From assembly GCF_010119205.1 (NCBI RefSeq), contig NZ_WRXM01000003.1, positions 62,001 through 126,000 of the forward strand: a stretch of 64,000 nt of DNA, written 5' to 3'. The DNA comes from Haloarcula limicola (lineage in GTDB: Archaea; Halobacteriota; Halobacteria; Halobacteriales; Haloarculaceae). Both the position numbers and the translations under genes were made by a program. Positions 1-64,000 of the stretch are shown here, in pieces. Below the pieces are notes generated by a model that saw only the letters and a list, made by a program, of their open reading frames with translations, was not told where the DNA came from and searched no databases. The stretch's first letter is position 1; each line of letters begins with the position of its first letter.

Positions 1-1
1 A

Positions 2-541
2 CTGCTGACCTGCGGGTACGACGACGAGCGCGAGACGCTCGAAGCGTTCGCGGGGAGGGTCGCCGAGGGCGCGAGCGGGACGGCCGCGCTGATGGGCGAC
101 CCGAACCACTCGGGCTACCAGTTCGTCGGAAAGGTCCAGCGAGCGGTCGACGCCCCGGTGCGGGTCGTCCCCGGCGTCTCCTCGCTCCAGGTGGCCGCGA
201 GCCGCGCCCGGACACCGATGGAGGACGCCGAGTTCGTGACGCTCCACAAGAGCGGCGATCTGACGGCCGACCTCGACCGACTCCGCGAGAACGTCGGCGA
301 GCGACACCTGCTCGTTCTCCCCCGCCCGTACGACCGGATGCCCGAGGATATCGCGCGGACGCTCGTCACCGCGGGCGGCGACGAGACGCTCGACGCGCTC
401 GTACTGGAACGGCTGACCCACCCCGACGAGTCCGTGACCGAGACGACGCTCGGGGAACTGGCGACGACGGGGAGGGGCGCGGACGAATCGGCTTTCTCGG
501 ACCTCTCAGTTCTCGCCGTGCGGGCCGAGTCGTCGGGCTGA
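2..541 (+). CDS. cbiE: Cobalt-precorrin-7 (C5)-methyltransferase CbiE, 3' part
   Basis: The reading frame is open from the window edge, so the 5' end and start codon lie outside; 179 residues are visible. The product belongs to the tetrapyrrole methylase family, which transfers a methyl group from S-adenosylmethionine to the corrin ring in anaerobic cobalamin synthesis. The visible part begins LLTCGYD and contains GDPNHSGYQF and RVVPGVSSLQVAASR, matching the conserved substrate- and SAM-binding loops of CbiE/CobL-N. The family is usually about 200-240 residues, so most of the protein is here. The next gene is convergent (hemoglobin, minus strand), so this is probably the last gene of a cobalamin operon lying to the left. 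Family membership is fairly secure; CbiE rather than another methylase is an inference from the motif pattern. Confidence 0.75.
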   Translation: MLTCGYDDERETLEAFAGRVAEGASGTAALMGDPNHSGYQFVGKVQRAVDAPVRVVPGVSSLQVAASRARTPMEDAEFVTLHKSGDLTADLDRLRENVGERHLLVLPRPYDRMPEDIARTLVTAGGDETLDALVLERLTHPDESVTETTLGELATTGRGADESAFSDLSVLAVRAESSG

Positions 542-633
542 CGGCATCCGCCTCACGGCGGGTATCGCTCTTTTGCCGCGGCGGAGCGAGCGCCGCCGTT
601 CCGGGACGCCTTCCGCCGGTTCTCTCGCGTCAC

Positions 634-993
634 TCACCGACCGAGAACCGGGTCTTTGAGCGCCATCACCTCGGCCATGATCGCCTCGACGCTGTCGTCG
701 TCGACCCCGTTCGCTCGGAGCGCCGATTCGAGATAGTCGCCGACGGCTTCGAAGTCCTCTTCGGTGATATCGAGATGCGCGTGCGCCTCGCGCATGTCGT
801 CGCCCCCGTAGTCGACGGGACCGCCGGCGACCGCGCTGATGAACTGGATCTGATGAGCGCGCAGTTCGTCCATGTCCATCCCCTCGAAGTAGGGCGTCAG
901 TCGCTCGTCCGAGAGGACTCTGTCGTAGAAGTCGGCGACGACTGCTTCGACCGCGTCTCTCCCGCCGATCTCGCGATAGATTGTCTGCGGCAT
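634..993 (-). CDS. glbN: Truncated hemoglobin, group I
   Basis: This 119-residue protein has the length and pattern of group I truncated hemoglobins (2-on-2 globin fold, heme protein binding O2 or NO). It opens with TIYREIGGRDAVEAVV and has FYDRVL (Tyr23 at the B10 position), a TPYFEGMDM turn and GGPVDYGG. The proximal heme ligand is probably His71 in AHAHLDIT, aligned by eye to the HQGRGIT stretch of mycobacterial trHbN. The start is an ATG; a TATA-like element at 1054-1062 on the same strand supports a separate promoter. The gene upstream in the same direction is a cysteine-containing HTH_10 regulator, which suggests control by redox, NO or oxygen. The family call is confident; the physiological ligand is not known from sequence. 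Confidence 0.88.
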   Translation of the reverse strand: MPQTIYREIGGRDAVEAVVADFYDRVLSDERLTPYFEGMDMDELRAHQIQFISAVAGGPVDYGGDDMREAHAHLDITEEDFEAVGDYLESALRANGVDDDSVEAIMAEVMALKDPVLGR

Positions 994-1049
994 CGTGTTC
1001 GTGTAGGGTTAGCCGTCGGACCGGAATACGACCTGTCGCTAAGATATTC

Positions 1050-1064
1050 GGCCTTATTTAATGT
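1050..1064 (-). promoter_or_regulatory. Archaeal promoter of the truncated hemoglobin gene
   Basis: Read on the minus strand there is a TATA-type box ATTAAATAA (1054-1062), about 60 bases before the ATG of the hemoglobin gene. It stands out in otherwise GC-rich sequence. The position implies a short leader of 25-40 bases. Confidence 0.45.
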
Positions 1065-1143
1065 CGTGATGATGGGTAACAAGGTGCGCGATAGGAGACG
1101 GATCTGCGTGGAATCGGCGACAACCGATCGACACGCAGGCGCG

Positions 1144-1788
1144 CTACTCGGAGAGGATCTGATCCAAGAGCTTCGTCTGTGCGACGGAGAGGTGCTCGAC
1201 GAAGGTGGCCGCCGATATCCCGAGTTCGTCGGCGACCGCTCCGGCGCTCGCGCCCTTCGGCGACGAGAAGTAGCCCATCTCGTGAGCCGTCTCGAGCACC
1301 TCGTACTGGCGGTCCGTGAAGACGTTTCGGTCGACGACGAGCAGCGAGCGCCGCTCCTCCGGTCCGCCAGACTGGGCGAGGCGGCGGACCGTGACGTCCG
1401 CACAGCACGCTTGCAGATCAGTGACGACCGCCCGTAGCGTCTCGAGATCCGACGCTATGAACGAGAGGACCAGCCGTTCGGACTCTGCCCGAATCTCCCG
1501 GACGGGACAGCCGTGGCTCGGAAGGCGCGTACACGGGCACGCGCTGTTCTCGTGCGTGTATCGATAGACCGACGTCGAGCTGTCGTCGAACACTTTCTCG
1601 GCGGACTGTATCTCCGGCTCGGCGTCCTCGGCGTGGTCTATCGTCACTTCGCCGACGACGCTCTGTGTCCCCGCGAGAGAGCGTCGGCTGACTTGCACGG
1701 ACTCGACTGTACAGTCCTCGCTCAGCGAAGCGACGGGACAGCCGGCCACGTCGCTCACTTCCAGCTGCACGTGGACCCCAGAAGCCAT
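1144..1788 (-). CDS. HTH_10 (bacterio-opsin activator type) regulator with cysteine cluster
   Basis: A 214-residue transcription regulator. The C-terminal part (about 155-210) has the HTH_10 pattern of Bat-like haloarchaeal regulators: LTDRQYEVLE-type helix, AHEMGYFSSP, then ADELGISAATFVEHL as recognition helix. The N-terminal part has no GAF or PAS domain that I recognise. It carries unusual cysteines: CPVASLSEDC near residues 17-26 and CPCTRLPSHGCPV near residues 84-96, plus CC near 127. Such clusters could bind metal or heme or sense redox state; that is inference. It lies 150 bp upstream of the truncated hemoglobin gene on the same strand. A TATA-like box GCTTATAC (1812-1819) lies about 25 bases before the ATG, as expected for a leaderless transcript. 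Confidence 0.75.
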   Translation of the reverse strand: MASGVHVQLEVSDVAGCPVASLSEDCTVESVQVSRRSLAGTQSVVGEVTIDHAEDAEPEIQSAEKVFDDSSTSVYRYTHENSACPCTRLPSHGCPVREIRAESERLVLSFIASDLETLRAVVTDLQACCADVTVRRLAQSGGPEERRSLLVVDRNVFTDRQYEVLETAHEMGYFSSPKGASAGAVADELGISAATFVEHLSVAQTKLLDQILSE

Positions 1789-1810
1789 ACCTGAACGTGA
1801 TTACTCCCGG

Positions 1811-1820
1811 AGTATAAGCG
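1811..1820 (-). promoter_or_regulatory. TATA box of the HTH_10 regulator gene
   Basis: The minus strand reads CGCTTATACT, 23-32 bases before the ATG at 1788. That spacing fits a leaderless haloarchaeal transcript and supports the chosen start. Confidence 0.4.
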
Positions 1821-1976
1821 GCTCTATTTCCGGGTCACACTGGGAGAGCGGTCAGTACCAGCTCTCGACCGCTGGATACCCGTCGGATCGAACAACCGAC
1901 AGTATCCGGCAGCGAGAGGCCCGAAACGTGGGCTCGAATTCAGCGCCATTCCGCTCGGGTGCCGCTCGGAAACACC

Positions 1977-2648
1977 TCACTCGAGCCACGCCGTGACGTG
2001 CGGTGAACTCGCGATGACGCCGTCGACACCACGCCGTTCGAGGGCCCAGGCGCCCGGGCGTGAATCGACGGTCCACGCGTTGACCAGCATTCCCGCGTCG
2101 TGCGCGTCAGCGACGATATCGGTACAGAGGCAGAGCCACGCGTTCGGATGGACGTACCTGCAATCGAGTTCCTCGGCGACCGCGAGGTCGTCGCCCGGAG
2201 TGAGCCCCAGCACGTACGCCAGTTCGACCCCCTCGCCGCCGTCGACCTGGACTCGCCGGATCGCCTCCGCGTCGAACGAGGAGACGATGACGTCGTGCGG
2301 CGCCTCGCGTGCTCTCGAAAGCGCCTGTTCGACGGTCGCCGCGTCCTTGAGCTCGAGGTTGACGCCGGTCGCGGCCGGGATGACGTCGAGAACCGACGAG
2401 AGCGTCTGGACGCCCTCGCCGTCGTGGGCGTCGAGGGACGCGAGCTCCGACGCGGTGAGTTCGTCTACCTCGGTCACGCCGTCGATGGCGATGTCGACGA
2501 GCGAGTTGTGCGCGACCACGAGCTCCCCCGAGGCGCATCGACGGACGTCGAGTTCGATCATGTCCGCCTTCGGAACCGCCTGTTCGACGGCCGCCACCGT
2601 GTTAGCGGAGTACTGCTCGTCGAATCCTCGGTGAGCGATCAGACGCAT
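1977..2648 (-). CDS. ugpQ: Glycerophosphodiester phosphodiesterase
   Basis: A 223-residue GDPD-family protein that hydrolyses deacylated glycerophospholipids to glycerol 3-phosphate and an alcohol. The catalytic signature is visible: LIAHRGF at the start, ENTVAA-like SANTVAAVEQA, IELDVRR and VAHNSL, followed by LELKD near the middle and WTVD near the C-terminus. There is no signal peptide, so it is cytoplasmic. Length is normal for the archaeal short GDPD group. It is followed by 1 kb of unrelated luciferase-like gene on the same strand. Glycerophosphodiesters from archaeal ether lipids are the likely substrates, but substrate specificity cannot be read from sequence. Confidence 0.85.
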   Translation of the reverse strand: MRLIAHRGFDEQYSANTVAAVEQAVPKADMIELDVRRCASGELVVAHNSLVDIAIDGVTEVDELTASELASLDAHDGEGVQTLSSVLDVIPAATGVNLELKDAATVEQALSRAREAPHDVIVSSFDAEAIRRVQVDGGEGVELAYVLGLTPGDDLAVAEELDCRYVHPNAWLCLCTDIVADAHDAGMLVNAWTVDSRPGAWALERRGVDGVIASSPHVTAWLE

Positions 2649-2758
2649 CTGTTGGCAAGCGCTATTCGGTAGTCGGTGAAAGGCGTTCGGGCACCGTCGG
2701 CGGTAGTCTCTACGGGAAGAGCGCTTTCCCGAGTAGACCGCCTGACACGGAGACCCGG

Positions 2759-3781
2759 TCAGGCGAGTCCGACACCGTCAGCCAGCAGTTCGTGGGATCG
2801 GAGCGCGTCGTCGTGGGTCGCGTGGATGTGCTGGATCATCACCTCGTCGACGCCGACGCGGTCCGCGAGCTGTTCGAGAAGCGATGCGAGCGTCTCCGGG
2901 CTCCCGGAAATCGTGCGCGGCCACTCGCCGTCGTCGAGTGTCGCAGGCGTCGGTTCGGGGACCCCACCGAGTTCGTCGATAGCTTCCTCGATCGACGGCC
3001 TCGTACCGACGACACCGCGTTGCATGCGCTCGTACGACGCCTCGGCCACGGCCCGGTGCCGTGCCGCCTCCTCGTCGGTCGCCGCACAGACTGCATTCAC
3101 CGCCAGTATCCCCTGCGGATCGTCGGCACTACCGGCCAGGGCAGACGGTTCGAACCGCTCGCGGTACCGCTCGAACGATCGGGGAGCGAGCTGCGGTCGA
3201 ATGAACGCCGCGAAACAGTACGGGAGCCCCAGTTCGGCCGCGATCGCCGCGCTGGACGGACTCGATCCGAGCACCCACGGAGCGGGAGCGCCGTCCCCCG
3301 AACGCGATATCTGTAAGTCGCCGTAGGGATGTCCGTCGGGATAGGCGTCGTAGAGGTGGTTGACGACGGCTTCGATCTTCTCCGCGTGGTCCGCGTCGGG
3401 GTTCTGGACGCGCCGGTCCGTTCCGAGGGCTCGATCCGCCGCGGGCGACCCGTTCGCCCGTCCGAGACCGGCGTCGATGCGGCCCGGAGCGAGCGCGTCG
3501 AGCGCCCCGAACTGTTCGGCGACTTTGAACGGGCTGTAATGGTTGAGGAGCACCGCGCCGGACCCGAGTCGGATCGAGTCCGTCTCGGCGGCGAGATGCC
3601 CGAGCAGCACCTCGGGTGTCGTCCCGGCGATGGCGTCCGCCATGCCGTGGTGTTCGGCCACCCAGAACCGGGAGTACCCGAGCCGCTCGGCTTGCTTGGC
3701 GGCCTCGACGGTGTTCGCGTACGCCTCGCTCGCGGTCCCATCGGTCGGAACGGGAGACAGGTCGACGACGGAGAGTTCCAC
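2759..3781 (-). CDS. Luciferase-like (LLM) flavin oxidoreductase, MsnO8-like
   Basis: A 340-residue LLM-class protein with the (beta/alpha)8 pattern of FMN- or F420-dependent monooxygenases. It opens ELSVVDLSPV, then AERLGYSRFWVAEHH, LGSGAVLLNHYSPF and GRIDAGLGRANG, all typical of the MsnO8-like subgroup. The first codon is GTG; the upstream stretch is the divergent promoter shared with the small secreted protein. The natural substrate is unknown for this subgroup. Two other LLM proteins occur in the window (25.6 and 35.0 kb), but they are of different subgroups. Confidence 0.8.
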   Translation of the reverse strand: MELSVVDLSPVPTDGTASEAYANTVEAAKQAERLGYSRFWVAEHHGMADAIAGTTPEVLLGHLAAETDSIRLGSGAVLLNHYSPFKVAEQFGALDALAPGRIDAGLGRANGSPAADRALGTDRRVQNPDADHAEKIEAVVNHLYDAYPDGHPYGDLQISRSGDGAPAPWVLGSSPSSAAIAAELGLPYCFAAFIRPQLAPRSFERYRERFEPSALAGSADDPQGILAVNAVCAATDEEAARHRAVAEASYERMQRGVVGTRPSIEEAIDELGGVPEPTPATLDDGEWPRTISGSPETLASLLEQLADRVGVDEVMIQHIHATHDDALRSHELLADGVGLA

Positions 3782-3799
3782 GTCCGAGTTCGGGGACTG

Positions 3800-3851
3800 C
3801 GAGAATTAACGGTTTGGTTAGCGGTCGTTACAGAAACCGTCCGATTAATAC
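3800..3851. promoter_or_regulatory. Divergent promoter region with inverted repeat
   Basis: Between the GTG starts at 3781 (minus) and 3876 (plus) lies a 7-bp inverted repeat, ACGGTTT (3809-3815) and AAACCGT (3834-3840). On its outer sides sit TATA-like GAATTAA (3803-3809) and GATTAATA (3843-3850). The second is about 26-33 bases before the GTG at 3876, which fits a leaderless start there. The symmetric layout suggests one regulator acting on both genes. Confidence 0.4.
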
Positions 3852-3875
3852 CGCAGTGGACGCCACGAACGACAC

Positions 3876-4115
3876 GTGAATTCTCGCTACCGTCTCGTTC
3901 ACTTGGTCCTCGCTATTTCGGTGATCGCTGCGGTCACACTCGCTGGCACCGGCGTCGCGGTGGGCGCTGACGCCCCTACCGACACCCAGAACGCACAGAC
4001 GATACTGGAGGACCTCGAGCAACTGCTCCAACAGATCGTCGATATTCTCGAAGTCGTCGCGGACCTCTTAGAGGCGCTCCGAGATATCGCCGGCGGCGTA
4101 GAGAGCGAGGACTGA
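3876..4115 (+). CDS. Small secreted or membrane-anchored peptide
   Basis: A 79-residue protein with GTG start. Residues 1-30 form a signal-peptide-like segment (basic NSRYR, then hydrophobic LVHLVLAISVIAAVTLAG, then AVGA). The mature part (about 33-79) is an acidic leucine/isoleucine-rich helix, with repeats such as ILEDLEQLLQQIVDIL and VVADLLEALRDIAGG. It could form an amphipathic or coiled-coil helix. I do not recognise a family. The GTG start is supported by a TATA-like box 26-33 bases upstream. It is divergent from the LLM gene. Confidence 0.55.
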   Translation: MNSRYRLVHLVLAISVIAAVTLAGTGVAVGADAPTDTQNAQTILEDLEQLLQQIVDILEVVADLLEALRDIAGGVESED

Positions 4116-4436
4116 GGGGCTGGACCGATCGCTCGGCAGAACCCGGCCGGTAGCGTATAGCTCGGCACATCGTGCCAGCGAGCGAAGCCCTTCTCCGCTC
4201 GTTACACCTCAAGCGGTTCGAACAACTCAGCGGCATTCGACGGCGGAAGGCCCGCAACGCGCGATCAGATGCCGATTTTCACGGCCGGCCCGGCTGTCCG
4301 CTCGCGCTCCACAGAATTCGCGCTCGACTAGACGCGACCGACCGGGGTCACCAAAATTTATTTGACGGCCGGTTCCGTTGGCCAAAACAAGAGCAATTGG
4401 AGTAATCAAAATGTACTTGCAATACCGGGCGTCGTC
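4116..4436. other. Intergenic spacer with promoter of the CbiX-like gene
   Basis: No convincing gene is seen in these 321 bases. Near the right end, AAAATTTATTT (4353-4363) is a strong TATA candidate for the plus-strand gene at 4437, which would leave a leader of about 45-50 bases. A CTTGCA element (4413-4418) lies just before the gene. Confidence 0.4.
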
Positions 4437-5225
4437 ATGACGACCGAATCGATCCTGCTCATCGGCCGGGGGACGGAAGTGACGCGAGCGGTGCTCGAAA
4501 CGCACGCCGACCGCCTCGCCGCTCGTACCCGCGTCGACGCCGTCGACGTCGCCGTCTACGAGCGCGAACCGCGCCGCGAGCTTCGAGAGACTGTAGAGGG
4601 ACTCTCCGCCGAGACGGTGTACGCCGTCCCGATGTGTGCCGCCCATACCTACGACACCGTCGACGAGATCCCGGCGCTCCTCTCGCACGCCTCCGGCACC
4701 GTCCGATACTGCGAACCGGTCGGGCAGAGCCCGGCGATTACAGACGCGCTCGCGGAGCGCGGGGCGGCGCTGGTGTCGCCGGGCGAGGACGCGTCGCTCG
4801 TCCTCGTCGGGTTCGGCAGCAACTCGAAGCCGTACAACCGACAGACGGTCGACTATCACGCGGCGCGGCTGCGCGACCAGTCGGCGTACGGGGCGGTGCT
4901 GACCTGTTACCTCCTGCAGAACCCGGCGGTCGAGTGCGTCCGCTACAACCTCGCGACGCCCCGGGCGGTCGCGGTGCCCGCGTTCGTCGCGCCGTCGGAG
5001 ATAACGGACGACCGGATCCCGGCGGCGCTCGAACTCGCTCGGGGCGGACTGGAGTACGCCGACCCGCTCGGGGAACATCCGCGCGTCACTGACGCCGTTC
5101 ACGGGGAGATCGAAAAGCAGCGAGCACTGGCGCGTGACGACTCGGCGTCGACGGCCTCCGTCGGCGCTCGACCGACGCGGACGCCGCGGCCCGTCTCGAC
5201 CGATGGCGAGGGCCTCTCGGAGTAA
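4437..5225 (+). CDS. CbiX/SirB-like chelatase-family protein
   Basis: A 262-residue protein resembling the CbiX/SirB class II chelatase fold. It has LLIGRGTEV at the start, YAVPMCAAHTYDTVDEIPALL where chelatases carry a His-containing metal-insertion loop, then a second half with LVLVGFGSNSKPYNRQTVDYHA and VPAFVAPSEITDDRIPAALE. This is a two-lobed arrangement as in CbiX long forms. The C-terminal 35 residues are low-complexity. The ATG at 4437 is chosen because the alternative TTG 75 bases upstream gives an N-terminus without the chelatase start motif. It may act in cobalt or iron insertion into sirohydrochlorin, in keeping with cbiE nearby, but catalytic function is not proven. Confidence 0.65.
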   Translation: MTTESILLIGRGTEVTRAVLETHADRLAARTRVDAVDVAVYEREPRRELRETVEGLSAETVYAVPMCAAHTYDTVDEIPALLSHASGTVRYCEPVGQSPAITDALAERGAALVSPGEDASLVLVGFGSNSKPYNRQTVDYHAARLRDQSAYGAVLTCYLLQNPAVECVRYNLATPRAVAVPAFVAPSEITDDRIPAALELARGGLEYADPLGEHPRVTDAVHGEIEKQRALARDDSASTASVGARPTRTPRPVSTDGEGLSE

Positions 5226-5327
5226 TCCGCGTCTCGCCGCGACTCCACCGGTCAGCGGTCTCGAACCGCCCCATCGAACGGGCGACGGAGTCGGACGCCA
5301 CTTATACTCGCGCCGAACGCCTCTGGG

Positions 5328-6317
5328 TCAGTCGTCGGCTTCGACGGTATCGGCGGTCGGAATCGTCACGTCGGTCAGGTTGGCCTCTATCTCCTCGCGT
5401 CGATCCTCGAACTTCCCTGGGAGGACGAGTCGACCGCCGAGGTCGTCGAGCGGCTCGTCGCTGGTGTAGCCGGGGCCGCGGGTGGCGAGTTCGAACAGGA
5501 TGCCGCCGAACTCCCTGAAGTAGACCGAGCGGAACCAGTGGCGGTCGATCTGCTGAGTCGGGCGGAGCCCGGCGGACTGGACGGCCTCGCGCATCGCTCG
5601 CTGGTCTTCGTCGGTCGGCGTCTGGAAGGCGACGTGGTGGACCGTCCCGTGACCCTGTCGCCCGCCCTGGATGGTCGGGAGCACGTCGACGTACTTGCCG
5701 ACCGGACCGTCGGCGGCGAAGCGAGTTCGCTCGTCGCCCGGCGTGTCGCCCTGTGCCTGTTCGGTGCCGACCTCTTCGAGACCCATCGTCCGGAGGAGGT
5801 CCATCGTGGGTTCGGGGTCGGCGAGCCAGAGCGTCACCGAGTGGAAGCCCCGGATGGCGGCGTCTTCGGGGACGAACTCCGTCCACGGGACCGTGGGGTC
5901 GTCCTCGCCGATCTCGACCGCGACGAGTTCGACCGGGAGGCCGTCGGGGTCTCGGAACGGGAGCACGGTCTCGCCGAATCGCTCGACGCGCTCGTCGTAG
6001 TCGACGCCGTACTCCTCGAAGCGGTCCTCCCAGTAGTCGAGGCTGCCTTCGGGAACGCGGAAGGCGGTCCGGGAGACCTGTCCGGAACCGACCTTCCCCT
6101 GTTTCATGTCTTCCCACGGGAAGAACGTCATGCTCGTTCCGGGGGTCCCCTCGGCGTCGGCGAAGAAGAAGTGGTAGGTGCCGGGGTCGTCCTGGTTGAT
6201 GGACCGCTTGACCAGGCGGAGGCCGAGCGTCTCGACCCAGAAGTCCATGTTCCGCTGGGGGTCGCCCGCGATACAGGTCACGTGGTGGATGCCGGGTGTC
6301 GGTGTCGGAGGCGTCAT
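5328..6317 (-). CDS. VOC-family ring-cleaving dioxygenase (MhqO-like)
   Basis: A 329-residue protein with two vicinal-oxygen-chelate modules. Metal-site patterns are visible: GIHHVTCIAGDPQRNMDFW at the N-terminus, FRDPDGLPVELVAV at the end of module one, RGFHSVTLWL opening module two, TVHHVAFQTP and GILFELATRGPGY near the end. This is typical of the MhqO/MhqE group acting on hydroquinones or catechols with Fe(II). It starts with ATG and has no signal peptide. It may detoxify quinones or take part in aromatic breakdown. Its neighbours give no pathway context. Confidence 0.82.
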   Translation of the reverse strand: MTPPTPTPGIHHVTCIAGDPQRNMDFWVETLGLRLVKRSINQDDPGTYHFFFADAEGTPGTSMTFFPWEDMKQGKVGSGQVSRTAFRVPEGSLDYWEDRFEEYGVDYDERVERFGETVLPFRDPDGLPVELVAVEIGEDDPTVPWTEFVPEDAAIRGFHSVTLWLADPEPTMDLLRTMGLEEVGTEQAQGDTPGDERTRFAADGPVGKYVDVLPTIQGGRQGHGTVHHVAFQTPTDEDQRAMREAVQSAGLRPTQQIDRHWFRSVYFREFGGILFELATRGPGYTSDEPLDDLGGRLVLPGKFEDRREEIEANLTDVTIPTADTVEADD

Positions 6318-6373
6318 GGACGGACGTACGGACCGCAGGAACTTGAGTACGCGCTGACGTGAGTGTAACCGGG

Positions 6374-9025
6374 TCAGGCGCTGCGCTCGCTCTCGGAGGC
6401 CTGCTCGTCCTCCGGCGAGAGGCGCGAGAGGCGCATCGCGTTCCCGGTCACGCCGAGCGTCATGCCCGCGTCGCCGGCGAGCACCGCGAGCCAGATCGGG
6501 ACGTAGCCGAAGGGGACGGCGACGGCGAGACCCGCCTTCACGGCGAGGCTGGCCCAGACGTTCTGTCGGATGACGCCGTTGGCGTCGCCGGCCAGTTCGT
6601 AGAGGTAGGGCAGTTTCGAGAGGTCGTCGCTCATCAGCGCGATGTCGGCGGTCTCGAGCGCCGTGTCGGTCCCGGCGGCGCCCATCGCCACGCCGACCGT
6701 CGCGGTGGCCAGCGCCGGCGCGTCGTTGATGCCGTCGCCGACCATCGCCACGCCGTCGTGTTCGGCGACGAGGCCCTCGATGGCCTCGACCTTCTGGTCG
6801 GGGAGCAGCTCCGCGCGGTAGTCGTCGACGCCGACTTCCTCGGCGATCGCGCGGGCCGTCCGCTCGTTGTCGCCGGTGAGCATGACGGTGCGCTCGACCC
6901 CGAGGTCCTTCAGGCGGGCGACGGCGCGTTTCGCCTCGGGGCGGACCTCGTCGGCGACGGCGATGACGCCCTCAAGTTCGTCCTCGGTCCCGACGAGGAC
7001 GACGGTCTTGCCCTCCGCCTGCAGGTCGGGCACGGTGTCCTCCAAGAGGTCGAGACAGTTGTTGCGCTCGCAGATGGCCTGTGCGGTCCGGGTGACGACG
7101 CCGCCGTCGGTCGTCGCGTGGACGTGCGAGAGGTCGAAGCCCAGCTCCTCGAACAGGCCGGGTTTGCCCGCGAAGTGCGGCGTCCCGTCGAGGTCCGCCT
7201 TGACGCCCTTGCCGGTGATGCTCTCGAACTCGTCGATGTCGCGTCCGGCGGCCGACTTCCCGTCGGCGTGGGCGACGATGGCCTCGCCGATGGGGTGTTC
7301 GCTGCGCTGCTCGAGGCCGCGCGCACAGCGGAGCACGTCCGTCTCGTCGTTGCCGTGCAGCGGGACGACGTCGGTGACCGTGAGTTCGCCCTTCGTGAGC
7401 GTCCCGGTCTTGTCGAAGGCGACGACGTCGACCGCGCCCATCGCTTCGAGGTGGTTGCCGCCCTTGACGAGCACGCCGTTCTTCGCCGCGCTGGTGATGC
7501 CCGACACGACGGAGACGGGCGTCGAGATGACGAACGCGCAGGGGCAGGCGAGCACCAGCAGGGTGAGACCGTAGACGACGGCGGTCGACCACGAGGTCGC
7601 GAGGACGAACGGCGAGGCGACTGTGACGAGAGCGGCGAACGCGACGACGACCGGCGTGTAGTACGCCGAGAACCGCTCGACGAACTGCTCGCGTTCGGTC
7701 TTGTTCGACTGGGCGTCCTCGACCATCTCGACGATGCGCGAGAGGGTGTTGTCCTCGGCTTTCGCGGTGACCTCCACCTCGAGGTATCCCTCCTCGTTGA
7801 TGGTCCCGGCGTACACCTCGTCGCCCTCGCTCTTGTCGACGGGGACGCTCTCGCCGGTGATCGGGGCCTGATTGACCGCGCTCTCGCCGTCGACGACCGC
7901 GCCGTCCATCGGAACCTTCTCGCCGGGTTTGACGACCACGACGTCGCCGACCTCGACCGAATCGACGGGGATCGTCACCTCCTCGCCGTCGCGCACGACG
8001 GTCGCCTCGTCCGGCGAGAGGTCCATCAGTTCGGTCAGCGAGTTGCGCGCTCGGTCCATCGCGTACCGCTCCAGCAACTCGGCGATGCTGAACAGGAACG
8101 CGAGCGTCGCGGCCTCGAAGTACAGGCCCTCGCCGAAGGCGAGGCTCGCGACGAGCGCGCCGAGGATGGCCGTCGACATCAGGAAGTCGATGTCGAGGTT
8201 GCGGTTCCGCGCGGAGTAGTACCCGTTGCGGAGGATCTCCTGACCGCCGACGGCGATGGCGACGAGGAAGAGGGCGTCGGCGACGTGGAGCTCGCTACCG
8301 AGGACCGCGGCGACCTGCGCGTTCTGCCCGCTCAGGGCGAACTCGAACAGGAGCCCGAGCGCGACGAAGACCCCGCTTACCCACGTCTTCACCGCGCGGG
8401 AACTCCGCCAGATGCTCTCCGCCGACTCCTCGGAATCGCCGCTCTCGGCTCCCTCGCCGGTCGTCCCGGTGACCTCGTAGCCGGCCGCTTCGATGGCCGA
8501 GACGATCTCCGCCTCCCCGAGCGCGGCGGCGTCGTAAGTGGCCGTTACCTTCCCGGTCGTGGGCTGGGTCTCGTACGCCGAAAGGCCGTCGAGTTCCGAG
8601 AGCGCGTTCTCTATCTTTCCCGCGCAGGAGGGGCAGTCCATCTCGGGGACGGTGAACTTCACCGTCACCGTCTCGGCGTCCTCGACGCCGTAGCCGGCCT
8701 TCTCGACGCGCTCGACGACATCAGATTCGCTCGTCTCGCCGCCGTCGAAGGTCACCGACAGCGTCCCGGTCGTCACCTGCGGGTCGACGGCGTCGATCCC
8801 GTCGAGCTTCCGGACGCTGTTCTCGACCTTGCCCGCACACGACGGGCAGTCCATCTCGGGGACCGAGAGGTGGGCGACCTCGTCGTCGCCCGCCTCGACG
8901 GCCGACCCGTCGCTCCCCGTCTCGGCCACGCGGTCGCCGTCCCCGTGGCCGTGCTCGTCGTCGGCGTGGTCGTGTTCGTGGGAGCCACCGGACGGTTCGG
9001 GCGAACTCCCATTCGACGCAGTCAT
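6374..9025 (-). CDS. Heavy-metal P1B-type ATPase with two HMA domains (Zn/Cd/Cu exporter)
   Basis: An 883-residue membrane transporter. The N-terminus is His-rich (residues 15-27, HEHDHADDEHGHG). Two HMA domains follow, each with MDCPSC (Cys60/Cys63 and Cys131/Cys134). TGES is at 390-393, the intramembrane CPC at 494-496, the phosphorylated Asp538 in DKTGT, SEHPIGEA (the HP locus) and GDGINDAPAL near the C-terminus. About eight membrane helices are expected. The stretch CPCAFVISTPVSVVSGITSA is more like Zn/Cd-type (ZntA/CadA) than Cu-type ATPases. It exports metal across the cytoplasmic membrane. The gene stands alone, without a visible metalloregulator next to it. Confidence 0.9.
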   Translation of the reverse strand: MTASNGSSPEPSGGSHEHDHADDEHGHGDGDRVAETGSDGSAVEAGDDEVAHLSVPEMDCPSCAGKVENSVRKLDGIDAVDPQVTTGTLSVTFDGGETSESDVVERVEKAGYGVEDAETVTVKFTVPEMDCPSCAGKIENALSELDGLSAYETQPTTGKVTATYDAAALGEAEIVSAIEAAGYEVTGTTGEGAESGDSEESAESIWRSSRAVKTWVSGVFVALGLLFEFALSGQNAQVAAVLGSELHVADALFLVAIAVGGQEILRNGYYSARNRNLDIDFLMSTAILGALVASLAFGEGLYFEAATLAFLFSIAELLERYAMDRARNSLTELMDLSPDEATVVRDGEEVTIPVDSVEVGDVVVVKPGEKVPMDGAVVDGESAVNQAPITGESVPVDKSEGDEVYAGTINEEGYLEVEVTAKAEDNTLSRIVEMVEDAQSNKTEREQFVERFSAYYTPVVVAFAALVTVASPFVLATSWSTAVVYGLTLLVLACPCAFVISTPVSVVSGITSAAKNGVLVKGGNHLEAMGAVDVVAFDKTGTLTKGELTVTDVVPLHGNDETDVLRCARGLEQRSEHPIGEAIVAHADGKSAAGRDIDEFESITGKGVKADLDGTPHFAGKPGLFEELGFDLSHVHATTDGGVVTRTAQAICERNNCLDLLEDTVPDLQAEGKTVVLVGTEDELEGVIAVADEVRPEAKRAVARLKDLGVERTVMLTGDNERTARAIAEEVGVDDYRAELLPDQKVEAIEGLVAEHDGVAMVGDGINDAPALATATVGVAMGAAGTDTALETADIALMSDDLSKLPYLYELAGDANGVIRQNVWASLAVKAGLAVAVPFGYVPIWLAVLAGDAGMTLGVTGNAMRLSRLSPEDEQASESERSA

Positions 9026-9279
9026 TATCGGAGACTAGTCCCTCCTCCGTTAATAATCCACCTGCTATCGTCGACCGCTTAGATGGCCTATTTTGGCAAT
9101 CTTAGGGCTACGAATTATTAACTCAGGACGGATCTAGTGCCGAGACGGGAGCATCTCTACGGGACCGGACCGCTTCTCCGCGGCGGGCGCTCGGGAGACC
9201 ACACGGTAGCCCGACGACGAGACGGACGACATCGCGAAAACCGGAAGAAAAACCGCGTCTGCAGTCGCTCGGCGCGACG

Positions 9280-9537
9280 TTACCGACCGAGGACGTGCCG
9301 AGCGAGGAAGCCGACGGCGAGGCCGACGCCGAACGCCGTCGCCGCGCTCTGTCGCTTGCGCTGTCGGGCCTCGTCGGGGAACCTCTCCTCGGCGAGGTCG
9401 AAGACGACGCGACCGAGTTCCGCCTTCAGGTTCTCGGTCTGCTGTGTCCTGCTGTCCTGTGCGCGTCGCTTCGCCTTCTCGAGCTGTTTGTTGAGGTTCT
9501 CCCGCGCCTGCTGTCGGCTTTCGCTTTCGTTCGTCAT
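9280..9537 (-). CDS. Small helical membrane-tail protein
   Basis: An 85-residue protein starting MTNESESRQ; this ATG is preferred over an in-frame start 54 bases upstream because that extension covers the promoter motif. Residues 5-60 are a charged helix rich in Gln, Lys, Arg and Glu (NLNKQLEKAKRRAQ, LGRVVFDLAEERFPDEAR). Residues 66-85 form one glycine-patterned membrane helix (AATAFGVGLAVGFLARH). This resembles ElaB/YqjD-type or gas-vesicle-neighbour stress proteins, but I recognise no specific family. A GCAGGCAT direct repeat lies 35-56 bases upstream. Confidence 0.6.
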   Translation of the reverse strand: MTNESESRQQARENLNKQLEKAKRRAQDSRTQQTENLKAELGRVVFDLAEERFPDEARQRKRQSAATAFGVGLAVGFLARHVLGR

Positions 9538-9570
9538 GCCCGGACAATCGCTTCCGCCCTTGCTAACGGT

Positions 9571-9593
9571 AATGCCTGCACATGCCTGCAAGA
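9571..9593 (-). promoter_or_regulatory. GCAGGCAT direct repeat upstream of small membrane protein gene
   Basis: On the minus strand the sequence reads CTTGCAGGCATGTGCAGGCA, two GCAGGCAT units two bases apart, 35-56 bases before the ATG at 9537. This is where a BRE/TATA or activator element is expected. Related CTTGCA elements lie at similar positions ahead of other genes in the window (see findings). Confidence 0.4.
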
Positions 9594-9616
9594 CCGGAGA
9601 GCGGGAGTTTCGGCGT

Positions 9617-10645
9617 TCAATCCTGCTTCTCCGGCGGGATGAACGGCCCGACCGAGACGGTTCGGCGGGCGATCGTCGCCGCGCGCAGGATGTAGGCGAT
9701 GAACGCCGCGAAGGGCGAGACGATGACGCCGATACCGAGCGTGACGACGAGGGGGAGCAGCGAGGGCGGGATCGTGGTCGTCGAGTTCGTCCGGTAGAGG
9801 AAGGTGAGCGAGACGCTGGTCACCAGCGCGACCAGTCCGGTGTAGACGACGATCCGTGAGAGCCGGGCGAAGTCCTGCTGGAGCGAGAGCGTCTTGAAGA
9901 ACTGCCGCGAGACGGCGATGGCCTCCAGCAGCTCGTCGACGGCGTCTAAGTTCTCTCGCAGCTCCCGGGGAAGGGCCTCGGCGTGCGCGTTCCGGACGTG
10001 GCGAACGGCGGTCATGTTCTGGGCGTACTCCGTCCCGAGGACGACGTCGAGCACGTCGACGATGCTCTCCTCCGATTCGAGGAGGTCGTCGATGTCGTCG
10101 CCGTACTCGCGGAGGCCCCGCATCGCGTCGCGGACGCCGTCGGGGACCTCTCGGTCCGAGTCCGCGACCGTCTCCTCGAAGGACGACGCGCGGTCGCTGA
10201 GCGTCGTCGCGACGAGCGAGAGGAACTCCGCGGGGTCGTTCGGACTCGCCGGCTGCCCGGAGAGCTCCTCGACGGTCCCGCGGAGCGACCGAGTCCCGTC
10301 GAGGCGGTCCGAGAGCGAGTCGGGCGTGCCGAACACCCGCGAGAGGATGAACTGGTTGATCGAGAGCGAGATGGTCACGAGCGTCACGACGCCGGACGTG
10401 AGCCCGCTCGCGAACACCGTCGCCGCCTGACTCCTCGGACCGACGGTGAGCAGTCCGGCCCGGAGGAGGCCGCCGATGACGGCGACCACGAGAACGGTGA
10501 GACAGGCCGCGACGGCGATCCGGTTTCCCCCCAGGAGAAACCAGTGCAGCGCCCGTTCCCGGACCCCTTCCGTAGTCGAGACGGACGAAGAGACGCCGCG
10601 TTCCATACCGCGGAGTCGGCTACCAACTCGAAGCGGGTTCTGCAT
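9617..10645 (-). CDS. Four-helix membrane protein, paralogue of the gene at 14055
   Basis: A 342-residue membrane protein. The start MQNPLRVGSR at 10645 is chosen because it lies 23 bases after the stop of the upstream gene; an alternative is MERGVSSSV a few codons on. It has two N-terminal membrane helices (RIAVAACLTVLVVAVIGGLL and SGVVTLVTISLSINQFILS), a long charged central domain of about 180 residues, and two C-terminal helices, ending ARRTVSVGPFIPPEKQ. The same layout and end motif are found in the protein at 14055-15131. The family is unknown to me. It probably shares a transcript with the propeller protein. Confidence 0.7.
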   Translation of the reverse strand: MQNPLRVGSRLRGMERGVSSSVSTTEGVRERALHWFLLGGNRIAVAACLTVLVVAVIGGLLRAGLLTVGPRSQAATVFASGLTSGVVTLVTISLSINQFILSRVFGTPDSLSDRLDGTRSLRGTVEELSGQPASPNDPAEFLSLVATTLSDRASSFEETVADSDREVPDGVRDAMRGLREYGDDIDDLLESEESIVDVLDVVLGTEYAQNMTAVRHVRNAHAEALPRELRENLDAVDELLEAIAVSRQFFKTLSLQQDFARLSRIVVYTGLVALVTSVSLTFLYRTNSTTTIPPSLLPLVVTLGIGVIVSPFAAFIAYILRAATIARRTVSVGPFIPPEKQD

Positions 10646-10668
10646 GCATTTCCCGCCGTCGCGCGCTG

Positions 10669-11973
10669 TCAGCGGGGTTCCGGTCGGGAACGTTCGACGA
10701 CGGTGCCCTCCGCGCCGACGGCGACCGCTCGCTCCCGGCCGAGCGCGACCCCGCGGAGGGGGGCGGTCGCCGGCGTCGGCGTCCGCTCCCAGTCGGTCGC
10801 GTCCGCGGCCCGCTCGTACACCGTCCCGCCGTCGCCGCTGGCGAGCCACAGCGTCTCGTCGAGCGCGAGCGCCCACAGCGCGTCCTCGTCCGGGCGCTCG
10901 GGCGTCCAGCGCTGGCCGTCGTAGCGGTGGACGACGCCGCTGTCGTCGCTGACAGCGCACCCCTCCTCGTCCGCCGCGACGTCGGTGAGCGTCCCGTCGG
11001 CCCCGTCGAGCCCCGACCGCGCGAAGGTTCGCCCGCCGTCGTCCGTCTCGAAGACGCACTGGTTGGTGTCACAGGCGTAGCCGGCCGACGCGTCTCGGAG
11101 GGCGACGCTGGCGAGACTGGAGCCGCTTCCCGGCGTCACCGGCTCCTCCCACGCCGTCTCCCCCTCCCGGTACCGGCCGCGGCAGACGCGGCCGGAGCCG
11201 TCTATCAGCAGGACCGTCTCGTCGCCGGGCGTGCCCGCTACGGCGACGTCCGCGAGGTTGTTCGTGTCGTCGTTCGGCGCGGAGAGATCGACGTGGCGGC
11301 CGCTCTCGGGGTCCAGCCGACCGACGGCTCCGCTGTCGCCGGCGAACCAGACGCCGCCGCCCTCGACGGCGTCGACGCCGCGGAGCGCGTTCGACTGCGC
11401 GCCGGGGCCGTCGGCCAGTACGGTATCCCAGCCGTCGCCGTCGTCGGCGAGCACGCTCCCCTCGGACCCGACGGCGTAGGCGGTTCCGTCGGCGACGACC
11501 GCGTCGTGGAGCGTCTCTTCACAGGGAACGTCCGCAGTCGCCCACGCGGGCGGGGATTCCGGCTCCTGTGACGGGTCCGACTCCCGTGACGACGCCGGTT
11601 CCCCCGACGACGCGTCCGGCTCCCGCGAGGGCTCCGCTCCTCGCGCGGCCCCGGTATCGCTCGACTCGATCGGAGAACCGCCTTCTCGGACGGATTCCGC
11701 GTCACGATCGCGGTCAGGCCCCGCTGACTCCGCGTTCGCGTCGCTCGGCTGCCGGTCCGATTCGGCCGCTTTTTCCTCCGACGGGGAACGCAGAACGTAG
11801 AGCGCGGCCGGCGTGAGGAGATAGACGGAGATGGCGACGACGGCGAACAGGCGGTTGATGAACGTCAGCGTCCCGAACGCCGTCAGGGCCGCCGTTGCCA
11901 CCGCGTGCTGCCACGTCTTCGTGTACTGCCTGAAGAACGGGACGAACCCGTCGGTGCGAGCGTGCTCACTCAT
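10669..11973 (-). CDS. Membrane-anchored beta-propeller (Ycf48/BNR-like) protein
   Basis: A 434-residue protein. Residues 1-60 contain two hydrophobic segments (AVATAALTAFGTLTFI and LFAVVAISVYLLTPAALYVL). A low-complexity acidic Ser/Pro/Glu linker of about 100 residues follows. The rest is a series of WD/Ycf48-like blades with recurrent patterns such as AVGSEGSVLADDGDGWDTVL, VWFAGDSGAVGRLDPES, VFETDDGGRTFARSGLDG and LWLASGDGGTVYERA. Photosystem-assembly-like and sialidase-type propellers share this repeat. There is no sign of enzymatic function. The likely role is protein binding at the outer or inner membrane face. The ATG at 11973 is preferred to a longer frame that runs into the divergent promoter. 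Confidence 0.65.
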   Translation of the reverse strand: MSEHARTDGFVPFFRQYTKTWQHAVATAALTAFGTLTFINRLFAVVAISVYLLTPAALYVLRSPSEEKAAESDRQPSDANAESAGPDRDRDAESVREGGSPIESSDTGAARGAEPSREPDASSGEPASSRESDPSQEPESPPAWATADVPCEETLHDAVVADGTAYAVGSEGSVLADDGDGWDTVLADGPGAQSNALRGVDAVEGGGVWFAGDSGAVGRLDPESGRHVDLSAPNDDTNNLADVAVAGTPGDETVLLIDGSGRVCRGRYREGETAWEEPVTPGSGSSLASVALRDASAGYACDTNQCVFETDDGGRTFARSGLDGADGTLTDVAADEEGCAVSDDSGVVHRYDGQRWTPERPDEDALWALALDETLWLASGDGGTVYERAADATDWERTPTPATAPLRGVALGRERAVAVGAEGTVVERSRPEPR

Positions 11974-12082
11974 TGCCCTGTCTCGTGCGTTGGGACACTC
12001 GGGTCTTTCCCCGGCATACTGTGCCCGAGCCACCGAAGGACCATATGCCCGGATTTTTCCGTGCGACTCCCGACGCGGAAAC

Positions 12083-13210
12083 ATGGACCTCTCGTCTCCG
12101 ACGCTCGACCGAGAGCGCCTCGGATGGTGGGCGCTCGTCGTCGCGGTCGGGCTGGCGCTCCTGTTCGTCCTCCACTCGTTCGTCGGGACGTTCGTGCTCG
12201 CGCTCTTCGTCTACTACGGTATCCGACCGCTGAACCGGCGGTTGGAGTCCGTCCTCTCGCCGGGAACGGCCGCGCTGGTCTCGGTGCTCGTCGTCGCGCT
12301 CCCCGCGTTGCTGCTCATCACCGCGGTCGTCGTGATGGGCGTCACGCAGCTGCTGTCGGCCGGCGCGCTCGACGGGCTCAGACAGGCGATACAGCCGTAT
12401 CTCGACCCGGCTTCGCTGGACCTGATAGAGCGCGCCCGCTCGGCGCTGACCGGCGGCCTCTCCGGGTCACCGATGGACTTACTCCAGCGCGGCGCGGGCG
12501 TCCTCTCGACGGTCGCCGGCGGCACGATGCACCTGTTTCTCGCCGTGACGGCCGCGTTCTACCTCCTGCGGGACGACGCCCGCCTCGCGTCCTGGTTCCG
12601 CTCGACGGTCGCCGGGACGGGAACCACGGCGCACGCCTACGTGACCGCCGTCGACGACGACCTCGGCACCATCTACTTCGGGAACGTCCTCCTCGTCGGC
12701 ATCGTCGCCGTCCTCGCCGCGGTGGTGTACAACGCCTACAACTTGCTCGCCCCCGCCGCGGTCGCGATGCCGGCGCCGACGGCGCTGGCGCTGCTCACCG
12801 GACTGGCCAGTCTCGTCCCCGTCGTCGTCGGCAAGCTCGTCTACGTCCCGCTCGTCGCCTTCCTCGGTGTCCGAGCCGCCCGGGCCGATCCGTCGCTGCT
12901 GGTCTATCCTGCGGCGCTGTTCGTCGTCTCGCTGGTTCTCCTGGACCTCCTCCCCATGACGTTCCTGCTGCCGAAGGTGGCGGGACAGACGACGCATACG
13001 GGGCTGGTCCTGTTCGCGTACATCCTCGGCTCCATGCTCTTCGGCTGGTACGGGCTGTTCCTGGGACCGTTCCTCCTCGTCGTCGGGATTCAGGCCGTCA
13101 GAATCGTCCTCGAAGAGCTCTTAGAAGGTGATCCGGTGTCGCCGGAAGTCACGTCCGCCGAGACGCTGGGGTCGGACCCGGACGAAGCGGAGTCGACCGA
13201 AGACGGCTAG
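12083..13210 (+). CDS. AI-2E family transporter (PerM-like permease)
   Basis: A 375-residue polytopic membrane protein of the AI-2E exporter/PerM family. Typical features are an N-terminal pair of helices (WWALVVAVGLALLFVLHSFVGTFVLALFVYYGIRPL), a central soluble stretch, and C-terminal helices including LDLLPMTFLLPKVAG, LVLFAYILGSMLFGWYG and LFLGPFLLVVGI, which are hallmarks of the family. It may export a small molecule or act as a sodium/proton antiporter, as some haloalkaliphile members do; the substrate is unknown. The ATG at 12083 is in good context. It diverges from the propeller gene across a 109-base promoter region. Confidence 0.85.
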   Translation: MDLSSPTLDRERLGWWALVVAVGLALLFVLHSFVGTFVLALFVYYGIRPLNRRLESVLSPGTAALVSVLVVALPALLLITAVVVMGVTQLLSAGALDGLRQAIQPYLDPASLDLIERARSALTGGLSGSPMDLLQRGAGVLSTVAGGTMHLFLAVTAAFYLLRDDARLASWFRSTVAGTGTTAHAYVTAVDDDLGTIYFGNVLLVGIVAVLAAVVYNAYNLLAPAAVAMPAPTALALLTGLASLVPVVVGKLVYVPLVAFLGVRAARADPSLLVYPAALFVVSLVLLDLLPMTFLLPKVAGQTTHTGLVLFAYILGSMLFGWYGLFLGPFLLVVGIQAVRIVLEELLEGDPVSPEVTSAETLGSDPDEAESTEDG

Positions 13211-13441
13211 ACCGGTTCGTTTCGCGACCCTACGGCGCTGGGCCGAGATAATCCGCTTCGTAGCTCTCTCCGCAAACCGTTTGTGCTTGCAAATGCCGGC
13301 TATACCGAAAGTGTGCGTCACCGTCCGCTCTTCGCTCCGGCCCCTCTGCGCTCAGCGTTCACACGCCGCGAAACGCGGTCGAGAGTGGTTGCATTCGAAG
13401 GCCGCAGCGGTATCCGAGTAGCACGCGTTCGTCGTCCCGTA

Positions 13442-13993
13442 ATGAGTGACTCTACCGGCGACGAACAGCTGGACCGCATCGAACAGGGGTTAGACGCGCT
13501 GTTCGCGACCGAAGTCGCGAAGGAGGTCCTCGAAGCGGTCGATTTCGAGGCGATACTGGCCGAGGAACCGGCGGAGGATCCGGTCGATATCGACCGCCTC
13601 GCACAGGCGATTGGCCGCCCCGTGGGTCGCATTCTCGCCGCCCGGGTCATCGGGGGGAGCGGAGCGGCGGGCCTCGCAAAGCAGACGCTCGGCAGCGAGG
13701 TCGGCAGCCGCGTCGCCGCGAAGACGTTCCGCGTCGCCGTCGAGAACGTCGACACGCAGCAGGTCACCGAGACGCTCGTCGAGCTCGACGAGGAGACACT
13801 GCCCGGGCCGACGCTGCAGGAGATGATCGGGCCGGCCATCGAGGACAGCGACGTCTTCGCCTTCGACCACGAGGACCTGCCGGAAGACGTCGACGCGGGC
13901 CCGGACGCCAGCGGCGTCCACGACGCGGGCGGTGCCGATCACACGGGGCCGCTCGACGGCACCGACGGCGGCGACGGAACGCCCGAAGAGTAA
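13442..13993 (+). CDS. Acidic soluble protein of unknown function
   Basis: A 183-residue protein with no domain I recognise. The first 135 residues are moderately acidic and predicted helical (LDRIEQGLDALFATEVAKEV, IDRLAQAIGRPVGRILAARV, VTETLVELDEETLPGP). The last 45 are a disordered Asp/Gly-rich tail. A glycine-rich patch (VIGGSGAAGLAKQTLGSEVG) resembles a small hydrophobic hairpin. A GCTTGCAAATGC element lies about 150 bases upstream (13285-13296). It sits between the AI-2E-type transporter and the membrane gene at 14055 and may belong to the same stress group. Confidence 0.55.
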   Translation: MSDSTGDEQLDRIEQGLDALFATEVAKEVLEAVDFEAILAEEPAEDPVDIDRLAQAIGRPVGRILAARVIGGSGAAGLAKQTLGSEVGSRVAAKTFRVAVENVDTQQVTETLVELDEETLPGPTLQEMIGPAIEDSDVFAFDHEDLPEDVDAGPDASGVHDAGGADHTGPLDGTDGGDGTPEE

Positions 13994-14054
13994 TCGCGTC
14001 TTTTCGACCCCGATGCGGACCCCGGGATACCTCTTTCGCGCCGGTATCCGGCGC

Positions 14055-15131
14055 TCAGCGCTGTGATTCTCTGAGGATGAGCGGACCGATGGCGAGCGTC
14101 CGCTTCGCGACCGTCGCCACTCGCGCGATGTAGGAGACGAGCAGCAGATGCGGCAGTAGCGTCACCGTGAACGCCGCGGTGACGAGTATCGTGATGTGTG
14201 CGACGCCGACGAAGGACCCCGTGACGGACGTTCCGTCGACGAACGCCAGCATCCCGCCGGCGACGATGAGCGCCGGCACCGAGATGTAGAGGATGAGCTG
14301 TGAGAGGTTGATGAGGGCCCACTCGAAGTACAGCGTCTTGACGTGCTCGCGGCCGGGACCGAACATCGAGAGGGTCGTCCGCAACTGCTCGATGAGCTCC
14401 TTCTCGTCGTCGGTGAGGCTGTCCTGGTAATCGTACTTGATGCGCTCGGCCTGGAAGATCTTCCACCCGTAGTTGTAGTTGAGCGCGGCGAAGAGAACGT
14501 CGAAGGATCCGAACGACGCGCCGTCGAGTTGCTCTCGGACCTGCTGTCCGTTACCGAGTAGACTGGTCGTGAACTCGTTGACTTCCGCCTTCAGCTCGTC
14601 GTCGTCCTTGTCCGAGATGGAGTCGCGCAGCTTGCGAGCACGATCGCCCGACGCGTCGATTATGTTGCGGAGGAACGCGGACGGGTCGGCCGGAACCGGG
14701 CGGTCGACGAGGTCACGCGTGTAGTCCCGGACGTTCATCGTGCTGCTCATTCGCTCGTGCTGGTCGCCCAGCGGTCCGTTCTCCTGTGAGATGACGAGCT
14801 GGCTGATGGTCACCACGAGGGTCGTCCCGGTGATTATCGCGCCGATCATCGTCGAGAATATCGTCTCGATGGTGTCCTCGGTCTGCAGGTCCGCGTGGAA
14901 GCCCGGGTAGAACTGCGTTCCGACGACGAGGACGGCGACGAAGACGGTGAGCGCCAGCAGTCCGGTTATCAGCAAGCGATTCGCGCCGAGCATAACCCAG
15001 AGCTTCGCCCGGCTCTCGCCCGCTCGCTGACGCATCGTGTTGGCCGTGCCGATGTCCGCGTCGGCGTCGGATTCGAGGTCCGTCTCGGTGTCGACATTGA
15101 CGTCCTCGTCGGGATCGATAGACGAGCTCAT
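14055..15131 (-). CDS. Four-helix membrane protein, paralogue of the gene at 9617
   Basis: A 358-residue membrane protein whose first 45 residues are acidic and disordered. Two membrane helices follow (LLITGLLALTVFVAVLVVG and TMIGAIITGTTLVVTISQL), then a charged domain of about 160 residues, then two or three helices (ILYISVPALIVAGGMLAF, ITILVTAAFTVTLLPHLLL), ending ARVATVAKRTLAIGPLILRE. The end and the LGANRLL and TLVVTISQLVIS stretches match the gene at 9617-10645, so the two are paralogues. Its ATG overlaps the stop of the DUF4177-type gene (ATGA at 15128-15131), so translation is probably coupled. Confidence 0.7.
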   Translation of the reverse strand: MSSSIDPDEDVNVDTETDLESDADADIGTANTMRQRAGESRAKLWVMLGANRLLITGLLALTVFVAVLVVGTQFYPGFHADLQTEDTIETIFSTMIGAIITGTTLVVTISQLVISQENGPLGDQHERMSSTMNVRDYTRDLVDRPVPADPSAFLRNIIDASGDRARKLRDSISDKDDDELKAEVNEFTTSLLGNGQQVREQLDGASFGSFDVLFAALNYNYGWKIFQAERIKYDYQDSLTDDEKELIEQLRTTLSMFGPGREHVKTLYFEWALINLSQLILYISVPALIVAGGMLAFVDGTSVTGSFVGVAHITILVTAAFTVTLLPHLLLVSYIARVATVAKRTLAIGPLILRESQR

Positions 15132-15343
15132 CGCTCCGTCTCGGCGTCGGGCTCCGCGGGACGTTTAAACAGGAGAAACTTCGTCCCGCCGCCGCCGGTG
15201 TAATCGACAGACCCTGTGAGCTCCCATCCCTCGCGTCCCAACTCGTTGAGTTCGCTCTTGGGGTCGATCGCCTCCTTCTGCGTGACGCCTCTGGGGACCC
15301 GCAGCGTCTCGTACTCCCAAGGGCCGCGATACCTATCGCTCAT
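15128..15343 (-). CDS. DUF4177-like small protein
   Basis: A 71-residue soluble protein. The pattern WEYETLRVPRGVT, LNELGREGWELTGSVDYTGG and TKFLLFKRP is that of the DUF4177 family, which are small beta-alpha-beta proteins of unknown function. Its stop overlaps the start of the paralogous membrane protein by four bases, indicating one operon. The start is ATG. Confidence 0.75.
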   Translation of the reverse strand: MSDRYRGPWEYETLRVPRGVTQKEAIDPKSELNELGREGWELTGSVDYTGGGGTKFLLFKRPAEPDAETER

Positions 15344-15686
15344 ACGTCCTACGAACTGGGTCGGCGAGCCACGCCGCTGTTAGCGTTCTTCCGTCTCGAC
15401 AACGAGAGCCACCAGAGAGTCCAGAGCGTGAAAGCGTCGTCATAACCGAATCGCGAGACAGTACGCGGTTGACCCGTATGCGCTAACCGCTTTCAGTTGC
15501 AGGCATGGGATTTCGTGACGTACGGCTCGCCTCGCGACGGTCGGCGACGAGATCTGTCGTTCCCGGCCGATAGCCGACTCCACCTGTTGCAGCGGCGAAG
15601 TCCGGACTGGCGAGGAAGACGACGACGGAGCGGCGCAGCGAGCCCGGAAAGCCGCCGAGAGAACCGGGTAGCGAAGACCGGACCGG
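15344..15686. other. Gene-free spacer with a TTGCAGGCAT element
   Basis: No gene is supported in these 343 bases. At 15497-15506 there is TTGCAGGCAT on the plus strand, the same unit repeated upstream of the gene at 9280-9537. No plus-strand gene follows directly, so its role here is unclear. Confidence 0.3.
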
Positions 15687-16322
15687 TTACAGCGCCTCTT
15701 CGACGAGCGTGCCGGTGGCTCGACGGAGGCTCTCCGAGAGCGCCTGGTGGGAGATACCGAGCTTCTCGGCCAGTTCGGCCTGCGTGATCTGTCGCGGGAC
15801 CTCGAAGTATCCCTCCGATTCAGCCATCGACAGCACCTCGTGCTGTGAGGTCGTCAGGCCGTAGCGCCCGGCCATCTCGCCCTCCATCTCTCGGACGCTC
15901 TCGACCTCGAAGTCGAGCCCGTGCTGGTCACAGAAGTCGTGGGCCTTCGAGACCATCGAGCGCTCGGGGTAGAGCATCCGGATGTTCCACTCCGTGCCCG
16001 CGCCCGTCACGTCCAGAATCGTCGCCTCCGACTGAGTCAGCATGTCGATGACGAGCTTGACGTTTCCGTGCCAGTCCATCTGGAAGAGACACTCGTCTTC
16101 GAGCTCGCGCAGGTGTGTGACCGTCTCGACCGTGGGGTCCTCCTCGAACGTCTCCTCGATGCCGTTGCGTTCGCTTCCGCGGACCCACAGCATCGGCATG
16201 AGCGACCCGTCCCCCGAGCAGACGATCTGCTCGACCGAGAACGTCAGGTCCGGGTACGTTTGTAGCGTGTGATCGAGCACTAAGTCTTCCGAGGGGACGT
16301 TCCCCGATACGAGAGTCGACAT
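15687..16322 (-). CDS. HTH_10 (bacterio-opsin activator type) regulator, copy 1
   Basis: A 211-residue haloarchaeal regulator. The C-terminal 55 residues have the HTH_10 form: LTTSQHEVLSMAESEGYFEVP, then LAEKLGISHQALSESLRR. The N-terminal 150 residues form a sensor-like domain without recognised ligands. It is paralogous to the gene at 16956-17618 (shared LTxSEATILD, FCxxHGL and ISHQALSE stretches). The ATG at 16322 is chosen over a TTG six bases upstream because a TATA box GTTTATCTA (16345-16353) lies 23-31 bases before it. It sits close to the gas vesicle cluster and could regulate it. Confidence 0.8.
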   Translation of the reverse strand: MSTLVSGNVPSEDLVLDHTLQTYPDLTFSVEQIVCSGDGSLMPMLWVRGSERNGIEETFEEDPTVETVTHLRELEDECLFQMDWHGNVKLVIDMLTQSEATILDVTGAGTEWNIRMLYPERSMVSKAHDFCDQHGLDFEVESVREMEGEMAGRYGLTTSQHEVLSMAESEGYFEVPRQITQAELAEKLGISHQALSESLRRATGTLVEEAL

Positions 16323-16702
16323 ATCCAACGGATTACGGGGGACATAGATAAACGGGGTTCACACTCCTACGGATTCCGCGAGTTTCAGCCCTTGTCCGGC
16401 GGTTCTACCGATGAAACAGTGCTGAAACGGTCCGTTAAGCACCCCGAAAAATCACTCGTATCGTTCGGGGAACCGGGGTAAGACAACCGAACTTCGACGG
16501 TACGGCGAAGGTACTTTCCTGACCGGATAGCGGACAGTTTCAACCGTCGCGGCGAGATTCGTCCGACCGCTCGGAGAAAGGAGACGTTAGCGGCGAGCCG
16601 AACCGTGCGATACGAAACGCGAGTGAGGCTCCCGAACGGCCTGATAAACTGCCAGCAGGCTCAAGCCTACCACTTTGGTGGGTGGAACGCGTTGGAACGG
16701 AT
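16323..16702. other. Promoter-bearing spacer between regulator copy 1 and the small hydrophobic ORF
   Basis: The only clear signal is the TATA box at 16345-16353 (minus strand) serving regulator copy 1. No gene is seen in the remainder. A CCACTTTGGTGG-type symmetry near 16670-16683 lies ahead of the small plus-strand ORF. Confidence 0.35.
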
Positions 16703-16903
16703 ATGCAGAACGCAAAGGCAGGCGGTTCGATGTGGAACAACCTCTCGATCATCTCGACGCTCATCGACGCCGCACGCGCGTTCACCCGCGGCGACCGGTG
16801 GGCCGCGGCGTTCCTCGTCGGCGCGGCGGCGCTCTCGTCTCGTGTCCCCGGCGTCGGCACGCTCGCCTCGGTACTGGTCCGCATCGTTCGGTACCTCCGC
16901 TAA
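16703..16903 (+). CDS. Small hydrophobic protein, unknown
   Basis: A 66-residue ORF with ATG start. It is basic, with one hydrophobic stretch (WAAAFLVGAAALSSRVPGVG) and amphipathic ends (IISTLIDAARAFTRGDR and ASVLVRIVRYLR). The composition suggests a membrane-associated peptide. No family is recognised, and it lies between two minus-strand paralogous regulators. It might be real, since the codon pattern is GC3-rich as in neighbouring genes, but it is short and without other support. Confidence 0.4.
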   Translation: MQNAKAGGSMWNNLSIISTLIDAARAFTRGDRWAAAFLVGAAALSSRVPGVGTLASVLVRIVRYLR

Positions 16904-16955
16904 CGGCGAGCGACCGGGACAGCAGACGATCGCCGACCGAGAAAGAGACTCGTTT

Positions 16956-17618
16956 TCACATCAGGTCGGGGTCCGTCCCGACTAGGAGCGTATCCTCGAT
17001 GAGCGATTCGGTCCCTCGACGGAGCCGCTCGGAGAGGGCCTGATGTGAGATGTCGAGTTCGTTGGCGAGCTCTTCGAGCGTCTTCTCCTGGGGGACGTTG
17101 TAGTACCCCTCCTGCGCGGCGAGGACGAGCGCCTGGTACTGGCCCTCGGTGAGCCCGAAGCGGCCGGCGGGCTCGCCGTCCATGTCCCGGATCGACTCGA
17201 CGTCGTAGGTGAGCCCGTGTTCGTTACAGAACTCGTAGGTGGCCGAGAACTTATCGCGGGTCGGGAACATCACGCGGAGTCGCCACTCCTCTTTCTTCCC
17301 GTAGGCGTCGAGGATGGTGGCCTCGGAGTTCGTGAGCATCCCGAGCAGGAGTTCGACCTGATCGATCCAGTCCATCCGGTAGAGGTACTCGTCCTCGAAA
17401 TCGGCGAGCAGCCGGACGTTGTCGACGCTCGGGTCGTCCTCGAACGCCGCCTCGAGCTCCTCCTTATCGACGTTTCGCGCCCACATCAGGGGCATGACGG
17501 CGTCCTCGCCGCTCTTGATGATGCGCTCGCACTCGAATTTTACGTCCGGGAGCTCGTCGAGCGTGTGCTTCAGCGCGAACTCTTCCGCGGGCACTGAGCC
17601 GATGACGATCGTAGCCAT
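16956..17618 (-). CDS. HTH_10 (bacterio-opsin activator type) regulator, copy 2
   Basis: A 220-residue regulator paralogous to copy 1 (15687-16322). The C-terminal DNA-binding part reads LTEGQYQALVLAAQEGYYNVP then LANELDISHQALSERLRR. The N-terminal domain shares LTNSEATILDAYG and FCNEHGLTYDVES with copy 1. The ATG at 17618 matches the start of copy 1 (IGSVPAEEFALKHTL against SGNVPSEDLVLDHTL), so the longer frame is rejected. It lies 117 bases downstream of gvpO on the same strand and may be a vesicle regulator, because gvpD and gvpE are absent from the cluster. That role is inference. Confidence 0.8.
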   Translation of the reverse strand: MATIVIGSVPAEEFALKHTLDELPDVKFECERIIKSGEDAVMPLMWARNVDKEELEAAFEDDPSVDNVRLLADFEDEYLYRMDWIDQVELLLGMLTNSEATILDAYGKKEEWRLRVMFPTRDKFSATYEFCNEHGLTYDVESIRDMDGEPAGRFGLTEGQYQALVLAAQEGYYNVPQEKTLEELANELDISHQALSERLRRGTESLIEDTLLVGTDPDLM

Positions 17619-17735
17619 AGTTTCATTCTGAACCTCGAAGGCAAAACAGGTACTCATTTTGTGCGTATCGTATCTACTAAGTGAGGGATTCGGCTGGCGG
17701 GCCGCCCCACGTTCTCACGTCCGGCCGGCGGGCGG

Positions 17736-18344
17736 TCATTCGAGCCGTTCGCTCTGGTCGGTATCCATGCGACGATATCGGGAGAGCCGCCGGTAGCCGG
17801 TCACCGTCTCCGAGTCTTCGAGCGTGATCTCGTAGTAGCCGATGATGTCCTGCGTGTCGGGAACCGCGCGGCGTTCGACTACTTCGACGGTCGCCAGCCA
17901 GCCGCCGTCGCCGTCTCTGCGTATCTCGACGACCCCGTCGAGCGGATGCTCTATCAGCTGCGCCGTGACCGCTTCGACGGTGCGTCGCACCTCGATGAGC
18001 GATCCCGCGCCGCCGATGGAAACCTCGTCGCTCGCGGCGTCTTCCGACTCGGACGTTTCGGAGGCGTCCGCCTCTCCGCTCTCGGCCTCGCCCGCCGCTG
18101 TGCCGTCGGTGGACTCGGCGGCCTCGGACGCGCCGTCCGAGTCGGCGTCCGACGCTTCGTCTTCGGTATCGCTCGCCGACTCCTCGCTCTCGGCTTCGTC
18201 GTCCGAGGAGCCGTCGTCGACGGTCGGATCGGAATCGTCGTGCTGGTGACAGAACCCGCTCTCGACCGCCGCATTCTGACACCGGTCGCCGTCGCTCGTG
18301 AGCGCGCGGCACTGTTCGGTCGACTCAGCGTCTGACTGTGACAT
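17736..18344 (-). CDS. gvpO: Gas vesicle protein GvpO with N-terminal Cys/His motif
   Basis: A 202-residue protein. The C-terminal half is Gvp[39 protein letters not shown] and [14 protein letters not shown], close to the halobacterial protein as I know it. GvpO is one of the proteins needed for haloarchaeal gas vesicle formation. The N-terminus carries [11 protein letters not shown] and GFCHQH (about residues 12-35), a C-x9-C...C-x-x-H zinc-knuckle-like pattern. A very acidic Ser/Glu/Asp linker of about 75 residues follows. This extension is longer than in the classical protein. It follows gvpA by 23 bases on the same strand, so gvpA-gvpO is one transcript. Confidence 0.9.
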
Positions 18345-18367
18345 GGTTGTGAGCTATGCCGCAGTCT

Positions 18368-18649
18368 CTACTGGGACGGGGCCTGCTGGTAGTTGTCCGG
18401 GCGAGCCGGTTTCTCGATGTCCAGCTCCTTCATCTCCTCTAGCTCACCGGACTGGCTGGCCTGTTCTATCTTCGTTATGTTCTCCGCGTAGTGGAGGAAC
18501 GTGTCGACGGACGCGGCCACGACACGGGCCTCCACGGTGAGAATTTCGATCCCGACGACCGAGACGCGCGCCCAGATGTCGACCACGAGTCCCTTATCGA
18601 GGATGCGGTCGAGCACTGCTGCCAGGCTACTGGAATCCGGTTGTGCCAT
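18368..18649 (-). CDS. gvpA: Gas vesicle structural protein GvpA
   Basis: The main ribbed-wall subunit, 93 residues. The sequence [36 protein letters not shown] and [20 protein letters not shown] is nearly that of Halobacterium GvpA. The hydrophobic alpha-beta-beta-alpha core assembles the gas-permeable shell. The C-terminus is about 17 residues longer than the classical 76-residue form ([21 protein letters not shown] region). The start is the ATG at 18649; the longer open frame runs into the divergent promoter and is discarded. It diverges from gvpF across 228 bases and leads the gvpA-gvpO transcript. Confidence 0.96.
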
Positions 18650-18877
18650 AATGCCACTTGACGGGTTACCTACCTGTACATGCTGCCTGCAGTCGAAAGG
18701 TTTCCGGCGGAATCGGTCGTGTGTTCGCCAGAGGTCGGGCGGTTCGACGATTCTCTCCACGACGAGGTGGTCCGGTCCTATCGCCGTCGAATCCGCTGGA
18801 CGCGACGACTTGCGTATGCTGGCAACAGGGCTTGGTCGGGCGACGGCGAATCGCCGCATACGAGCACAGGTCATACA
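18650..18877. promoter_or_regulatory. Divergent gvpA / gvpF promoter region
   Basis: This 228-base spacer must carry both promoters of the vesicle cluster. On the minus strand, ahead of gvpA, GGAAACCTTTCGA (about 18693-18705) is BRE-like, and CTGCAGGCAGCATGTAC (18676-18692) resembles the GCAGGCAT element seen upstream of other genes here. No strong TATA box is visible for gvpF. Known GvpE-dependent promoters have an upstream activator element next to the BRE; I cannot identify one with confidence. Confidence 0.4.
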
Positions 18878-19507
18878 ATGTCCGGTGATAAAATCTACGC
18901 GTACGGCGTCATCGAGGCCGACTCGATCGACGTCTCTACCGACGGCGTCGAGGGCGAGAGCGACGTATACACTGTCTCACATCGCACTCACGCCGCCGTC
19001 GTCAGCGACATCGACACGCTCGACCCCGAGGAGAGCGACGAGAACGCTCGGGCGCACGACGACGTGCTCCGGGAGGTGATGACGGCGGGCGACGGCCGAG
19101 CGGTCGTCCCGATGCGGTTCGGCATGGTCTTCGAGTCCGAGCGGGCGCTGAAGAACGTCCTCCGGAACAGTCGGGCCGAACTCACGGGATCGCTGCGCCG
19201 CGCCGCCGGTCACGAGGAAGTCGGCATCAAAGTCCTCGTTCCGGAGGACGGCGTCGCAGACGCCGACTCGGTTCGGGAGTCCATCGAGACCGAACTCGCC
19301 GACCACGCGGCCGACGTCGCCGACGGAGACCTGTTCAGCGACCGCCTGCTGTTGAACAACTCCTATCTCGTCGAACGCGACGAGCGCGAGTCCTTCGACG
19401 ACGCGGTCGACGCCGTCCGCGAGGCCCACCCGGACCTGACCGTGCAGTACTCCGGTCCGTGGGCTCCGTACAGCTTCGTGGACTTCCACATCAAAGCGGA
19501 GGCCTGA
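18878..19507 (+). CDS. gvpF: Gas vesicle protein GvpF
   Basis: A 209-residue GvpF/GvpL-family protein, an accessory protein needed early in vesicle assembly that in haloarchaea binds GvpA. The motifs are [12 protein letters not shown] at the start, [46 protein letters not shown] and, at the end, [19 protein letters not shown], the conserved GPWPPY-type signature. It starts with ATG at 18878. The next gene, gvpG, begins two bases after the stop. Confidence 0.95.
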
Positions 19508-19508
19508 G

Positions 19509-19760
19509 ATGTTCCTCCTCGACGACCTGTTCCTCAAGCCGTTCGTCTCGCTGCTGACGATCATCCACGACATGGCGCTAGAGGAGCAGTACGACGTCGA
19601 GGCGATTCGGGACGAACTCAAGGAGAACCGCCTCCTGTACGAGGTCGGCGAACTGGACCAGACGGAGTACGAGCGACGGAAAGACGAACTCGAAGCGGAA
19701 CTCGAAGTCGCACAGAAGGCCCGCGAGCGACTCAGCGGGAGAGTCGAGGTGAAGGGATGA
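19509..19760 (+). CDS. gvpG: Gas vesicle protein GvpG
   Basis: An 83-residue GvpG protein: MFLLDDLFLKPFVSLLTI, then IHDMALEEQYDVEAIRDELK, YEVGELDQTEYERRKDELE and a helical C-terminus. It is an accessory vesicle protein; in haloarchaea it is part of the essential set. Its ATG follows the gvpF stop with no intervening spacer. Its TGA overlaps an ATG (ATGA at 19757-19760) that opens a 37-codon frame. Confidence 0.93.
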   Translation: MFLLDDLFLKPFVSLLTIIHDMALEEQYDVEAIRDELKENRLLYEVGELDQTEYERRKDELEAELEVAQKARERLSGRVEVKG

Positions 19761-19870
19761 CGAACCGCGAGGCGATTCGACGCTCTCGCTCGTTGCCCGC
19801 GTCACCGACCACCTCGCAGACGGCGAGGTCTCGCGGCCGCGCGGTTGCCACCCGGAACGGAGCACCATGA
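19757..19870 (+). CDS. Possible 37-residue coupling ORF between gvpG and the next gene
   Basis: An ATG at 19757 overlaps the gvpG stop (ATGA). The frame runs 37 codons and ends with a TGA (19868-19870) that overlaps the ATG of the next gene (19867), again as ATGA. The peptide is basic and Ser/Arg/Thr-rich and resembles no known Gvp protein. It bridges exactly the place where gvpH is normally found. It could be a translated coupling peptide, a gvpH remnant or coincidence. Confidence 0.3.
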   Translation: MTNREAIRRSRSLPASPTTSQTARSRGRAVATRNGAP

Positions 19871-20760
19871 CAGACTCAAACGAAAGCGAACTGACCGTAG
19901 ACGACCTCGTAACGGCCATCGACGAGCTCAGCGAGAAGGTCGACGACACGTCCGAACACGAATCGGCCGAGGAGGCTGCGGAGCGGTTGGACGACATCCA
20001 CGACGTGGCCGACGAGGTCGAGGACATGCTCGGGACGGTCGACCTGACCGACCTCCTGAGCGAGATCGAGTGGGGGAACCTCCCCGAAGCCATCGAACTC
20101 GAGGACGTCCCCGAGGCCATCGAGGACCGCAACCCCGCCGCCGCCGTCAAATTGCGAAAACTCCTCTCGGTGGCGGACATGTCCGAGGTCTGGGACAACG
20201 TCAACGCCAGGGAGTTCTGGCGGCAGTCCCGCGAACTCGACGACGAACTCGACGACTTCTCCGACGAGGAAGACGAGGGGCTCCTCTCGGGCGACGAGGA
20301 CGACGCCGACGACGGGCTCCTCGACGACCCGTCGTTCGACAGCCCCTTCGGCGACGAGGAGGCCGCGGACGCCAGCGACCCGGCTGACGCGTCGGCGGAG
20401 TCGGGGCTCGGCGGACTGGAGGGACTCGGCACGGACGAGGAGGGACTGCACCGGGAGTCGATGGAGAACGCGATCCAGTCGCGCATCAGCGACTCGGTCG
20501 GGGAGTTCCGACAGAGCATCCTCGCCGCGCGCCAGAAGCTAAAGAAACTGCACGCGGAGAACCGCAGGCGAAACGAGCGTCGCAACTCCTCGTCGACGGA
20601 CTCACGGAACCCCACCGCCGTCTCGACCATGTCGCCCGGGGGAGCGCGGCAGGGGACCGCCAAGTTCTCGACCGTCCCCGAGGAGACCCGCTATTCGACG
20701 GCACCGAACAGACGACGTATCTACGGCTCGCGGTTCGAGGAGGCGGAAGACGATGCCTAG
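19867..20760 (+). CDS. Acidic gas vesicle cluster protein in gvpH/gvpI position
   Basis: A 297-residue, strongly acidic protein. Residues 1-75 are helical and coiled-coil-like (VDDLVTAIDELSEKVDDTSE, IHDVADEVEDMLGTVDL). Residues 75-125 hold LPEAIELEDVPEAIEDRNPA and VWDNVNAREFWRQSRELDD. Residues 128-180 are a disordered Asp/Glu/Gly tract. Residues 195-235 are a helix turning basic (RISDSVGEFRQSILAARQKL, KLHAENRRRNERRN), and the tail ends FSTVPEETRYSTAPNRRRIY. The position between gvpG and gvpJ suggests a GvpI-type protein; the basic C-terminal third fits that, but the acidic N-terminal two thirds do not. There is no alpha-crystallin (GvpH) domain. Its stop overlaps gvpJ by eight bases. Confidence 0.6.
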   Translation: MTDSNESELTVDDLVTAIDELSEKVDDTSEHESAEEAAERLDDIHDVADEVEDMLGTVDLTDLLSEIEWGNLPEAIELEDVPEAIEDRNPAAAVKLRKLLSVADMSEVWDNVNAREFWRQSRELDDELDDFSDEEDEGLLSGDEDDADDGLLDDPSFDSPFGDEEAADASDPADASAESGLGGLEGLGTDEEGLHRESMENAIQSRISDSVGEFRQSILAARQKLKKLHAENRRRNERRNSSSTDSRNPTAVSTMSPGGARQGTAKFSTVPEETRYSTAPNRRRIYGSRFEEAEDDA

Positions 20761-21280
20761 CGCGGGACCGACGCGCTCCTCGGCCGACCTGGCCGACGTG
20801 GTCGAACTGCTGCTCGATAAGGGCCTCGTCATCAACGCCGACATCGCCGTCTCCGTTGGCGATACCGAACTGCTCGGCATCCAGATCCGGGCCGCGGTCG
20901 CCTCCTTCGAGACGGCCGCCCAGTATGGACTGGAGTTCCCGGAGGGAACCGACCAGGAGCGCATCGAGCGAGCGGCGAACCAGGGACGGCTGGGACCGCC
21001 GTCCGACACTAGCGACGACGATGACGACGCGGCCGAGCGGCCCGACGTCTCGCCCGGGAGCCACCCGAAGCAGATTCAGGTCGCGCAGTCGAGCGCCGGT
21101 TCGCCCGGCGGCCCCGCCGAGGAGTCCGACGCGGCCGACGACGCCGACGAACCGACGGGCGCGAGCGGGGAGTCCGCCGACGAGACGACCGACGAACCGG
21201 CGGCCGACGACGCGGACGGCGACGCGACGGCCGACCAGACGACGGCGGACGAAACGGAGGACGAGGATGACGACGATTGA
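20753..21280 (+). CDS. gvpJ: Gas vesicle protein GvpJ with acidic C-terminal extension
   Basis: A 175-residue member of the GvpA/J/M family. The first 65 residues hold the vesicle fold: LADVVELLLDKGLVINADIA, VSVGDTELLGIQIRAAVASF and ETAAQYGLEF. From residue 85 a disordered tail rich in Asp, Glu, Ala and Thr follows, making the protein longer than the usual 100-115 residues. GvpJ is a minor shell component thought to act in nucleation or tip formation. It overlaps the preceding gene by eight bases and gvpK by 14. Confidence 0.92.
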   Translation: MPSAGPTRSSADLADVVELLLDKGLVINADIAVSVGDTELLGIQIRAAVASFETAAQYGLEFPEGTDQERIERAANQGRLGPPSDTSDDDDDAAERPDVSPGSHPKQIQVAQSSAGSPGGPAEESDAADDADEPTGASGESADETTDEPAADDADGDATADQTTADETEDEDDDD

Positions 21281-21629
21281 CATCGACGGCGAGGACGCCA
21301 GCGACGGCCTGCTCTCGCTGGTGGTCGCCGTCGTCGAGTTGCTCGTCGAGGCGATGGAGCGGGAGGCGATCCGGCGGATGGAGTCCGGCAAGTTGAGCGA
21401 CGAGCAGATAGAGCAGCTCGGCCGGCAGCTCCAGGCCATCGAGGCCGAGATAGACGACATCAAGGAGACCTCGGACATCGAGAACGACGTCGACAACGTC
21501 CGGTCGGAACTCGACGGGCTCGTCGACGACGCGCTCCGGATGATCGACACCGAGGCGGCGACCGCAGGTACCGGCCGCGGCACCGTCGCGGACACGCCGA
21601 CGGCGGCCGACGACGGGGGGCAACGATGA
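21267..21629 (+). CDS. gvpK: Gas vesicle protein GvpK
   Basis: A 120-residue GvpK. The family pattern DGLLSLVVAVVELLVEAMER, EAIRRMESGKLSDEQIEQLG and RQLQAIEAEIDDIKE is clear. GvpK is an essential accessory protein of vesicle assembly. The ATG lies inside the end of gvpJ (14-base overlap), and the stop overlaps the gvpL start (ATGA). This tight packing indicates translational coupling throughout the operon. Confidence 0.93.
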   Translation: MTTIDIDGEDASDGLLSLVVAVVELLVEAMEREAIRRMESGKLSDEQIEQLGRQLQAIEAEIDDIKETSDIENDVDNVRSELDGLVDDALRMIDTEAATAGTGRGTVADTPTAADDGGQR

Positions 21630-22492
21630 CCGACGACGGAGCGACGGACCAGACGACGACCGACGAGGGAGCGGCGGCCGACGAGACGGCCGGCGACGAG
21701 GGCCGGTATCTCTACTGCGTCGTGGACGTCGCCGACGCGGACGACGTCGAGACGGGAACGACGCTCGACGCCGAGGGCGTCGACGGCGAGGAGCCGTATC
21801 TCGCCGTCCAAAACGGACTGGCGGCGCTCGTCCAGCGGCGAGCGACGCCGTACGACTCCGACGACGAGACGACGGTCAAACGATGGCTGCTCCAACATCA
21901 GGGCGTCGTGGACGCCGCCCACGAGCGGTTCGGCACGCCGCTACCGGTCCGCTTCGACACCATCCTGCAGGGCGACGACGACGGTATCGCCGCGTGGCTC
22001 GACCGCCAACGAGAGGACCTGCAACCGGCGCTCGACCGCTTCGCGGGCCGGAGCGAGTACCGCATCGAGCTGACCTGTGACGCCGACGCGTTCGGCGCGG
22101 GCGTTACCGAGGGCGACGACCGCCTCGACGAGCTACAGGACGAGTCAGACGAGGCGGACTCGGGGACGGCCTTCCTCAAGTCGAAACAGGTCGACCAGCG
22201 CGAGCGCTCGCTCGTCGCCGAGGAGTGGAACGAGACCGCGGCCTCGCTCCGGGAATCGCTCGACGACCACGCGGCCGAGATCCGGAACATCGACCGAAAC
22301 GTGACCTCCCTCGACGAGGACGACCGCGACGACGCGGACTTCGAGACCGCGTTTTCGGTCCTCGCCGACGAGGAAGCCGCCGGCGCTATCGGGGACCAAC
22401 TCGACGAGATAGCGGCCAGGCCCGGCGTCGAAGTGCGCTACACGGGGCCGTGGCCGCCGTACACGTTCGCACCGACACTCGGGAACGAATGA
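21626..22492 (+). CDS. gvpL: Gas vesicle protein GvpL
   Basis: A 288-residue GvpF/GvpL-family protein. After an acidic N-terminal stretch of about 25 residues it reads GRYLYCVVDVADAD, LAVQNGLAALVQRRATPYDS, LLQHQGVVDAAHERFGTPLP and VRFDTIL. It ends VEVRYTGPWPPYTFAPTLG, the family signature. In haloarchaea GvpL contacts many other Gvp proteins and is essential. It begins in an ATGA overlap with gvpK. Confidence 0.95.
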   Translation: MTDDGATDQTTTDEGAAADETAGDEGRYLYCVVDVADADDVETGTTLDAEGVDGEEPYLAVQNGLAALVQRRATPYDSDDETTVKRWLLQHQGVVDAAHERFGTPLPVRFDTILQGDDDGIAAWLDRQREDLQPALDRFAGRSEYRIELTCDADAFGAGVTEGDDRLDELQDESDEADSGTAFLKSKQVDQRERSLVAEEWNETAASLRESLDDHAAEIRNIDRNVTSLDEDDRDDADFETAFSVLADEEAAGAIGDQLDEIAARPGVEVRYTGPWPPYTFAPTLGNE

Positions 22493-22522
22493 CTCGACAG
22501 CCGATATCTAACGGAGTGAGCG

Positions 22523-22798
22523 ATGGAACCGTCACGTGACGACGACGCCGTCGTCGACCTACTCGACGTCATCCTCCGGGACGGCGTCATCCTGCAGGCG
22601 GACGTCATCGTCACCGTCGCGGACGTCCCGCTCGTCGGTATCAACCTCCGCGCCGCGATCGCCGGAATGGCGACGATGACCGACTACGGCTACTTCGAGG
22701 AGTGGGACGACGAGGCCAGGCGGCGCGTCGTCCCCGACGACGAGCGGACGGAACAACCCTCTGCTACCCTCGGCGACGACCGCCGCGGAGCGCGGTAA
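22523..22798 (+). CDS. gvpM: Gas vesicle protein GvpM
   Basis: A 91-residue GvpA-family minor component. VDLLDVILRDGVILQADVIV, TVADVPLVGINLRAAIAGMA and TMTDYG follow the GvpM pattern. It is hydrophobic and prone to aggregation, and is required in small amounts in Haloferax. It lies 30 bases after gvpL and closes the gvpF-M operon. Confidence 0.93.
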   Translation: MEPSRDDDAVVDLLDVILRDGVILQADVIVTVADVPLVGINLRAAIAGMATMTDYGYFEEWDDEARRRVVPDDERTEQPSATLGDDRRGAR

Positions 22799-22927
22799 TG
22801 AGGCGGTAACGGTCTTCGAGAACTACGCGACGACAGTCGGGTCGCTTCCGGGGAGTTTCTGTGAGAGCGCTTCGCACCGCGCATATCCAAGCACCAGACT
22901 GGGTACGGTCGGTCCCGAAGACGAAGT

Positions 22928-23251
22928 ATGGTGAAAAATCAAGGCGCGACGACCGAATCGGAAACAGTCGAGGCGAACGAGACGATCTACAATGACGAGG
23001 GCACCGTCGTCGGCGTCGTCACCGAACTGACCGAGTCGGGATTCGAGGTCGAGACGACCGAGGGCGTGACGACGGAGGACGACACGTTCGACGTCGAGGA
23101 GGAACAGCCCGGCGGCGAGTTCGGCGAGGGCTACATCATGTGGCGCTGCGAGGAATGCGGCGAGATGGGCGAACTCGAGGACGGCCTCCCCGACTCGTGT
23201 CCGAGCTGCGACGCGCCGAAAGAAGCGCTCTCGAAGGTCCGCGAAGACTAG
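22928..23251 (+). CDS. Rubredoxin-like zinc-ribbon protein (DUF7130-like)
   Basis: A 107-residue protein. The N-terminal half is a small beta domain (IYNDEGTVVGVVTELTESGF, FEVETTEGV). The C-terminal half has CEECGEMGELEDGLPDSCPS-C, two CxxC knuckles spaced as in rubredoxin-like zinc ribbons. Such haloarchaeal proteins are common and of unknown function. It starts with ATG and lies downstream of gvpM with a 129-base spacer, so it is probably a separate unit. Confidence 0.75.
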   Translation: MVKNQGATTESETVEANETIYNDEGTVVGVVTELTESGFEVETTEGVTTEDDTFDVEEEQPGGEFGEGYIMWRCEECGEMGELEDGLPDSCPSCDAPKEALSKVRED

Positions 23252-23294
23252 CGTCAGACGCTGCCGTCCGCTGGACCTCGTTTTTTCCGATAGC

Positions 23295-23867
23295 TCACTG
23301 CCGCTCGGCGGTGTTCGCCGCTTCGATCCGGTAGCGGTGGTCGAAGGGGTCGAAGGCGTACCAGAGGCCGAGATGGAGCGCGAGCGCCGTCGCCAGCAGG
23401 ACGGCGTTCGCCCAGATCGAGTTGTAGTACAGGACGTCGACCGACCACGGCTTGGCGAAGAACGGCCAGAACGGGTTGACCGGCGGGGCGATGTCGGGGG
23501 CCGAGAGCATATCGGCGAACAGGTGGCTTGTCCCACCGAGGGCGAACGCGCCGGTCACGAACAGGAACAGGCTCGTGCTATCGAAGCGGTCCCCTCTGGT
23601 CAGACTGTCGATTCGGTTTCGCAGTATCGGCGTGACGAGCGCCCCCACTACGACGCTGACGGCGGTCACGAACAACAGCGTATGTGTGACGCCGTGGTGG
23701 CTGATCGCCTGTGGGAAGACGTTCGACAGCACCAAGTCCACGTCGGGAAGCATCGCGGTCGTCGTCGTGAGCGCGATGAACACGATGCTGACTCGACCGT
23801 CCCAGACGAACCACGCCGGGACGGCGAACAACAACCCGAAAGCGATGTGTCCCATGACGTCTACCAT
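23295..23867 (-). CDS. Membrane-bound metal-dependent hydrolase (YdjM/DUF457 family)
   Basis: A 190-residue protein with four or five membrane helices. Family hallmarks are MGHIAFGLLFAVP at the N-terminus, TTAMLPDVDLVLSNVFP, HHGVTHTLLFV and GTSHLFADMLSAPD, which supply the conserved His and Asp metal ligands. The function of this family is not settled; members are linked to phospholipid or DNA-damage responses in bacteria. A palindromic CTTGCA element (23904-23921) lies about 40 bases upstream. Confidence 0.8.
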   Translation of the reverse strand: MVDVMGHIAFGLLFAVPAWFVWDGRVSIVFIALTTTTAMLPDVDLVLSNVFPQAISHHGVTHTLLFVTAVSVVVGALVTPILRNRIDSLTRGDRFDSTSLFLFVTGAFALGGTSHLFADMLSAPDIAPPVNPFWPFFAKPWSVDVLYYNSIWANAVLLATALALHLGLWYAFDPFDHRYRIEAANTAERQ

Positions 23868-23903
23868 CGTCAGAATAGACTAGCGCTCGTCAGGTATGGC
23901 TGG

Positions 23904-23921
23904 GGCTTGTAAATGCAAGCC
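23904..23921. promoter_or_regulatory. Palindrome GGCTTGTAAATGCAAGCC
   Basis: This 18-base sequence has arms GGCTTG and CAAGCC around a six-base AT-rich centre. It lies 37-54 bases before the ATG of the membrane hydrolase gene (minus strand). It is a likely promoter or operator element, and its arms share CTTGCA with elements ahead of other genes in the window. Confidence 0.4.
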
Positions 23922-24081
23922 AAAATTCACGCCCGTGATGGTCTCGAAGCCGCCGGATTCGACGGCGTCCGCGCCGGGAGCGGTCGCTCGCCGTTCGAGA
24001 CACGAGTTACGCAGCGGCGGACGTCGGCACGGTGGCGACGCGCCCGCGTCAGGACGCGTCGCTCTGCCGTGCACCGAGAGA

Positions 24082-24552
24082 TCAGGAGTCGTCTTCGTCG
24101 TCGGAGTCGTCTCCGTCGGTCGCAGACTCTGTCTCGGTATCGACTTCGTCGTCCTCGGACTGCTCGGTTTCGTCCTCGGCGGTCAAATTCGACGCGTCGT
24201 CGTCGCTCGACAGGTCGTCGTCTAGGGACGAACTCTCGACTTCCTCCTGTTCGTTCCCTCGTCGCCGGTTCGCCAGATACGCCGTCGATGCGACGGCGAC
24301 AACGACGGCGAGCAATCTCGCCCACGAGGACCCGGACGACGAAGATTCGCTCTCCGTCTCGTCGTCTGTCACTTCCACCGCTGACTGACTGTCGCTCTCG
24401 TGCTCCGCCAGCGCTTCGGCGACGCCCTCTTTGACGGCGGCCTTTATCTCCTCGGCTTCCAGGTTCGACCCGTTCCGTGACTGCAGCTCTTCCTCGACGA
24501 CCGACGCGATGGGCCGTAGCACTTCCGAGATCTGTGAAGTCTTCTTAGACAT
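24082..24552 (-). CDS. Small acidic membrane-anchored protein
   Basis: A 156-residue protein starting MSKKTSQIS; the ATG at 24552 is chosen over an upstream frame because the CTTGCAGG element lies at 24591-24610. Residues 1-55 are helical (SEVLRPIASVVEEELQSRNG, IKAAVKEGVAEALAEHE). One membrane helix follows at about 78-95 (WARLLAVVVAVASTAYLAN). The C-terminal 60 residues are a very acidic disordered tail. The family is unknown. The layout resembles the small helical membrane protein at 9280. Confidence 0.55.
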   Translation of the reverse strand: MSKKTSQISEVLRPIASVVEEELQSRNGSNLEAEEIKAAVKEGVAEALAEHESDSQSAVEVTDDETESESSSSGSSWARLLAVVVAVASTAYLANRRRGNEQEEVESSSLDDDLSSDDDASNLTAEDETEQSEDDEVDTETESATDGDDSDDEDDS

Positions 24553-24590
24553 CGTGGCTAAACACTCGCCTGCCCGCCCGAAGTCATCTG

Positions 24591-24610
24591 GCCCTGCACC
24601 TGCAAGCGCT
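24591..24610 (-). promoter_or_regulatory. CTTGCAGGTGCAGG promoter element
   Basis: Read on the minus strand: GCGCTTGCAGGTGCAGGGC, with two GCAGG units seven bases apart. It lies 39-58 bases before the ATG at 24552. It matches in form and distance the element upstream of the gene at 9280-9537. Confidence 0.4.
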
Positions 24611-24740
24611 CGTTCGCGGCCGCTCACGCGCTCACGAGAGCGGTTTGAGACGCGTGGCGTGGCGGTCTCCGTCGTCCGCTGGCCCGACTGCTTCGTGTGC
24701 AAGGGTGACCGCTTTCTCCGTCGGGGACGGAGGGAGAGAC

Positions 24741-25520
24741 ATGAACGTCCGTCCCGCGACAGTCGACGACCGAGAGGGCATTCGAGAGACCGCCGAACGG
24801 TCGTTTCGCGCCTCGTACGCGCTGAGCCCCCAGCATATCGAGACGATCATCGAGGCCGACTTCGGTCCCGAAGAGCTCTCGAACCGGATAGATACGGACG
24901 AGGAACGCCTGCTCGTCGCCGAAGGAGTCGACGACGAAGCGGTAGAGACCTCCCCGGTCGGGTTCGCCGAGACCACAGGCGAGGGGGAGCTCCGCTGGCT
25001 TCACGTCCATCCGGCGGCTCGCGGACGCGGTATCGGTCACTCGCTCGTCGAGGGCCTACAGGACGAACTCGACGGCGACTCGACTCGACTCACGGCCCGA
25101 CTGCTCGAAAGCGCCCGGGAGGGGAACCAGTTCCTCCAGCGGTTCGACCTCTACCAGACGGATACCGAGACCATCGAGATCGGGTCCGTGGAGTTCACTC
25201 TGCAGCGGTACACGCAACAGGAAGAGGAGCAGGTACAGGCGGAAAAAGAGGACGAGGAGGCCGACGCTCCGGAGGTCGAGATCCCCGACGAAGTCACGCT
25301 CGGCGGACAGCAGCGGTCGGTCGACGGCGACGCCGAACTCTCGGGGACGCGGTCGCCGTTCTTCCCCGTCTACGACGACGCCGAGTCCGAGCACCGGGCG
25401 GGATACTTCTGCTCGCAGTGTGGCGGCACCGACGTGACCGGCGACGGCCTCGACCGCCTGAAGTGCAACGAGTGTGGCAACACCCATCGGCCGGACGACT
25501 GGGACCCGGCGTACCTCTGA
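24741..25520 (+). CDS. GNAT acetyltransferase with C-terminal zinc ribbon
   Basis: A 259-residue protein. Residues 1-145 are a GNAT N-acetyltransferase fold: NVRPATVDDREGIRETAERS, LRWLHVHPAARGRGIGHSLV (the acetyl-CoA pyrophosphate loop motif RGRGIG) and NQFLQRFDLYQTD. A low-complexity acidic linker (about 155-185) follows. The C-terminus has CSQCGGTDVTGDGLDRLKCN and ECGN, a four-cysteine zinc ribbon. The ribbon could bind nucleic acid or protein targets, for example ribosomal or ribosome-bound substrates. Substrate unknown. Confidence 0.8.
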   Translation: MNVRPATVDDREGIRETAERSFRASYALSPQHIETIIEADFGPEELSNRIDTDEERLLVAEGVDDEAVETSPVGFAETTGEGELRWLHVHPAARGRGIGHSLVEGLQDELDGDSTRLTARLLESAREGNQFLQRFDLYQTDTETIEIGSVEFTLQRYTQQEEEQVQAEKEDEEADAPEVEIPDEVTLGGQQRSVDGDAELSGTRSPFFPVYDDAESEHRAGYFCSQCGGTDVTGDGLDRLKCNECGNTHRPDDWDPAYL

Positions 25521-25630
25521 GCCCCGGCGGCGCGGAGGTACACGGAGGTCGAATCCCACCGCTCGCTTTCTCTCGCAAGGGCTAGATTCCCGAGGACGGC
25601 GGCCGACGTCTCACTCGACAGAGAGTACCT

Positions 25631-26584
25631 ATGACAGAGATCGGCTACACCCTATCGAGCGAAGAGCACGGACCGAACGACCTCGTCGACCACGCGCGGA
25701 AAGCGGAGGAGATCGGCTTCGACTTCCTCTCTATCTCCGACCACTACCACCCGTGGGTCCCCGAGCAGGGCGACGCGCCGTTCGTCTGGTCCACCCTCGG
25801 CGGCGTCGCCGAGGCGACGACGGACGTCGACGTCGGGATCGGCGTCTCCGCGCCCATCATGCGCATCCACCCGGCCCTCTACGCGCAGGCCAGCGCGACG
25901 GCGGCGACGATGTTCGAGGGCCGCGAGTTCTACGCCGGGGTCGGCACCGGCGAGAGCCTGAACGAGCACATCTACGGCGACCACTGGCCCGAACACGCGG
26001 TCCGCCTGGAGATGTTAGAGGAGGCCGTCGACGTAATTCGCTCGCTCTGGACGGGCGAGGAGGTCAGCCACCGCGGCGAGCACTACACCGTCGAGAACGC
26101 CCAGCTGTTCACCCTTCCCGAGGAGACGCCGCCCATCTGCGTCTCGGCGTACGGCCCGCGCGCCGCGCAGGCGGCGGCCGACGTCGGCGACGGTTTCTGG
26201 GCGGTCGGCCCGCAGGACACCGTCGAGACATGGGAGGAGAACGGCGGCGAGGGGCCGCGGTTCTGCCAACTCACGGCCTGCGTCGCAGACAGCGAGGAGG
26301 AGGCGGTCTCGACAGCCCACGAGCAGTGGCCCAACTCCGGCCTCGCCGGCGAGATGACCGCCATCCTCCCGACGCCGAGCCACTTCGAGCAGGCCACCGA
26401 GATGGTCTCCGAGGACGACATCGCCGAGAGCTCGATGCTCTGCGGGCCGGACGCCCAGCCGCACATCGACAGCATCCAGCGGGCGATCGACGCGGGTTAC
26501 GACCACGTCTACGTCCATCAGGTCGGCGACGACCAAGACGCGCTGTTCGAGCTCTACGAGGAGGAAGTCCTCCCGTCGTTCTAG
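25631..26584 (+). CDS. F420-dependent LLM oxidoreductase (TIGR03557-like)
   Basis: A 317-residue protein of the luciferase-like family close to F420-dependent glucose-6-phosphate dehydrogenase (TIGR03557 group). Motifs are IGYTLSSEEHGPNDLVDHAR, FLSISDHYHPWVPEQGDAPF, VWSTLGGVAEAT, GTGESLNEHIYGDHWPE and ICVSAYGPRAAQAAADVGDG. Haloarchaea make coenzyme F420 and carry several members of this group. The substrate is uncertain; a sugar phosphate is one option, but the haloarchaeal branch is uncharacterised. It is a single gene with its own promoter region. Confidence 0.85.
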   Translation: MTEIGYTLSSEEHGPNDLVDHARKAEEIGFDFLSISDHYHPWVPEQGDAPFVWSTLGGVAEATTDVDVGIGVSAPIMRIHPALYAQASATAATMFEGREFYAGVGTGESLNEHIYGDHWPEHAVRLEMLEEAVDVIRSLWTGEEVSHRGEHYTVENAQLFTLPEETPPICVSAYGPRAAQAAADVGDGFWAVGPQDTVETWEENGGEGPRFCQLTACVADSEEEAVSTAHEQWPNSGLAGEMTAILPTPSHFEQATEMVSEDDIAESSMLCGPDAQPHIDSIQRAIDAGYDHVYVHQVGDDQDALFELYEEEVLPSF

Positions 26585-26895
26585 GCCGACGCGTCGGCTC
26601 CTTTCGGCACTTCTCGGTACCGCTCGGTCGCTAGACCGCTAGACGTGGCCCTTGTATTCGTGGACACGCCGGTAGACCTCGCGGAGCACGCGATTCGAGA
26701 GCCGGGTTCAGGACGACGAGGCGTTCGCCCACTGTCTCGGTCGGTAGTGTCGGAGTCAGGGTCTCGTCTCTGTCTCAGCGGTCGGTCTCGCTCCTTTCCA
26801 GTCCGTCAGTCCGCGTGCGTCGGCTCGCTATCTGTTGTGTAGCTTCCGTACTACCGCTTCGCGTTCCTCGGGCTCCAGAACCGCTACTACGACTT
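26585..26895. other. Gene-free spacer
   Basis: These 311 bases contain no supported gene. A short open frame (26645-26842) starts with GTG and its product lacks the acidic composition seen in neighbouring genes. Near 26840-26895 a stretch could encode a short fragment on either strand, possibly decayed coding sequence. Confidence 0.3.
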
Positions 26896-27720
26896 TCAGT
26901 TCACACTACTCGCTTCGGGTTCGCCAGAGAAGTCGGTGCGGTCGGCGTCGATCGCGTTGACGACGGCACCGAGCAGCAGGACGACGCCGCTGAAGTACAG
27001 CCACGTGACGAGCAAGAGGATGCTCGCGATGAGGTTGCCGTCGCTCCCGGTCAGGGAGACATATACCTGAAACAGCACCTGTAAGAGCATCCAACCGACG
27101 GCCGCGACGACCGTTCCCGGGAGGACGTCCCGCGGCTCGACGTCGATGTCCGGGAACAGGTAGTACATCGGGAAGAAAGCGATACAGAGGCCGAGGGCGA
27201 GGATCAGCGGCACCGCGAATCCGATGAACGGGACGAACGAGAAGAACGCGACGACGCTGGTGGCACCGACCATCGCGACGATGCCGAGCGTGAGCGTGAG
27301 CAGCATCAGGAGGCTCTTCTTGAGCTGGCCGACGAACGACTCCCTGCCGGTCGTCTCGTAGATCTCCGAGAACGCGGTGTCGAGCCCGCGGAACACCTTG
27401 ATCGCACCCCAGACGAGCGTGAGCACGCCGATGACCGACGCGGTGATCGTCGAGCCGGTTCCGGCACCGCTCTGTTGGTCTATCATCACCTCGATGACGC
27501 CGCCGACCGACGGGGAGACGTTGTCGGTGGTGACCTCGACGATTCGCTGCTGCAGCTCCGGCGCGCCGAAGACCGAGACCGCGAGGAAGAAGAACATGAG
27601 CAGCGGCACGAGCGAGACGAACGCGCTGTAGGCGATACTACCGGCGAGGAAGGTCACGTTCTTCTCGCTGAAGACGTCCTTGACCGCCTTCGCTTGCGAG
27701 ACGACCGATTGGGTGTCCAT
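26896..27720 (-). CDS. YihY/BrkB-family membrane protein
   Basis: A 274-residue protein with six membrane helices, of the YihY (BrkB, formerly called RNase BN) family. Hallmarks are FLAGSIAYSAFVSLVPLLMF, VWGAIKVFRGLDTAFSEIYE, FPMYYLFPDIDVEPRDVLPG and TWLYFSGVVLLLGAVVNAID. The family function is unsettled; an envelope or transport role is likely. The ATG at 27720 is chosen because the longer frame runs into the divergent promoter region. It diverges from the AIM24 gene. Confidence 0.85.
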   Translation of the reverse strand: MDTQSVVSQAKAVKDVFSEKNVTFLAGSIAYSAFVSLVPLLMFFFLAVSVFGAPELQQRIVEVTTDNVSPSVGGVIEVMIDQQSGAGTGSTITASVIGVLTLVWGAIKVFRGLDTAFSEIYETTGRESFVGQLKKSLLMLLTLTLGIVAMVGATSVVAFFSFVPFIGFAVPLILALGLCIAFFPMYYLFPDIDVEPRDVLPGTVVAAVGWMLLQVLFQVYVSLTGSDGNLIASILLLVTWLYFSGVVLLLGAVVNAIDADRTDFSGEPEASSVN

Positions 27721-27932
27721 ACTTCTCCTATCGCGCTCGAGCAGTTTTACTGCGGGGGCCGATGGAGCCGGACGTAGCGCTGCTATTCTTGCCGGTCCGT
27801 CTCCGATCGCTGCACGTCGCATCTCGACCCCGATACGTTCGTGCTCGCCGCTGTCCGATCGTTTTCGCCTGAAGGTTTTTGCCCCCGCTCTCCGAAGCGC
27901 CGTCTGGGTTGCCAATAGCCCTGAATTGTCAC

Positions 27933-28601
27933 ATGGAACTCGAGAACTTCATCAGCGAAAACGCGCCCGAGGAGAGTCAAGACACGTTCGAACTGGAGAA
28001 CAAGAAGCTACTGGACATCGACGTGGACGGCACGGTCCTGACGAAGGCCGGGTCGATGATCGCCTACGAGGGCGACCTCTCCTTTACGGGGAAGTCCTCC
28101 GCCGAGGGCGGTCTGACCGGCTTCATCAAGGGACAGATGTCGAGCGAAGGCACGCCCGTCATGGAGGTCGAGGGGACGGGTAACGTCTACGTCGCCGACC
28201 AGGGGAAGAAGATCCAGCCCCTCTCGCTCGACGAGGGCGAGTCGATCACGGTCAACGGCAACGACGTGTTGGCCTTCGAGGACAGCGTCGACTACAAGAT
28301 CGGGACCATCGGCTCGCTCAGCGGCGCGTCGGCCGCCGGCCTGACGAACGTCTTCCTCTCCGGGCCGGGGATGGTCGCCATCACGACCCACGGCGACCCG
28401 CTGGTGCTCGAACCGCCGGTGAAGACGGACCCCGACGCGACCGTCGCGTGGTCCAGCGACCTCTCGCCGAGCATCAACACCGACCGCAGTCTCGCGAACG
28501 CCATCGGCCAGTCCTCCGGCGAGACGTATCAGATGGCCTTCGAGGGATCGAGCGGCTTCGTCGTCGTTCAGCCCTTCGAGGAGACCGCACAGCGAGCCTG
28601 A
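27933..28601 (+). CDS. AIM24-family protein
   Basis: A 222-residue AIM24 (TIGR00266-like) protein with a beta-rich fold. Typical features are FELENKKLLDIDVDGTVLTK, GSMIAYEGDLSFTGKSSAEG, SLDEGESITVNGNDVLAFED and NVFLSGPGMVAITTHGDPLV. The function in prokaryotes is unknown; the yeast relative is a mitochondrial inner-membrane protein. It starts with ATG and has no signal peptide. Confidence 0.85.
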   Translation: MELENFISENAPEESQDTFELENKKLLDIDVDGTVLTKAGSMIAYEGDLSFTGKSSAEGGLTGFIKGQMSSEGTPVMEVEGTGNVYVADQGKKIQPLSLDEGESITVNGNDVLAFEDSVDYKIGTIGSLSGASAAGLTNVFLSGPGMVAITTHGDPLVLEPPVKTDPDATVAWSSDLSPSINTDRSLANAIGQSSGETYQMAFEGSSGFVVVQPFEETAQRA

Positions 28602-28700
28602 AACCCGACGCGAGTCGTGAGATCGTCGAACGAGCAACGGGTCGCTAGCACTCTCCGACTGGACGACAGGCCTTACTACGGTGGCACGCTATCTCGACGC

Positions 28701-29015
28701 ATGGACCCGAGCGCGGTCTTCGAACGCGCCGACGTGACGCGGCGGCCCGGGGACCTACTTCCGGGCGAGTCGGACGGGGACGAGAAGTGGCTCGCGACCG
28801 ACCCCGAGACCGACTGTCGCGGCGTCGGGCCGTTCGAGGAGGCGGCGCGGACCAACGTCGTATACGCTGTCGAGGCCTACCACGAGGAATACGAGACGCG
28901 CGGAGAGACCGGCCCGTTCTTGAGCGCCGGGCGAGACCAGACGTTCGAGATGCGCTGGCTGGACGAGGCCGAGACGACCATCGCCGACCGGCTCCAGGCT
29001 TTTTTACCGTTTTAG
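28701..29015 (+). CDS. Conserved-looking small soluble protein, unknown
   Basis: A 104-residue acidic protein. MDPSAVFERADVTRRPGDLL, WLATDPETDCRGVGPFEEAA and AVEAYHEEYETRGETG are visible, ending with IADRLQAFLPF. No domain is recognised. The start is the ATG at 28701, about 100 bases after the AIM24 stop. The composition is typical of haloarchaeal cytoplasmic proteins. Confidence 0.55.
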   Translation: MDPSAVFERADVTRRPGDLLPGESDGDEKWLATDPETDCRGVGPFEEAARTNVVYAVEAYHEEYETRGETGPFLSAGRDQTFEMRWLDEAETTIADRLQAFLPF

Positions 29016-29109
29016 GCCGACCTCCGCTCGGTGGCCCACCGTGACCGTTTCCTGAGAGCCGCCACGTCCTCGGTGTAGACTTATATGCGAAGGCGCACGA
29101 TTCGGAGAT

Positions 29110-30117
29110 ATGACACTCTACGCGCTCGAAGACATCGACGACGCGCTCGACGCGACGCGGGCGTTTCTCTTTCCCATTGACCGAACCCGGTGGATAAAAC
29201 TCGCCGTCGTCGTCTTCTTCGTCGGCGGTCCGGTCGCGAACTTCAACTTCTCGCAGTACAACGTCCCGGCGGAGCAGGGACCGGGAGGCATGCCCCCGAT
29301 TCCGGAGATCGGAACGAACGTCGTCCTCCTCGTCGCCGCCGTCGTACTGGTTGCGCTGCTGGTCGGACTCGCGCTCTTGCTGGTCGGTTCGGTCATGGAG
29401 TTCGTGCTCGTCGAGTCGTTGCGCCACGAGACGGTCGCGATCCGCGCGTACTGGGACCGGCGGTGGCGACAGGGCGTCCGCCTATTCGGCTTTCGACTCC
29501 TCGTGAACGGACTCGTCCTCGGCAGTTTCGCCGTCCTCTTCGCGCTGTTCGTGCTCCCCGCTCTCTTCGACATCGGGCCGGGTGCGGCCCCCGTCGGCGG
29601 GCTCTCGCTCGCGGGATTCCTGTTGCTCCTGCCGGTCATCGTCGTGTTGGCGCTGGTCGTCGGCATCGTCGATACCGTCACGACGTCGTTCGTCGTCCCC
29701 GTCATGGTACTCGAAGACCGGACCGTTCTGGGCGGGTGGCGGCGGCTCTGGCCGACGATGACCGGCCAGCCCTGGCAGTACCTCGCCTACCTCGTCGCCA
29801 ACTTCGTCCTCGCGGTCGTCACCGGAATTCTCGTCGCCATCGCTACCGGGCTAGCGGCGCTGCTGCTCCTGATTCCGTTCGGTTTCCTCGGCCTCATCGG
29901 ACTCTTGCTGTTCTTCCTCTTCGCACCATTAGGCGTCGGTGTCCTCGCGGTGGTCGGCGTCCTGTTCGTCCTCGCGCTCCTCGCCGTCGCCGCCCTCGTC
30001 CAGGTCCCGGTCGTCACCTATCTGCGCTACTATGCATTGCTGGTCTTGGGCGACATCGCCACCGAATTCGACCTGATTCCGGAGCGTCGCGCCGCCGTGC
30101 GAACGGAGGAACTGTAG
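29110..30117 (+). CDS. Polytopic membrane protein (DUF7544-like)
   Basis: A 335-residue haloarchaeal membrane protein with about six or seven helices. After ALEDIDDALDATRAFLFPID it reads RTRWIKLAVVVFFVGGPVAN, then long hydrophobic segments and a conserved-looking RVLGGWRRLWPTMTGQPWQY-like stretch (VLGGWRRLWPTM), ending FDLIPERRAAVRTEEL. The family has no known function. A TATA-like ACTTATATG (29079-29087) lies about 23-31 bases before the ATG and supports it. Confidence 0.75.
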   Translation: MTLYALEDIDDALDATRAFLFPIDRTRWIKLAVVVFFVGGPVANFNFSQYNVPAEQGPGGMPPIPEIGTNVVLLVAAVVLVALLVGLALLLVGSVMEFVLVESLRHETVAIRAYWDRRWRQGVRLFGFRLLVNGLVLGSFAVLFALFVLPALFDIGPGAAPVGGLSLAGFLLLLPVIVVLALVVGIVDTVTTSFVVPVMVLEDRTVLGGWRRLWPTMTGQPWQYLAYLVANFVLAVVTGILVAIATGLAALLLLIPFGFLGLIGLLLFFLFAPLGVGVLAVVGVLFVLALLAVAALVQVPVVTYLRYYALLVLGDIATEFDLIPERRAAVRTEEL

Positions 30118-30205
30118 CGGCCGAACCCCCTCTCTCGCTGTTGTCCATCCGCCGAGACGCGGCCACTTCGGGGCGCATTTACCCCTCGATTCCGTCGGTC
30201 GAGGT

Positions 30206-30823
30206 ATGGACCCCGACGACGTTCGCGAAGACTGGGCCGAGCGCTCCGGGAAGTACTCGCCCACGTACTACGCCGAGATCGGCCCGAACGAGGTGAGCGA
30301 GACGCTCGCCGACGTGCTCGGTCACTACGTCGCAGACGACGCGTCGATCCTCGAGATCGGCTGTGGCTCCGGCCGGCATCTCGCGCACCTGCTTCGGAAC
30401 GGCTACGAGAACCTCACCGGGATCGACATCAACGCGGACTCCTTCGACGTGATGGCCGAGAACTACCCGCGCCTCGCCGAGACGGGGACCTTCCACACCG
30501 GCGCGGTCGAGGACTTCGTCGGGGACGTCTCTGACGACGCGTTCGACGTGGTCTACACCGTCGAGACGCTTCAGCACATCCACCCCGACGACGCGTGGGT
30601 CTTCGACGAGATTTCCCGCATCACGGCCGACTTCCTCGTGACGGCCGAGAACGAGGGTAACAGCCCACAGCGCGGTCGGAACGAGGCGGACATCAGCTAC
30701 GTCAACGACGACTTCCCGCTCTTTCACCGCAACTGGAAGGGGATCTTCTCGGAGCGCGGCTTCGCCCAACTGATCCGCGAACCCACGTCTCGGGACACGA
30801 TCCGCGTGTTCCGGAAGCTCTGA
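30206..30823 (+). CDS. Class I SAM-dependent methyltransferase
   Basis: A 205-residue methyltransferase. SAM-binding motif I is ILEIGCGSGRHLAHLLRNGY, motif II starts GIDINADSFDVM, and DVVYTVETLQHIHPDD corresponds to motif IV. The N-terminus has WAERSGKYSPTYYAEIGPNE. Small-molecule methylation is likely, but the substrate cannot be inferred. It is followed convergently by the Tat lipoprotein gene. Confidence 0.82.
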   Translation: MDPDDVREDWAERSGKYSPTYYAEIGPNEVSETLADVLGHYVADDASILEIGCGSGRHLAHLLRNGYENLTGIDINADSFDVMAENYPRLAETGTFHTGAVEDFVGDVSDDAFDVVYTVETLQHIHPDDAWVFDEISRITADFLVTAENEGNSPQRGRNEADISYVNDDFPLFHRNWKGIFSERGFAQLIREPTSRDTIRVFRKL

Positions 30824-30829
30824 GGCCGA

Positions 30830-31894
30830 TCAGTCGTCCGGGTCGACGACGGCGAGTTCCACCCACCACGGAACTTCCCGCCAGTCGTCGCTGTCTTCGG
30901 ACGGCCCGACTCGAAGCGTCACGTCGAAGCGGTACGTCCCGGGCTCGAGGTAGCCCGAGGTCGCGTAGTCGTCCCAGACTGCGTATCGAGTGACGACGGC
31001 CTCCCCCGCGGAAAGCGCGGCCATCCCACAGCCGTAGGCGTCGTACGTCCGGCTGTTCGTCTCCTCCCGGTCACGCGTCCAGCGACCGTCGTCGCCGGGT
31101 CCGGGCGCGTTCTGCGCTCGATAGAGCCAGAGTCCCGCCGGAGTACTGCCGCCTCGACTCCGGTTGAACAGGTGACACCCCTCGCCCTCGAAGGCATCGA
31201 CCGCTCGATCCGCTCCCGTGTTTCGAACGCTCACGAGGAGCGTCGCCGTCGCATCGTCGGTGACCTCGCTCCGCTCCGTTACCGCGGTGAATCTGAGGTC
31301 GACGCCGGCCGGGACTTCGGCCGTATTCGTGACGTAGACGTATCGACTCGCCGATGGTTCGGGCGACGACGTGGCCGGTTCCGCGGGGGATTCCGCCCGC
31401 GAGAGCTCGATATCCGAGAGCGTCGCATCGAGGACGTACATCTCGTCTTCTCGACGCAAGTACGCGGCGCGTTCGACCCACTTCGGCATCGGAGCTTCGC
31501 CGTCGTACGCCCGTCGCTGTCGCTGGAGCGCGTCCTCGACGACCGCCAGCGCCTCGGGAAGCGCCCGTTCGGGACCGTCGGTGACGGTACGGTTCGGACA
31601 GGCGTCGAGCGTCTCGCCGTCGAGCGCGGCGGCGAAGGCGTCTCGAACGCCATCTGATTGCGCACCGTACTCGATCGGAACGACGTGGGTCCGCTGTTCC
31701 GCCGTCGGTGACACCCGCTCGGCCGAGAGAGTGGACTCAGATACCTGACACGTGCTCCTCTGCGTGTCACTCGATCCGTCGTCGAGAGTGTTGGTCGATT
31801 CACGGTCGGGGGTACCGTTCGGATCGGTCACGGCGGAGAGACAGCCCGCGGTTCCGGCGGCGGCGAGCGAGGCGAGGAGCCGGCGGCGATCCAT
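30830..31894 (-). CDS. Tat-exported lipoprotein, unknown function
   Basis: A 354-residue secreted protein. The N-terminus MDRRRLLASLAAAGTAGCLS is a twin-arginine signal with a lipobox cysteine at residue 18, typical of haloarchaeal surface lipoproteins. A Ser/Thr-rich linker follows. The mature part has a region with ERVSPTAEQRTHVVPIEYGA and a C-terminal beta-sandwich-like domain (ATLLVSVRNTGADRAVDAFE, LEPGTYRFDVTLRVG). Four cysteines in the mature part may form disulfides. No family is recognised. The ATG at 31894 gives the Tat signal, so upstream frame extension is rejected. Confidence 0.72.
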   Translation of the reverse strand: MDRRRLLASLAAAGTAGCLSAVTDPNGTPDRESTNTLDDGSSDTQRSTCQVSESTLSAERVSPTAEQRTHVVPIEYGAQSDGVRDAFAAALDGETLDACPNRTVTDGPERALPEALAVVEDALQRQRRAYDGEAPMPKWVERAAYLRREDEMYVLDATLSDIELSRAESPAEPATSSPEPSASRYVYVTNTAEVPAGVDLRFTAVTERSEVTDDATATLLVSVRNTGADRAVDAFEGEGCHLFNRSRGGSTPAGLWLYRAQNAPGPGDDGRWTRDREETNSRTYDAYGCGMAALSAGEAVVTRYAVWDDYATSGYLEPGTYRFDVTLRVGPSEDSDDWREVPWWVELAVVDPDD

Positions 31895-31986
31895 AGTTTC
31901 GACGTTCGCCGACGCGAAAAAGTGCTTTGTGGTGGTCGAGTGCAATGCGACTGTCTCCGAGCGGACGAATTCCGTCGCCGAGTGAG

Positions 31987-32193
31987 TCACCTATCACCGC
32001 GGAGCACGAGCACCAGTCCGAAGAGGACGCCGACGACGATGAGCACCGCTCCGCTGATGCCGTAGAGTTCCCCCGGCGTGTAGGTGAACCGATCGCCGTA
32101 CCGCATGATCGCCGCGGAGAGCAGGAGGGTCACTCCGGAACCGGTCAGGACGGTCGCCAGATCGAATCCGGCGGGGTTGCCGAGATCGGGCAT
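31987..32193 (-). CDS. Small two-helix membrane protein
   Basis: A 68-residue protein with two hydrophobic helices (TVLTGSGVTLLLSAAIMRYG and GISGAVLIVVGVLFGLVLVL) joined by a short loop with FTYTPGELY. The family is unknown; similar small membrane proteins are common in haloarchaea. A TTTGCAAGCACTATCC element (minus strand, 32224-32239) lies about 35-45 bases upstream of the ATG. Confidence 0.55.
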   Translation of the reverse strand: MPDLGNPAGFDLATVLTGSGVTLLLSAAIMRYGDRFTYTPGELYGISGAVLIVVGVLFGLVLVLRGDR

Positions 32194-32370
32194 ACGAGGG
32201 AAACGTACGTCCCCGAAGATAGGGATAGTGCTTGCAAAGAAACCGCTCGACCGCGTGGCGGAAGCGAGTCGAGAGTCAATTTCAGCCGACCGCGTGCATA
32301 GCGACCCTCTCGGGGCAGTAGACTCAAATAGGCTGCCACCGATAGACGACAAAACACGGTGTCTGAGTGA

Positions 32371-32781
32371 ATGGAAATTCCCCCACAACTTCGGTGTCTG
32401 TTCTCCGCTGAAATCGAGCGTTCGGGCGATTCGCTGGTCGTCGAGGTCCCCGACGACGAGATCGACGTCGGCGACGTCGAAGCCGGCGAGACCTATCGCG
32501 TCGCCTTACTACCCGCGCTGACGGACGACTCATCCCGGCAGACGGACCGACCAGCGGACGTATCGCCACCGAACGAACCACCCGTCGAAGAGGGCGAGAC
32601 CCGACGCGTCGAGATCGAGAATCTCGGCGACCAGGGCGACGGCGTGACGCGGGTTGAGCGCGGTTTCGTCGTCATCGTCCCCGACACCGAGGTCGGCGAA
32701 CGCGTCGCCGTCGAGATCCAGACCGTCACGGAGAACGTCGCCTTCGCCGAGGTCACGGAGCGCCTCAGTTACTACGACTGA
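32371..32781 (+). CDS. TRAM-domain protein
   Basis: A 136-residue protein. The C-terminal 60 residues are a TRAM domain: RRVEIENLGDQGDGVTRVER, GFVVIVPDTEVGERVAVEI and TENVAFAEVTERL. These are single-stranded-RNA-binding beta-barrels that act as RNA chaperones in archaea. The N-terminus (residues 1-45) has IPPQLRCLFSAEIERSGDSL and a small beta domain, then a Pro/Asp-rich linker. Starts with ATG. Confidence 0.85.
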   Translation: MEIPPQLRCLFSAEIERSGDSLVVEVPDDEIDVGDVEAGETYRVALLPALTDDSSRQTDRPADVSPPNEPPVEEGETRRVEIENLGDQGDGVTRVERGFVVIVPDTEVGERVAVEIQTVTENVAFAEVTERLSYYD

Positions 32782-33172
32782 GGTCGCTACACGAGGCACG
32801 CGGAGTTCGGTTGAACCGTCGCGACCGCCGACAGCTCCCTGAAACTGCTCGATTTCGTCTACATGCTAGTATAGCTATTCGAAATATCTATTTGGTATAC
32901 CTACTTCGACGAGTCAAATTGATTCAACTCCGGCGGCTCGCCCGATACCGCGTCGCATCAGTAGCTGGTGCCAGGACCCACCATCGAAAATATGTCTCCC
33001 AAAAGTGACTATAGATGTCCAGATTAATGTTCAATTTACAGAGAATAATCTGCAAGTGAGGATATTAATAGCTATAATTGGCTAATCGAATATGGAAATC
33101 CGTCAGATACTGTGAGAAGTTCTATATCCGGGTCGAAATACCAGTCGATATCTCCAAACAGCTCGGATTCCC
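32782..33172. other. AT-rich gene-free region, left border of the catabolic island
   Basis: These 391 bases contain no supported gene and, from about 32870 on, are much richer in A and T than the rest of the window (for example TTAATAGCTATAATTGGC near 33066-33083). Several TATA-like runs occur but no gene starts to the right on the plus strand. It marks a sharp boundary between the TRAM gene and the rhamnose cluster. Confidence 0.5.
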
Positions 33173-34021
33173 TTAGTCCCGTTCCGCCGTGACGGGGTTA
33201 GTCAGCGTTCCGATGCCCTCGATCTCGACGTCGACGGTGTCGCCGGGTTCGAGCAGTTCGGGCGGGTCGCGGAAGATACCGACGCCGCCGGGGGTACCCG
33301 TGGAGATGACGTCGCCGGGGCGCAGCGTCGTGAACCCGCTGATGTACTCGACGACCTCCTCGACGCCGAAGATGAACTCCTCGGTGTTCGAGGACTGCTT
33401 GGTGTCGCCGTTGACGCGACAGGCGACGTCCAGACTAGAGGGGTCGAGTCGGTCGTCGGGGACGAGCGTCGGTCCCATCGGCGCGAACGTGTCGTAGCTC
33501 TTCCCGCGGAAGAACTGGCCGTCGTCGAACTGCGCGTCGCGGCCGCTCACGTCGTTTATCGCCGTGTAGCCCGCGACGTACTCCCGCGCCTCGTCGGCGG
33601 AGACGTTCTTCGCCGTCCGACCGATGACGACGCCCAACTCGACCTCGTAGTCGACGTCGTCGAGGTCGTCGGGATGAACGATGGGGTCGCCGGGGTTGGT
33701 GACGGCCGCGCCGGCCTTCCCGAACAGGAGCGGTCGCTCGGGGACCTCCTCGTCCTGTTCTTCGGCGTGGTCGTGGTAGTTCAGCCCGACGCAGACGATC
33801 TTTCCCGGTCGCGGTACCGGCGCGAGGAGTCGCGCGTCCGCGACGGGGACGGCGTGGTCCTCGGCGGCGTCGACGGCGTCTTCGACGACCCGCAGGAAGC
33901 CCGGGTCGGTCAGTTGCTGATAGGTGATATCTTCTCGGAGTCCGGTCAACGGGACGATTTCGTCGTCGCGGCGGACGCCCCACGCCGGAGTGTCGCCTGT
34001 GGTGTATCGAACGAACTGCAT
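33173..34021 (-). CDS. Fumarylacetoacetase-family hydrolase, probable 2,4-diketo-3-deoxy-L-rhamnonate hydrolase
   Basis: A 282-residue FAH-family protein. The N-terminal domain is QFVRYTTGDTPAWGV. The catalytic part has KIVCVGLNYHDHAEEQDEEV, the metal site YEVELGVVIGR, then DVSGRDAQFDDGQFFRGKSY, SNTEEFIFGVEEVVEYIS and GDVISTGTPGGVG. FAH proteins hydrolyse carbon-carbon bonds of diketo acids. In the non-phosphorylative rhamnose route, 2,4-diketo-3-deoxyrhamnonate is split to pyruvate and L-lactate by a member of this family. The setting (IclR regulator, rhamnonate dehydratase, MDR dehydrogenase, lactate oxidation) makes that role likely. The ATG at 34021 is used rather than the TTG three bases upstream. 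Confidence 0.8.
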   Translation of the reverse strand: MQFVRYTTGDTPAWGVRRDDEIVPLTGLREDITYQQLTDPGFLRVVEDAVDAAEDHAVPVADARLLAPVPRPGKIVCVGLNYHDHAEEQDEEVPERPLLFGKAGAAVTNPGDPIVHPDDLDDVDYEVELGVVIGRTAKNVSADEAREYVAGYTAINDVSGRDAQFDDGQFFRGKSYDTFAPMGPTLVPDDRLDPSSLDVACRVNGDTKQSSNTEEFIFGVEEVVEYISGFTTLRPGDVISTGTPGGVGIFRDPPELLEPGDTVDVEIEGIGTLTNPVTAERD

Positions 34022-34072
34022 CAACGGGTACTGCCAGCGCGGAGAACCTAACTGTTGTGTTCGAGACCGACC

Positions 34073-34831
34073 CTACGAGTAGGTCAGGTTCACCTCGATG
34101 ACGTTCGCGCTGCGGAGGATCTGGTCCGGAACCTCGTCGGTGAATCGCTCTTCCTGCATCCGGCTCTTCGGACCGGAGACGCTCACCGCGGCGATCGCGT
34201 AACCGTCGTCGTCGACGATGGGGGCCGCGATACAGCGCATCCCCTTGACGCGCTCCTCGTCGTCGTAAGCGTACCCTCGCTCCCGGACCTGATCGAGCGT
34301 ATCGAAGAGTTCCGCGCTGTCGGTTATCGTCTGCTCGGTCACCTCCGGGAGCCCGTGGCGGTCGAGAATCGCCTCGACCTCCGCTCGCGGCCGAAACGCC
34401 ATGATGGTCTTTCCCAGCGCCGTCGTCTGCAGCGGAACGCGCATCCCGGCGTGGGTGTCCAGCTGAACCGCGTTCTGTCCGCGCGCTTTGTACAGGAAGA
34501 CGCCGAGCCCGTGTTCCTCGATCATGAAGTTGGCGTGTTCGCCGGTCTTCTCGGCCAGTTCGTCTATCTCCGGGCGGGCTATCTCGAAGACTTTCTGTCG
34601 TGACCGGGCCTGATTGCCCAACTGGAGGAAGCGAGTGCTGACGTAGTACTCGTTGCCCTCCTTGACGAGGTACTCCTCCTGTTCCAGCGTCCGGAGATGG
34701 TCGTGGATAGTGCTCGTCGGCTTATCGAGGCGCTGAGCCACCTCGGAGACGCCGGCACCTTCGAGTTCGCGGAGCGTCTCGACGACTTCGAGCGAGATTT
34801 TCGCGGCCTTGACGGGCACGGGTTCGGTCAT
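34073..34831 (-). CDS. IclR-family regulator 1 of the rhamnose cluster
   Basis: A 252-residue IclR regulator. The winged HTH (residues 10-70) reads ISLEVVETLRELEGAGVSEV, AQRLDKPTSTIHDHLRTLEQ. The effector-binding domain (about 80-250) has FMIEEHGLGVFLYKARGQNA, LQTTALGKTIMAF and RCIAAPIVDDDGYAIAAVSV-SGP, the family's ligand pocket signature. It ends VIEVNLTYS, as does regulator 2 (44750), its paralogue. It lies 51 bases upstream of the hydrolase gene and is probably co-transcribed. It likely responds to a rhamnose-derived acid and may activate or repress the cluster. Confidence 0.88.
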   Translation of the reverse strand: MTEPVPVKAAKISLEVVETLRELEGAGVSEVAQRLDKPTSTIHDHLRTLEQEEYLVKEGNEYYVSTRFLQLGNQARSRQKVFEIARPEIDELAEKTGEHANFMIEEHGLGVFLYKARGQNAVQLDTHAGMRVPLQTTALGKTIMAFRPRAEVEAILDRHGLPEVTEQTITDSAELFDTLDQVRERGYAYDDEERVKGMRCIAAPIVDDDGYAIAAVSVSGPKSRMQEERFTDEVPDQILRSANVIEVNLTYS

Positions 34832-34976
34832 GTCCCTACCAAAGATAGGTCTCGAAAAAAGCTTTTCCGTCATCGCCGGAACGAATGTCCCACTTCGCCG
34901 AAGCGGGGGCCAAACTACCGAACCTGATCGTTACTGTCTGTGATCTTCGCTGGCGATGGTCGCCGGCTACTCCGGA

Positions 34977-36008
34977 TTACCGGAACTCCGGCATGACCTC
35001 GTCGGCGAACAGTTCCATCCCGTCGGTGTCGGGGAAGTCGATGAACCAACACTGGAACTTCGTCACGCCGGCCTCGATCCGCCGCTCGATCGCCTCTGCG
35101 CACTCTTCCGGGGTGCCTATGACGAAGTACTCGCGGGCGTCCTCGGCGGTCCGAATCGGTGCCTGGTCCTGGTACTCCTCCTCGAACTGGATCGGCGTCA
35201 TCAGATCCACCATCCGGTCGAACTTCTCCTCGTCGCGGGTGCAGATGACGTGGCCGTCCCAGGAGTACTCGACGTCGTCGGGGTCGCGACCGACGGTGCC
35301 ACAGTGGTCCTCGATGACGCCGATCTTGTGGTTCAGCGTCTCGACGTCGCCGTTGAACACGTCGGTGTTCCAGACGTCGGCGTGTTTAGCGACCAGTTTG
35401 AGCGTCACCTCCTCGCCCTGTCCGCCCACCAGAATCGGCGGGTGCGGGTCCTGCACGGGCGTCGGGGCGCACGGGGCGTCCTCTATCTGGTAGTGATCGC
35501 CGTCGAAGCTCGCGCCGTCGCCGCCGGCGTCCCACATCCGCTTCATCAGGCGGATCGACTCGTCTAAGCGCATCAGGCGCTCGAAGCCGTCGCGGTACTC
35601 CCAGTCGTAGGCCTCGTACTCGGGCTCGTGCCACCCAGCGCCGAGACCGAGTTCCAGTCGACCGTCCGAAATGACGTCGAGCGTCGCCGCCATCTTCGCC
35701 ACCAGCGCGGGGTTGCGGTAGTCGTTACAGAGGACGAGCGAACCGAGGTTGATGTCCTCTGTGAAGCCGGCCATCGCCGACAGGAGCGTCCAGCACTCGT
35801 ACTCGGCACGGTCCCGGCCCAGCATCAGGTGGTCCGGTGCCCACGCCGCGTCGAAGCCCAGTTCTTCGGCTTTCTCGATGCCCATTCGTGTGGTCTCCCA
35901 GTCGAGGGCCTCGTACGCCGGCGTATCGCGGTGGACGGGTTCGTCGTCGCCGGCGTCCGGCGCACCAGCGAAGACGGGGACGTTGTACTCGAAGCTAATC
36001 TCGGGCAT
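34977..36008 (-). CDS. LLM-class oxidoreductase in the rhamnose operon
   Basis: A 343-residue luciferase-like protein: ISFEYNVPVFAGAPDAGDDE, GIEKAEELGFDAAWAPDHLM, LCNDYRNPALVAKMAATLDV, DGRLELGLGAGWHEPEYEAY and PPILVGGQGEEVTLKLVAKH. It is a group using FMN or F420. Its ATG lies two bases after the stop of the rhamnonate dehydratase gene, so the two are translated from one mRNA. No LLM enzyme belongs to the known rhamnose route; it may act on an intermediate, on a related sugar acid, or carry electrons via F420. The longer open frame upstream overlaps the dehydratase and is discarded. Confidence 0.82.
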   Translation of the reverse strand: MPEISFEYNVPVFAGAPDAGDDEPVHRDTPAYEALDWETTRMGIEKAEELGFDAAWAPDHLMLGRDRAEYECWTLLSAMAGFTEDINLGSLVLCNDYRNPALVAKMAATLDVISDGRLELGLGAGWHEPEYEAYDWEYRDGFERLMRLDESIRLMKRMWDAGGDGASFDGDHYQIEDAPCAPTPVQDPHPPILVGGQGEEVTLKLVAKHADVWNTDVFNGDVETLNHKIGVIEDHCGTVGRDPDDVEYSWDGHVICTRDEEKFDRMVDLMTPIQFEEEYQDQAPIRTAEDAREYFVIGTPEECAEAIERRIEAGVTKFQCWFIDFPDTDGMELFADEVMPEFR

Positions 36009-36010
36009 GG

Positions 36011-37216
36011 TCACTCCAGTGCGAAGTGGTCGAGCGCTTCGCGGTTGAGTTCGGCGCTTAAACCGACGCCGTCGGGGAGCGGGATGACGCCGTCGTTCGC
36101 GTCGGGCGGGTGCTGGTAGATGGCGTCGGCGTACGTCGAGTCCTTCTCGCCCTGTCGCTTCTGGTACCATTCGGGGATCGGGAAGTACTCCGCCATCGGC
36201 GCGTTGGTCGAGGCCGCGATGAAGTGCAGGTGCGGGTTCGTCCCCGTGTGCGGGATGATCGGCACGTCGTGGGCGCTGGCCATCGCGTCGACGCGCTGGA
36301 GTTCGGTCAGGCCGCCCATCCGGTGGACGTCGGGCTGGAGGATGTCGACCGCTTCCTTTTCGAGCATCTCCTTGTACCCCCACCGGGTGAACTCGTGCTC
36401 GCCGCCAGAGATGGGTACGTCCGTCGAGGCTCTGAGCTCCGCGTAGCCGTCGAGGTCGTCGGGGATGACCGGCTCCTCGACCCACTCCATGTCGTACTTC
36501 TCCAGCCGCTGGAGCATCTTCTTCGCGTACCGAACTGACCAGCCCATGTAGGCGTCGCCGGCGAGTTTGATGTCGTGGCCGACGGCCTCTCTGACCGTCC
36601 GGACGATCTCCTCGTTCTTCTCCATGCCCTTCCGCCCGGCCTCGGGGCCGTACTGGAAGCGCAGTTTCATCGCGTCGAAGCCAGCCTCGACGTAGTCCAT
36701 CGCCTCGCGTTCGAGTGTGTCGAGGTCGACCGGATGGAGATTGCTCGCGTAGCAGTCGATCTCGTCCTCGACGGGGCCGCCGAGCAGTTCGTACACCGGC
36801 TTCTCGGCCTCTTTCCCGGCGATGTCCCAGAGCGCGAGGTCGACGGCGCTGATGGCCTCGATGGCCGCGCCCTTCCGACCGAACGGGATCGTCGCGCGGT
36901 ACATGATATCCCAGAGCCGCTCGCGCTCAGTCGGGTCCTCGCCGACGACGAGCTTCGAGAGCGTCTCGTCGACGATGGTCTCGATCGCGCCGGTCGCCCA
37001 GTTGCCGTGGCCGACGCCCGTGATGCCGGCGTCGGTCTCGACCTCGACGACGACGTCGCCGACCGGTCCCATCCAGTTCCGGCGGGCCTGCGGGTTGTCG
37101 CCCTCGGCGTTATTGTACTCCTCGTACTTGCTCATCACCGTGACGAGCGGGAACTCGACGAACTCGCCCCAGGACTCCGTACTGACCTTGGTCGCGGATA
37201 TATCCGTGATCTCCAT
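36011..37216 (-). CDS. Enolase-superfamily sugar-acid dehydratase, probable L-rhamnonate dehydratase
   Basis: A 401-residue member of the mandelate racemase / muconate lactonizing enzyme group. The N-terminal cap has RRNWMGPVGDVVVEVETDAG and PFGRKGAAIEAISAVDLALW. The barrel has MKLRFQYG, the metal ligands in LAGDAYMGW (Asp), WVEEPVIPDD (Glu) and SGGEHEFTRW (Glu), and the catalytic His in VPIIPHTGTN. The RhmD-like pattern NWMGPVGD and DLALWDIAGK with LGGPVEDEI points to L-rhamnonate dehydratase, which makes 2-keto-3-deoxy-L-rhamnonate. A TATA-like AAGATATTAG (37249-37258, minus strand) lies 33-42 bases before the ATG. Confidence 0.82.
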   Translation of the reverse strand: MEITDISATKVSTESWGEFVEFPLVTVMSKYEEYNNAEGDNPQARRNWMGPVGDVVVEVETDAGITGVGHGNWATGAIETIVDETLSKLVVGEDPTERERLWDIMYRATIPFGRKGAAIEAISAVDLALWDIAGKEAEKPVYELLGGPVEDEIDCYASNLHPVDLDTLEREAMDYVEAGFDAMKLRFQYGPEAGRKGMEKNEEIVRTVREAVGHDIKLAGDAYMGWSVRYAKKMLQRLEKYDMEWVEEPVIPDDLDGYAELRASTDVPISGGEHEFTRWGYKEMLEKEAVDILQPDVHRMGGLTELQRVDAMASAHDVPIIPHTGTNPHLHFIAASTNAPMAEYFPIPEWYQKRQGEKDSTYADAIYQHPPDANDGVIPLPDGVGLSAELNREALDHFALE

Positions 37217-37332
37217 GGCGTGCTGTCCTGGACTATTCGCGCACCGGAACTAATATCTTTCCATGATGGTGGGCTGTAATCAATTCGCGAAGATGACTCT
37301 ACGCGACCCGGTACGCGCGGTCGTCGCGTCGC

Positions 37333-38364
37333 TCACTCCGCGAACTGGAACACCGGTTTGCAGGTCTCCGAGTCGAGGAACGACTCGAAGGCGGCTCCGG
37401 GGTCGTCCGTGCTGAAGGAGGCGTCCAGTATCGCGTCGACGTCTATCTCCCCTCGTTCCATCAGTCGGAGCGCCTGCTCGAAGTTCGTCCACGTCGACCC
37501 GTAGGAGGTGTTGATGTCCACCTCGCCGCGGACCACGTCGGTCAGCGCGAACTCGCTGTCGTCGTTCGGGATGCCGACGACGACGACCTGTCCGCCCTTC
37601 CGGACGAACTCGGCGGCGGTCCCGACGCCGGTGTGATGGCCCGTCGAGTCGAACACGACGTCGAACCCGATGCCGTCGGTGAACGCCTCGGCGCGGTCTT
37701 CGAGGCTCTCGGACTGGGCGTTGATGGTCTCGATGCCGAGGTCCTCTAGCAACGGTAGCCGATACACCGCGTCCTGGTCGAGCCCGGAGACGACGACGTT
37801 CGCGCCAAGCGAGTCGGCGACGGCCGCCACGAGGACGCCGATCGGTCCCGGTCCCTCGATCAGGACGTTGTCGCCCGGCGTCGTCTCCGACTGACTGAAG
37901 ACCGCGCGAGTGGCGATGCTCGTCGGCTCCGTGATCGCCGCGTGCCGGAGCGGGACGTCTTCGGGGACGGCGTGGAGGTGTTTCGACTCGACCGCGACGT
38001 ACTCCGCGTAGGCCCCGTCTCTGTGCATTCCCGTGATAGAGAAGTTCTGACAGACGTTGGGCTGCCCGTTCTTACACTGGAAACACTGCCCGCAGTCGTG
38101 GATCGGTTCCTCGATGACTTTCTGTCCCTCGGTGAAGTCTTCCACGTCGGCTCCCACGTCGACGACTTCGCCGGAGTACTCGTGGCCCATGACACGAGGG
38201 ATGGGGATCCACTCGTACCCGCCGTCGTACTTGTAGGCGTGCGCGTCGCTCCCGCACAGCCCCGCCGTGTGGACCTTGACGAGAACTTCGTCCGCGTCTA
38301 TCGTCGGCATCTCCCGCTCCTGTGTCTCCACGGAACGGGGACCCGTCTGAACAATTGCTTTCAT
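37333..38364 (-). CDS. Zinc-dependent MDR dehydrogenase, probable 2-keto-3-deoxy-L-rhamnonate dehydrogenase
   Basis: A 343-residue medium-chain dehydrogenase/reductase. Motifs are LCGSDAHAYKYDGGYEWIPI (catalytic zinc Cys), RVMGHEYSGEVVDVG (His-Glu), the structural zinc loop DCGQCFQCKNGQPNVC and the Rossmann motif GPGPIGVLVAAVADSLGANV. It resembles sorbitol/threonine-type polyol dehydrogenases. In this cluster the missing step is oxidation of 2-keto-3-deoxyrhamnonate to the 2,4-diketo acid, which from memory is done by an MDR enzyme in Haloferax; that should be checked. The ATG at 38364 follows from the family start KAIVQTGP. Confidence 0.78.
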   Translation of the reverse strand: MKAIVQTGPRSVETQEREMPTIDADEVLVKVHTAGLCGSDAHAYKYDGGYEWIPIPRVMGHEYSGEVVDVGADVEDFTEGQKVIEEPIHDCGQCFQCKNGQPNVCQNFSITGMHRDGAYAEYVAVESKHLHAVPEDVPLRHAAITEPTSIATRAVFSQSETTPGDNVLIEGPGPIGVLVAAVADSLGANVVVSGLDQDAVYRLPLLEDLGIETINAQSESLEDRAEAFTDGIGFDVVFDSTGHHTGVGTAAEFVRKGGQVVVVGIPNDDSEFALTDVVRGEVDINTSYGSTWTNFEQALRLMERGEIDVDAILDASFSTDDPGAAFESFLDSETCKPVFQFAE

Positions 38365-38572
38365 AGTTGATATAGGTCGGTCTACTCGACTCATTCGGAA
38401 CATGCAGACACTGGCGTTAATACTTTTGGGTCCGAGAGCTCGAATACGCCGATATCAACGGCTTCGACGCCTATATCCGCGACGTTTTGTGAACTCTCGT
38501 CTCTCGACTCCATTTCCGTGGGTCGGGCTAACCAAAGCTAAATGACCGTGTGGGTCGAGCCTAGTCGTATCG
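38365..38572. promoter_or_regulatory. Divergent promoter between MDR dehydrogenase and lutC
   Basis: A 208-base spacer separates the minus-strand dehydrogenase from the plus-strand lactate utilisation genes. Two related runs, TTGATATAGG (38368-38377) and CCTATATCCG (38469-38478), can serve as TATA sites on either strand. No copy of the TCCGGTAATACCGGA operator is seen. Confidence 0.3.
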
Positions 38573-39094
38573 ATGGCAACCACCGACACATCTTTCGAGC
38601 GCGCTCTGGACGAACTGGGCGTCTCGGTCACCCGCGCCGAGAGCGACACAGTTCGAGAACAGATCGAGGAGACCGCCATAGCACCGGCCATCGGCGTCCC
38701 GCTGGCGGAGACGTTCGGTGACACCGCGTTCTCGCTCGCGGAGACGTCCGTCGAGGTCGACCCGACGCCCGCGACGCTCCGCGACGCGACGACCGGCGTG
38801 ACCGGCGCGCAGTTGGGAATCGCGGACTACGGGACGCTCGTCCTCTCGCTGACGGAGCGGGCGAGCGAACTCGTGAGCCTCTTCGTCGAGCGACACGTCG
38901 CGGTCGTTCGAGCGGCCGACGTCGTCGGAGAGATGGACGCCGCGATCGAGGAACTGGACGCGGAGTTCTCGGAGACGCGTGGGAGCGCGATTCTGGCGAC
39001 CGGTCCCAGCGCGACGGCCGACATGGGGGCACTCGTGAAAGGCGCGCACGGCCCGAAGGAGGTCCACGTCGTCCTCGTCGAGGAGGGCGAGTGA
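38573..39094 (+). CDS. lutC: LUD-domain protein LutC-like (lactate utilisation)
   Basis: A 173-residue LUD-domain protein. GVPLAETFGDTAFSLAETSV, VTGAQLGIADYGTLVLSLTE and LFVERHVAVVRAADVVGEMD are characteristic, as is AILATGPSATADMGALVKGA-HGP near the end. LutC is one of three subunits of the non-flavin L-lactate dehydrogenase complex LutABC. It is transcribed divergently from the MDR dehydrogenase. The next gene carries the other two subunits. It starts with ATG at 38573. Confidence 0.85.
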   Translation: MATTDTSFERALDELGVSVTRAESDTVREQIEETAIAPAIGVPLAETFGDTAFSLAETSVEVDPTPATLRDATTGVTGAQLGIADYGTLVLSLTERASELVSLFVERHVAVVRAADVVGEMDAAIEELDAEFSETRGSAILATGPSATADMGALVKGAHGPKEVHVVLVEEGE

Positions 39095-39096
39095 CG

Positions 39097-41277
39097 ATGT
39101 CGAAAGCCGACGAACTCCGCGAGGTGATGCGCACCGAGGGCGCGGCCATCGCCGAGAACACGCAGGCCTTCAACGAGGGCCGATACGAGTCCGTCGCCGA
39201 CCTGGAGGACTACGAGGAACTGAAGTCCGAGGCGCGCGCCATCAAGGAGGACGCCATCGAGCGGCTTCCGGAGCTGCTCGACGAACTGACCGAGACCGTC
39301 GAGGAGAACGGTGGCACCGTCTATCTCGCCGACGACGCAGAGGACGCGAACGCCTACATCCGCGACGTTGTCGACGACCGCGAGGCGGAGCGCGTGGTCA
39401 AGAGCAAGTCGATGACCAGCGAGGAGATCGAGGTCAACGATGCGCTGAAAGCCGACGACGTGGACGTGGTGGAGACGGACTTAGGCGAGTGGGTCCTGCA
39501 GGTGGCCGACGAAGCGCCCTCCCACATCGTCGCGCCGGCCATCCACAAGTCCCGGGAGGCTATCGCCGAGTTGTTCAACGAGGTCTTCGACCCCGAGGAA
39601 CCGTTAGAGACCGCGCAGGAGCTGACTCACTTCGCCCGCGAGAAGTTGGGCGAACAGATCGTCGACGCCGAGGTCGGTATCACCGGTGCGAACTTCCTGG
39701 CGGCCGATACCGGGACGATGGCGCTGGTCACCAGCGAGGGCAACGCCCGCAAGACCGTCGCCGCGACGGACACCCAGATAACCGTCGCCGGTGTCGAGAA
39801 GATCGTCCCGAGCGTCGGCGACCTCGACCCCTTTATCGAACTCATCGGTCGGTCGGGGACCGGACAGGACATCACCTCCTACGTCTCTCTATTGACCCCG
39901 CCCGTCGACACGCCGGTCGTGGACTTCGAGGACGACGAGACGCCCCTCTCGGAGTTCGATAGCGACCGGGAGTTCCACCTCGTGCTCATCGATAACGGTC
40001 GCATGGCGATGCGCGAGGACGACCAGCTCCGGGAAACGCTGTACTGCATCCGCTGTTCCGCCTGTTCGAACTCCTGTGCGAACTTCCAGAGCGTCGGCGG
40101 CCACGCCTTCGGCGGCGAGACCTACTCGGGCGGCATCGCCACCGGCTGGGAGGCCGGCATCGAGGGGCTCGACGTCGCCGAGGAATTCAACGACCTCTGT
40201 ACGGGCTGTACCCGATGCGTGAACGCCTGTCCGGTCGAGATCGACATCCCGTGGATCAACACGGTCGTCCGCGACCGCATCAACCGCGAGGGCGAGCGCC
40301 CCGCCGACTGGCTCGTCGACGGCCTCGTTCCCGACGAGGAAGACGAGGGCGCGCCCCTGCAGAAGCGCTTCTTCGGCAACTTCGAGACGGTCGCGAAACT
40401 CGGGAGCACCACCGCGCCGCTCTCGAACTGGCTCGCGGACACCTCGGCCTCGCGGTGGGCCATGTCGTGGGCGCTCGACATCGACCCCCGCCGGGACCTC
40501 CCGACGTTCGAACGCGAGACGCTGGTCGAGTGGGCCGGGAAGCGCGATTCGACGGTCTCCGATCCCGAGCGCCGAGCGGTCCTCTACCTGGACCTCTACA
40601 CGAACCACGTGCAGGTCGACCGCGGCAAGGCGGCGGTGAGGGCGCTCGAAGCGCTCGGCGTCGACGTGGTCGTGCCCGAAGCGCCCTCTAGTGGGCGCGC
40701 GCCGCTCTCACAGGGGATGGTCGCAACCGCACAGGACCACGCCGAGCGAGTCGTGGACTCGCTCTCGCCACACGTCGAGGACGGCCGCGACATCGTCGTG
40801 GTCGAACCGAGCGACCACGCGCTGTTCCAGCGCGAGTACGAGAAACTGCTCGATTCCGCCGCGTTCACCGACCTCGCCGAGAACAGCTACGAGGTGCTGG
40901 AGTACGTCTACGGTCTCCTCGACAACGGAGCCGACGGCTCGGCGCTGACGACGGCCGAGGGCGACGAGATCGCCTATCACAGCCACTGTCAACAGCGAAC
41001 CCTCGGACTGGAGGCCCACACCGTCGCCGTGCTGGAGGAGTGTGGCTACAACGTTGTCACCTCGGACGTGGAGTGCTGCGGGATGGCCGGCAGTTTCGGC
41101 TACAAGGGCGACTACTACGAAGTCAGCATGGACGTCGGCGACCGCCTGCGCGGACAGCTCCAGGCCGAGGGCGTCCGCGACCGCCCGGTCGTCGCCAGCG
41201 GCACCTCCTGTCTCGAACAGATAGATTCGCTCCTCGAACGGCAACCCCGTCATCCGGTCGAACTGCTCGTAGACTGA
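39097..41277 (+). CDS. Fused LutB-LutA iron-sulfur lactate oxidation protein
   Basis: A 726-residue fusion. Residues 1-300 are the LUD domain of LutB (GITGANFLAADTGTMALVTS, GRSGTGQDITSYVSLLTPP). Residues 310-390 hold two 4Fe-4S motifs, CIRCSACSNSCANF and CTGCTRCVNACPVEI. The C-terminal 230 residues are a LutA-like CCG domain pair, with HSHCQQRTLG and VECCGMAGSFGYKG as Cys-rich cofactor motifs. With LutC it should oxidise L-lactate to pyruvate, feeding electrons to the membrane. In bacteria LutA and LutB are separate, so the fusion is notable. The ATG at 39097 is used; a GTG at 39091 overlapping the lutC stop is possible. Confidence 0.85.
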   Translation: MSKADELREVMRTEGAAIAENTQAFNEGRYESVADLEDYEELKSEARAIKEDAIERLPELLDELTETVEENGGTVYLADDAEDANAYIRDVVDDREAERVVKSKSMTSEEIEVNDALKADDVDVVETDLGEWVLQVADEAPSHIVAPAIHKSREAIAELFNEVFDPEEPLETAQELTHFAREKLGEQIVDAEVGITGANFLAADTGTMALVTSEGNARKTVAATDTQITVAGVEKIVPSVGDLDPFIELIGRSGTGQDITSYVSLLTPPVDTPVVDFEDDETPLSEFDSDREFHLVLIDNGRMAMREDDQLRETLYCIRCSACSNSCANFQSVGGHAFGGETYSGGIATGWEAGIEGLDVAEEFNDLCTGCTRCVNACPVEIDIPWINTVVRDRINREGERPADWLVDGLVPDEEDEGAPLQKRFFGNFETVAKLGSTTAPLSNWLADTSASRWAMSWALDIDPRRDLPTFERETLVEWAGKRDSTVSDPERRAVLYLDLYTNHVQVDRGKAAVRALEALGVDVVVPEAPSSGRAPLSQGMVATAQDHAERVVDSLSPHVEDGRDIVVVEPSDHALFQREYEKLLDSAAFTDLAENSYEVLEYVYGLLDNGADGSALTTAEGDEIAYHSHCQQRTLGLEAHTVAVLEECGYNVVTSDVECCGMAGSFGYKGDYYEVSMDVGDRLRGQLQAEGVRDRPVVASGTSCLEQIDSLLERQPRHPVELLVD

Positions 41278-41299
41278 CGCGGCCGGTCGCCCGCTCAGG

Positions 41300-42169
41300 C
41301 TACGACAGTCCGACGTGTTCCCGGAACGCCCGTTCGGTGATCCACGCTCGGTCTTTCTCGGATAGCGAGTCCACTTGTCGGAGCCAGTTGTACGCTTCCG
41401 GATAGCTGGCGACGTCGCTGACGTTCGGGTAGTCCGACCCCCAGATCACGCGCTCGCGGCCGAACGTATCGAGGAACCACCGGACGTGGTCGTGCATGTC
41501 CGCGTAGGGGAACGAAGTCTCGGACATGTGGGGGATCTCCGAGACTTTCACCGCGACGTTCTCGTAGGACGCGAGGTCCGCAAACTGGGCGAACGTCCTC
41601 TCGTCGGTCGGCGTCTCCGGCCCCGCGTGCGCGAAGTGGTCGAAGAGGTAGGTGAGGTCGGGGTAGGTCTCGACGAGGTCGAGCGCCTGATCCAGTTGGC
41701 CGTGGTCACAGAGAATCTGGACGGCGGCGTCCGTCTCGACGGCGGCCTCCCAGAACTCGGTCTCCTCGACGGCGTCCCGCAGCCACGTCACGTCCGGGTC
41801 GAACGTCTCCCACATCCGGTCGTAGGGGCAGGCCGCGCCGAGGCGGAAGCCGAGGACGCCGTCGGTCGCCATGCACTCTCGGAGATGGTCGACCGCGTCG
41901 TCGGCGAACGGGTCCAGCATCACGATACCGTGCAGGCGGTCGTATTCGGCCGCCACCCGTCGGGTGTACCAGTTGTCCGTCCAGTCGCAGATGGGGTAGC
42001 CGACGACGACCGCCTCGTCGACGCCGTTCCGGTCCATGTCGGCGAGGAGTCGGTCGGCCGTGTAGACGGTGTGTACGTCGAACTCGTCGACGAGATCCAG
42101 CAGCGGCCCGTTCACCCAGGGGTGGTCGTCGCTCGCCGCGCCCCAGGCGTGGGTGTGGGTATCGAGCAT
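41300..42169 (-). CDS. Amidohydrolase-family 2 protein, probable rhamnono-lactonase
   Basis: A 289-residue metal-dependent hydrolase of the COG3618-like amidohydrolase 2 group. The N-terminal HxH is in MLDTHTHAWG, the second metal region in YLFDHFAHAGPETPTDE and VAVKVSEIPHMSE, and the Asp ligand in RVIWGSDYPNVSDVASYPEA. This group includes sugar lactonases (for example fuconolactonase). In this cluster it is the best candidate for opening L-rhamnono-1,4-lactone. The ATG at 42169 begins the domain exactly; the longer upstream frame overlaps the divergent promoter of the mutarotase gene and is discarded. Confidence 0.75.
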   Translation of the reverse strand: MLDTHTHAWGAASDDHPWVNGPLLDLVDEFDVHTVYTADRLLADMDRNGVDEAVVVGYPICDWTDNWYTRRVAAEYDRLHGIVMLDPFADDAVDHLRECMATDGVLGFRLGAACPYDRMWETFDPDVTWLRDAVEETEFWEAAVETDAAVQILCDHGQLDQALDLVETYPDLTYLFDHFAHAGPETPTDERTFAQFADLASYENVAVKVSEIPHMSETSFPYADMHDHVRWFLDTFGRERVIWGSDYPNVSDVASYPEAYNWLRQVDSLSEKDRAWITERAFREHVGLS

Positions 42170-42244
42170 ACGCGAGGTGTCGCCGGGCACCGCCCTAAAT
42201 CTTACCCGTAGAGCTAAGGACCGTCCCGGCGAAACGCACGTCGT

Positions 42245-42547
42245 ATGGAGCGAATAGCGTTCCACCTCCGCATCGAGGAGGGGAAACGAGAGGCGTATCG
42301 AGCGGAACACCAGGACGTACCGGAGGCGCTCGAATCGGCGTATCTCGACTCCGACGCCGGCCTGGAGACCTACAGCGTCTTCGAGAACGACGGGCACGTC
42401 TTCGGTTACATGGAGGTCGAAGACCCCGAGGCGATCAGGGCGGTCATGGAAGAGAGCGACGCGCAGGCCGACTGGGCCGAGGTGATGGAGCCCATCGTCG
42501 CCGACGAGGGGAGCCAGTGGATGGACGAGGTCTACCGGATGATCTGA
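42245..42547 (+). CDS. rhaM: L-rhamnose mutarotase
   Basis: A 100-residue RhaM-family protein that interconverts alpha and beta L-rhamnose. It shows ERIAFHLRIEEGKREAYRAE, HQDVPEALESAYLDSDAGLE, TYSVFENDGHVFGYMEVED and WAEVMEPIV...MDEVYRM, aligned by eye to the E. coli RhaM pattern (H...P.L...L...Y.I......L.F..VE...W...M......M.EVF). The presence of a dedicated mutarotase is strong evidence that the surrounding pathway is for rhamnose. It is convergent with the SDR gene, one base apart. Confidence 0.85.
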   Translation: MERIAFHLRIEEGKREAYRAEHQDVPEALESAYLDSDAGLETYSVFENDGHVFGYMEVEDPEAIRAVMEESDAQADWAEVMEPIVADEGSQWMDEVYRMI

Positions 42548-42548
42548 T

Positions 42549-43370
42549 TCACCCCTTCAGATACCCGCCGTCGACGGCGATGGACTCGCCGGTTATCCAC
42601 TCGCCTTCGTCGGAGAGGAGTAACACGGCGACGTGGCCGATCTCTTCCGGTTGGGCTGGTCTATCGAGGATATGTGTCGAGAGCGAGTCGCGCATGACCT
42701 CTTCCGGCGTCTGTCCGCTCTGGTCGGCCTTCTCTTCGAGCCACTCCTCGACCATCGGCGTCTCGACCGTCCCCGGTTTGATGGCGTTGGCCGTGATGCC
42801 GTGGTCGCTGAGTTCCTTTGCCAGTACCGTGGTCAGCGTGAGCACCGCCGCCTTCGACGCGCCGTACGCTCCCTGTCCCCGGAACGGCCGTTCCGCGCCC
42901 ACCGACGAGACGTTCACGATGCTCCCCTCGACGCCGTCGGCGATCATCTGTTCGGCGACGTGCTTCGCGACGAGGAACGTCCCTCTGGCGTTGACCGCGA
43001 AGTGCCGGTCCCACTCCTCCGCGCTCGTCTCCAGTAGCGAGACCGACCGCTGGATGCCGGCGTTGTTGACCAGTCCGTGAATCGCGCCCAGCTCCGAAAC
43101 CGCCGTCTCGACGCCGGCAGCGACGGACGCTTCCTCGGAGACGTCGACGTCGATAACGGCCGCTTTCCCGCCTGCTTTTTCCACGAGTGTCGCCGTCTCT
43201 GTCGCCGTCTCGGGCCGCGTATCGAAGATCGAGACGTTCGCACCGGCGCGGGCACACCGCTGAGCGATACCCCGGCCGATTCCCTGTGCGGCACCGGTGA
43301 CGACGATGTGCCGGCCCGCGAGCCGCGAGTCCGAGTGCTCCGCTACGTCCGACTGCATATCTCCCTGCAT
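42549..43370 (-). CDS. SDR-family dehydrogenase, probable L-rhamnose 1-dehydrogenase
   Basis: A 273-residue short-chain dehydrogenase. The cofactor motif is HIVVTGAAQGIGRGIAQRCA, the NNAG motif is GLVNNAGIQRS, the catalytic Ser and YxxxK are in VNVSSVGAERPFRGQGAYGA-SKA, and EWITGESIAVDGGYLKG ends the fold. The Asp after beta-2 (FDTRPE) suggests preference for NAD. It should oxidise L-rhamnose to the lactone, the first committed step. KduD-type activity is an alternative. The start is taken as the ATG at 43370; a second ATG at 43358 is possible. A perfect 15-bp palindrome lies 71-85 bases upstream. Confidence 0.8.
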   Translation of the reverse strand: MQGDMQSDVAEHSDSRLAGRHIVVTGAAQGIGRGIAQRCARAGANVSIFDTRPETATETATLVEKAGGKAAVIDVDVSEEASVAAGVETAVSELGAIHGLVNNAGIQRSVSLLETSAEEWDRHFAVNARGTFLVAKHVAEQMIADGVEGSIVNVSSVGAERPFRGQGAYGASKAAVLTLTTVLAKELSDHGITANAIKPGTVETPMVEEWLEEKADQSGQTPEEVMRDSLSTHILDRPAQPEEIGHVAVLLLSDEGEWITGESIAVDGGYLKG

Positions 43371-43440
43371 AGCGTCTCCAAAGCAGACCGTCGAGTTAAG
43401 CATAGGGGGTCGTAGCAGCAACGGCGTCGGTATCAGTTTG

Positions 43441-43455
43441 TCCGGTAATACCGGA
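43441..43455. promoter_or_regulatory. Palindromic operator candidate TCCGGTAATACCGGA
   Basis: A perfect 7-bp inverted repeat around a single central A. It lies 71-85 bases before the SDR dehydrogenase start, just after a TATA-like AAGATATTCC on the minus strand. It is a likely site for an IclR-type regulator. A near-identical site lies at the same distance from the GH28 gene. Confidence 0.6.
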
Positions 43456-43626
43456 ATATCTTGCAGGCGCTCTGCACTGTCGTCAGTTCGGTGAAGTCCG
43501 AGACCGCGTTCGACGGGGTCGGTGACTCGGTCGGCCCATCTGATCGAGTCACTGAACAGATGTCTGAGCTCGTTCCGGGAGAAGAATAATAAATATATAG
43601 CTATAAAAAATCGTAGAATACGCGGT

Positions 43627-43641
43627 TCCGGTGATACCGGA
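43627..43641. promoter_or_regulatory. Second palindromic operator candidate TCCGGTGATACCGGA
   Basis: It differs from the copy at 43441 by one base (6 of 7 arm positions pair). The two copies are 186 bases apart. It lies about 257 bases before the SDR start, so it could be an auxiliary site. Confidence 0.5.
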
Positions 43642-44675
43642 CGACGCTGCTGTTCGGAACGACGCGAACGCGGTCCCGAGAAAGCAGAGGCCCGGAGATG
43701 TGGGTTCGACCCGCGACTGGCCGAGCCGGATGACCGGGCGGCGACCTATCGTTCGAAGATACTTCAGACGCTCTTGTCAGCCCAGAGACGCTCTACCGCG
43801 CTCGAACGACGAGCGGTGGATTCACAGATACGCCTCCCTGCTCGAACGGTAATCGGCCGGCGACCGATCGCGGCGTCACACTTTCCGGTATGTTCGGACG
43901 GATTCCACTTCCCTCCCCTTTCTCGGAAGCGGTTCTCGGGAGCGTCGCCTGGTAGCCCGCAGATAGAGAGTAACCGCGAGCTTCAGATAACAAACGTACC
44001 CGAGTTATCTATATGCCGCGATACTGGATCCGAGCCCCCTCATCGTGGATATTTCGACCGCTCTCGAACAGACGACTCGGCTCGTTGCTCCTCGGCGGTT
44101 GAAGAGCTATAGTGACGACCCGGTCAGTTTCTCTCGACGCCCGTGTAGCGATCGAACAAATGGCGGGGGAAGCCGGACACGGATACTGTCTGCAGTCGAT
44201 ATAGAAATCACCCGGGAGGCGTTATACGGCGTCGCTTAGGGGTGCCTCTGCGGAAATCGTCTATTGGGAATCGAATCTCGGCGTGTCTCGTCGAGCGGGC
44301 TCGGTAACAGGGAGACGAGCTTCCGGTAGCACCGGATACCCTTTCGGTTTCTCTCTTCTGTTTGCTGAGCCCTTCCTCCAATCGCTGTTGCGCGTGCCGG
44401 TCCGCTCGTTTCCGTGAATTAGATAATAACTGTACTTGCGTTATTGCATTCGCGGGCCACGCTGAACTCTCAGCCATTCGTCCTCGATAAGAGTTAGTGA
44501 GACACCGGAAGAGCGGACGTAGCGAACGGCGGTATCACTCGCTCGCGATCAGTGTATGAGTTGCAGCCACTTACTGGTAGCCATTCTAACTTTTGTTTAG
44601 CTATACTGAATCATTCTATCCTGATATAGAACAACCGTCGATAGATGGTGGACTAAGACGTATTTTGATCCGCAC

Positions 44676-44690
44676 TACAGTATTACTAGC
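44676..44690. promoter_or_regulatory. Weak operator-like site TACAGTATTACTAGC
   Basis: Its reverse complement keeps the GTAATAC core and flanking AGTAATACTG of the GH28 site but loses the outer bases. No gene starts nearby. It is listed only as a degenerate match. Confidence 0.25.
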
Positions 44691-44749
44691 TGCCTTTTCA
44701 CCGATACTGAGGTCCTATGCAGATCTACTACTTCCCGTAGCAGCGATAC

Positions 44750-45517
44750 TCACGTGTAAGTGATGTTCAGTTCGATCACGTTCGCGACGCTCTTGAGCTT
44801 GGCCGGCAACTCCTCTCGGAATCGCTCGTCCTGAAACCGGCTCGTCGGGCCGGAGACGCTGATCGCGCCCTCGACCGTGTCGTTGTTGTTGACGATCGGG
44901 ACCGCCACACAGCGGAGTCCCTTGACGCGGGCCTCGTCGTCGAAGGCGACGCCCTCCTCGCGGACGCGTTCGAGATGGGAGAACAGTTCCTCCCGATCGG
45001 TGATCGTGTTCTCCGTCGTCGCCGGCATGCCGTGCCGGTCGAGTATCTCCTCGATCCGCTCTCGGGGGAGGTGCGCGAGGATCGCGTTCCCGAGACCGGT
45101 GTTGTGGAGGTAGACCCGCTGTCCGATGTACGAGTCGGTCTTCACGGCGTCGACGCCGTGGGCGCGGTGGAGATAGACGCCTCTCCCGTGCTGTTCGACG
45201 AGCAGGTTCGCCAGTTCGCCGGTCTCCTCGGCCAGTTCGGTCACCTCTTCTCTGGCGATGTCGTAGAGACGCTGCCGGTGACGAGCGTGTCCACCGAGGT
45301 CGAGAAGCCGCAGTCCGACCTCGTAGGTGTTCCCGTTCTTCACGACGTAGCCGTCCGCCTCCAGCGTCGTGAGGTAGTTGTGCAGACTGCTCTTCGAGAG
45401 GTCGAAGGCGTCGGTGAGCTCCGTGACGGTCGCTTCGTTTCGCTCTTTCAACTCCTCCAGAATCTCGAAGGTGGTACGGGCGGTCTTGACGGCGTTACTG
45501 TTCTGTCGGTCGGCCAT
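44750..45517 (-). CDS. IclR-family regulator 2 (polysaccharide locus)
   Basis: A 255-residue IclR regulator paralogous to that at 34073. The winged HTH reads TARTTFEILEELKERNEATV, TELTDAFDLSKSSLHNYLTT. The effector domain has LLVEQHGRGVYLHRAHGVDA, LHNTGLGNAILAHL and RCVAVPIVNNNDTVEGAISV-SGP, ending VIELNITYT. It diverges from the GH28 gene over 139 bases that contain a palindromic operator candidate (45574-45588). This position and the similar motif ahead of the SDR gene suggest it binds there and senses a sugar acid from the polysaccharide. Confidence 0.88.
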   Translation of the reverse strand: MADRQNSNAVKTARTTFEILEELKERNEATVTELTDAFDLSKSSLHNYLTTLEADGYVVKNGNTYEVGLRLLDLGGHARHRQRLYDIAREEVTELAEETGELANLLVEQHGRGVYLHRAHGVDAVKTDSYIGQRVYLHNTGLGNAILAHLPRERIEEILDRHGMPATTENTITDREELFSHLERVREEGVAFDDEARVKGLRCVAVPIVNNNDTVEGAISVSGPTSRFQDERFREELPAKLKSVANVIELNITYT

Positions 45518-45573
45518 ATCCCCGATGAGTACGTCCGCCCTGATAAATCTACGCCAGCCATGCCAAACTCGGA

Positions 45574-45588
45574 TTCAGTAATACTGGA
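45574..45588. promoter_or_regulatory. Palindromic operator candidate TTCAGTAATACTGGA
   Basis: It pairs at 6 of 7 arm positions around a central A and shares the GTAATAC core with the site at 43441. It lies 69-83 bases before the GH28 ATG and 57-71 bases from the IclR start on the other strand, so it is well placed to control both. Confidence 0.55.
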
Positions 45589-45656
45589 CGGATCTCCGGA
45601 GACGCGCGGTCCGGAAGTGCTTTGCGCGACTCACTACTGGGACATCGACACCGGAT

Positions 45657-47258
45657 ATGTGCTATCAGATCACTGATTACGGCGATATCGACGGGGAGGA
45701 CGCCACCTGCGCGTTCCGAGCGGCGGTCGACGCCTGTGCCGACGACGGCGGCGGAACGGTCCGCGTGCCCCCCGGCGAGTACGAGACGGGGTCCGTCTCG
45801 CTCGCGGACGACGTCACCGTCTCGATCGCTCCGGGCGCGACCGTTCGCGCCAGTTCGGACGAAGCGGACTATCAGTGCCCGGACGAGTACGTCGGTCCCG
45901 ACGGCGAGCGACCGCTCTTTCTCGCTCGCGACTGCGCGAACGTCTCGATAACGGGCGGTGGCACGGTCGACGGACGTGGCACGGATATCACGAAGATGGA
46001 CGAATCCATTCGACAGCACTCCGGACAGTCCTCGGCGTCCCCGCTCGTCAGCGACGGCGAGCATCGGGCGCGACAGGGCGAGGCCTTCCTCGACCCCGCC
46101 GATGGGACCGAGGAGTGGCCGGTGGCGAAACCCGCGTTTCGGCCGGGTCCGGTGCTCTGTTTCGACGGCTGCCGGGACGTCGCGGTCAGCGACGTCACCC
46201 TCCGAGACATGCCGGCGTGGACCCTCACCCTCCGGAACTGCGAATCGGTCACGGTCGCCGGCGTCACCGTCGACAACCATATGCGGATACCGAACTGCGA
46301 CGGGATCTCCGTCGAGGGGTCGCGCGACGTCCGCGTCTCGGACTGCTCGATACGGGCCTGCGACGACGCGATCACGCTGAAGGCGAAGGATGCAGGCCAG
46401 CCCTGCGAGGCGGTCACCGTGACGAACTGTACGCTCGCATCTCGGGCCTGTGCCGTCAAGATCGGATCCGAAACGAGCGGCTCCATCCGTGACTGCACGG
46501 TCGCCAACTGCCTCGTGCGCGACTCGAACCGTGGGCTCGGTATCCAGCACCGCGACGGCGGTGACGTAGAGCGAATCCGGTTTGCCGACGTCACGGTCGA
46601 GACGCGCCTCTTCGAGGGGCCGTGGTGGGGGAAGGCGGAACCGATCTACGTCACGTCGGTTCCCCGCGACGAAGCGACGGACCTCGGCCGCGTCAGGGAC
46701 GTCCGGTTTTCGAACGTCGACGCGCGTTGTGAGAGCGGTGCGCTGGTGTACGGGCACGAGGACGCCGCGGTCGAGAACGTGCGGTTCGACGGCGTTCGAC
46801 TCGACGTCCGCGACCCCTCGGCAGCCGATGCGGTCGGCGGGAATATCGACCTCCAGCCCACGAGCGTTCGACCCCCGATCGCGGCTCACGACGTGCCGGC
46901 GATCCACTGCGAGAACATCGCCGGGCTCGACCTCGCAGACGTTGCAGTCGAGTGGGGCCACGACCTCCCGTCGTATCACACGCACGGCGTCGGCTGCGTC
47001 GGCGTCGAGGACGTGACGATAGACGGCTTCGACGGCGGTCCCGCTCATCCCGACACCGGGGACGTCGCGCTGTCCTTACGGGACTGTTCGACCGTCACCG
47101 TCCGGAATTCGCGGGCGCGTCCGGCGACCGGGACGTTCCTCGAAGCGGCCGATACCGACGACGAGCGCCTGTTCGCCGGCAACGACCTCGCGGACGCAGA
47201 GCGGATGATCGCGGGGGAGACCGATTTCACCGTCGTCGGCAACGCAACGCCGCGATGA
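45657..47258 (+). CDS. GH28 glycoside hydrolase (polygalacturonase or rhamnogalacturonase type), intracellular
   Basis: A 533-residue right-handed beta-helix hydrolase of family GH28. The catalytic aspartates are visible: Asp215 in IPNCDGIS and Asp236-Asp237 in ACDDAITLK, spaced as in the family. The next conserved region is AVKIGSETSG (268-275), where classical polygalacturonases carry GHG, so the substrate may differ. The N-terminus (QITDYGDIDGEDATCAFRAA) lacks a signal peptide, so it acts on imported oligomers, as seen in cytoplasmic exo-acting GH28 enzymes. It diverges from IclR regulator 2 across an operator candidate. The substrate is probably an oligomer of galacturonate, perhaps with rhamnose. 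Confidence 0.82.
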   Translation: MCYQITDYGDIDGEDATCAFRAAVDACADDGGGTVRVPPGEYETGSVSLADDVTVSIAPGATVRASSDEADYQCPDEYVGPDGERPLFLARDCANVSITGGGTVDGRGTDITKMDESIRQHSGQSSASPLVSDGEHRARQGEAFLDPADGTEEWPVAKPAFRPGPVLCFDGCRDVAVSDVTLRDMPAWTLTLRNCESVTVAGVTVDNHMRIPNCDGISVEGSRDVRVSDCSIRACDDAITLKAKDAGQPCEAVTVTNCTLASRACAVKIGSETSGSIRDCTVANCLVRDSNRGLGIQHRDGGDVERIRFADVTVETRLFEGPWWGKAEPIYVTSVPRDEATDLGRVRDVRFSNVDARCESGALVYGHEDAAVENVRFDGVRLDVRDPSAADAVGGNIDLQPTSVRPPIAAHDVPAIHCENIAGLDLADVAVEWGHDLPSYHTHGVGCVGVEDVTIDGFDGGPAHPDTGDVALSLRDCSTVTVRNSRARPATGTFLEAADTDDERLFAGNDLADAERMIAGETDFTVVGNATPR

Positions 47259-47306
47259 GTCGGCGGAGAAATCTGACGACGGAACGGCGGTAGCCCGTCG
47301 ACCGTC

Positions 47307-49361
47307 TCAGAGGATTCGCACGTCGTCGAGCGCGCCGGTACTCCGGACGCCGATGCCGCCGTCCTCGAACGTCTCGTCGGTCGCCGCCACGGACGCCACC
47401 GCGTTCCCGTCGGGGTCGCGGAGTTCGACGTCGATATCGCCGAGCGACGCCCAGTCGACGACGAAGTCGTAGAGGACGCCGGTCTCGACCGAGAGGCTCG
47501 ATTTGGCCAGTTCGGTGTACTCGCCGCCGACGCGCTTGTAGAGCTGGAGCCTGTCGCTCGATCCCTCGGGGTAGACCCGGGCGAAGTAGAAGTTCTGTGC
47601 ATCCTGCACGCCGAAGGCGACGCCGAGATTGTCGTTCATCGCCGTCCGCGCGGCCGCCGCAGCGAACGTATCGCCTGCCTGCGGATACCGCGGGAGGCCG
47701 CTCGTCGAGGTGACGATGGCCGTGCCGCCGGACGTGTTCTTCAGGCTCCTCTCCCCGTCGCCCACCGGCGGTTCGCCGTTGACGACGTAGGCGTCGGTCG
47801 CGCCGTCGTACTCGGCGAGGTCACCGTCCTCGAAGCTATCGACGACGCCCGAGCGGTCGCCCCCGCCCGCTTCCACCTGTTCGGTGACGAGGTTCCCCTC
47901 ATTGTCCACACGGACCCGGTACTGGTCCGATCCGTCCGGCGTCGTGAGCACCGCGCCGTTGCCGTCGCCCGGTACTCGGACGTCGTCGTCTTCGACCACG
48001 AACGACGCTTCGTCGCCGCCGCCGGCGTGGAAGGCGTGAGAGTCGTAGGTCCGGTGGCGCTCGGTCCCGTCGTCGAACCAGCGCGTCGACCCCGCCGCGT
48101 CGTCGGCGACGACGGGTCGCGGGCGCACGTTCTGCTGGTCGAAGTGCCGGACGTACTCCAGGTCGGTGCCGACCTCGGCGTTGTAGCAGTCGACGTTCTG
48201 GATGTAGACCCCGTCGTGGCGGTTCCCCTCGCCGTCGGTCACATCGGCGACGTCGACGCCGCTGTGGTAGCCCATCGCGTTGTGACGCTCGCGGACGTTC
48301 TGGATGGATATCTTCCGCACCGCTGTCTCCGAGTTCTCCAGTTTGACGATGCTCTCGCTCACCGACTGGAGCGGATGGCCGCCGCACTGGATGGAGTCGA
48401 GGTTGATCGTCGCGCCGCCGTCGATGCGGATGCTGTGCTCGCCGCCGCCGCCGCGCCAGTTGTAGATGTCGAGGTCGAAGGCAGGACCGTACGGGATGTC
48501 GTCGCTGCCGGGTTTCGCGAGGAACCCGTCTCGACAACCGGTCACTTCCGTATCGAGGACGGTGAGTTCGCTGGAGCCGTGGTAGTCGGCGAGCCGGATG
48601 CCCGCGGGCACCGTGTTCCGTCCTTCGAGGTTCTGGAGGTACATCCGGGAGATGTGCATGTGCCCGACGCCCTGAATGTCGACGAAGGAGCGTTCGAGGT
48701 TCTCCTTCGCGTAGAACATCCCGCCGTTGAGCGTGATGTTCTCCGTCTTCTCGTCCGGGCCGACGACGAAGAAGCTCTCGATGGTGTCGGTCGCGTAGAT
48801 GAGCGTCCAGCCCATGTCGAAGACGAGCTTGCCCGTATTGTTCGCGATGACCATCGGCGACTCGACGCGCCACGCGGGCAGCCCGTCGGCCGCGGCGGGG
48901 TCGTCGGGGTCCGGCGCGGGGATGACGATGCGGTGCCCCGGCTGTTGGTTCGGGATGTCGTCGCCGCCGGGGAGCGCTTCGAGGACGTTCTCGACCTTCT
49001 GGTCGAGCGTCTCGCCCGGGTACTCCGTGACGACGTGGATAGACCCGGGGGTACAGCTGTCGGCGTTGAGCGTCCCGTCCGTCACCGAGAGGTTCGCGCC
49101 GGCGAGCTCCGAAACCGGCGCGTCGCCCGCCGACATCGAGAGCGACCCGAGACCTGACAGGGCGTGTCCGTTCGCATCGACGTCGCCGTCCCAGTCGTAC
49201 CAGGGCTGATTACCGCCGTTACCGTTGTCCTGACGAGCGCTGGCGGTTCCCGTTATGAGGCCGCCGAGCCCGGTCCCCAGTAACCCGAGCGTTCCACGCC
49301 GCGAGATCGCGCTCTCCTCTGTCGATTCGTCGCTATTGGTATCTGTCTCGTCGTAGCTCAT
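47307..49361 (-). CDS. Tat-exported beta-helix protein with concanavalin-like C-terminal domain
   Basis: A 684-residue exported protein. The Tat signal is at residues 20-43 (SRRGTLGLLGTGLGGLITGT). A short GNQPWYDWDGDVDANGHAL motif follows. The centre (about 100-430) is a pectate-lyase-like right-handed beta-helix with IRLADYHGSSELTVLDTEVT and GGEHSIRIDGGATINLDSI. The C-terminal 180 residues (VVDSFEDGDLAEYDGATDAY, LGVAFGVQDAQNFYFARVY) look like a concanavalin-A-like binding domain. A polysaccharide lyase or hydrolase acting outside the cell is likely, but no lyase catalytic motif can be named. The start was chosen for the Tat signal. A TATA box (AAATTATAAAT, near 49408-49418, minus) lies about 50 bases upstream. 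Confidence 0.72.
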   Translation of the reverse strand: MSYDETDTNSDESTEESAISRRGTLGLLGTGLGGLITGTASARQDNGNGGNQPWYDWDGDVDANGHALSGLGSLSMSAGDAPVSELAGANLSVTDGTLNADSCTPGSIHVVTEYPGETLDQKVENVLEALPGGDDIPNQQPGHRIVIPAPDPDDPAAADGLPAWRVESPMVIANNTGKLVFDMGWTLIYATDTIESFFVVGPDEKTENITLNGGMFYAKENLERSFVDIQGVGHMHISRMYLQNLEGRNTVPAGIRLADYHGSSELTVLDTEVTGCRDGFLAKPGSDDIPYGPAFDLDIYNWRGGGGEHSIRIDGGATINLDSIQCGGHPLQSVSESIVKLENSETAVRKISIQNVRERHNAMGYHSGVDVADVTDGEGNRHDGVYIQNVDCYNAEVGTDLEYVRHFDQQNVRPRPVVADDAAGSTRWFDDGTERHRTYDSHAFHAGGGDEASFVVEDDDVRVPGDGNGAVLTTPDGSDQYRVRVDNEGNLVTEQVEAGGGDRSGVVDSFEDGDLAEYDGATDAYVVNGEPPVGDGERSLKNTSGGTAIVTSTSGLPRYPQAGDTFAAAAARTAMNDNLGVAFGVQDAQNFYFARVYPEGSSDRLQLYKRVGGEYTELAKSSLSVETGVLYDFVVDWASLGDIDVELRDPDGNAVASVAATDETFEDGGIGVRSTGALDDVRIL

Positions 49362-49484
49362 AGTGTGCGCTGCGTTGCCACAGCGCATTTGATGTGTGAT
49401 GCTCATCATTTATAATTTCTGTACGCGGACCGGATCAGTCTGGCCGGCGTCGAATGTGACTCTCCGAGCCCGGCCCAACGATAG

Positions 49485-49493
49485 TTTTATATA
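49485..49493 (+). promoter_or_regulatory. TATA box of the ABC importer operon
   Basis: TTTTATATA lies 24-32 bases before the ATG of the solute-binding protein gene, fitting a leaderless transcript. A degenerate operator-like TCTGGTATTGTGGA (49501-49514) lies between it and the ATG, overlapping the expected transcription start, a position suited to repression. Confidence 0.5.
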
Positions 49494-49516
49494 GTTCGAC
49501 TCTGGTATTGTGGACT

Positions 49517-51043
49517 ATGGAACGTGATAGTCGCGGCTCCAGTACGGCTAGTCGAAGAAGCGCGCTCTCCCGGCGGCAGTTCGTCGCGACGGTGGGCGCA
49601 TCGGGACTCACGGTCGGACTGGCAGGCTGTTCGAATACCGGTAGTGGTGGCGATGGCGGCGACGGCGGCGGTGACGGTAACAGCGGCGGCGGAACGTCCA
49701 CGGAAGACCTCGAGTACAACGGCGAAGACGTCACCGTCGAGTACAGCACAGCGCCGCTGTTCGGCAACGTCGCCGACATGCTGAAAGAGACGCTGTACGA
49801 GGTCGGACTGCCGGAGAGCATCGACGTCAACTTCTCCACGACGGTATGGGGGGCCGACGACCTGCAGTCCCGGTACAACCAGATACTCTCGGCCGGTCGC
49901 GCGACGCCGGACATGATGCTCACGAACTTCTCGTACACGCCCTACTTCGCGCCGCGGGAGTGGCTGCTCGACCTCTCGGAGGTCCTCGGCGACGAGAAGA
50001 TGAACGCCCTCGAGAACGACTACTCGCAGGTGATGGTCGACTCGATGACGTGGGAGGGCGGCCTGTACGGCATCCCGCAGTTCATCGACATCCCTACCAT
50101 CCAGTACCGGAAGGACCTCGTGAAAGAGGCCGGCTACGACCCCGAGGGCGAGAACTGGGCCACGGAGCCGATGAAATGGAACCGGTTCGCGAAGGTCGTC
50201 GCCGACACCAAGGAACAAGCGGGCACCGACGACGGCTACACCGTGGCGCTCAACCAGCGTAACATCGGTTCCATCGCCGGATACGAGCAGCTGGTGACCA
50301 ACGGGGGCAACTACTTCGGCGACATGTCGAACCAGAACGGTCCCGTCGGCGATCGGCCGGTTACCATCAACGAGGAGCAGACTATCCGGACGCTCCGACA
50401 GCTCCGGACGTTCATGTACGGGAGCGAGGACGAGTACGCCATCGAGGGGCTCTCGGGGAACATCACGCCCACCGAGGCGCTCGGCTGGGACACCAACCCG
50501 TCCATGGAGTCGTTCTCGGCCGGCGAGGCCGTGGCTCACCGGAACTGGTCGTTCGCCATTGCCGACTACGGCGCGGAGGAGAACTTCGGCGACAGCCTCG
50601 GTGTGATGCCGTATCCGTACGGGACGAGCGAGGACGAGGCCCCCTACGAGGGAACCGGCGGTTCCAACGCCAAACTGGGCGGCTGGCACCTCTCGATAAA
50701 TCCGAACACGGAACGCCTCGCCGCGACGGTGGAAGTCATCAACGCCATGACGACCGACGAGTTCTACATGACCATCTTCGAGGAGCTGGGGTCGACGCCG
50801 CCGAAGCCGGGACTGCTGGAGAGCGACCGCGCACAGCAGATCGACGTGATGAACCGGTACCTCGATACGCTGCAGTATCAGGCACAGAACCAGTTCGCCC
50901 CGCCGCTGGTGGCCGTCTGGAGCGCCGAGAAATCGGCCATCGGCGAGCAGTTCCTGGCGTGTCTCAAGCGGGAGAAGTCGCCGACGGAGGCGGCCAAAGC
51001 CGCGCAGAACCAAGTTGAGCAGATAGAAAACCAGGAGGGGTGA
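49517..51043 (+). CDS. ABC sugar importer, Tat-exported solute-binding lipoprotein
   Basis: A 508-residue extracellular solute-binding protein (family 1). The signal SRRQFVATVGASGLTVGLAG-CSN is a Tat signal with lipobox cysteine near residue 38. A Gly/Asp/Ser linker follows. The mature domain has VEYSTAPLFGNVADMLKETL, LLDLSEVLGDEKMNALENDY, YGIPQFIDIPTIQYRKDLVK and GGWHLSINPNTERLAATVEV, the pattern of oligosaccharide-binding proteins. It captures the sugar outside the membrane for the permeases encoded downstream. A hairpin 2-18 bases after the stop separates it from the permease genes. Confidence 0.88.
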   Translation: MERDSRGSSTASRRSALSRRQFVATVGASGLTVGLAGCSNTGSGGDGGDGGGDGNSGGGTSTEDLEYNGEDVTVEYSTAPLFGNVADMLKETLYEVGLPESIDVNFSTTVWGADDLQSRYNQILSAGRATPDMMLTNFSYTPYFAPREWLLDLSEVLGDEKMNALENDYSQVMVDSMTWEGGLYGIPQFIDIPTIQYRKDLVKEAGYDPEGENWATEPMKWNRFAKVVADTKEQAGTDDGYTVALNQRNIGSIAGYEQLVTNGGNYFGDMSNQNGPVGDRPVTINEEQTIRTLRQLRTFMYGSEDEYAIEGLSGNITPTEALGWDTNPSMESFSAGEAVAHRNWSFAIADYGAEENFGDSLGVMPYPYGTSEDEAPYEGTGGSNAKLGGWHLSINPNTERLAATVEVINAMTTDEFYMTIFEELGSTPPKPGLLESDRAQQIDVMNRYLDTLQYQAQNQFAPPLVAVWSAEKSAIGEQFLACLKREKSPTEAAKAAQNQVEQIENQEG

Positions 51044-51044
51044 G

Positions 51045-51061
51045 ACGGCCGTCGAGGCCGT
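51045..51061 (+). terminator. Hairpin between binding-protein and permease genes
   Basis: ACGGCC (51045-51050) and GGCCGT (51056-51061) form a 6-bp stem with a 5-base loop, followed by TTT. It starts one base after the stop of the binding-protein gene. Such structures often cause partial termination or protect the upstream mRNA, giving more binding protein than permease. Confidence 0.4.
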
Positions 51062-51136
51062 TTCGGACCGGCAACCGGACCGACAACTATCGTAAACTAC
51101 TAACCGATTGGCTTGGTCAAGCTTAGCACACACAAC

Positions 51137-52087
51137 ATGTTACAAATAGTCCAACAGGCGGTATCGCCGATCTTCCTCAAGATCGAGCAGTTGGACGAGG
51201 AGAAGTACGGGTACCTCCTGGTCGCCCCAGTGTTCCTGGTACTCTCGGTGCTGGCGTTCTATCCGCTGCTCCGAACGCTGTTCTTCTCGTTCCACGACGA
51301 CTCACTCACCGGCGTGAGCCCCATCGGCGAGTTCGCCGGCCTCGACAACTACGTCCAACTCGTCACCGGCCAGATGAACGTCATCCTGAGCTACCCTTTC
51401 CTCAGCCTCCAAGAACCCTTCTCCAGCGCGCTTCCGGTCACGCTCCTCATCACGGGCGTCAGCGTCGCTGTCGGGACGATCATGGGACTGGGGATGGCGA
51501 TTATCCTCAACAAGGAGTTCCGCGGCCGGGCACTCGCCCGGACCATCGTCATCCTGCCGTGGTCGATTCCCATCGTCATCCAGGGGATGATGTTCTACCT
51601 GCTGTTCCAGCCGTCGATCAGCTTCCTGGTCGAACCGCTGGCGTCGCTCGGGATCTTCTCGGGGAACCCGCTGGTGAGTAGTCAGGACTCGACGCTCATC
51701 ATCATCCTCATCGACATCTGGCGGAAGATCCCGTTCATCGCGCTCATCATCATGGCCGGGCTCGCCAGCATCAACCAGAATCTCTACGACGTGGCGAAGG
51801 TCGCGGGCGCGTCGAAGTGGCAGCAGTTCCGCTACATCACGCTACCGCTGGTCAAGCCGGTGCTGTTCATCGGGATGATCTTCTACACCATCAGCTCGAT
51901 GAAGGTCTACGGGATCGTCGAGGCGTCGGCCGGGTGTAGCACGGTGCCGACGCTCACCTGTCTGGTGGTCTCGACGTTCAGACAGCAGCGCTGGCCGACC
52001 GCGTCGGCGATCGCGTTCCTGTCCGCGCTGATCATCGCCGTCGTCGTCATGGTGTACGTCCTGCGGTTCAGGGAGGCCAGAGAATGA
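51137..52087 (+). CDS. ABC sugar importer, permease 1 (MalF type)
   Basis: A 316-residue membrane protein with six or seven helices. It has LLVAPVFLVLSVLAFYPLLR, the typical first helix of sugar permeases, then a periplasmic loop. The EAA loop is ASINQNLYDVAKVAGASKWQ (EAA-x3-G-like), which contacts the ATPase. The ATG at 51137 is used; an upstream TTG is less likely. The last codons overlap permease 2 (ATGA at 52084-52087). It forms the channel with permease 2. Confidence 0.87.
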   Translation: MLQIVQQAVSPIFLKIEQLDEEKYGYLLVAPVFLVLSVLAFYPLLRTLFFSFHDDSLTGVSPIGEFAGLDNYVQLVTGQMNVILSYPFLSLQEPFSSALPVTLLITGVSVAVGTIMGLGMAIILNKEFRGRALARTIVILPWSIPIVIQGMMFYLLFQPSISFLVEPLASLGIFSGNPLVSSQDSTLIIILIDIWRKIPFIALIIMAGLASINQNLYDVAKVAGASKWQQFRYITLPLVKPVLFIGMIFYTISSMKVYGIVEASAGCSTVPTLTCLVVSTFRQQRWPTASAIAFLSALIIAVVVMVYVLRFREARE

Positions 52088-52995
52088 GTAACGAGGAATA
52101 CTCCGGAACGCTGGGTCGGATCGTCGAGTACGCGGTCCACAACGCGACCGACGTCTACCGACTGGGCTTCTACGTCGGGCTGACGTCGTTCATCATGATC
52201 ACGCTGTTCCCGTTCTACTGGCTGCTGGTGCTGGCGGTGACGCCGAGCGACCAGCTCTACCAGATGGGCGTGCTGCCGGAGTCGTTCAATCCGAACGTGT
52301 TCATCACCGTCTTCCAGCAGTACCCGCTTCACCACTACATCTTCAACAGCGTCGTGCTCGCGTCGATCACGGTGGTCGTCTGCATCACCCTGGGCAGCCT
52401 GGCGGGCTACGCCTTCGGTCGCGTCGACTTCCCGTTCAAGGGCCCGCTCCTGCTCGTGTTGCTGGCCATCTCGTACTTCCCGGGGATCGCGTTCCTCATC
52501 CCGCTCTTCGAGCTGCTCACCGGGTCGGTGAGCGTGCTCGGCGTCTCCTCGCCGGACCTCTACAACACGCCGTGGGGGATGGTGTTCCCGTTCACGATGC
52601 TCAGTCTCCCCATCACCATCTTCATCCTCACGACGTTCTACGAGCAGATCCCCGACGGACTGGAGGACGCCGCACGCGTTGAGGGGACGACTCGCCTCGG
52701 CGCGCTGTTCCGCGTCATCATGCCCCTCTCGGCACCGGGCGTGGTGACCGCGGCCATCATCGTCTTCATCGGCGTCTACCGGGAGTTCTTCTTCTCGTTC
52801 ATCATGACCGATGGCTCGCCGGGGAACTGGGCCGTCCTAGTGTACGGGATCCTGAACTTCCAGCAGCAGTACACCACGCAGTACAACCTGATGGCGGCCG
52901 CGAGCCTCATGGGGATTATCCCCATCGCGGTGCTCGTCATCTTCGCGCAGGACCACATCGTCCGGGGCCTGACCTCGGGCGGCCTCAAGGAGTGA
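52084..52995 (+). CDS. ABC sugar importer, permease 2 (MalG type)
   Basis: A 303-residue MalG-type permease: FIMITLFPFYWLLVLAVTPS, SVVLASITVVVCITLGSLAG-YAFGR and the EAA loop DGLEDAARVEGTTRLGALFR. It ends EDH-type VRGLTSGGLKE, the classical C-terminus of the family. Six helices are expected. Start overlaps permease 1 by four bases; the ATPase gene follows six bases after its stop. Confidence 0.9.
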   Translation: MSNEEYSGTLGRIVEYAVHNATDVYRLGFYVGLTSFIMITLFPFYWLLVLAVTPSDQLYQMGVLPESFNPNVFITVFQQYPLHHYIFNSVVLASITVVVCITLGSLAGYAFGRVDFPFKGPLLLVLLAISYFPGIAFLIPLFELLTGSVSVLGVSSPDLYNTPWGMVFPFTMLSLPITIFILTTFYEQIPDGLEDAARVEGTTRLGALFRVIMPLSAPGVVTAAIIVFIGVYREFFFSFIMTDGSPGNWAVLVYGILNFQQQYTTQYNLMAAASLMGIIPIAVLVIFAQDHIVRGLTSGGLKE

Positions 52996-53001
52996 TACAA
53001 C

Positions 53002-54165
53002 ATGGGACAAGTCAACCTCACCGACGTTCGCAAAGAGTACGAAGACGTAGTGGCAGTCGAAGGCATGGACCTCACCATCGAGGACGACGAGTTCGTCTGT
53101 CTGGTCGGTCCGTCGGGCTGTGGCAAGTCGACCACGCTCGAGACCATCGCCGGTCTCACTATGCCCACGGACGGAACAGTGGAGATAGCCGGCCTCGACG
53201 TGACCGATAAGCCGCCGAAGGATAGAGAGATCGCGATGGTGTTCCAGAACATCGCGCTGTTCCCGCACATGGACGTCTACGAGAACATCTCCTTCGGCCT
53301 CCGGCTCCGCAACTACGACGACGACGAGATCGACCGGCGCGTCGAGCGGGCCGTCGAGATCGTCCAACTGGAGGGGATGCTCGACAGGAGTCCGGACGAG
53401 CTCTCGGGCGGCCAGCAACAGCGCGTGGGCATCGCGCGCGCCATCGTGCGCCAGCCCGAGGTGTTCCTGATGGACGAGCCGTTGGCGAACTTAGACGCCA
53501 AGCTCCGCGTGTCGATGCGGACCGAGATCCAGCGCCTCCAGAAGGAACTCGGCATCACGACGGTGTACGTCACCCACGATCAGGAGGAGGCGATGACGAT
53601 GTCAGACCGCATCGCGGTCATCAACGACGGCGAACTCCAGCAGTGCTCGCCGCCGCTGGTCTGTTACAACCAGCCGGCCAACACCTTCGTCGCGCAGTTC
53701 ATCGGGAGCCCCTCGATGAACCTCTTCGACGGCGAGGTCGATGGCGACGAACTCGACGTGGGCGACTTCCGGGCCGAGTTCGACACCGTCGGAACTGGTC
53801 TCCACGACGGCGACGCGGTCCGGGTCGGCGTCCGCCCGGAGGACATCTACCTCGCGGATGACGCCGACAACGTGCCGCACCCGAGCGACCCCGTCAGAGT
53901 GTCGGTGGACGTGCTCGAACCCGTCGGCGACCAGACGTACGCCTACATGCTGGTCGAGGACGCGGTGGGCGACAGCGACGATCCGACGGAGGTGCTCGCC
54001 AGCCTCGACCCGGACCGGGACATCGAAGAGCAGTCCACCGTCGAGGTGGTCTTCTCGCGCGACGACGTCCACCTGTTCGACGCGGCGACGGGCGACGCCG
54101 TCACGCACAGCCTCGTCGACCGGACCGGTGTCGGCGACGATTCGACCGCACGGGGGGAGAGCTGA
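53002..54165 (+). CDS. ABC sugar importer, ATPase (UgpC/MsmX type)
   Basis: A 387-residue ATPase. The Walker A motif is GPSGCGKST, the Q-loop in VFQNIALFPHM, the ABC signature LSGGQQQR, Walker B VFLMDEPLANLDAKLR and the switch His in VYVTHDQEEAMT. The C-terminal 130 residues are the TOBE/regulatory domain (MNLFDGEVDGDELDVG, GVRPEDIYL) found in sugar ATPases such as UgpC and MsmX, which can serve several importers. It lies in the same operon as the permeases. Confidence 0.93.
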   Translation: MGQVNLTDVRKEYEDVVAVEGMDLTIEDDEFVCLVGPSGCGKSTTLETIAGLTMPTDGTVEIAGLDVTDKPPKDREIAMVFQNIALFPHMDVYENISFGLRLRNYDDDEIDRRVERAVEIVQLEGMLDRSPDELSGGQQQRVGIARAIVRQPEVFLMDEPLANLDAKLRVSMRTEIQRLQKELGITTVYVTHDQEEAMTMSDRIAVINDGELQQCSPPLVCYNQPANTFVAQFIGSPSMNLFDGEVDGDELDVGDFRAEFDTVGTGLHDGDAVRVGVRPEDIYLADDADNVPHPSDPVRVSVDVLEPVGDQTYAYMLVEDAVGDSDDPTEVLASLDPDRDIEEQSTVEVVFSRDDVHLFDAATGDAVTHSLVDRTGVGDDSTARGES

Positions 54166-54166
54166 G

Positions 54167-54331
54167 ATGGTCACTCCGCTCGGCGTGGGATACATCGTCG
54201 CCGTGACGGTGCTGTTCTTCCTCTGGATATACGGGCTCGTCTCGCTGTACTTCGACGTCCGCCACAAGTTCCTGCCCCGGCTCTACTCGTGGCTGCGACA
54301 GCGCCGTGCCGATCCGCGCCACCTCATGTAG
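54167..54331 (+). CDS. 54-residue membrane protein at the end of the importer operon
   Basis: A small protein starting two bases after the ATPase stop. MVTPLGVGYIVAVTVLFFLW, IYGLVSLYFDVRHKFLPRLY and SWLRQRRADPRHLM show one membrane helix with a basic tail. No family is recognised. The tight spacing argues that it is real and perhaps an accessory subunit of the importer. Confidence 0.55.
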   Translation: MVTPLGVGYIVAVTVLFFLWIYGLVSLYFDVRHKFLPRLYSWLRQRRADPRHLM

Positions 54332-54440
54332 CGGTCCCGCCGCCGTCTCGCCCGCTTTTCGCTTTCTTTCTCCAGATTCGTTATAAACTCGTACGATTTT
54401 TCAACAAAAACCATAACATACCAGCACTTCAAGGAATTTT

Positions 54441-54458
54441 CGACGCCGTGAGGCGTCG
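54441..54458 (+). promoter_or_regulatory. Hairpin CGACGCCGTGAGGCGTCG before the second beta-helix gene
   Basis: A 7-bp perfect stem with a GTGA loop ends nine bases before the ATG at 54468. It could be an operator or an RNA structure occluding the start. The preceding 80 bases are AT-rich with TATA-like GTTATAAAC (54380-54388). Confidence 0.4.
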
Positions 54459-54467
54459 TAGCACACC

Positions 54468-56522
54468 ATGAGCGACGAATACGATAGCGACGAGCAGCGC
54501 GACGCGCGTACAGGATCGAGCGACTTCGCACTCAGCCGCCGGGACGTGATGAGCGCCGTCGGGAGCGTCAGCCTCGGCGGCGCGTTCGCCGGGTCGGCGA
54601 ACGCCCAAGCGAACGGTGAGGGCGGTCGAGGCGGCGTCGGGAACCAACCGTGGTACGAGTGGGAAGCGAACGTAGATGCCGGCGATAACTGCCTCTGGAA
54701 CCTCAACAGCGTAGACGTCGACCACGTCCACACCGACGCCCGCGCGGCGGAGGTCGTCGTCTGGCGCGACGACGAGGGCACGTACCACGCCGACGGGGAG
54801 GCCGGCGTCGTCGCCAGCGGCGAGGAGCTAATGGGCGTCGTCCAGGCCGCGGTGGACAGCCTGAGCGACGACCGGAGCGTCAAAGAGCGCGTCCTCGTGG
54901 CCGACTCGGGGACGGTCAGCGCCGACGACGAGGTGACGGGCGTCGACCTGCCCAGTCACACTGTCGTCGACGTCGCGGGCACGATAACGGTCGAAGACGA
55001 CGCCGAGGCCGGCGACCTGTTCTCGGCCACGGGCGCGGAGAACGTCGAGATACCGCGGCTTACGGTCGAAGGACCGGCCAGCAGGGCGGTCTTCATGGAC
55101 GACTGTAGTGAGGTCCGCATCGGCCGCCTGTGGATAGAGGGCGTCACGGTACAGGGCGTCCGGATTCAGGGCGGGACCAAGGACGTCCAGATAGACACCG
55201 TCTACCTCGAAGATACCGGTCACCACGGGGTCGAGACGTACGACGTGACCCGCATCCAGATCGGGCAGGTCATCGGCGTCGATCCGGGCAGTTCCGTGGT
55301 GCTGCTCAACCAGACGTTCGACGCGACGGTGGGACAGGTCGTCGGGGAGAACCCCAAGTTCGACTACGCCACGTTCCGCCTGGCCAACGGCTGCCGGAAC
55401 GTCACGTGCGGGCAGGTGGTGAGCCGCGGCGGCGTCCGCGGCGTCTCCATCATTACCGGGACCCGCGACGTGACTGTGGGCGAAGTCAACATTCACGGCG
55501 GCCGGAAGGCGGGGATGCTCCTCGTCGACGTTCGGAATATCAACATCCTCGGGGGCGTCATCAAGAACGTCGACGGTCCCGGCGTCAACATCTGGTCGCT
55601 CGGCCTGCAGGGGACCACCTCGGAGATAAACGAGGGCATCACGCTGAGCAACCTGCGCATCACCGACGAGCGACCGGAGGGCGAGCGACGGCAGACGTGG
55701 GCCATCAGCGAGGACGGCGCGTGTCTCAACAACCGCTTCATCGACAACGACGTCCGGGGCGGCGGCACCGAGGGCCGCATCGACGTGGCCTCCGAGACGA
55801 CGGTGGTCGACCGGAACTCGGGCGGCGGCCTTGACTCGGGAACGGTGACGCTCACGTCCGGGTCGCCGGCCGCGCGCGTCGAGGGCGTGACGGCCGACGA
55901 ACTGTCGTCGCTCGAACTCAGAGCGCAACCGCTCGACGCGCCGGACGCCGCGTTCGCGTGGGAGCACTACTTCGAGTGGACCGGCGACCAGTGGGACCTC
56001 GTCGTCGAGTGGCGGACCGACCCCGGGACGTCGCTGACGCTCGAATACATCGTCGACCGGCCGCAGGCGACGACCGACCGCGAGTTCGACCGCGAGGCAG
56101 TCTGGGAGGAGTCCGTTGCGACGGTCGAACCCGGTACCTACCGCATCGTCAACGCCAACAGCGGCAAGGTGCTCGAAGTGGCCAACGGGTCGACGTCGGT
56201 CGGGGCGAACGTCCAGCAGGGGACGTGGAACGACGAGCCCTCCCAGCGGTGGACCGTCACCGGCGGCGGGGAGGACTGGCGGGTCACCGCCCAGCGGATC
56301 GAACCCGAACACAGCAGCCTGGCGCTGGACGAGAGCGGCGAGAACGCCGTACAGGGCCCCGGCCGGGAGTTCACGCTCGAACGCTACGAGAACGGCCACC
56401 AGATAAAGACCGGCGACGGCCGGTTCCAGGTCGCCGACGCCTCGCTGGAAGACGGCGCGAACGTCGTCGAGGGCGAGTGGGAGGGCGGCGCGAACCAGAT
56501 CTGGCTGTTCGAGCGCTTGTAG
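54468..56522 (+). CDS. Tat-exported beta-helix protein with ricin-type C-terminal domain
   Basis: A 684-residue exported protein. The Tat signal is at about 20-47 (LSRRDVMSAVGSVSLGGAFA). It is followed by GVGNQPWYEWEANVDAGDN, the same NQPWY motif as in the protein at 47307. The centre (about 130-450) is a beta-helix with repeats such as VQGVRIQGGTKDVQIDTVYL, GVRGVSIITGTRDVTVGEVN and ILGGVIKNVDGPGVN. The C-terminal 130 residues are a ricin B-lectin/CBM13-type domain (TYRIVNANSGKVLEVANGST, QGTWNDEPSQRWTVTGGG). It likely degrades or binds the polysaccharide outside the cell. No catalytic motif can be named. Confidence 0.75.
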   Translation: MSDEYDSDEQRDARTGSSDFALSRRDVMSAVGSVSLGGAFAGSANAQANGEGGRGGVGNQPWYEWEANVDAGDNCLWNLNSVDVDHVHTDARAAEVVVWRDDEGTYHADGEAGVVASGEELMGVVQAAVDSLSDDRSVKERVLVADSGTVSADDEVTGVDLPSHTVVDVAGTITVEDDAEAGDLFSATGAENVEIPRLTVEGPASRAVFMDDCSEVRIGRLWIEGVTVQGVRIQGGTKDVQIDTVYLEDTGHHGVETYDVTRIQIGQVIGVDPGSSVVLLNQTFDATVGQVVGENPKFDYATFRLANGCRNVTCGQVVSRGGVRGVSIITGTRDVTVGEVNIHGGRKAGMLLVDVRNINILGGVIKNVDGPGVNIWSLGLQGTTSEINEGITLSNLRITDERPEGERRQTWAISEDGACLNNRFIDNDVRGGGTEGRIDVASETTVVDRNSGGGLDSGTVTLTSGSPAARVEGVTADELSSLELRAQPLDAPDAAFAWEHYFEWTGDQWDLVVEWRTDPGTSLTLEYIVDRPQATTDREFDREAVWEESVATVEPGTYRIVNANSGKVLEVANGSTSVGANVQQGTWNDEPSQRWTVTGGGEDWRVTAQRIEPEHSSLALDESGENAVQGPGREFTLERYENGHQIKTGDGRFQVADASLEDGANVVEGEWEGGANQIWLFERL

Positions 56523-56603
56523 CGGGACCGACTCGCCGAGGTTCCGCGGCAGATTTGGCGACCATCCGAAGGAAATATGGTGGTCGCCGGCGAGTCGTTT
56601 CGT

Positions 56604-57413
56604 ATGAGCGACCTACCAGCCATAGGCCTCGGTACGTGGCAGAACACCGACCCGGAGACGTGCGCACAGAGCGTGCGGACGGCGCTCGAAGCCGGGTACA
56701 GACACATCGACACGGCGCAGTACTACGGTAACGAGGAAGCGGTCGGTGAGGGCATCGCCCGCGCCGACGTCCCCCGCGAGGAGGTCTTCGTCGGCTCGAA
56801 GGTCCACGCCGAGAAGTTCGGCCTCGCACACGACGAAGTCATCGAGGGCTTGGAGGTCACGCTCGACCGCCTGAACCTCGACTACCTCGACCTGCTGTAC
56901 GTCCACTGGCCGGTCGGCAACTACGACGCCGCCGAGACGATGCCGGCCTTCGACGAGCTCGTCGACCGCGAGCTTATCGACCACGTCGGCGTCTGTAACT
57001 TCGGCGTCGACTTACTCGACGAAGCGATGGACCACCTGGAGTCGCCGCTGTTCGCTCACCAGGCCGAGACCCACCCGCTGTTACAGCAGGACGAACTCGT
57101 CGGCCACGCGCAGGACAACGACTACCACCACATCGCGTACTCCCCGCTCGCCCGCGGCAACGTCTTCGACATTTCCGAAATCACGGATATCGCCGAGAAA
57201 CACGGCGTCAGCGCGTCGCAGGTCAGCCTCGCGTGGCTCCTCTCCCGGGAGAACGTCAGCGTCGTCCCGAAGGCGACGGGCGAGGACCACATCAGAGACA
57301 ACTTCGCCGCGAAAGACCTCGAACTCGACGACGAGGACGTCGAGGCGATACAGAACATCGAGCAGACTGAGCGATACGTCAGCCGCGACGGCGCGCCGTG
57401 GCTCGAAGCCTGA
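56604..57413 (+). CDS. Aldo/keto reductase
   Basis: A 269-residue AKR of the classical 5-type. Catalytic tetrad residues are visible: Asp and Tyr in HIDTAQYYGNE, Lys in VGSKVHAEKFG and His in LLYVHWPVGNYD. The cofactor region is HHIAYSPLARGNVFDI and VSVVPKATGEDHIRDN. It reduces sugar-derived aldehydes or ketones with NAD(P)H. In this locus it may act on uronates or keto sugars. The ATG at 56604 is chosen because the fold starts at LPAIGLGTWQ. It follows the ricin-type protein gene and is convergent with the Gfo/Idh gene. Confidence 0.88.
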   Translation: MSDLPAIGLGTWQNTDPETCAQSVRTALEAGYRHIDTAQYYGNEEAVGEGIARADVPREEVFVGSKVHAEKFGLAHDEVIEGLEVTLDRLNLDYLDLLYVHWPVGNYDAAETMPAFDELVDRELIDHVGVCNFGVDLLDEAMDHLESPLFAHQAETHPLLQQDELVGHAQDNDYHHIAYSPLARGNVFDISEITDIAEKHGVSASQVSLAWLLSRENVSVVPKATGEDHIRDNFAAKDLELDDEDVEAIQNIEQTERYVSRDGAPWLEA

Positions 57414-57514
57414 TCGGCGACTAGCGGACACCTATTTTCACGCGAGAAGTGGAGCCGACGTGGTCTCAGTGGTGTGAAGCCAGGTACAATACAGTGCCGT
57501 CGCGAAACGACCGA

Positions 57515-58612
57515 CTACCAGGACGTGATCGGGATCTCGCGCAGCGGTTTCGCCAGCGGCACGTCGACCGTCGAGCCGGTGTAATGCGAGAGGTAGAACC
57601 CGACGATGATCTCGAGCGACCGGGCGGCTTCGACGCCGGGCGAATAGTTCTCTCCGTCGCCGTTCAGGAGGTCCTGGATGTGTCTCGCCGCGTTGGCGAA
57701 CGACCGCTTGTAGTCGTCTTCCCACGTCCACGCGCCGTCGATGCCGGGCAGCGACTGTTCGACGTGCTCGCCGTCTTCGAGCGACCAGTACCGCCACTCG
57801 CCGTCGTCGTTGTTCAGGTACAGTTTCCCCTCGGTGCCGATGAAGTTCAGCGTCATCGAGGAGATGTCCCGGGGAATCGTGCAGTCGACGGTGACGAACG
57901 AGCCGTCGTCCATGACGACGTGGCCGCCCCCGCCGGCGTCGACGACGTCCTCCGCCGCGTCCAGCGAATCGACGGCCTCGTTCTCGCCGGTGATGTAGCC
58001 GCTCACCCGCTCCGCTCGGGCGTCTAAGAGATAGACGAGCGTGTCGAGGACGTGCGTGGAGTTTCGCATCAGTTCCATCCGATACTGCGTGCTCACCGAC
58101 TTCACCTCGCCGAGGAGGTTCTGCTCGTGGATGAGGTCGCGGAGGCGCTGGAGCTTGTCGGTAAAGCGGAACGAGTGATTGATGACGAGTTCGGTGTCCG
58201 TCTCCTCGCACACCTCGACCATCTCCTCGGCGGCGCTGACCTGCGAGGCGATGGGCTTCTCACACCAAATGACCGACGGATCGGCCGCCGACTGTGCGGC
58301 GTCGATCGCGTGTTCGTGGTGGAGGAACGACGGCGTGCAGACCGAGACGACGTCGAGGTCTTCGGCGTCGAGCATCGCCTCGTGGCCGACGTACTGGCGC
58401 TCCGACGGGATGTCCCACGCGCTGCCGAACGTCGAGAGCTTCTCCTCGTCGACGTCGGCGACCGCGACTAGCTCGATCTCGTCGGTGCTCTCGTATCCGC
58501 CGGCGTGGCTCGCGTCGATCTTCTCCGTGCCGATGGCCTCCTCGTCGTGCATCCCGAGGATACCCATGCCTGCGATACCGCCCGTGCCGATTACGCCTGC
58601 TCTATATGTCAT
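57515..58612 (-). CDS. Gfo/Idh/MocA-family oxidoreductase
   Basis: A 365-residue NAD(P)-dependent sugar oxidoreductase. The Rossmann motif is AGVIGTGGIAGMGILGM, the EKP motif is VIWCEKPIASQV, and TELVINHSFRFTDKLQRLRD follows. The C-terminal domain has MTLNFIGTEGKLYLNNDDGE. These enzymes oxidise or epimerise sugars, uronates and inositols. A substrate linked to the polysaccharide is likely. A TATA box (TTTATATA, 58731-58738) and a degenerate operator-like site (58718-58732) lie upstream. Confidence 0.85.
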   Translation of the reverse strand: MTYRAGVIGTGGIAGMGILGMHDEEAIGTEKIDASHAGGYESTDEIELVAVADVDEEKLSTFGSAWDIPSERQYVGHEAMLDAEDLDVVSVCTPSFLHHEHAIDAAQSAADPSVIWCEKPIASQVSAAEEMVEVCEETDTELVINHSFRFTDKLQRLRDLIHEQNLLGEVKSVSTQYRMELMRNSTHVLDTLVYLLDARAERVSGYITGENEAVDSLDAAEDVVDAGGGGHVVMDDGSFVTVDCTIPRDISSMTLNFIGTEGKLYLNNDDGEWRYWSLEDGEHVEQSLPGIDGAWTWEDDYKRSFANAARHIQDLLNGDGENYSPGVEAARSLEIIVGFYLSHYTGSTVDVPLAKPLREIPITSW

Positions 58613-58717
58613 ATGTGTGTTCGGACCCGCGGCTGGTCGCAGACGCGGCTCGTCGGCTATCCGCGACGCTGACGAGACGATCCGCTACCAGCGGCGGTCG
58701 ATTTCCGTGGGTAGTCA

Positions 58718-58738
58718 TTCAGTATCACGCTATATAAA
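58718..58738 (-). promoter_or_regulatory. Gfo/Idh gene promoter with degenerate operator
   Basis: On the minus strand, TTTATATA (58731-58738) is followed by a site that on the plus strand reads TTCAGTATCACGCTA (58718-58732). Its TTCAGTA arm equals that of the GH28 site, and the core GTATCAC is the reverse complement of the GTGATAC in the copy at 43627. The second arm matches poorly. Confidence 0.35.
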
Positions 58739-58801
58739 TGTTGGAGTGTACGCGGCGTTTGGCGGTGAGAAACCGGCGGAAGTCCGAGGACGAATGGAGC
58801 G

Positions 58802-60178
58802 CTACTCCCGAAGCGACGGCGCGGCGAACTGCCCGTCGTCGAACTCGATTGGGCTCGGCTCCTCGACGACCCGGAGGTCGTCGCGATCGCGCGCGGCCTC
58901 GATCAGTCCGGGCGAGGCGTAGAGGCGGTGGAGATGCATCGTGTCGGCCGCGCGGAGGACCCGGACGGTGTCGGTGTCGACGACGCCGATGGTCGACAGC
59001 GCGGCGACGAGACCGGCGCGGTCGGTCTCGACCACCGGCGGGAGCTTCACGCCGCGGATCGTGCTGGCGGTGAGCGCGTTGATGAGCGTCGTCGGCGCGT
59101 CCAGTTCCGCGACGATGTCCTCGTGGATCACGTCCGCCGAGCCGACGCCCATCGCGTTGCCGTGGGTCTTCTCGGTAAGCCCGCGGGTGTAGATGCGCTT
59201 GATGTCCGGTTTCTCGGGCGCGGGCTCGTTGATGGAGAACGGGCGGCGACCGATGACGTTGGTATCGATGCCCTGCCCGCTGATCTCCTTGCCCTGCCGG
59301 TCGAAGACGACGAGGTCGAGCTCCTCGAACGGGAGCTTCGGCATCAGGTCGTAGGCCGTCTCCAGCAGTTCCTCCTCGCGGTCGAGGAACCCGCTCGGCG
59401 GAACGCCCTCGACCAGCGTCGTCTCGTCGTGCTGGTCCTCGACGATGGCGACGCCGCCGACGATGGGCAGTTCGTCGAGCAACTGGTCGGTGATCTCCGG
59501 AATCATCCGCCTGAACGACCAGTCGACCGCCCACTTGTGCGCGATCTGCGCGCCGCGTTGCTTGCCCATGCCGATGACGAGCATCTTCGAGAGCCCGCTC
59601 TCGACGGAGCCGTCGAAGTCCGTGTGCGGTTTGACGCGGTTGATGGGGATGATGGCGTCCGCCGCGACGGCGTTGGCGTCGGCGACGACGGGAACGTCGC
59701 GGTCCGGCGTCCGCCCGACCTCGACGACGTCCATGCTGGAGCGGATCTCACAGCCGATGGCCGACTCGGTCACGCCGAGTTCGTTCAGCATCTCCCGCTG
59801 GCCCTCGCCGGTGGCCCCGCCGTGGCTCCCCATCGCCGGGAAGACGAACGGCTCGTAGCCGGCGTCGGCGAGCGCGTCCACGACTCCCGTGACGACGGTC
59901 GCGAGGTTCGCGATTCCGCGGCTACCGACGCCCAGCGCGATTTCGCCGCCGTCGGGAACGCCGTCGAGGGACAGCGACTCGACGGCCAAAGCCGCGTGGG
60001 CCGCGACTTCGTCGGGCGCTATCGGGTCGGTCTCCCAGACCTGTTCGATCACTCCGAGTTCGGGAAGCGGCGGGTCGTCGCAGGCCTCGACGATGGTCTC
60101 CTCCGGAACGGAGAGCGCGTTCGCTGCTATCGCTTGCTCGTTCGCGTCCATACTCTTCGTATCAGTCTGTCCGCTCAT
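58802..60178 (-). CDS. LarA-like (lactate racemase N-domain, DUF2088) protein
   Basis: A 458-residue protein of the LarA/DUF2088 group. Motifs are IALGVGSRGIANLATVVTGV, FPAMGSHGGATGEGQREMLN (the conserved GSHG), IIPINRVKPHTDFDGSVESG and KMLVIGMGKQRGAQ. LarA homologues use a nickel-pincer cofactor to epimerise 2-hydroxy acids, including aldonates; no cofactor-synthesis genes are in the window. Adjacent to the glycerate kinase gene, with an 11-base gap and the same strand. It may epimerise an aldonate or lactate in this catabolic setting. The ATG at 60178 is used over an upstream in-frame start. Confidence 0.78.
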   Translation of the reverse strand: MSGQTDTKSMDANEQAIAANALSVPEETIVEACDDPPLPELGVIEQVWETDPIAPDEVAAHAALAVESLSLDGVPDGGEIALGVGSRGIANLATVVTGVVDALADAGYEPFVFPAMGSHGGATGEGQREMLNELGVTESAIGCEIRSSMDVVEVGRTPDRDVPVVADANAVAADAIIPINRVKPHTDFDGSVESGLSKMLVIGMGKQRGAQIAHKWAVDWSFRRMIPEITDQLLDELPIVGGVAIVEDQHDETTLVEGVPPSGFLDREEELLETAYDLMPKLPFEELDLVVFDRQGKEISGQGIDTNVIGRRPFSINEPAPEKPDIKRIYTRGLTEKTHGNAMGVGSADVIHEDIVAELDAPTTLINALTASTIRGVKLPPVVETDRAGLVAALSTIGVVDTDTVRVLRAADTMHLHRLYASPGLIEAARDRDDLRVVEEPSPIEFDDGQFAAPSLRE

Positions 60179-60189
60179 AAGCGTGCCCC

Positions 60190-61524
60190 TCACTCGTCGA
60201 CGTCGGGAACGACCAGGACGACCACGTCGTTGACGTTCGTCCCGGTCGGCCCGGTCTCGATGGTCGCCCCGGCCGCCGAGAGGTACGACCCCGCGTCGTT
60301 CGCGAGGAGCGCCTCTCGGGCCCGTTCGCGCTCACTCACAGTCGTCACGTCGGCGATGGCACCGGCCACGTCGGAACTCCCGTCCTCGCCGTCCGTGTCG
60401 ACGGCGGCGACGACCGCGCTCCCCCCGTGTTCGAGCGCGCCGGAGAGGACGAGTTCCTGATTGGGGCCGCCCCGCCCGCCGTCCCCGGTGACCGTGACCG
60501 TCGTCTCGCCGCCAGCGAGGAGGACGGCCGGCGGATCGACCGGCGTCCCCGTCGCCGCGGCCTCCTCGGCAACGGCGACGAGCGGCTTCGCCACCTCGCG
60601 GGCTTCCCCTCGCAGGCGCGAGGTCAGGACGAGCGGCTCGTAGCCGCGCTCCCGGGCCACCGCGGCGGCGGCGTCGAGCGCCGTCGCGTTGTCGCCGACG
60701 AGGTGGTTCGTGACGCGGTCGAAGACCGGGTCGCCTGGGGACGGCGTCTCCGATAGCTCCCCGGCGTCGCCGGCTTCGAGGTGTTCCCGAACGGCCGCCG
60801 GCGGGTCGATGCCGTGACGGTCGAGCACCGCGAGGGCGTCTCCGTAGGTCGTCTCGTCGGGGACCGACGGCCCGCTTCCGATCGTCGAGAGATCGTTGCC
60901 GACCACGTCGCTCAGGAGCAGGCCGGCGACGGTCGCGGGGGCCGCTCGCCGCGCGAGCTGTCCGCCCTTCACCGCCGAGAGGTGCTTGCGGACGGCGTTG
61001 ATCTCGTCGATGGGGACGCCGCCGTCGAGCAGGCGGTCCGTCGTCGTCTGTAGATCTTCGAGCGTCAGGTCCCCGGCCGGCGCGGACAGGAGCGCGCTCG
61101 CGCCGCCGGTGAGCGCGAACAGGACGAGCGTCTCCTCGTCGGCCTCGTCCACGATATCGAGCATCGCGGCCGTCGCTTCGACGTTTCGTGCGGATGGAAG
61201 TGGGTGGTCACCGACCGCGCTCTCGACGGTCGCGGTGTCCACCGGTTGCTTGACGACGACCTGTCCGCCGCTGAGGGACTCGCCGAGGACGGATTCGAGC
61301 GCGCGGGTCACGCCGCCCGTCGCTTTCCCGCCGCCAACGAGGACGACCTCGGTGTACTCGCCGAGGTCGTACGTCGTCTCCCCGATCGTGAGCGTCTGGC
61401 CAGATAGGTCGACGGCCGCGCGCGTGGCCGTCTCCGGCGCGGCGGCGTCGATGGCGGCCTCGATACAGTCGAGCGCGACCTCGTGGTCGGGGCTGACCGC
61501 GAGCGCGCTTCGGTTGTGAATCAT
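60190..61524 (-). CDS. MOFRL-type glycerate 2-kinase
   Basis: A 444-residue glycerate kinase of the GckA/TtuD (MOFRL) family, phosphorylating D-glycerate to 2-phosphoglycerate. Patterns are VVLVGGGKATGGVTRALESV, LFALTGGASALLSAPAGDLT, INAVRKHLSAVKGGQLARRA, SDVVGNDLSTIGSGPSVPD and in the MOFRL domain VLLAGGETTVTVTGDGGRGG-PNQE. The family length matches. In semi- or non-phosphorylative sugar acid breakdown, glycerate comes from glyceraldehyde or tartronate semialdehyde. It precedes the LarA-like gene by 11 bases, so they form an operon. Confidence 0.88.
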   Translation of the reverse strand: MIHNRSALAVSPDHEVALDCIEAAIDAAAPETATRAAVDLSGQTLTIGETTYDLGEYTEVVLVGGGKATGGVTRALESVLGESLSGGQVVVKQPVDTATVESAVGDHPLPSARNVEATAAMLDIVDEADEETLVLFALTGGASALLSAPAGDLTLEDLQTTTDRLLDGGVPIDEINAVRKHLSAVKGGQLARRAAPATVAGLLLSDVVGNDLSTIGSGPSVPDETTYGDALAVLDRHGIDPPAAVREHLEAGDAGELSETPSPGDPVFDRVTNHLVGDNATALDAAAAVARERGYEPLVLTSRLRGEAREVAKPLVAVAEEAAATGTPVDPPAVLLAGGETTVTVTGDGGRGGPNQELVLSGALEHGGSAVVAAVDTDGEDGSSDVAGAIADVTTVSERERAREALLANDAGSYLSAAGATIETGPTGTNVNDVVVLVVPDVDE

Positions 61525-61572
61525 ACGCTCACTTCCGAGCCGATCGGTAAAAATCTGCCTCAGCGGCTCGCG

Positions 61573-61610
61573 TCTCGCGGTCGTTCGTCGTCTCGCGGTC
61601 TCTCGCGGTC
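61573..61610. repeat. Three copies of TCTCGCGGTC
   Basis: The 10-base unit occurs at 61573-61582, 61591-61600 and 61601-61610, in the spacer between the glycerate kinase and GH105 genes. It is a short GC-rich tandem-type repeat of unknown meaning. Confidence 0.5.
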
Positions 61611-61628
61611 CCGTGGCCGCTCGCGCGG

Positions 61629-62699
61629 TCAGCGAACGCTGTCGGCCGCCATGAGGTACCAGCCCTGCCCGTACGGCGTCACCGTCAGCGGCGCTTCGGG
61701 TCCGCCCGGCGGGCCGGCCACGCGGCCGACTTCGCCGTCGTCGTCGACGACGCGCGTCACCGCGTCGAGCGCGTCGGCCGCCGCGTCACCGTACTGCGCC
61801 TCGTCGAGCAGTCCGAGTTCGATGCCGCGGTCGAACGCGTAGGCGAACATCAGCGTGCCGGAGGATTCCAGCGGCGTGTTCGGGTCGTCGACGAGGTTGT
61901 GCCAGAAGCCGCTGCCGTCCTGCAGCGGGAGCAGCGACTCGCAGTGGTCTCGGAACTGCTCGACCAGCGCGTCGCGCTGGTCGTGGTCCGCGGGCAGTCG
62001 GTCGAGAATCTCGACGGCCGCTGTGGCGGCCCAGCCGTTTCCTCGCGCCCAGAACGTCCCCTGTGGATAGTGGTCGGGCTCCTCGACCCAGATGTGGCGG
62101 AACAGCCCGGTTCGCGGGTCGCGGAGATGTTCGGCGTGGACCTGATACTGCTCGACGGCCTCGTCGTGTGCCGTCGGTTCCTCGGCCGCCTCGGCGAACC
62201 TGCTGAAAAACGGACACATCATGTACACCGAGTCGATCCACAGCGATTTGATGCCGGCCACCTCCGGGTCGTGGTGGGGGATGCCGCCGGTCTTCGTCCG
62301 GTCGACGGACATGAGCCACTCGTACTCGTTCCTCGCCGCGTCGAGATACTCCTCGTCTCCCGTCCGCTCGTAGAAGTCGAGCACGCCGTGGCCGATCGCG
62401 GTCGTGTTGTTCGCGTTCATGCATTTCTTCACCGTCAGCTCCCAGCTGGCCTCGTACTCCCGGCCGTGGCTGAACACCTCGATGGGATAGCTCGGCCCGT
62501 ATCCCAGCTGTCCGTCGTCGTCCTGCGTCGCGACGGCCCTGTCGACGAGTTCTCTGGCGGTCTGTACGGACTCTTCGCTCCCCTCGGCCAACAGTCCGTT
62601 GATCGCGACGCCGGTGATCCACGACTGTCCGTCGAGGTCGAGGGTCCGTAGATGCGACGCTGCACGTGCCGCTGGGGGTGTAGAATTCTCTGACGCCAT
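61629..62699 (-). CDS. GH105 unsaturated rhamnogalacturonyl (uronyl) hydrolase
   Basis: A 356-residue (alpha/alpha)6-barrel enzyme of family GH105 (YteR/YesR type). It releases unsaturated uronic acid from oligosaccharides made by lyases. Motifs are SWITGVAINGLLAEG, YPIEVFSHGREYEASWELTV, WIDSVYMMCPFF (catalytic Asp156, aligned to Asp143 of YteR), FRHIWVEEPDHYPQGTFWAR and GNGWAATAAVEILDRLPAD. There is no signal peptide, so it is cytoplasmic and acts after import. With GH28 and the rhamnose pathway it supports a rhamnogalacturonan or ulvan substrate. It is the last gene of the island. Confidence 0.88.
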   Translation of the reverse strand: MASENSTPPAARAASHLRTLDLDGQSWITGVAINGLLAEGSEESVQTARELVDRAVATQDDDGQLGYGPSYPIEVFSHGREYEASWELTVKKCMNANNTTAIGHGVLDFYERTGDEEYLDAARNEYEWLMSVDRTKTGGIPHHDPEVAGIKSLWIDSVYMMCPFFSRFAEAAEEPTAHDEAVEQYQVHAEHLRDPRTGLFRHIWVEEPDHYPQGTFWARGNGWAATAAVEILDRLPADHDQRDALVEQFRDHCESLLPLQDGSGFWHNLVDDPNTPLESSGTLMFAYAFDRGIELGLLDEAQYGDAAADALDAVTRVVDDDGEVGRVAGPPGGPEAPLTVTPYGQGWYLMAADSVR

Positions 62700-63986
62700 C
62701 TATCTGGCACCTCAGCCCGTACCGTTAAAAAAGTAGCTGTCCGACGGGACGCGCCTTTCAGCCAGTTAGCGGAGCGGGAGAGTCGAGACGCTTCTACTAC
62801 CAAGATTCCCTATTCTAACTATAGAATCGTAGATTGTAAAGACAAATATATAATTTTGGTTATATATAATCAGATAGATACAGGATATTCTCCATTAGAT
62901 ATCTTTTTCTCACCAATTTAGAGAAGACGGTGCCATACTGAGCACAGATAATGCTACAATTTGGATATCACTTCGAACGGAGACGGAGGCTCCGGGGTCG
63001 GTGCGTGCTGGCAGAAGTCGAACGAACCGGAGCAGTCTCGCGGCGACGTTCGGAGCCCGCCTCACTGAAACCGTTCGATAGTGTGACTGTAGCTACCGCG
63101 GAGCGCAGTTCAGACGGAACCAGCGTCGCTGGCCGTACTCGTAGTTCATGAAGAGATAGAGCCGTACACGAAGGGAGGCCCATGGGAGCCGATACTCCCA
63201 GTGAGGGCACCGTCGCCCGGCTCTCGCGGGCGACGAACGGTCGACGCTACATGCAGGGACCGTGCCTGCACCCTGTCATTCGTTGTCACTCGATAAATGC
63301 TTTCTGGTGAGACGGTCACGGACCGGCGAGCAGCTATCGGGCCCGCCGACCCCTCGTCGTCGGGTTTCGTCGCAGGCATATACTGATGCGGGTCCGGACA
63401 CCGGGAGTCTATAGTAACGGCCAATAGAGTTTTGAGACCCTCTCGTCTATCCGTGGATGCACGTGTTCGAACGTGCATTCGGAGCCGTCGAGAACACGCG
63501 TTCGGTAGTGGGATGCTGTCTGATCCCAACAAGGTGAGACAGCGTGGCTCTCTCGTACGAAGGGAGGTGGTCGTGCCACTCCACCGTCGCAGTTCTGATA
63601 TCGCGGGAGGAAGTCGCTCTCCTCTCGCCTTCGAACGCCCGTGATCGCGATGTAGGTCGGCCGCGATCGGCGTCGCGTGACCGGTGTCGTTACAGGAACG
63701 GGGTAGTCTACCGAAAACGTCCCGAGACGTTCGACTCGATAATCCGTCGAGGCTGTCCTCAGCACGGTCGCTTGCGAAGCACCATCGGTCGATACGGCTC
63801 GCGGGTTACCGCGACGTTTCGGTCGGAACGGGTGGTAAGCGGCGACTAGTCGGTCCGAATCCGGGTCGTTATCGCATTTCAGACGCCGTGACGACTCACT
63901 GTTACAACTGAACCGTCGCACGCGTCACAACTGTTTCGCGTTTGTATTGCGTTTCTAACTATTTATGCCGAGGCTGCGTCTCGACT
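62700..63986. other. AT-rich and gene-free region at the right border of the island
   Basis: No gene is supported in about 1.3 kb. From 62800 to 62960 the DNA is strongly AT-rich (for example AAATATATAATTTTGGT, 62842-62858). From 62970 on it is GC-richer with several short overlapping open frames on both strands, none with acidic haloarchaeal composition. It may be decayed sequence. A TATA-like CTATTTATG (63958-63966) marks the next gene. Confidence 0.45.
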
Positions 63987-64000
63987 ATGTTCCGCTGTCA
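63987..64000 (+). CDS. Possible start of a further gene
   Basis: An ATG at 63987 (ATG TTC CGC TGT) lies 20-28 bases after the TATA-like CTATTTATG (63958-63966), a layout typical of leaderless haloarchaeal genes. Only four codons are inside the window, so the product cannot be named. Confidence 0.3.

Follow-up and report, generated by a model that had tools for sequence, protein, structure and literature searches.

On balance, we favour the view that a luciferase-like oxidoreductase (LLM), encoded directly downstream of the L-rhamnonate dehydratase in Haloarcula limicola, is an obligatory, probably F420-dependent component of the oxidative (diketo-hydrolase) L-rhamnose pathway of haloarchaea. 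The window analysed here is a stretch of 64,000 nucleotides (contig NZ_WRXM01000003.1, positions 62,001 to 126,000), and the features of its L-rhamnose cluster are listed in Table 1. Direct reading of the sequence places the dehydratase stop codon TGA at 36013-36011 and the LLM start codon ATG at 36008-36006, with bases 36010 and 36009 between them, which confirms the two-base spacing of the original prediction; judged from this spacing, the two proteins are probably co-translated. The LLM matches PF00296 with an E-value of 1.9e-52 (179 bits; gathering score 27.9) and is thus a member of the luciferase-like superfamily. The dehydratase matches PF13378 (1e-61) and PF02746 (1e-19), is 72-75% identical over its full length to records named rhcD, and carries residues D221, E247, E273, D296 and H323, which are invariant among 21 sequences. 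These positions are the metal ligands and the His-Asp of the enolase superfamily. By orthology and by these residues the protein is a predicted RhcD; its best-scoring model is the equivalog NF011968, at 257.6 bits and below the cut-off of 393.

Table 1. Features of the L-rhamnose cluster, in positions of the window.
Feature	Position	Strand	Basis or remark
FAH-family 2,4-diketo-3-deoxy-L-rhamnonate hydrolase orthologue (RhcF)	33173..34024	-	
IclR-type regulator, directly downstream of LLM gene	34073..34873	-	
LLM (luciferase-like) oxidoreductase, 343 aa, probable F420-dependent hydride transferase	34977..36008	-	PF00296; TIGR03560; AF2 model
Two-base intergenic gap, dehydratase stop to LLM start	36009..36010	-	Probable stop-restart coupling; spacing stays within -4..+10 nt across 49 genomes
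L-rhamnonate dehydratase orthologue (RhcD/RhaD, enolase superfamily), 401 aa, allele group A	36011..37216	-	Pfam, rhcD identity, tree
Further cluster gene	37333..38364	-	
LUD-domain protein (lactate oxidation, small)	38573..39094	+	
LUD/4Fe-4S protein (lactate oxidation, large)	39091..41277	+	
L-rhamnono-lactonase orthologue (amidohydrolase-2 family, RhcC)	41300..42169	-	
L-rhamnose mutarotase (rhaM family)	42245..42547	+	PF05336
SDR dehydrogenase, likely NAD(P)-dependent L-rhamnose dehydrogenase	42549..43421	-	Orthologue in only 19/49 genomes

The cluster covers the whole diketo-hydrolase route for L-rhamnose, with an SDR, a mutarotase, a lactonase, the dehydratase, an MDR dehydrogenase (RhcE), RhcF and LUD proteins, the last of which oxidise the lactate formed by this route; it also contains two IclR regulators. 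Lactonase, dehydratase, KDRDH and diketo-hydrolase are found together, as in haloarchaeal rhc pathway clusters. NCBI annotation of orthologous clusters names rhcC, rhcD, rhcE and rhcF, presumably after the rhc system of Haloferax volcanii, and leaves the LLM without a name. As far as annotation goes, the earlier statement that no LLM is part of the known rhamnose route therefore holds. The rhc cluster of Haloferax volcanii and its L-rhamnose diketo-hydrolase pathway were reportedly described by Reinhardt et al. 2019. Likeness to that cluster was seen in the gene set of the other Haloferax genomes searched (mutarotase, lactonase, KDRDH, dehydratase, LLM, IclR, hydrolase and SDR), where the annotation again gives the LLM neither an rhc name nor a step. 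Unlike the Haloferax form, to which it is ~74% identical, the dehydratase of the window belongs to allele group A, and the lactate genes of the window sit inside the cluster. The LLM-bearing route is a variant of the known L-rhamnose pathway. Beside the rhamnose genes, the region 45657-57413 contains genes for a GH28 protein (polygalacturonase-type), an aldo/keto reductase, a ricin-lectin/beta-helix protein and ABC transporters; with these neighbours, the window looks like a locus for pectin/rhamnogalacturonan use.

Occurrence of the gene pair in this genome alone would, according to the original prediction, make a pathway role unlikely. Among 391 genomes from class Halobacteria, LLM orthologues (78-100% identity) are present in 49, and the dehydratase is present in the identical set of 49, so that this objection falls. 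The orthologue boundary is a clean fall from 78% to paralogues at ≤50% identity; paralogues with 38-50% identity, which lie in other clusters, were left out of the count. In every one of the 49 genomes the two genes are adjacent and co-directional, with the dehydratase first and the LLM next downstream, which is far beyond chance, and no LLM orthologue without the dehydratase was found in the 391 genomes. The gap between stop and start is 2 nt in 25 pairs (one of them with a GTG start, L089), 3 nt in 18, 1 nt in three, and 4 nt, 10 nt and a 4-nt overlap in one pair each. The tight coupling proposed for the window is thereby borne out, at -4 to +10 nt, in all 49 genomes.

A second, named genome collection gave the same picture with three exceptions. 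In one Salinarchaeum MAG (L159), the LLM orthologue adjoins a rhamnose mutarotase and no dehydratase lies nearby. At a second Salinarchaeum MAG locus (L168, 2316-7609), a ~60% identical LLM homologue is accompanied by a rhamnono-lactonase-like amidohydrolase, a Gfo/Idh-like oxidoreductase, a TIM-barrel isomerase-like protein and a hydrolase of the FAH family (names read from the translations), and an enolase-type dehydratase is absent from the contig. The third locus, in Halocatena marina (L166), has the look of a separated pair but was identified as a second copy in decay: of the dehydratase, residues 1-54 are left, the match to the LLM begins at residue 34 and has an interrupted frame, and another gene lies in between. 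Bacterial plasmid loci with a rhamnonate dehydratase (Variovorax, Sphingomonas, Ruegeria) have no LLM beside it, so that haloarchaea are the one group in which the pairing was observed, and none of the papers searched joins rhamnonate dehydratase with 'luciferase-like'. SAR202 bacteria, for which passages of one paper (PMC10444878) describe many enolase or flavin-monooxygenase paralogues and rhamnose growth, were set aside as a parallel, since those passages give no such gene pair.

The surroundings of the pair are highly variable, with 13 combinations of nearest neighbours. The LLM tree implies 15 changes of the upstream neighbour and 13 of the downstream one, without a single break of the pair. 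The dehydratase tree consists of two old groups, A (22 loci, with the window) and B (27 loci, with Haloferax); on the LLM tree, swaps between A and B dehydratases number 14 by parsimony, at least six of which are forced by well-supported branches, and the LLM is retained throughout. Clusters L104 and L105, a near-identical pair, share mostly 92-98% DNA identity on both sides of a dehydratase with 72-84%, and the exchanged block comprises the dehydratase gene and a short stretch upstream. A single gene was thus exchanged, with its junction to the LLM preserved. With 13-15 changes of neighbours and at least six replacements of the dehydratase beside a retained LLM, the comparison of these loci argues for selection, rather than a frozen operon, as what holds the pair together. 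With a mean pairwise identity of 84.9%, the LLM also tops the cluster in conservation (RhaD 81.6; the others 67-76, among them MDR 75.9, FAH 72.2 and lactonase 71.8). Retained in all 49 genomes and conserved above the core enzymes, it looks like a regular component of the route, which makes the 'side step' originally suggested for it doubtful.

F420 is the likely cofactor of the LLM. The nearest curated models are F420 families, and the best-scoring one is TIGR03560 (Rv1855c), an F420-dependent LLM subfamily whose model description assigns no substrate. At 227.2 bits the LLM lies 4 bits below the cut-off of 231.4 and is thus a sister of this subfamily, not a certified member; two of its closest bacterial relatives score above the cut-off (266-274 bits). 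cofD is present in the LLM's own genome and in 13 of the 14 non-haloarchaeal genomes with the nearest LLM relatives, the exception being a small MAG. In a sample of 197 genomes from one bacterial phylum, all 10 genomes with an LLM relative are among the 27 with cofD (Fisher p 4e-10); eight of these 10 look closely related, so that fewer independent events underlie this value. In three bacterial loci (L218, L200, L206), LLM relatives lie ~2.5-4 kb from cofD. The LLM family is found in F420-producing organisms, as are F420-dependent luciferase-like hydride transferases. It also shares their Asp-His pair: D59-H60 is invariant in 63 of 63 sequences and aligns with the DH of Adf, fHMAD and Mer (His40 region of FGD, His39 of Adf), whereas alignments with the FMN-type proteins 3rao and 8vw6 show no such motif. 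The choice between an 'F420-linked or oxygen-using' activity left by the original prediction can accordingly be narrowed: genomic evidence makes the F420 link likely, and oxygen use is not supported, as F420 is an obligate hydride carrier.

Fold comparison was dropped as evidence between FMN and F420. The AF2 model of the LLM (pLDDT 93.9) is a TIM-barrel with Z-scores of 30-35 to structures of the family, and FMN and F420 enzymes are tied (35.0 for SfnG, 34.3 for Mer, 34.0 for Adf). Of the catalytic trio His, Trp and Glu of FGD and Adf, the LLM keeps His only, the Trp site being L63 and the Glu site W126 in all orthologues. It therefore falls outside the class of F420 sugar/alcohol dehydrogenases (FGD, FSD and Adf), which has Trp after the DH and Glu in GxGE. 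The LLM resembles the F420-dependent sugar dehydrogenases (FGD; Thermomicrobium Fgd, 9hav; FSD, PMC6279831) in fold, superfamily, D-H motif and carbohydrate context, but differs in these two residues. F420-dependent Mer (8qpl), the second-best PDB profile match, shares both the D-H motif and the lack of an FGD-type Trp/Glu, but is only ~23% identical and acts on a pterin C1 carrier. The window encodes a second LLM at 25631-26584, which scores 396.6 bits versus 210.4 for TIGR03557 and carries DHYHPW and GTGE motifs, with the catalytic Trp and Glu in place; by model and motif, it belongs to the F420 sugar/alcohol dehydrogenase class.

We propose that the LLM is a TIM-barrel hydride-transfer enzyme, most likely working with coenzyme F420, which would be made with the dehydratase from one message by stop-restart translation, hence at a fixed ratio, and would act on a pathway metabolite. 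As the candidate step we tentatively put forward a C1 oxidation that turns L-rhamnose into the lactone, parallel to or replacing the patchy SDR. In its fullest form, which is somewhat more speculative, this proposal would make the LLM an F420-dependent L-rhamnose 1-dehydrogenase with a new type of active site, and haloarchaeal sugar breakdown would feed electrons into F420. Among the route enzymes in the 49 genomes, the SDR rhamnose dehydrogenase is the sole patchy one (19 genomes), with KDRDH present in 48 and the hydrolase in 46. In 23 of the 30 genomes lacking the SDR, no other recognisable sugar dehydrogenase was found in the 20-kb stretch, which leaves the LLM as the sole unassigned oxidoreductase recognised there; other dehydrogenases may lie elsewhere in those genomes. 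Paralogous LLMs (~47% identity) have genes for sugar dehydrogenase, mutarotase and lactonase as neighbours, a context that points to an early, sugar-level part of such pathways. An aldose/lactone couple is able to reduce F420, a secondary alcohol hardly so, which makes aldose-to-lactone oxidation the better match for this cofactor with its redox potential of -340 mV (PMC6279831). Against a C1 step, L63 and W126 stand where known F420 sugar dehydrogenases have Trp and Glu, a pattern nearer to the reductase Mer, and all 19 SDR-bearing genomes also retain the LLM, so that LLM and SDR are no simple substitutes. Together with possible dehydrogenases elsewhere, these points are why we hold the C1 step as tentative and the general claim as favoured on balance. 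A role of the LLM as KDRDH replacement was set aside, given the near-universal presence of KDRDH.

The main rival to C1 oxidation places the LLM behind the dehydratase, as an F420-dependent enzyme that carries out a second oxidation of 2-keto-3-deoxy-L-rhamnonate or an F420H2-dependent repair of a damaged or unsaturated side product, and we regard it as a possibility to be taken just as seriously. Synthesis in a fixed ratio with the dehydratase would make direct sense if the LLM acted on its product, the LLM gene always directly follows the dehydratase gene, the active site with its retained D-H and missing FGD Trp/Glu is nearer to Mer than to the dehydrogenases, and one genome (G226) has the LLM but no KDRDH orthologue. 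The other 48 genomes do have KDRDH, however, and the two Salinarchaeum loci count against this reading, with the LLM or its homologue beside a mutarotase or a lactonase and no dehydratase nearby or on the contig.

A different cofactor and substrate are assumed if the LLM is taken as an FMN-dependent monooxygenase for a modified rhamnose (methylated, sulfated or glycosidic). The fold is common to FMN monooxygenases, one of which, SfnG, gives the best Z-score, W126 aligns with a Trp of 3rao, and the PGAP label is 'flavin-dependent' in most records; we nevertheless consider this unlikely, as the LLM family tracks F420 biosynthesis and the D-H motif is missing from 3rao and 8vw6. An enzyme for a modified sugar would moreover be expected to be patchy, whereas the LLM is universal in these clusters, and those annotated clusters that were inspected showed neither a sulfatase nor a demethylase. 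The methylated or sulfated rhamnose of the original prediction hence finds no support, while a regular role in catabolism of plain rhamnose does. It is, finally, very improbable that the pair is kept by operon inheritance and joint transfer only, with the LLM having some general or redundant function unconnected with rhamnose. The clusters frequently reside on megaplasmids, so that gene sets can travel together, but the LLM outlasts both the changes of neighbours and the replacements of the dehydratase, never occurs without the dehydratase in the 391 genomes, and shows the highest conservation in the cluster.

The role of F420 in haloarchaea has been called enigmatic, as just a single reaction that depends on it has been reported there (PMC8305020). 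The LLM is a probable F420 enzyme tied without exception (49/49) to a defined and genetically tractable sugar pathway, which also occurs in Haloferax, a genus with routine methods for deleting genes and testing growth; a rhamnose route regarded as complete thus has a regular component beyond the enzymes with an assigned step. Should the LLM be an F420-dependent rhamnose 1-dehydrogenase, it would give F420 a physiological role in haloarchaea that live aerobically and would provide the first step that is missing where genomes lack the SDR.

Two loci with a paralogous LLM of ~47% identity (L216, 21183-25724; L122, 5395-12101) also contain a 'glucose 1-dehydrogenase' SDR, a second rhaM-type mutarotase and an SMP-30 lactonase. 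LLMs of this type are 83-86% conserved among their own close kind, and the loci probably represent another oxidative sugar pathway. In Haloterrigena turkmenica, a strain without the SDR, plasmid pHTUR01 carries a mycofactocin biosynthesis cluster (mftA, B2, C, E, F; L211, 24293-29098) at a distance of ~7 kb from the rhamnose LLM gene.
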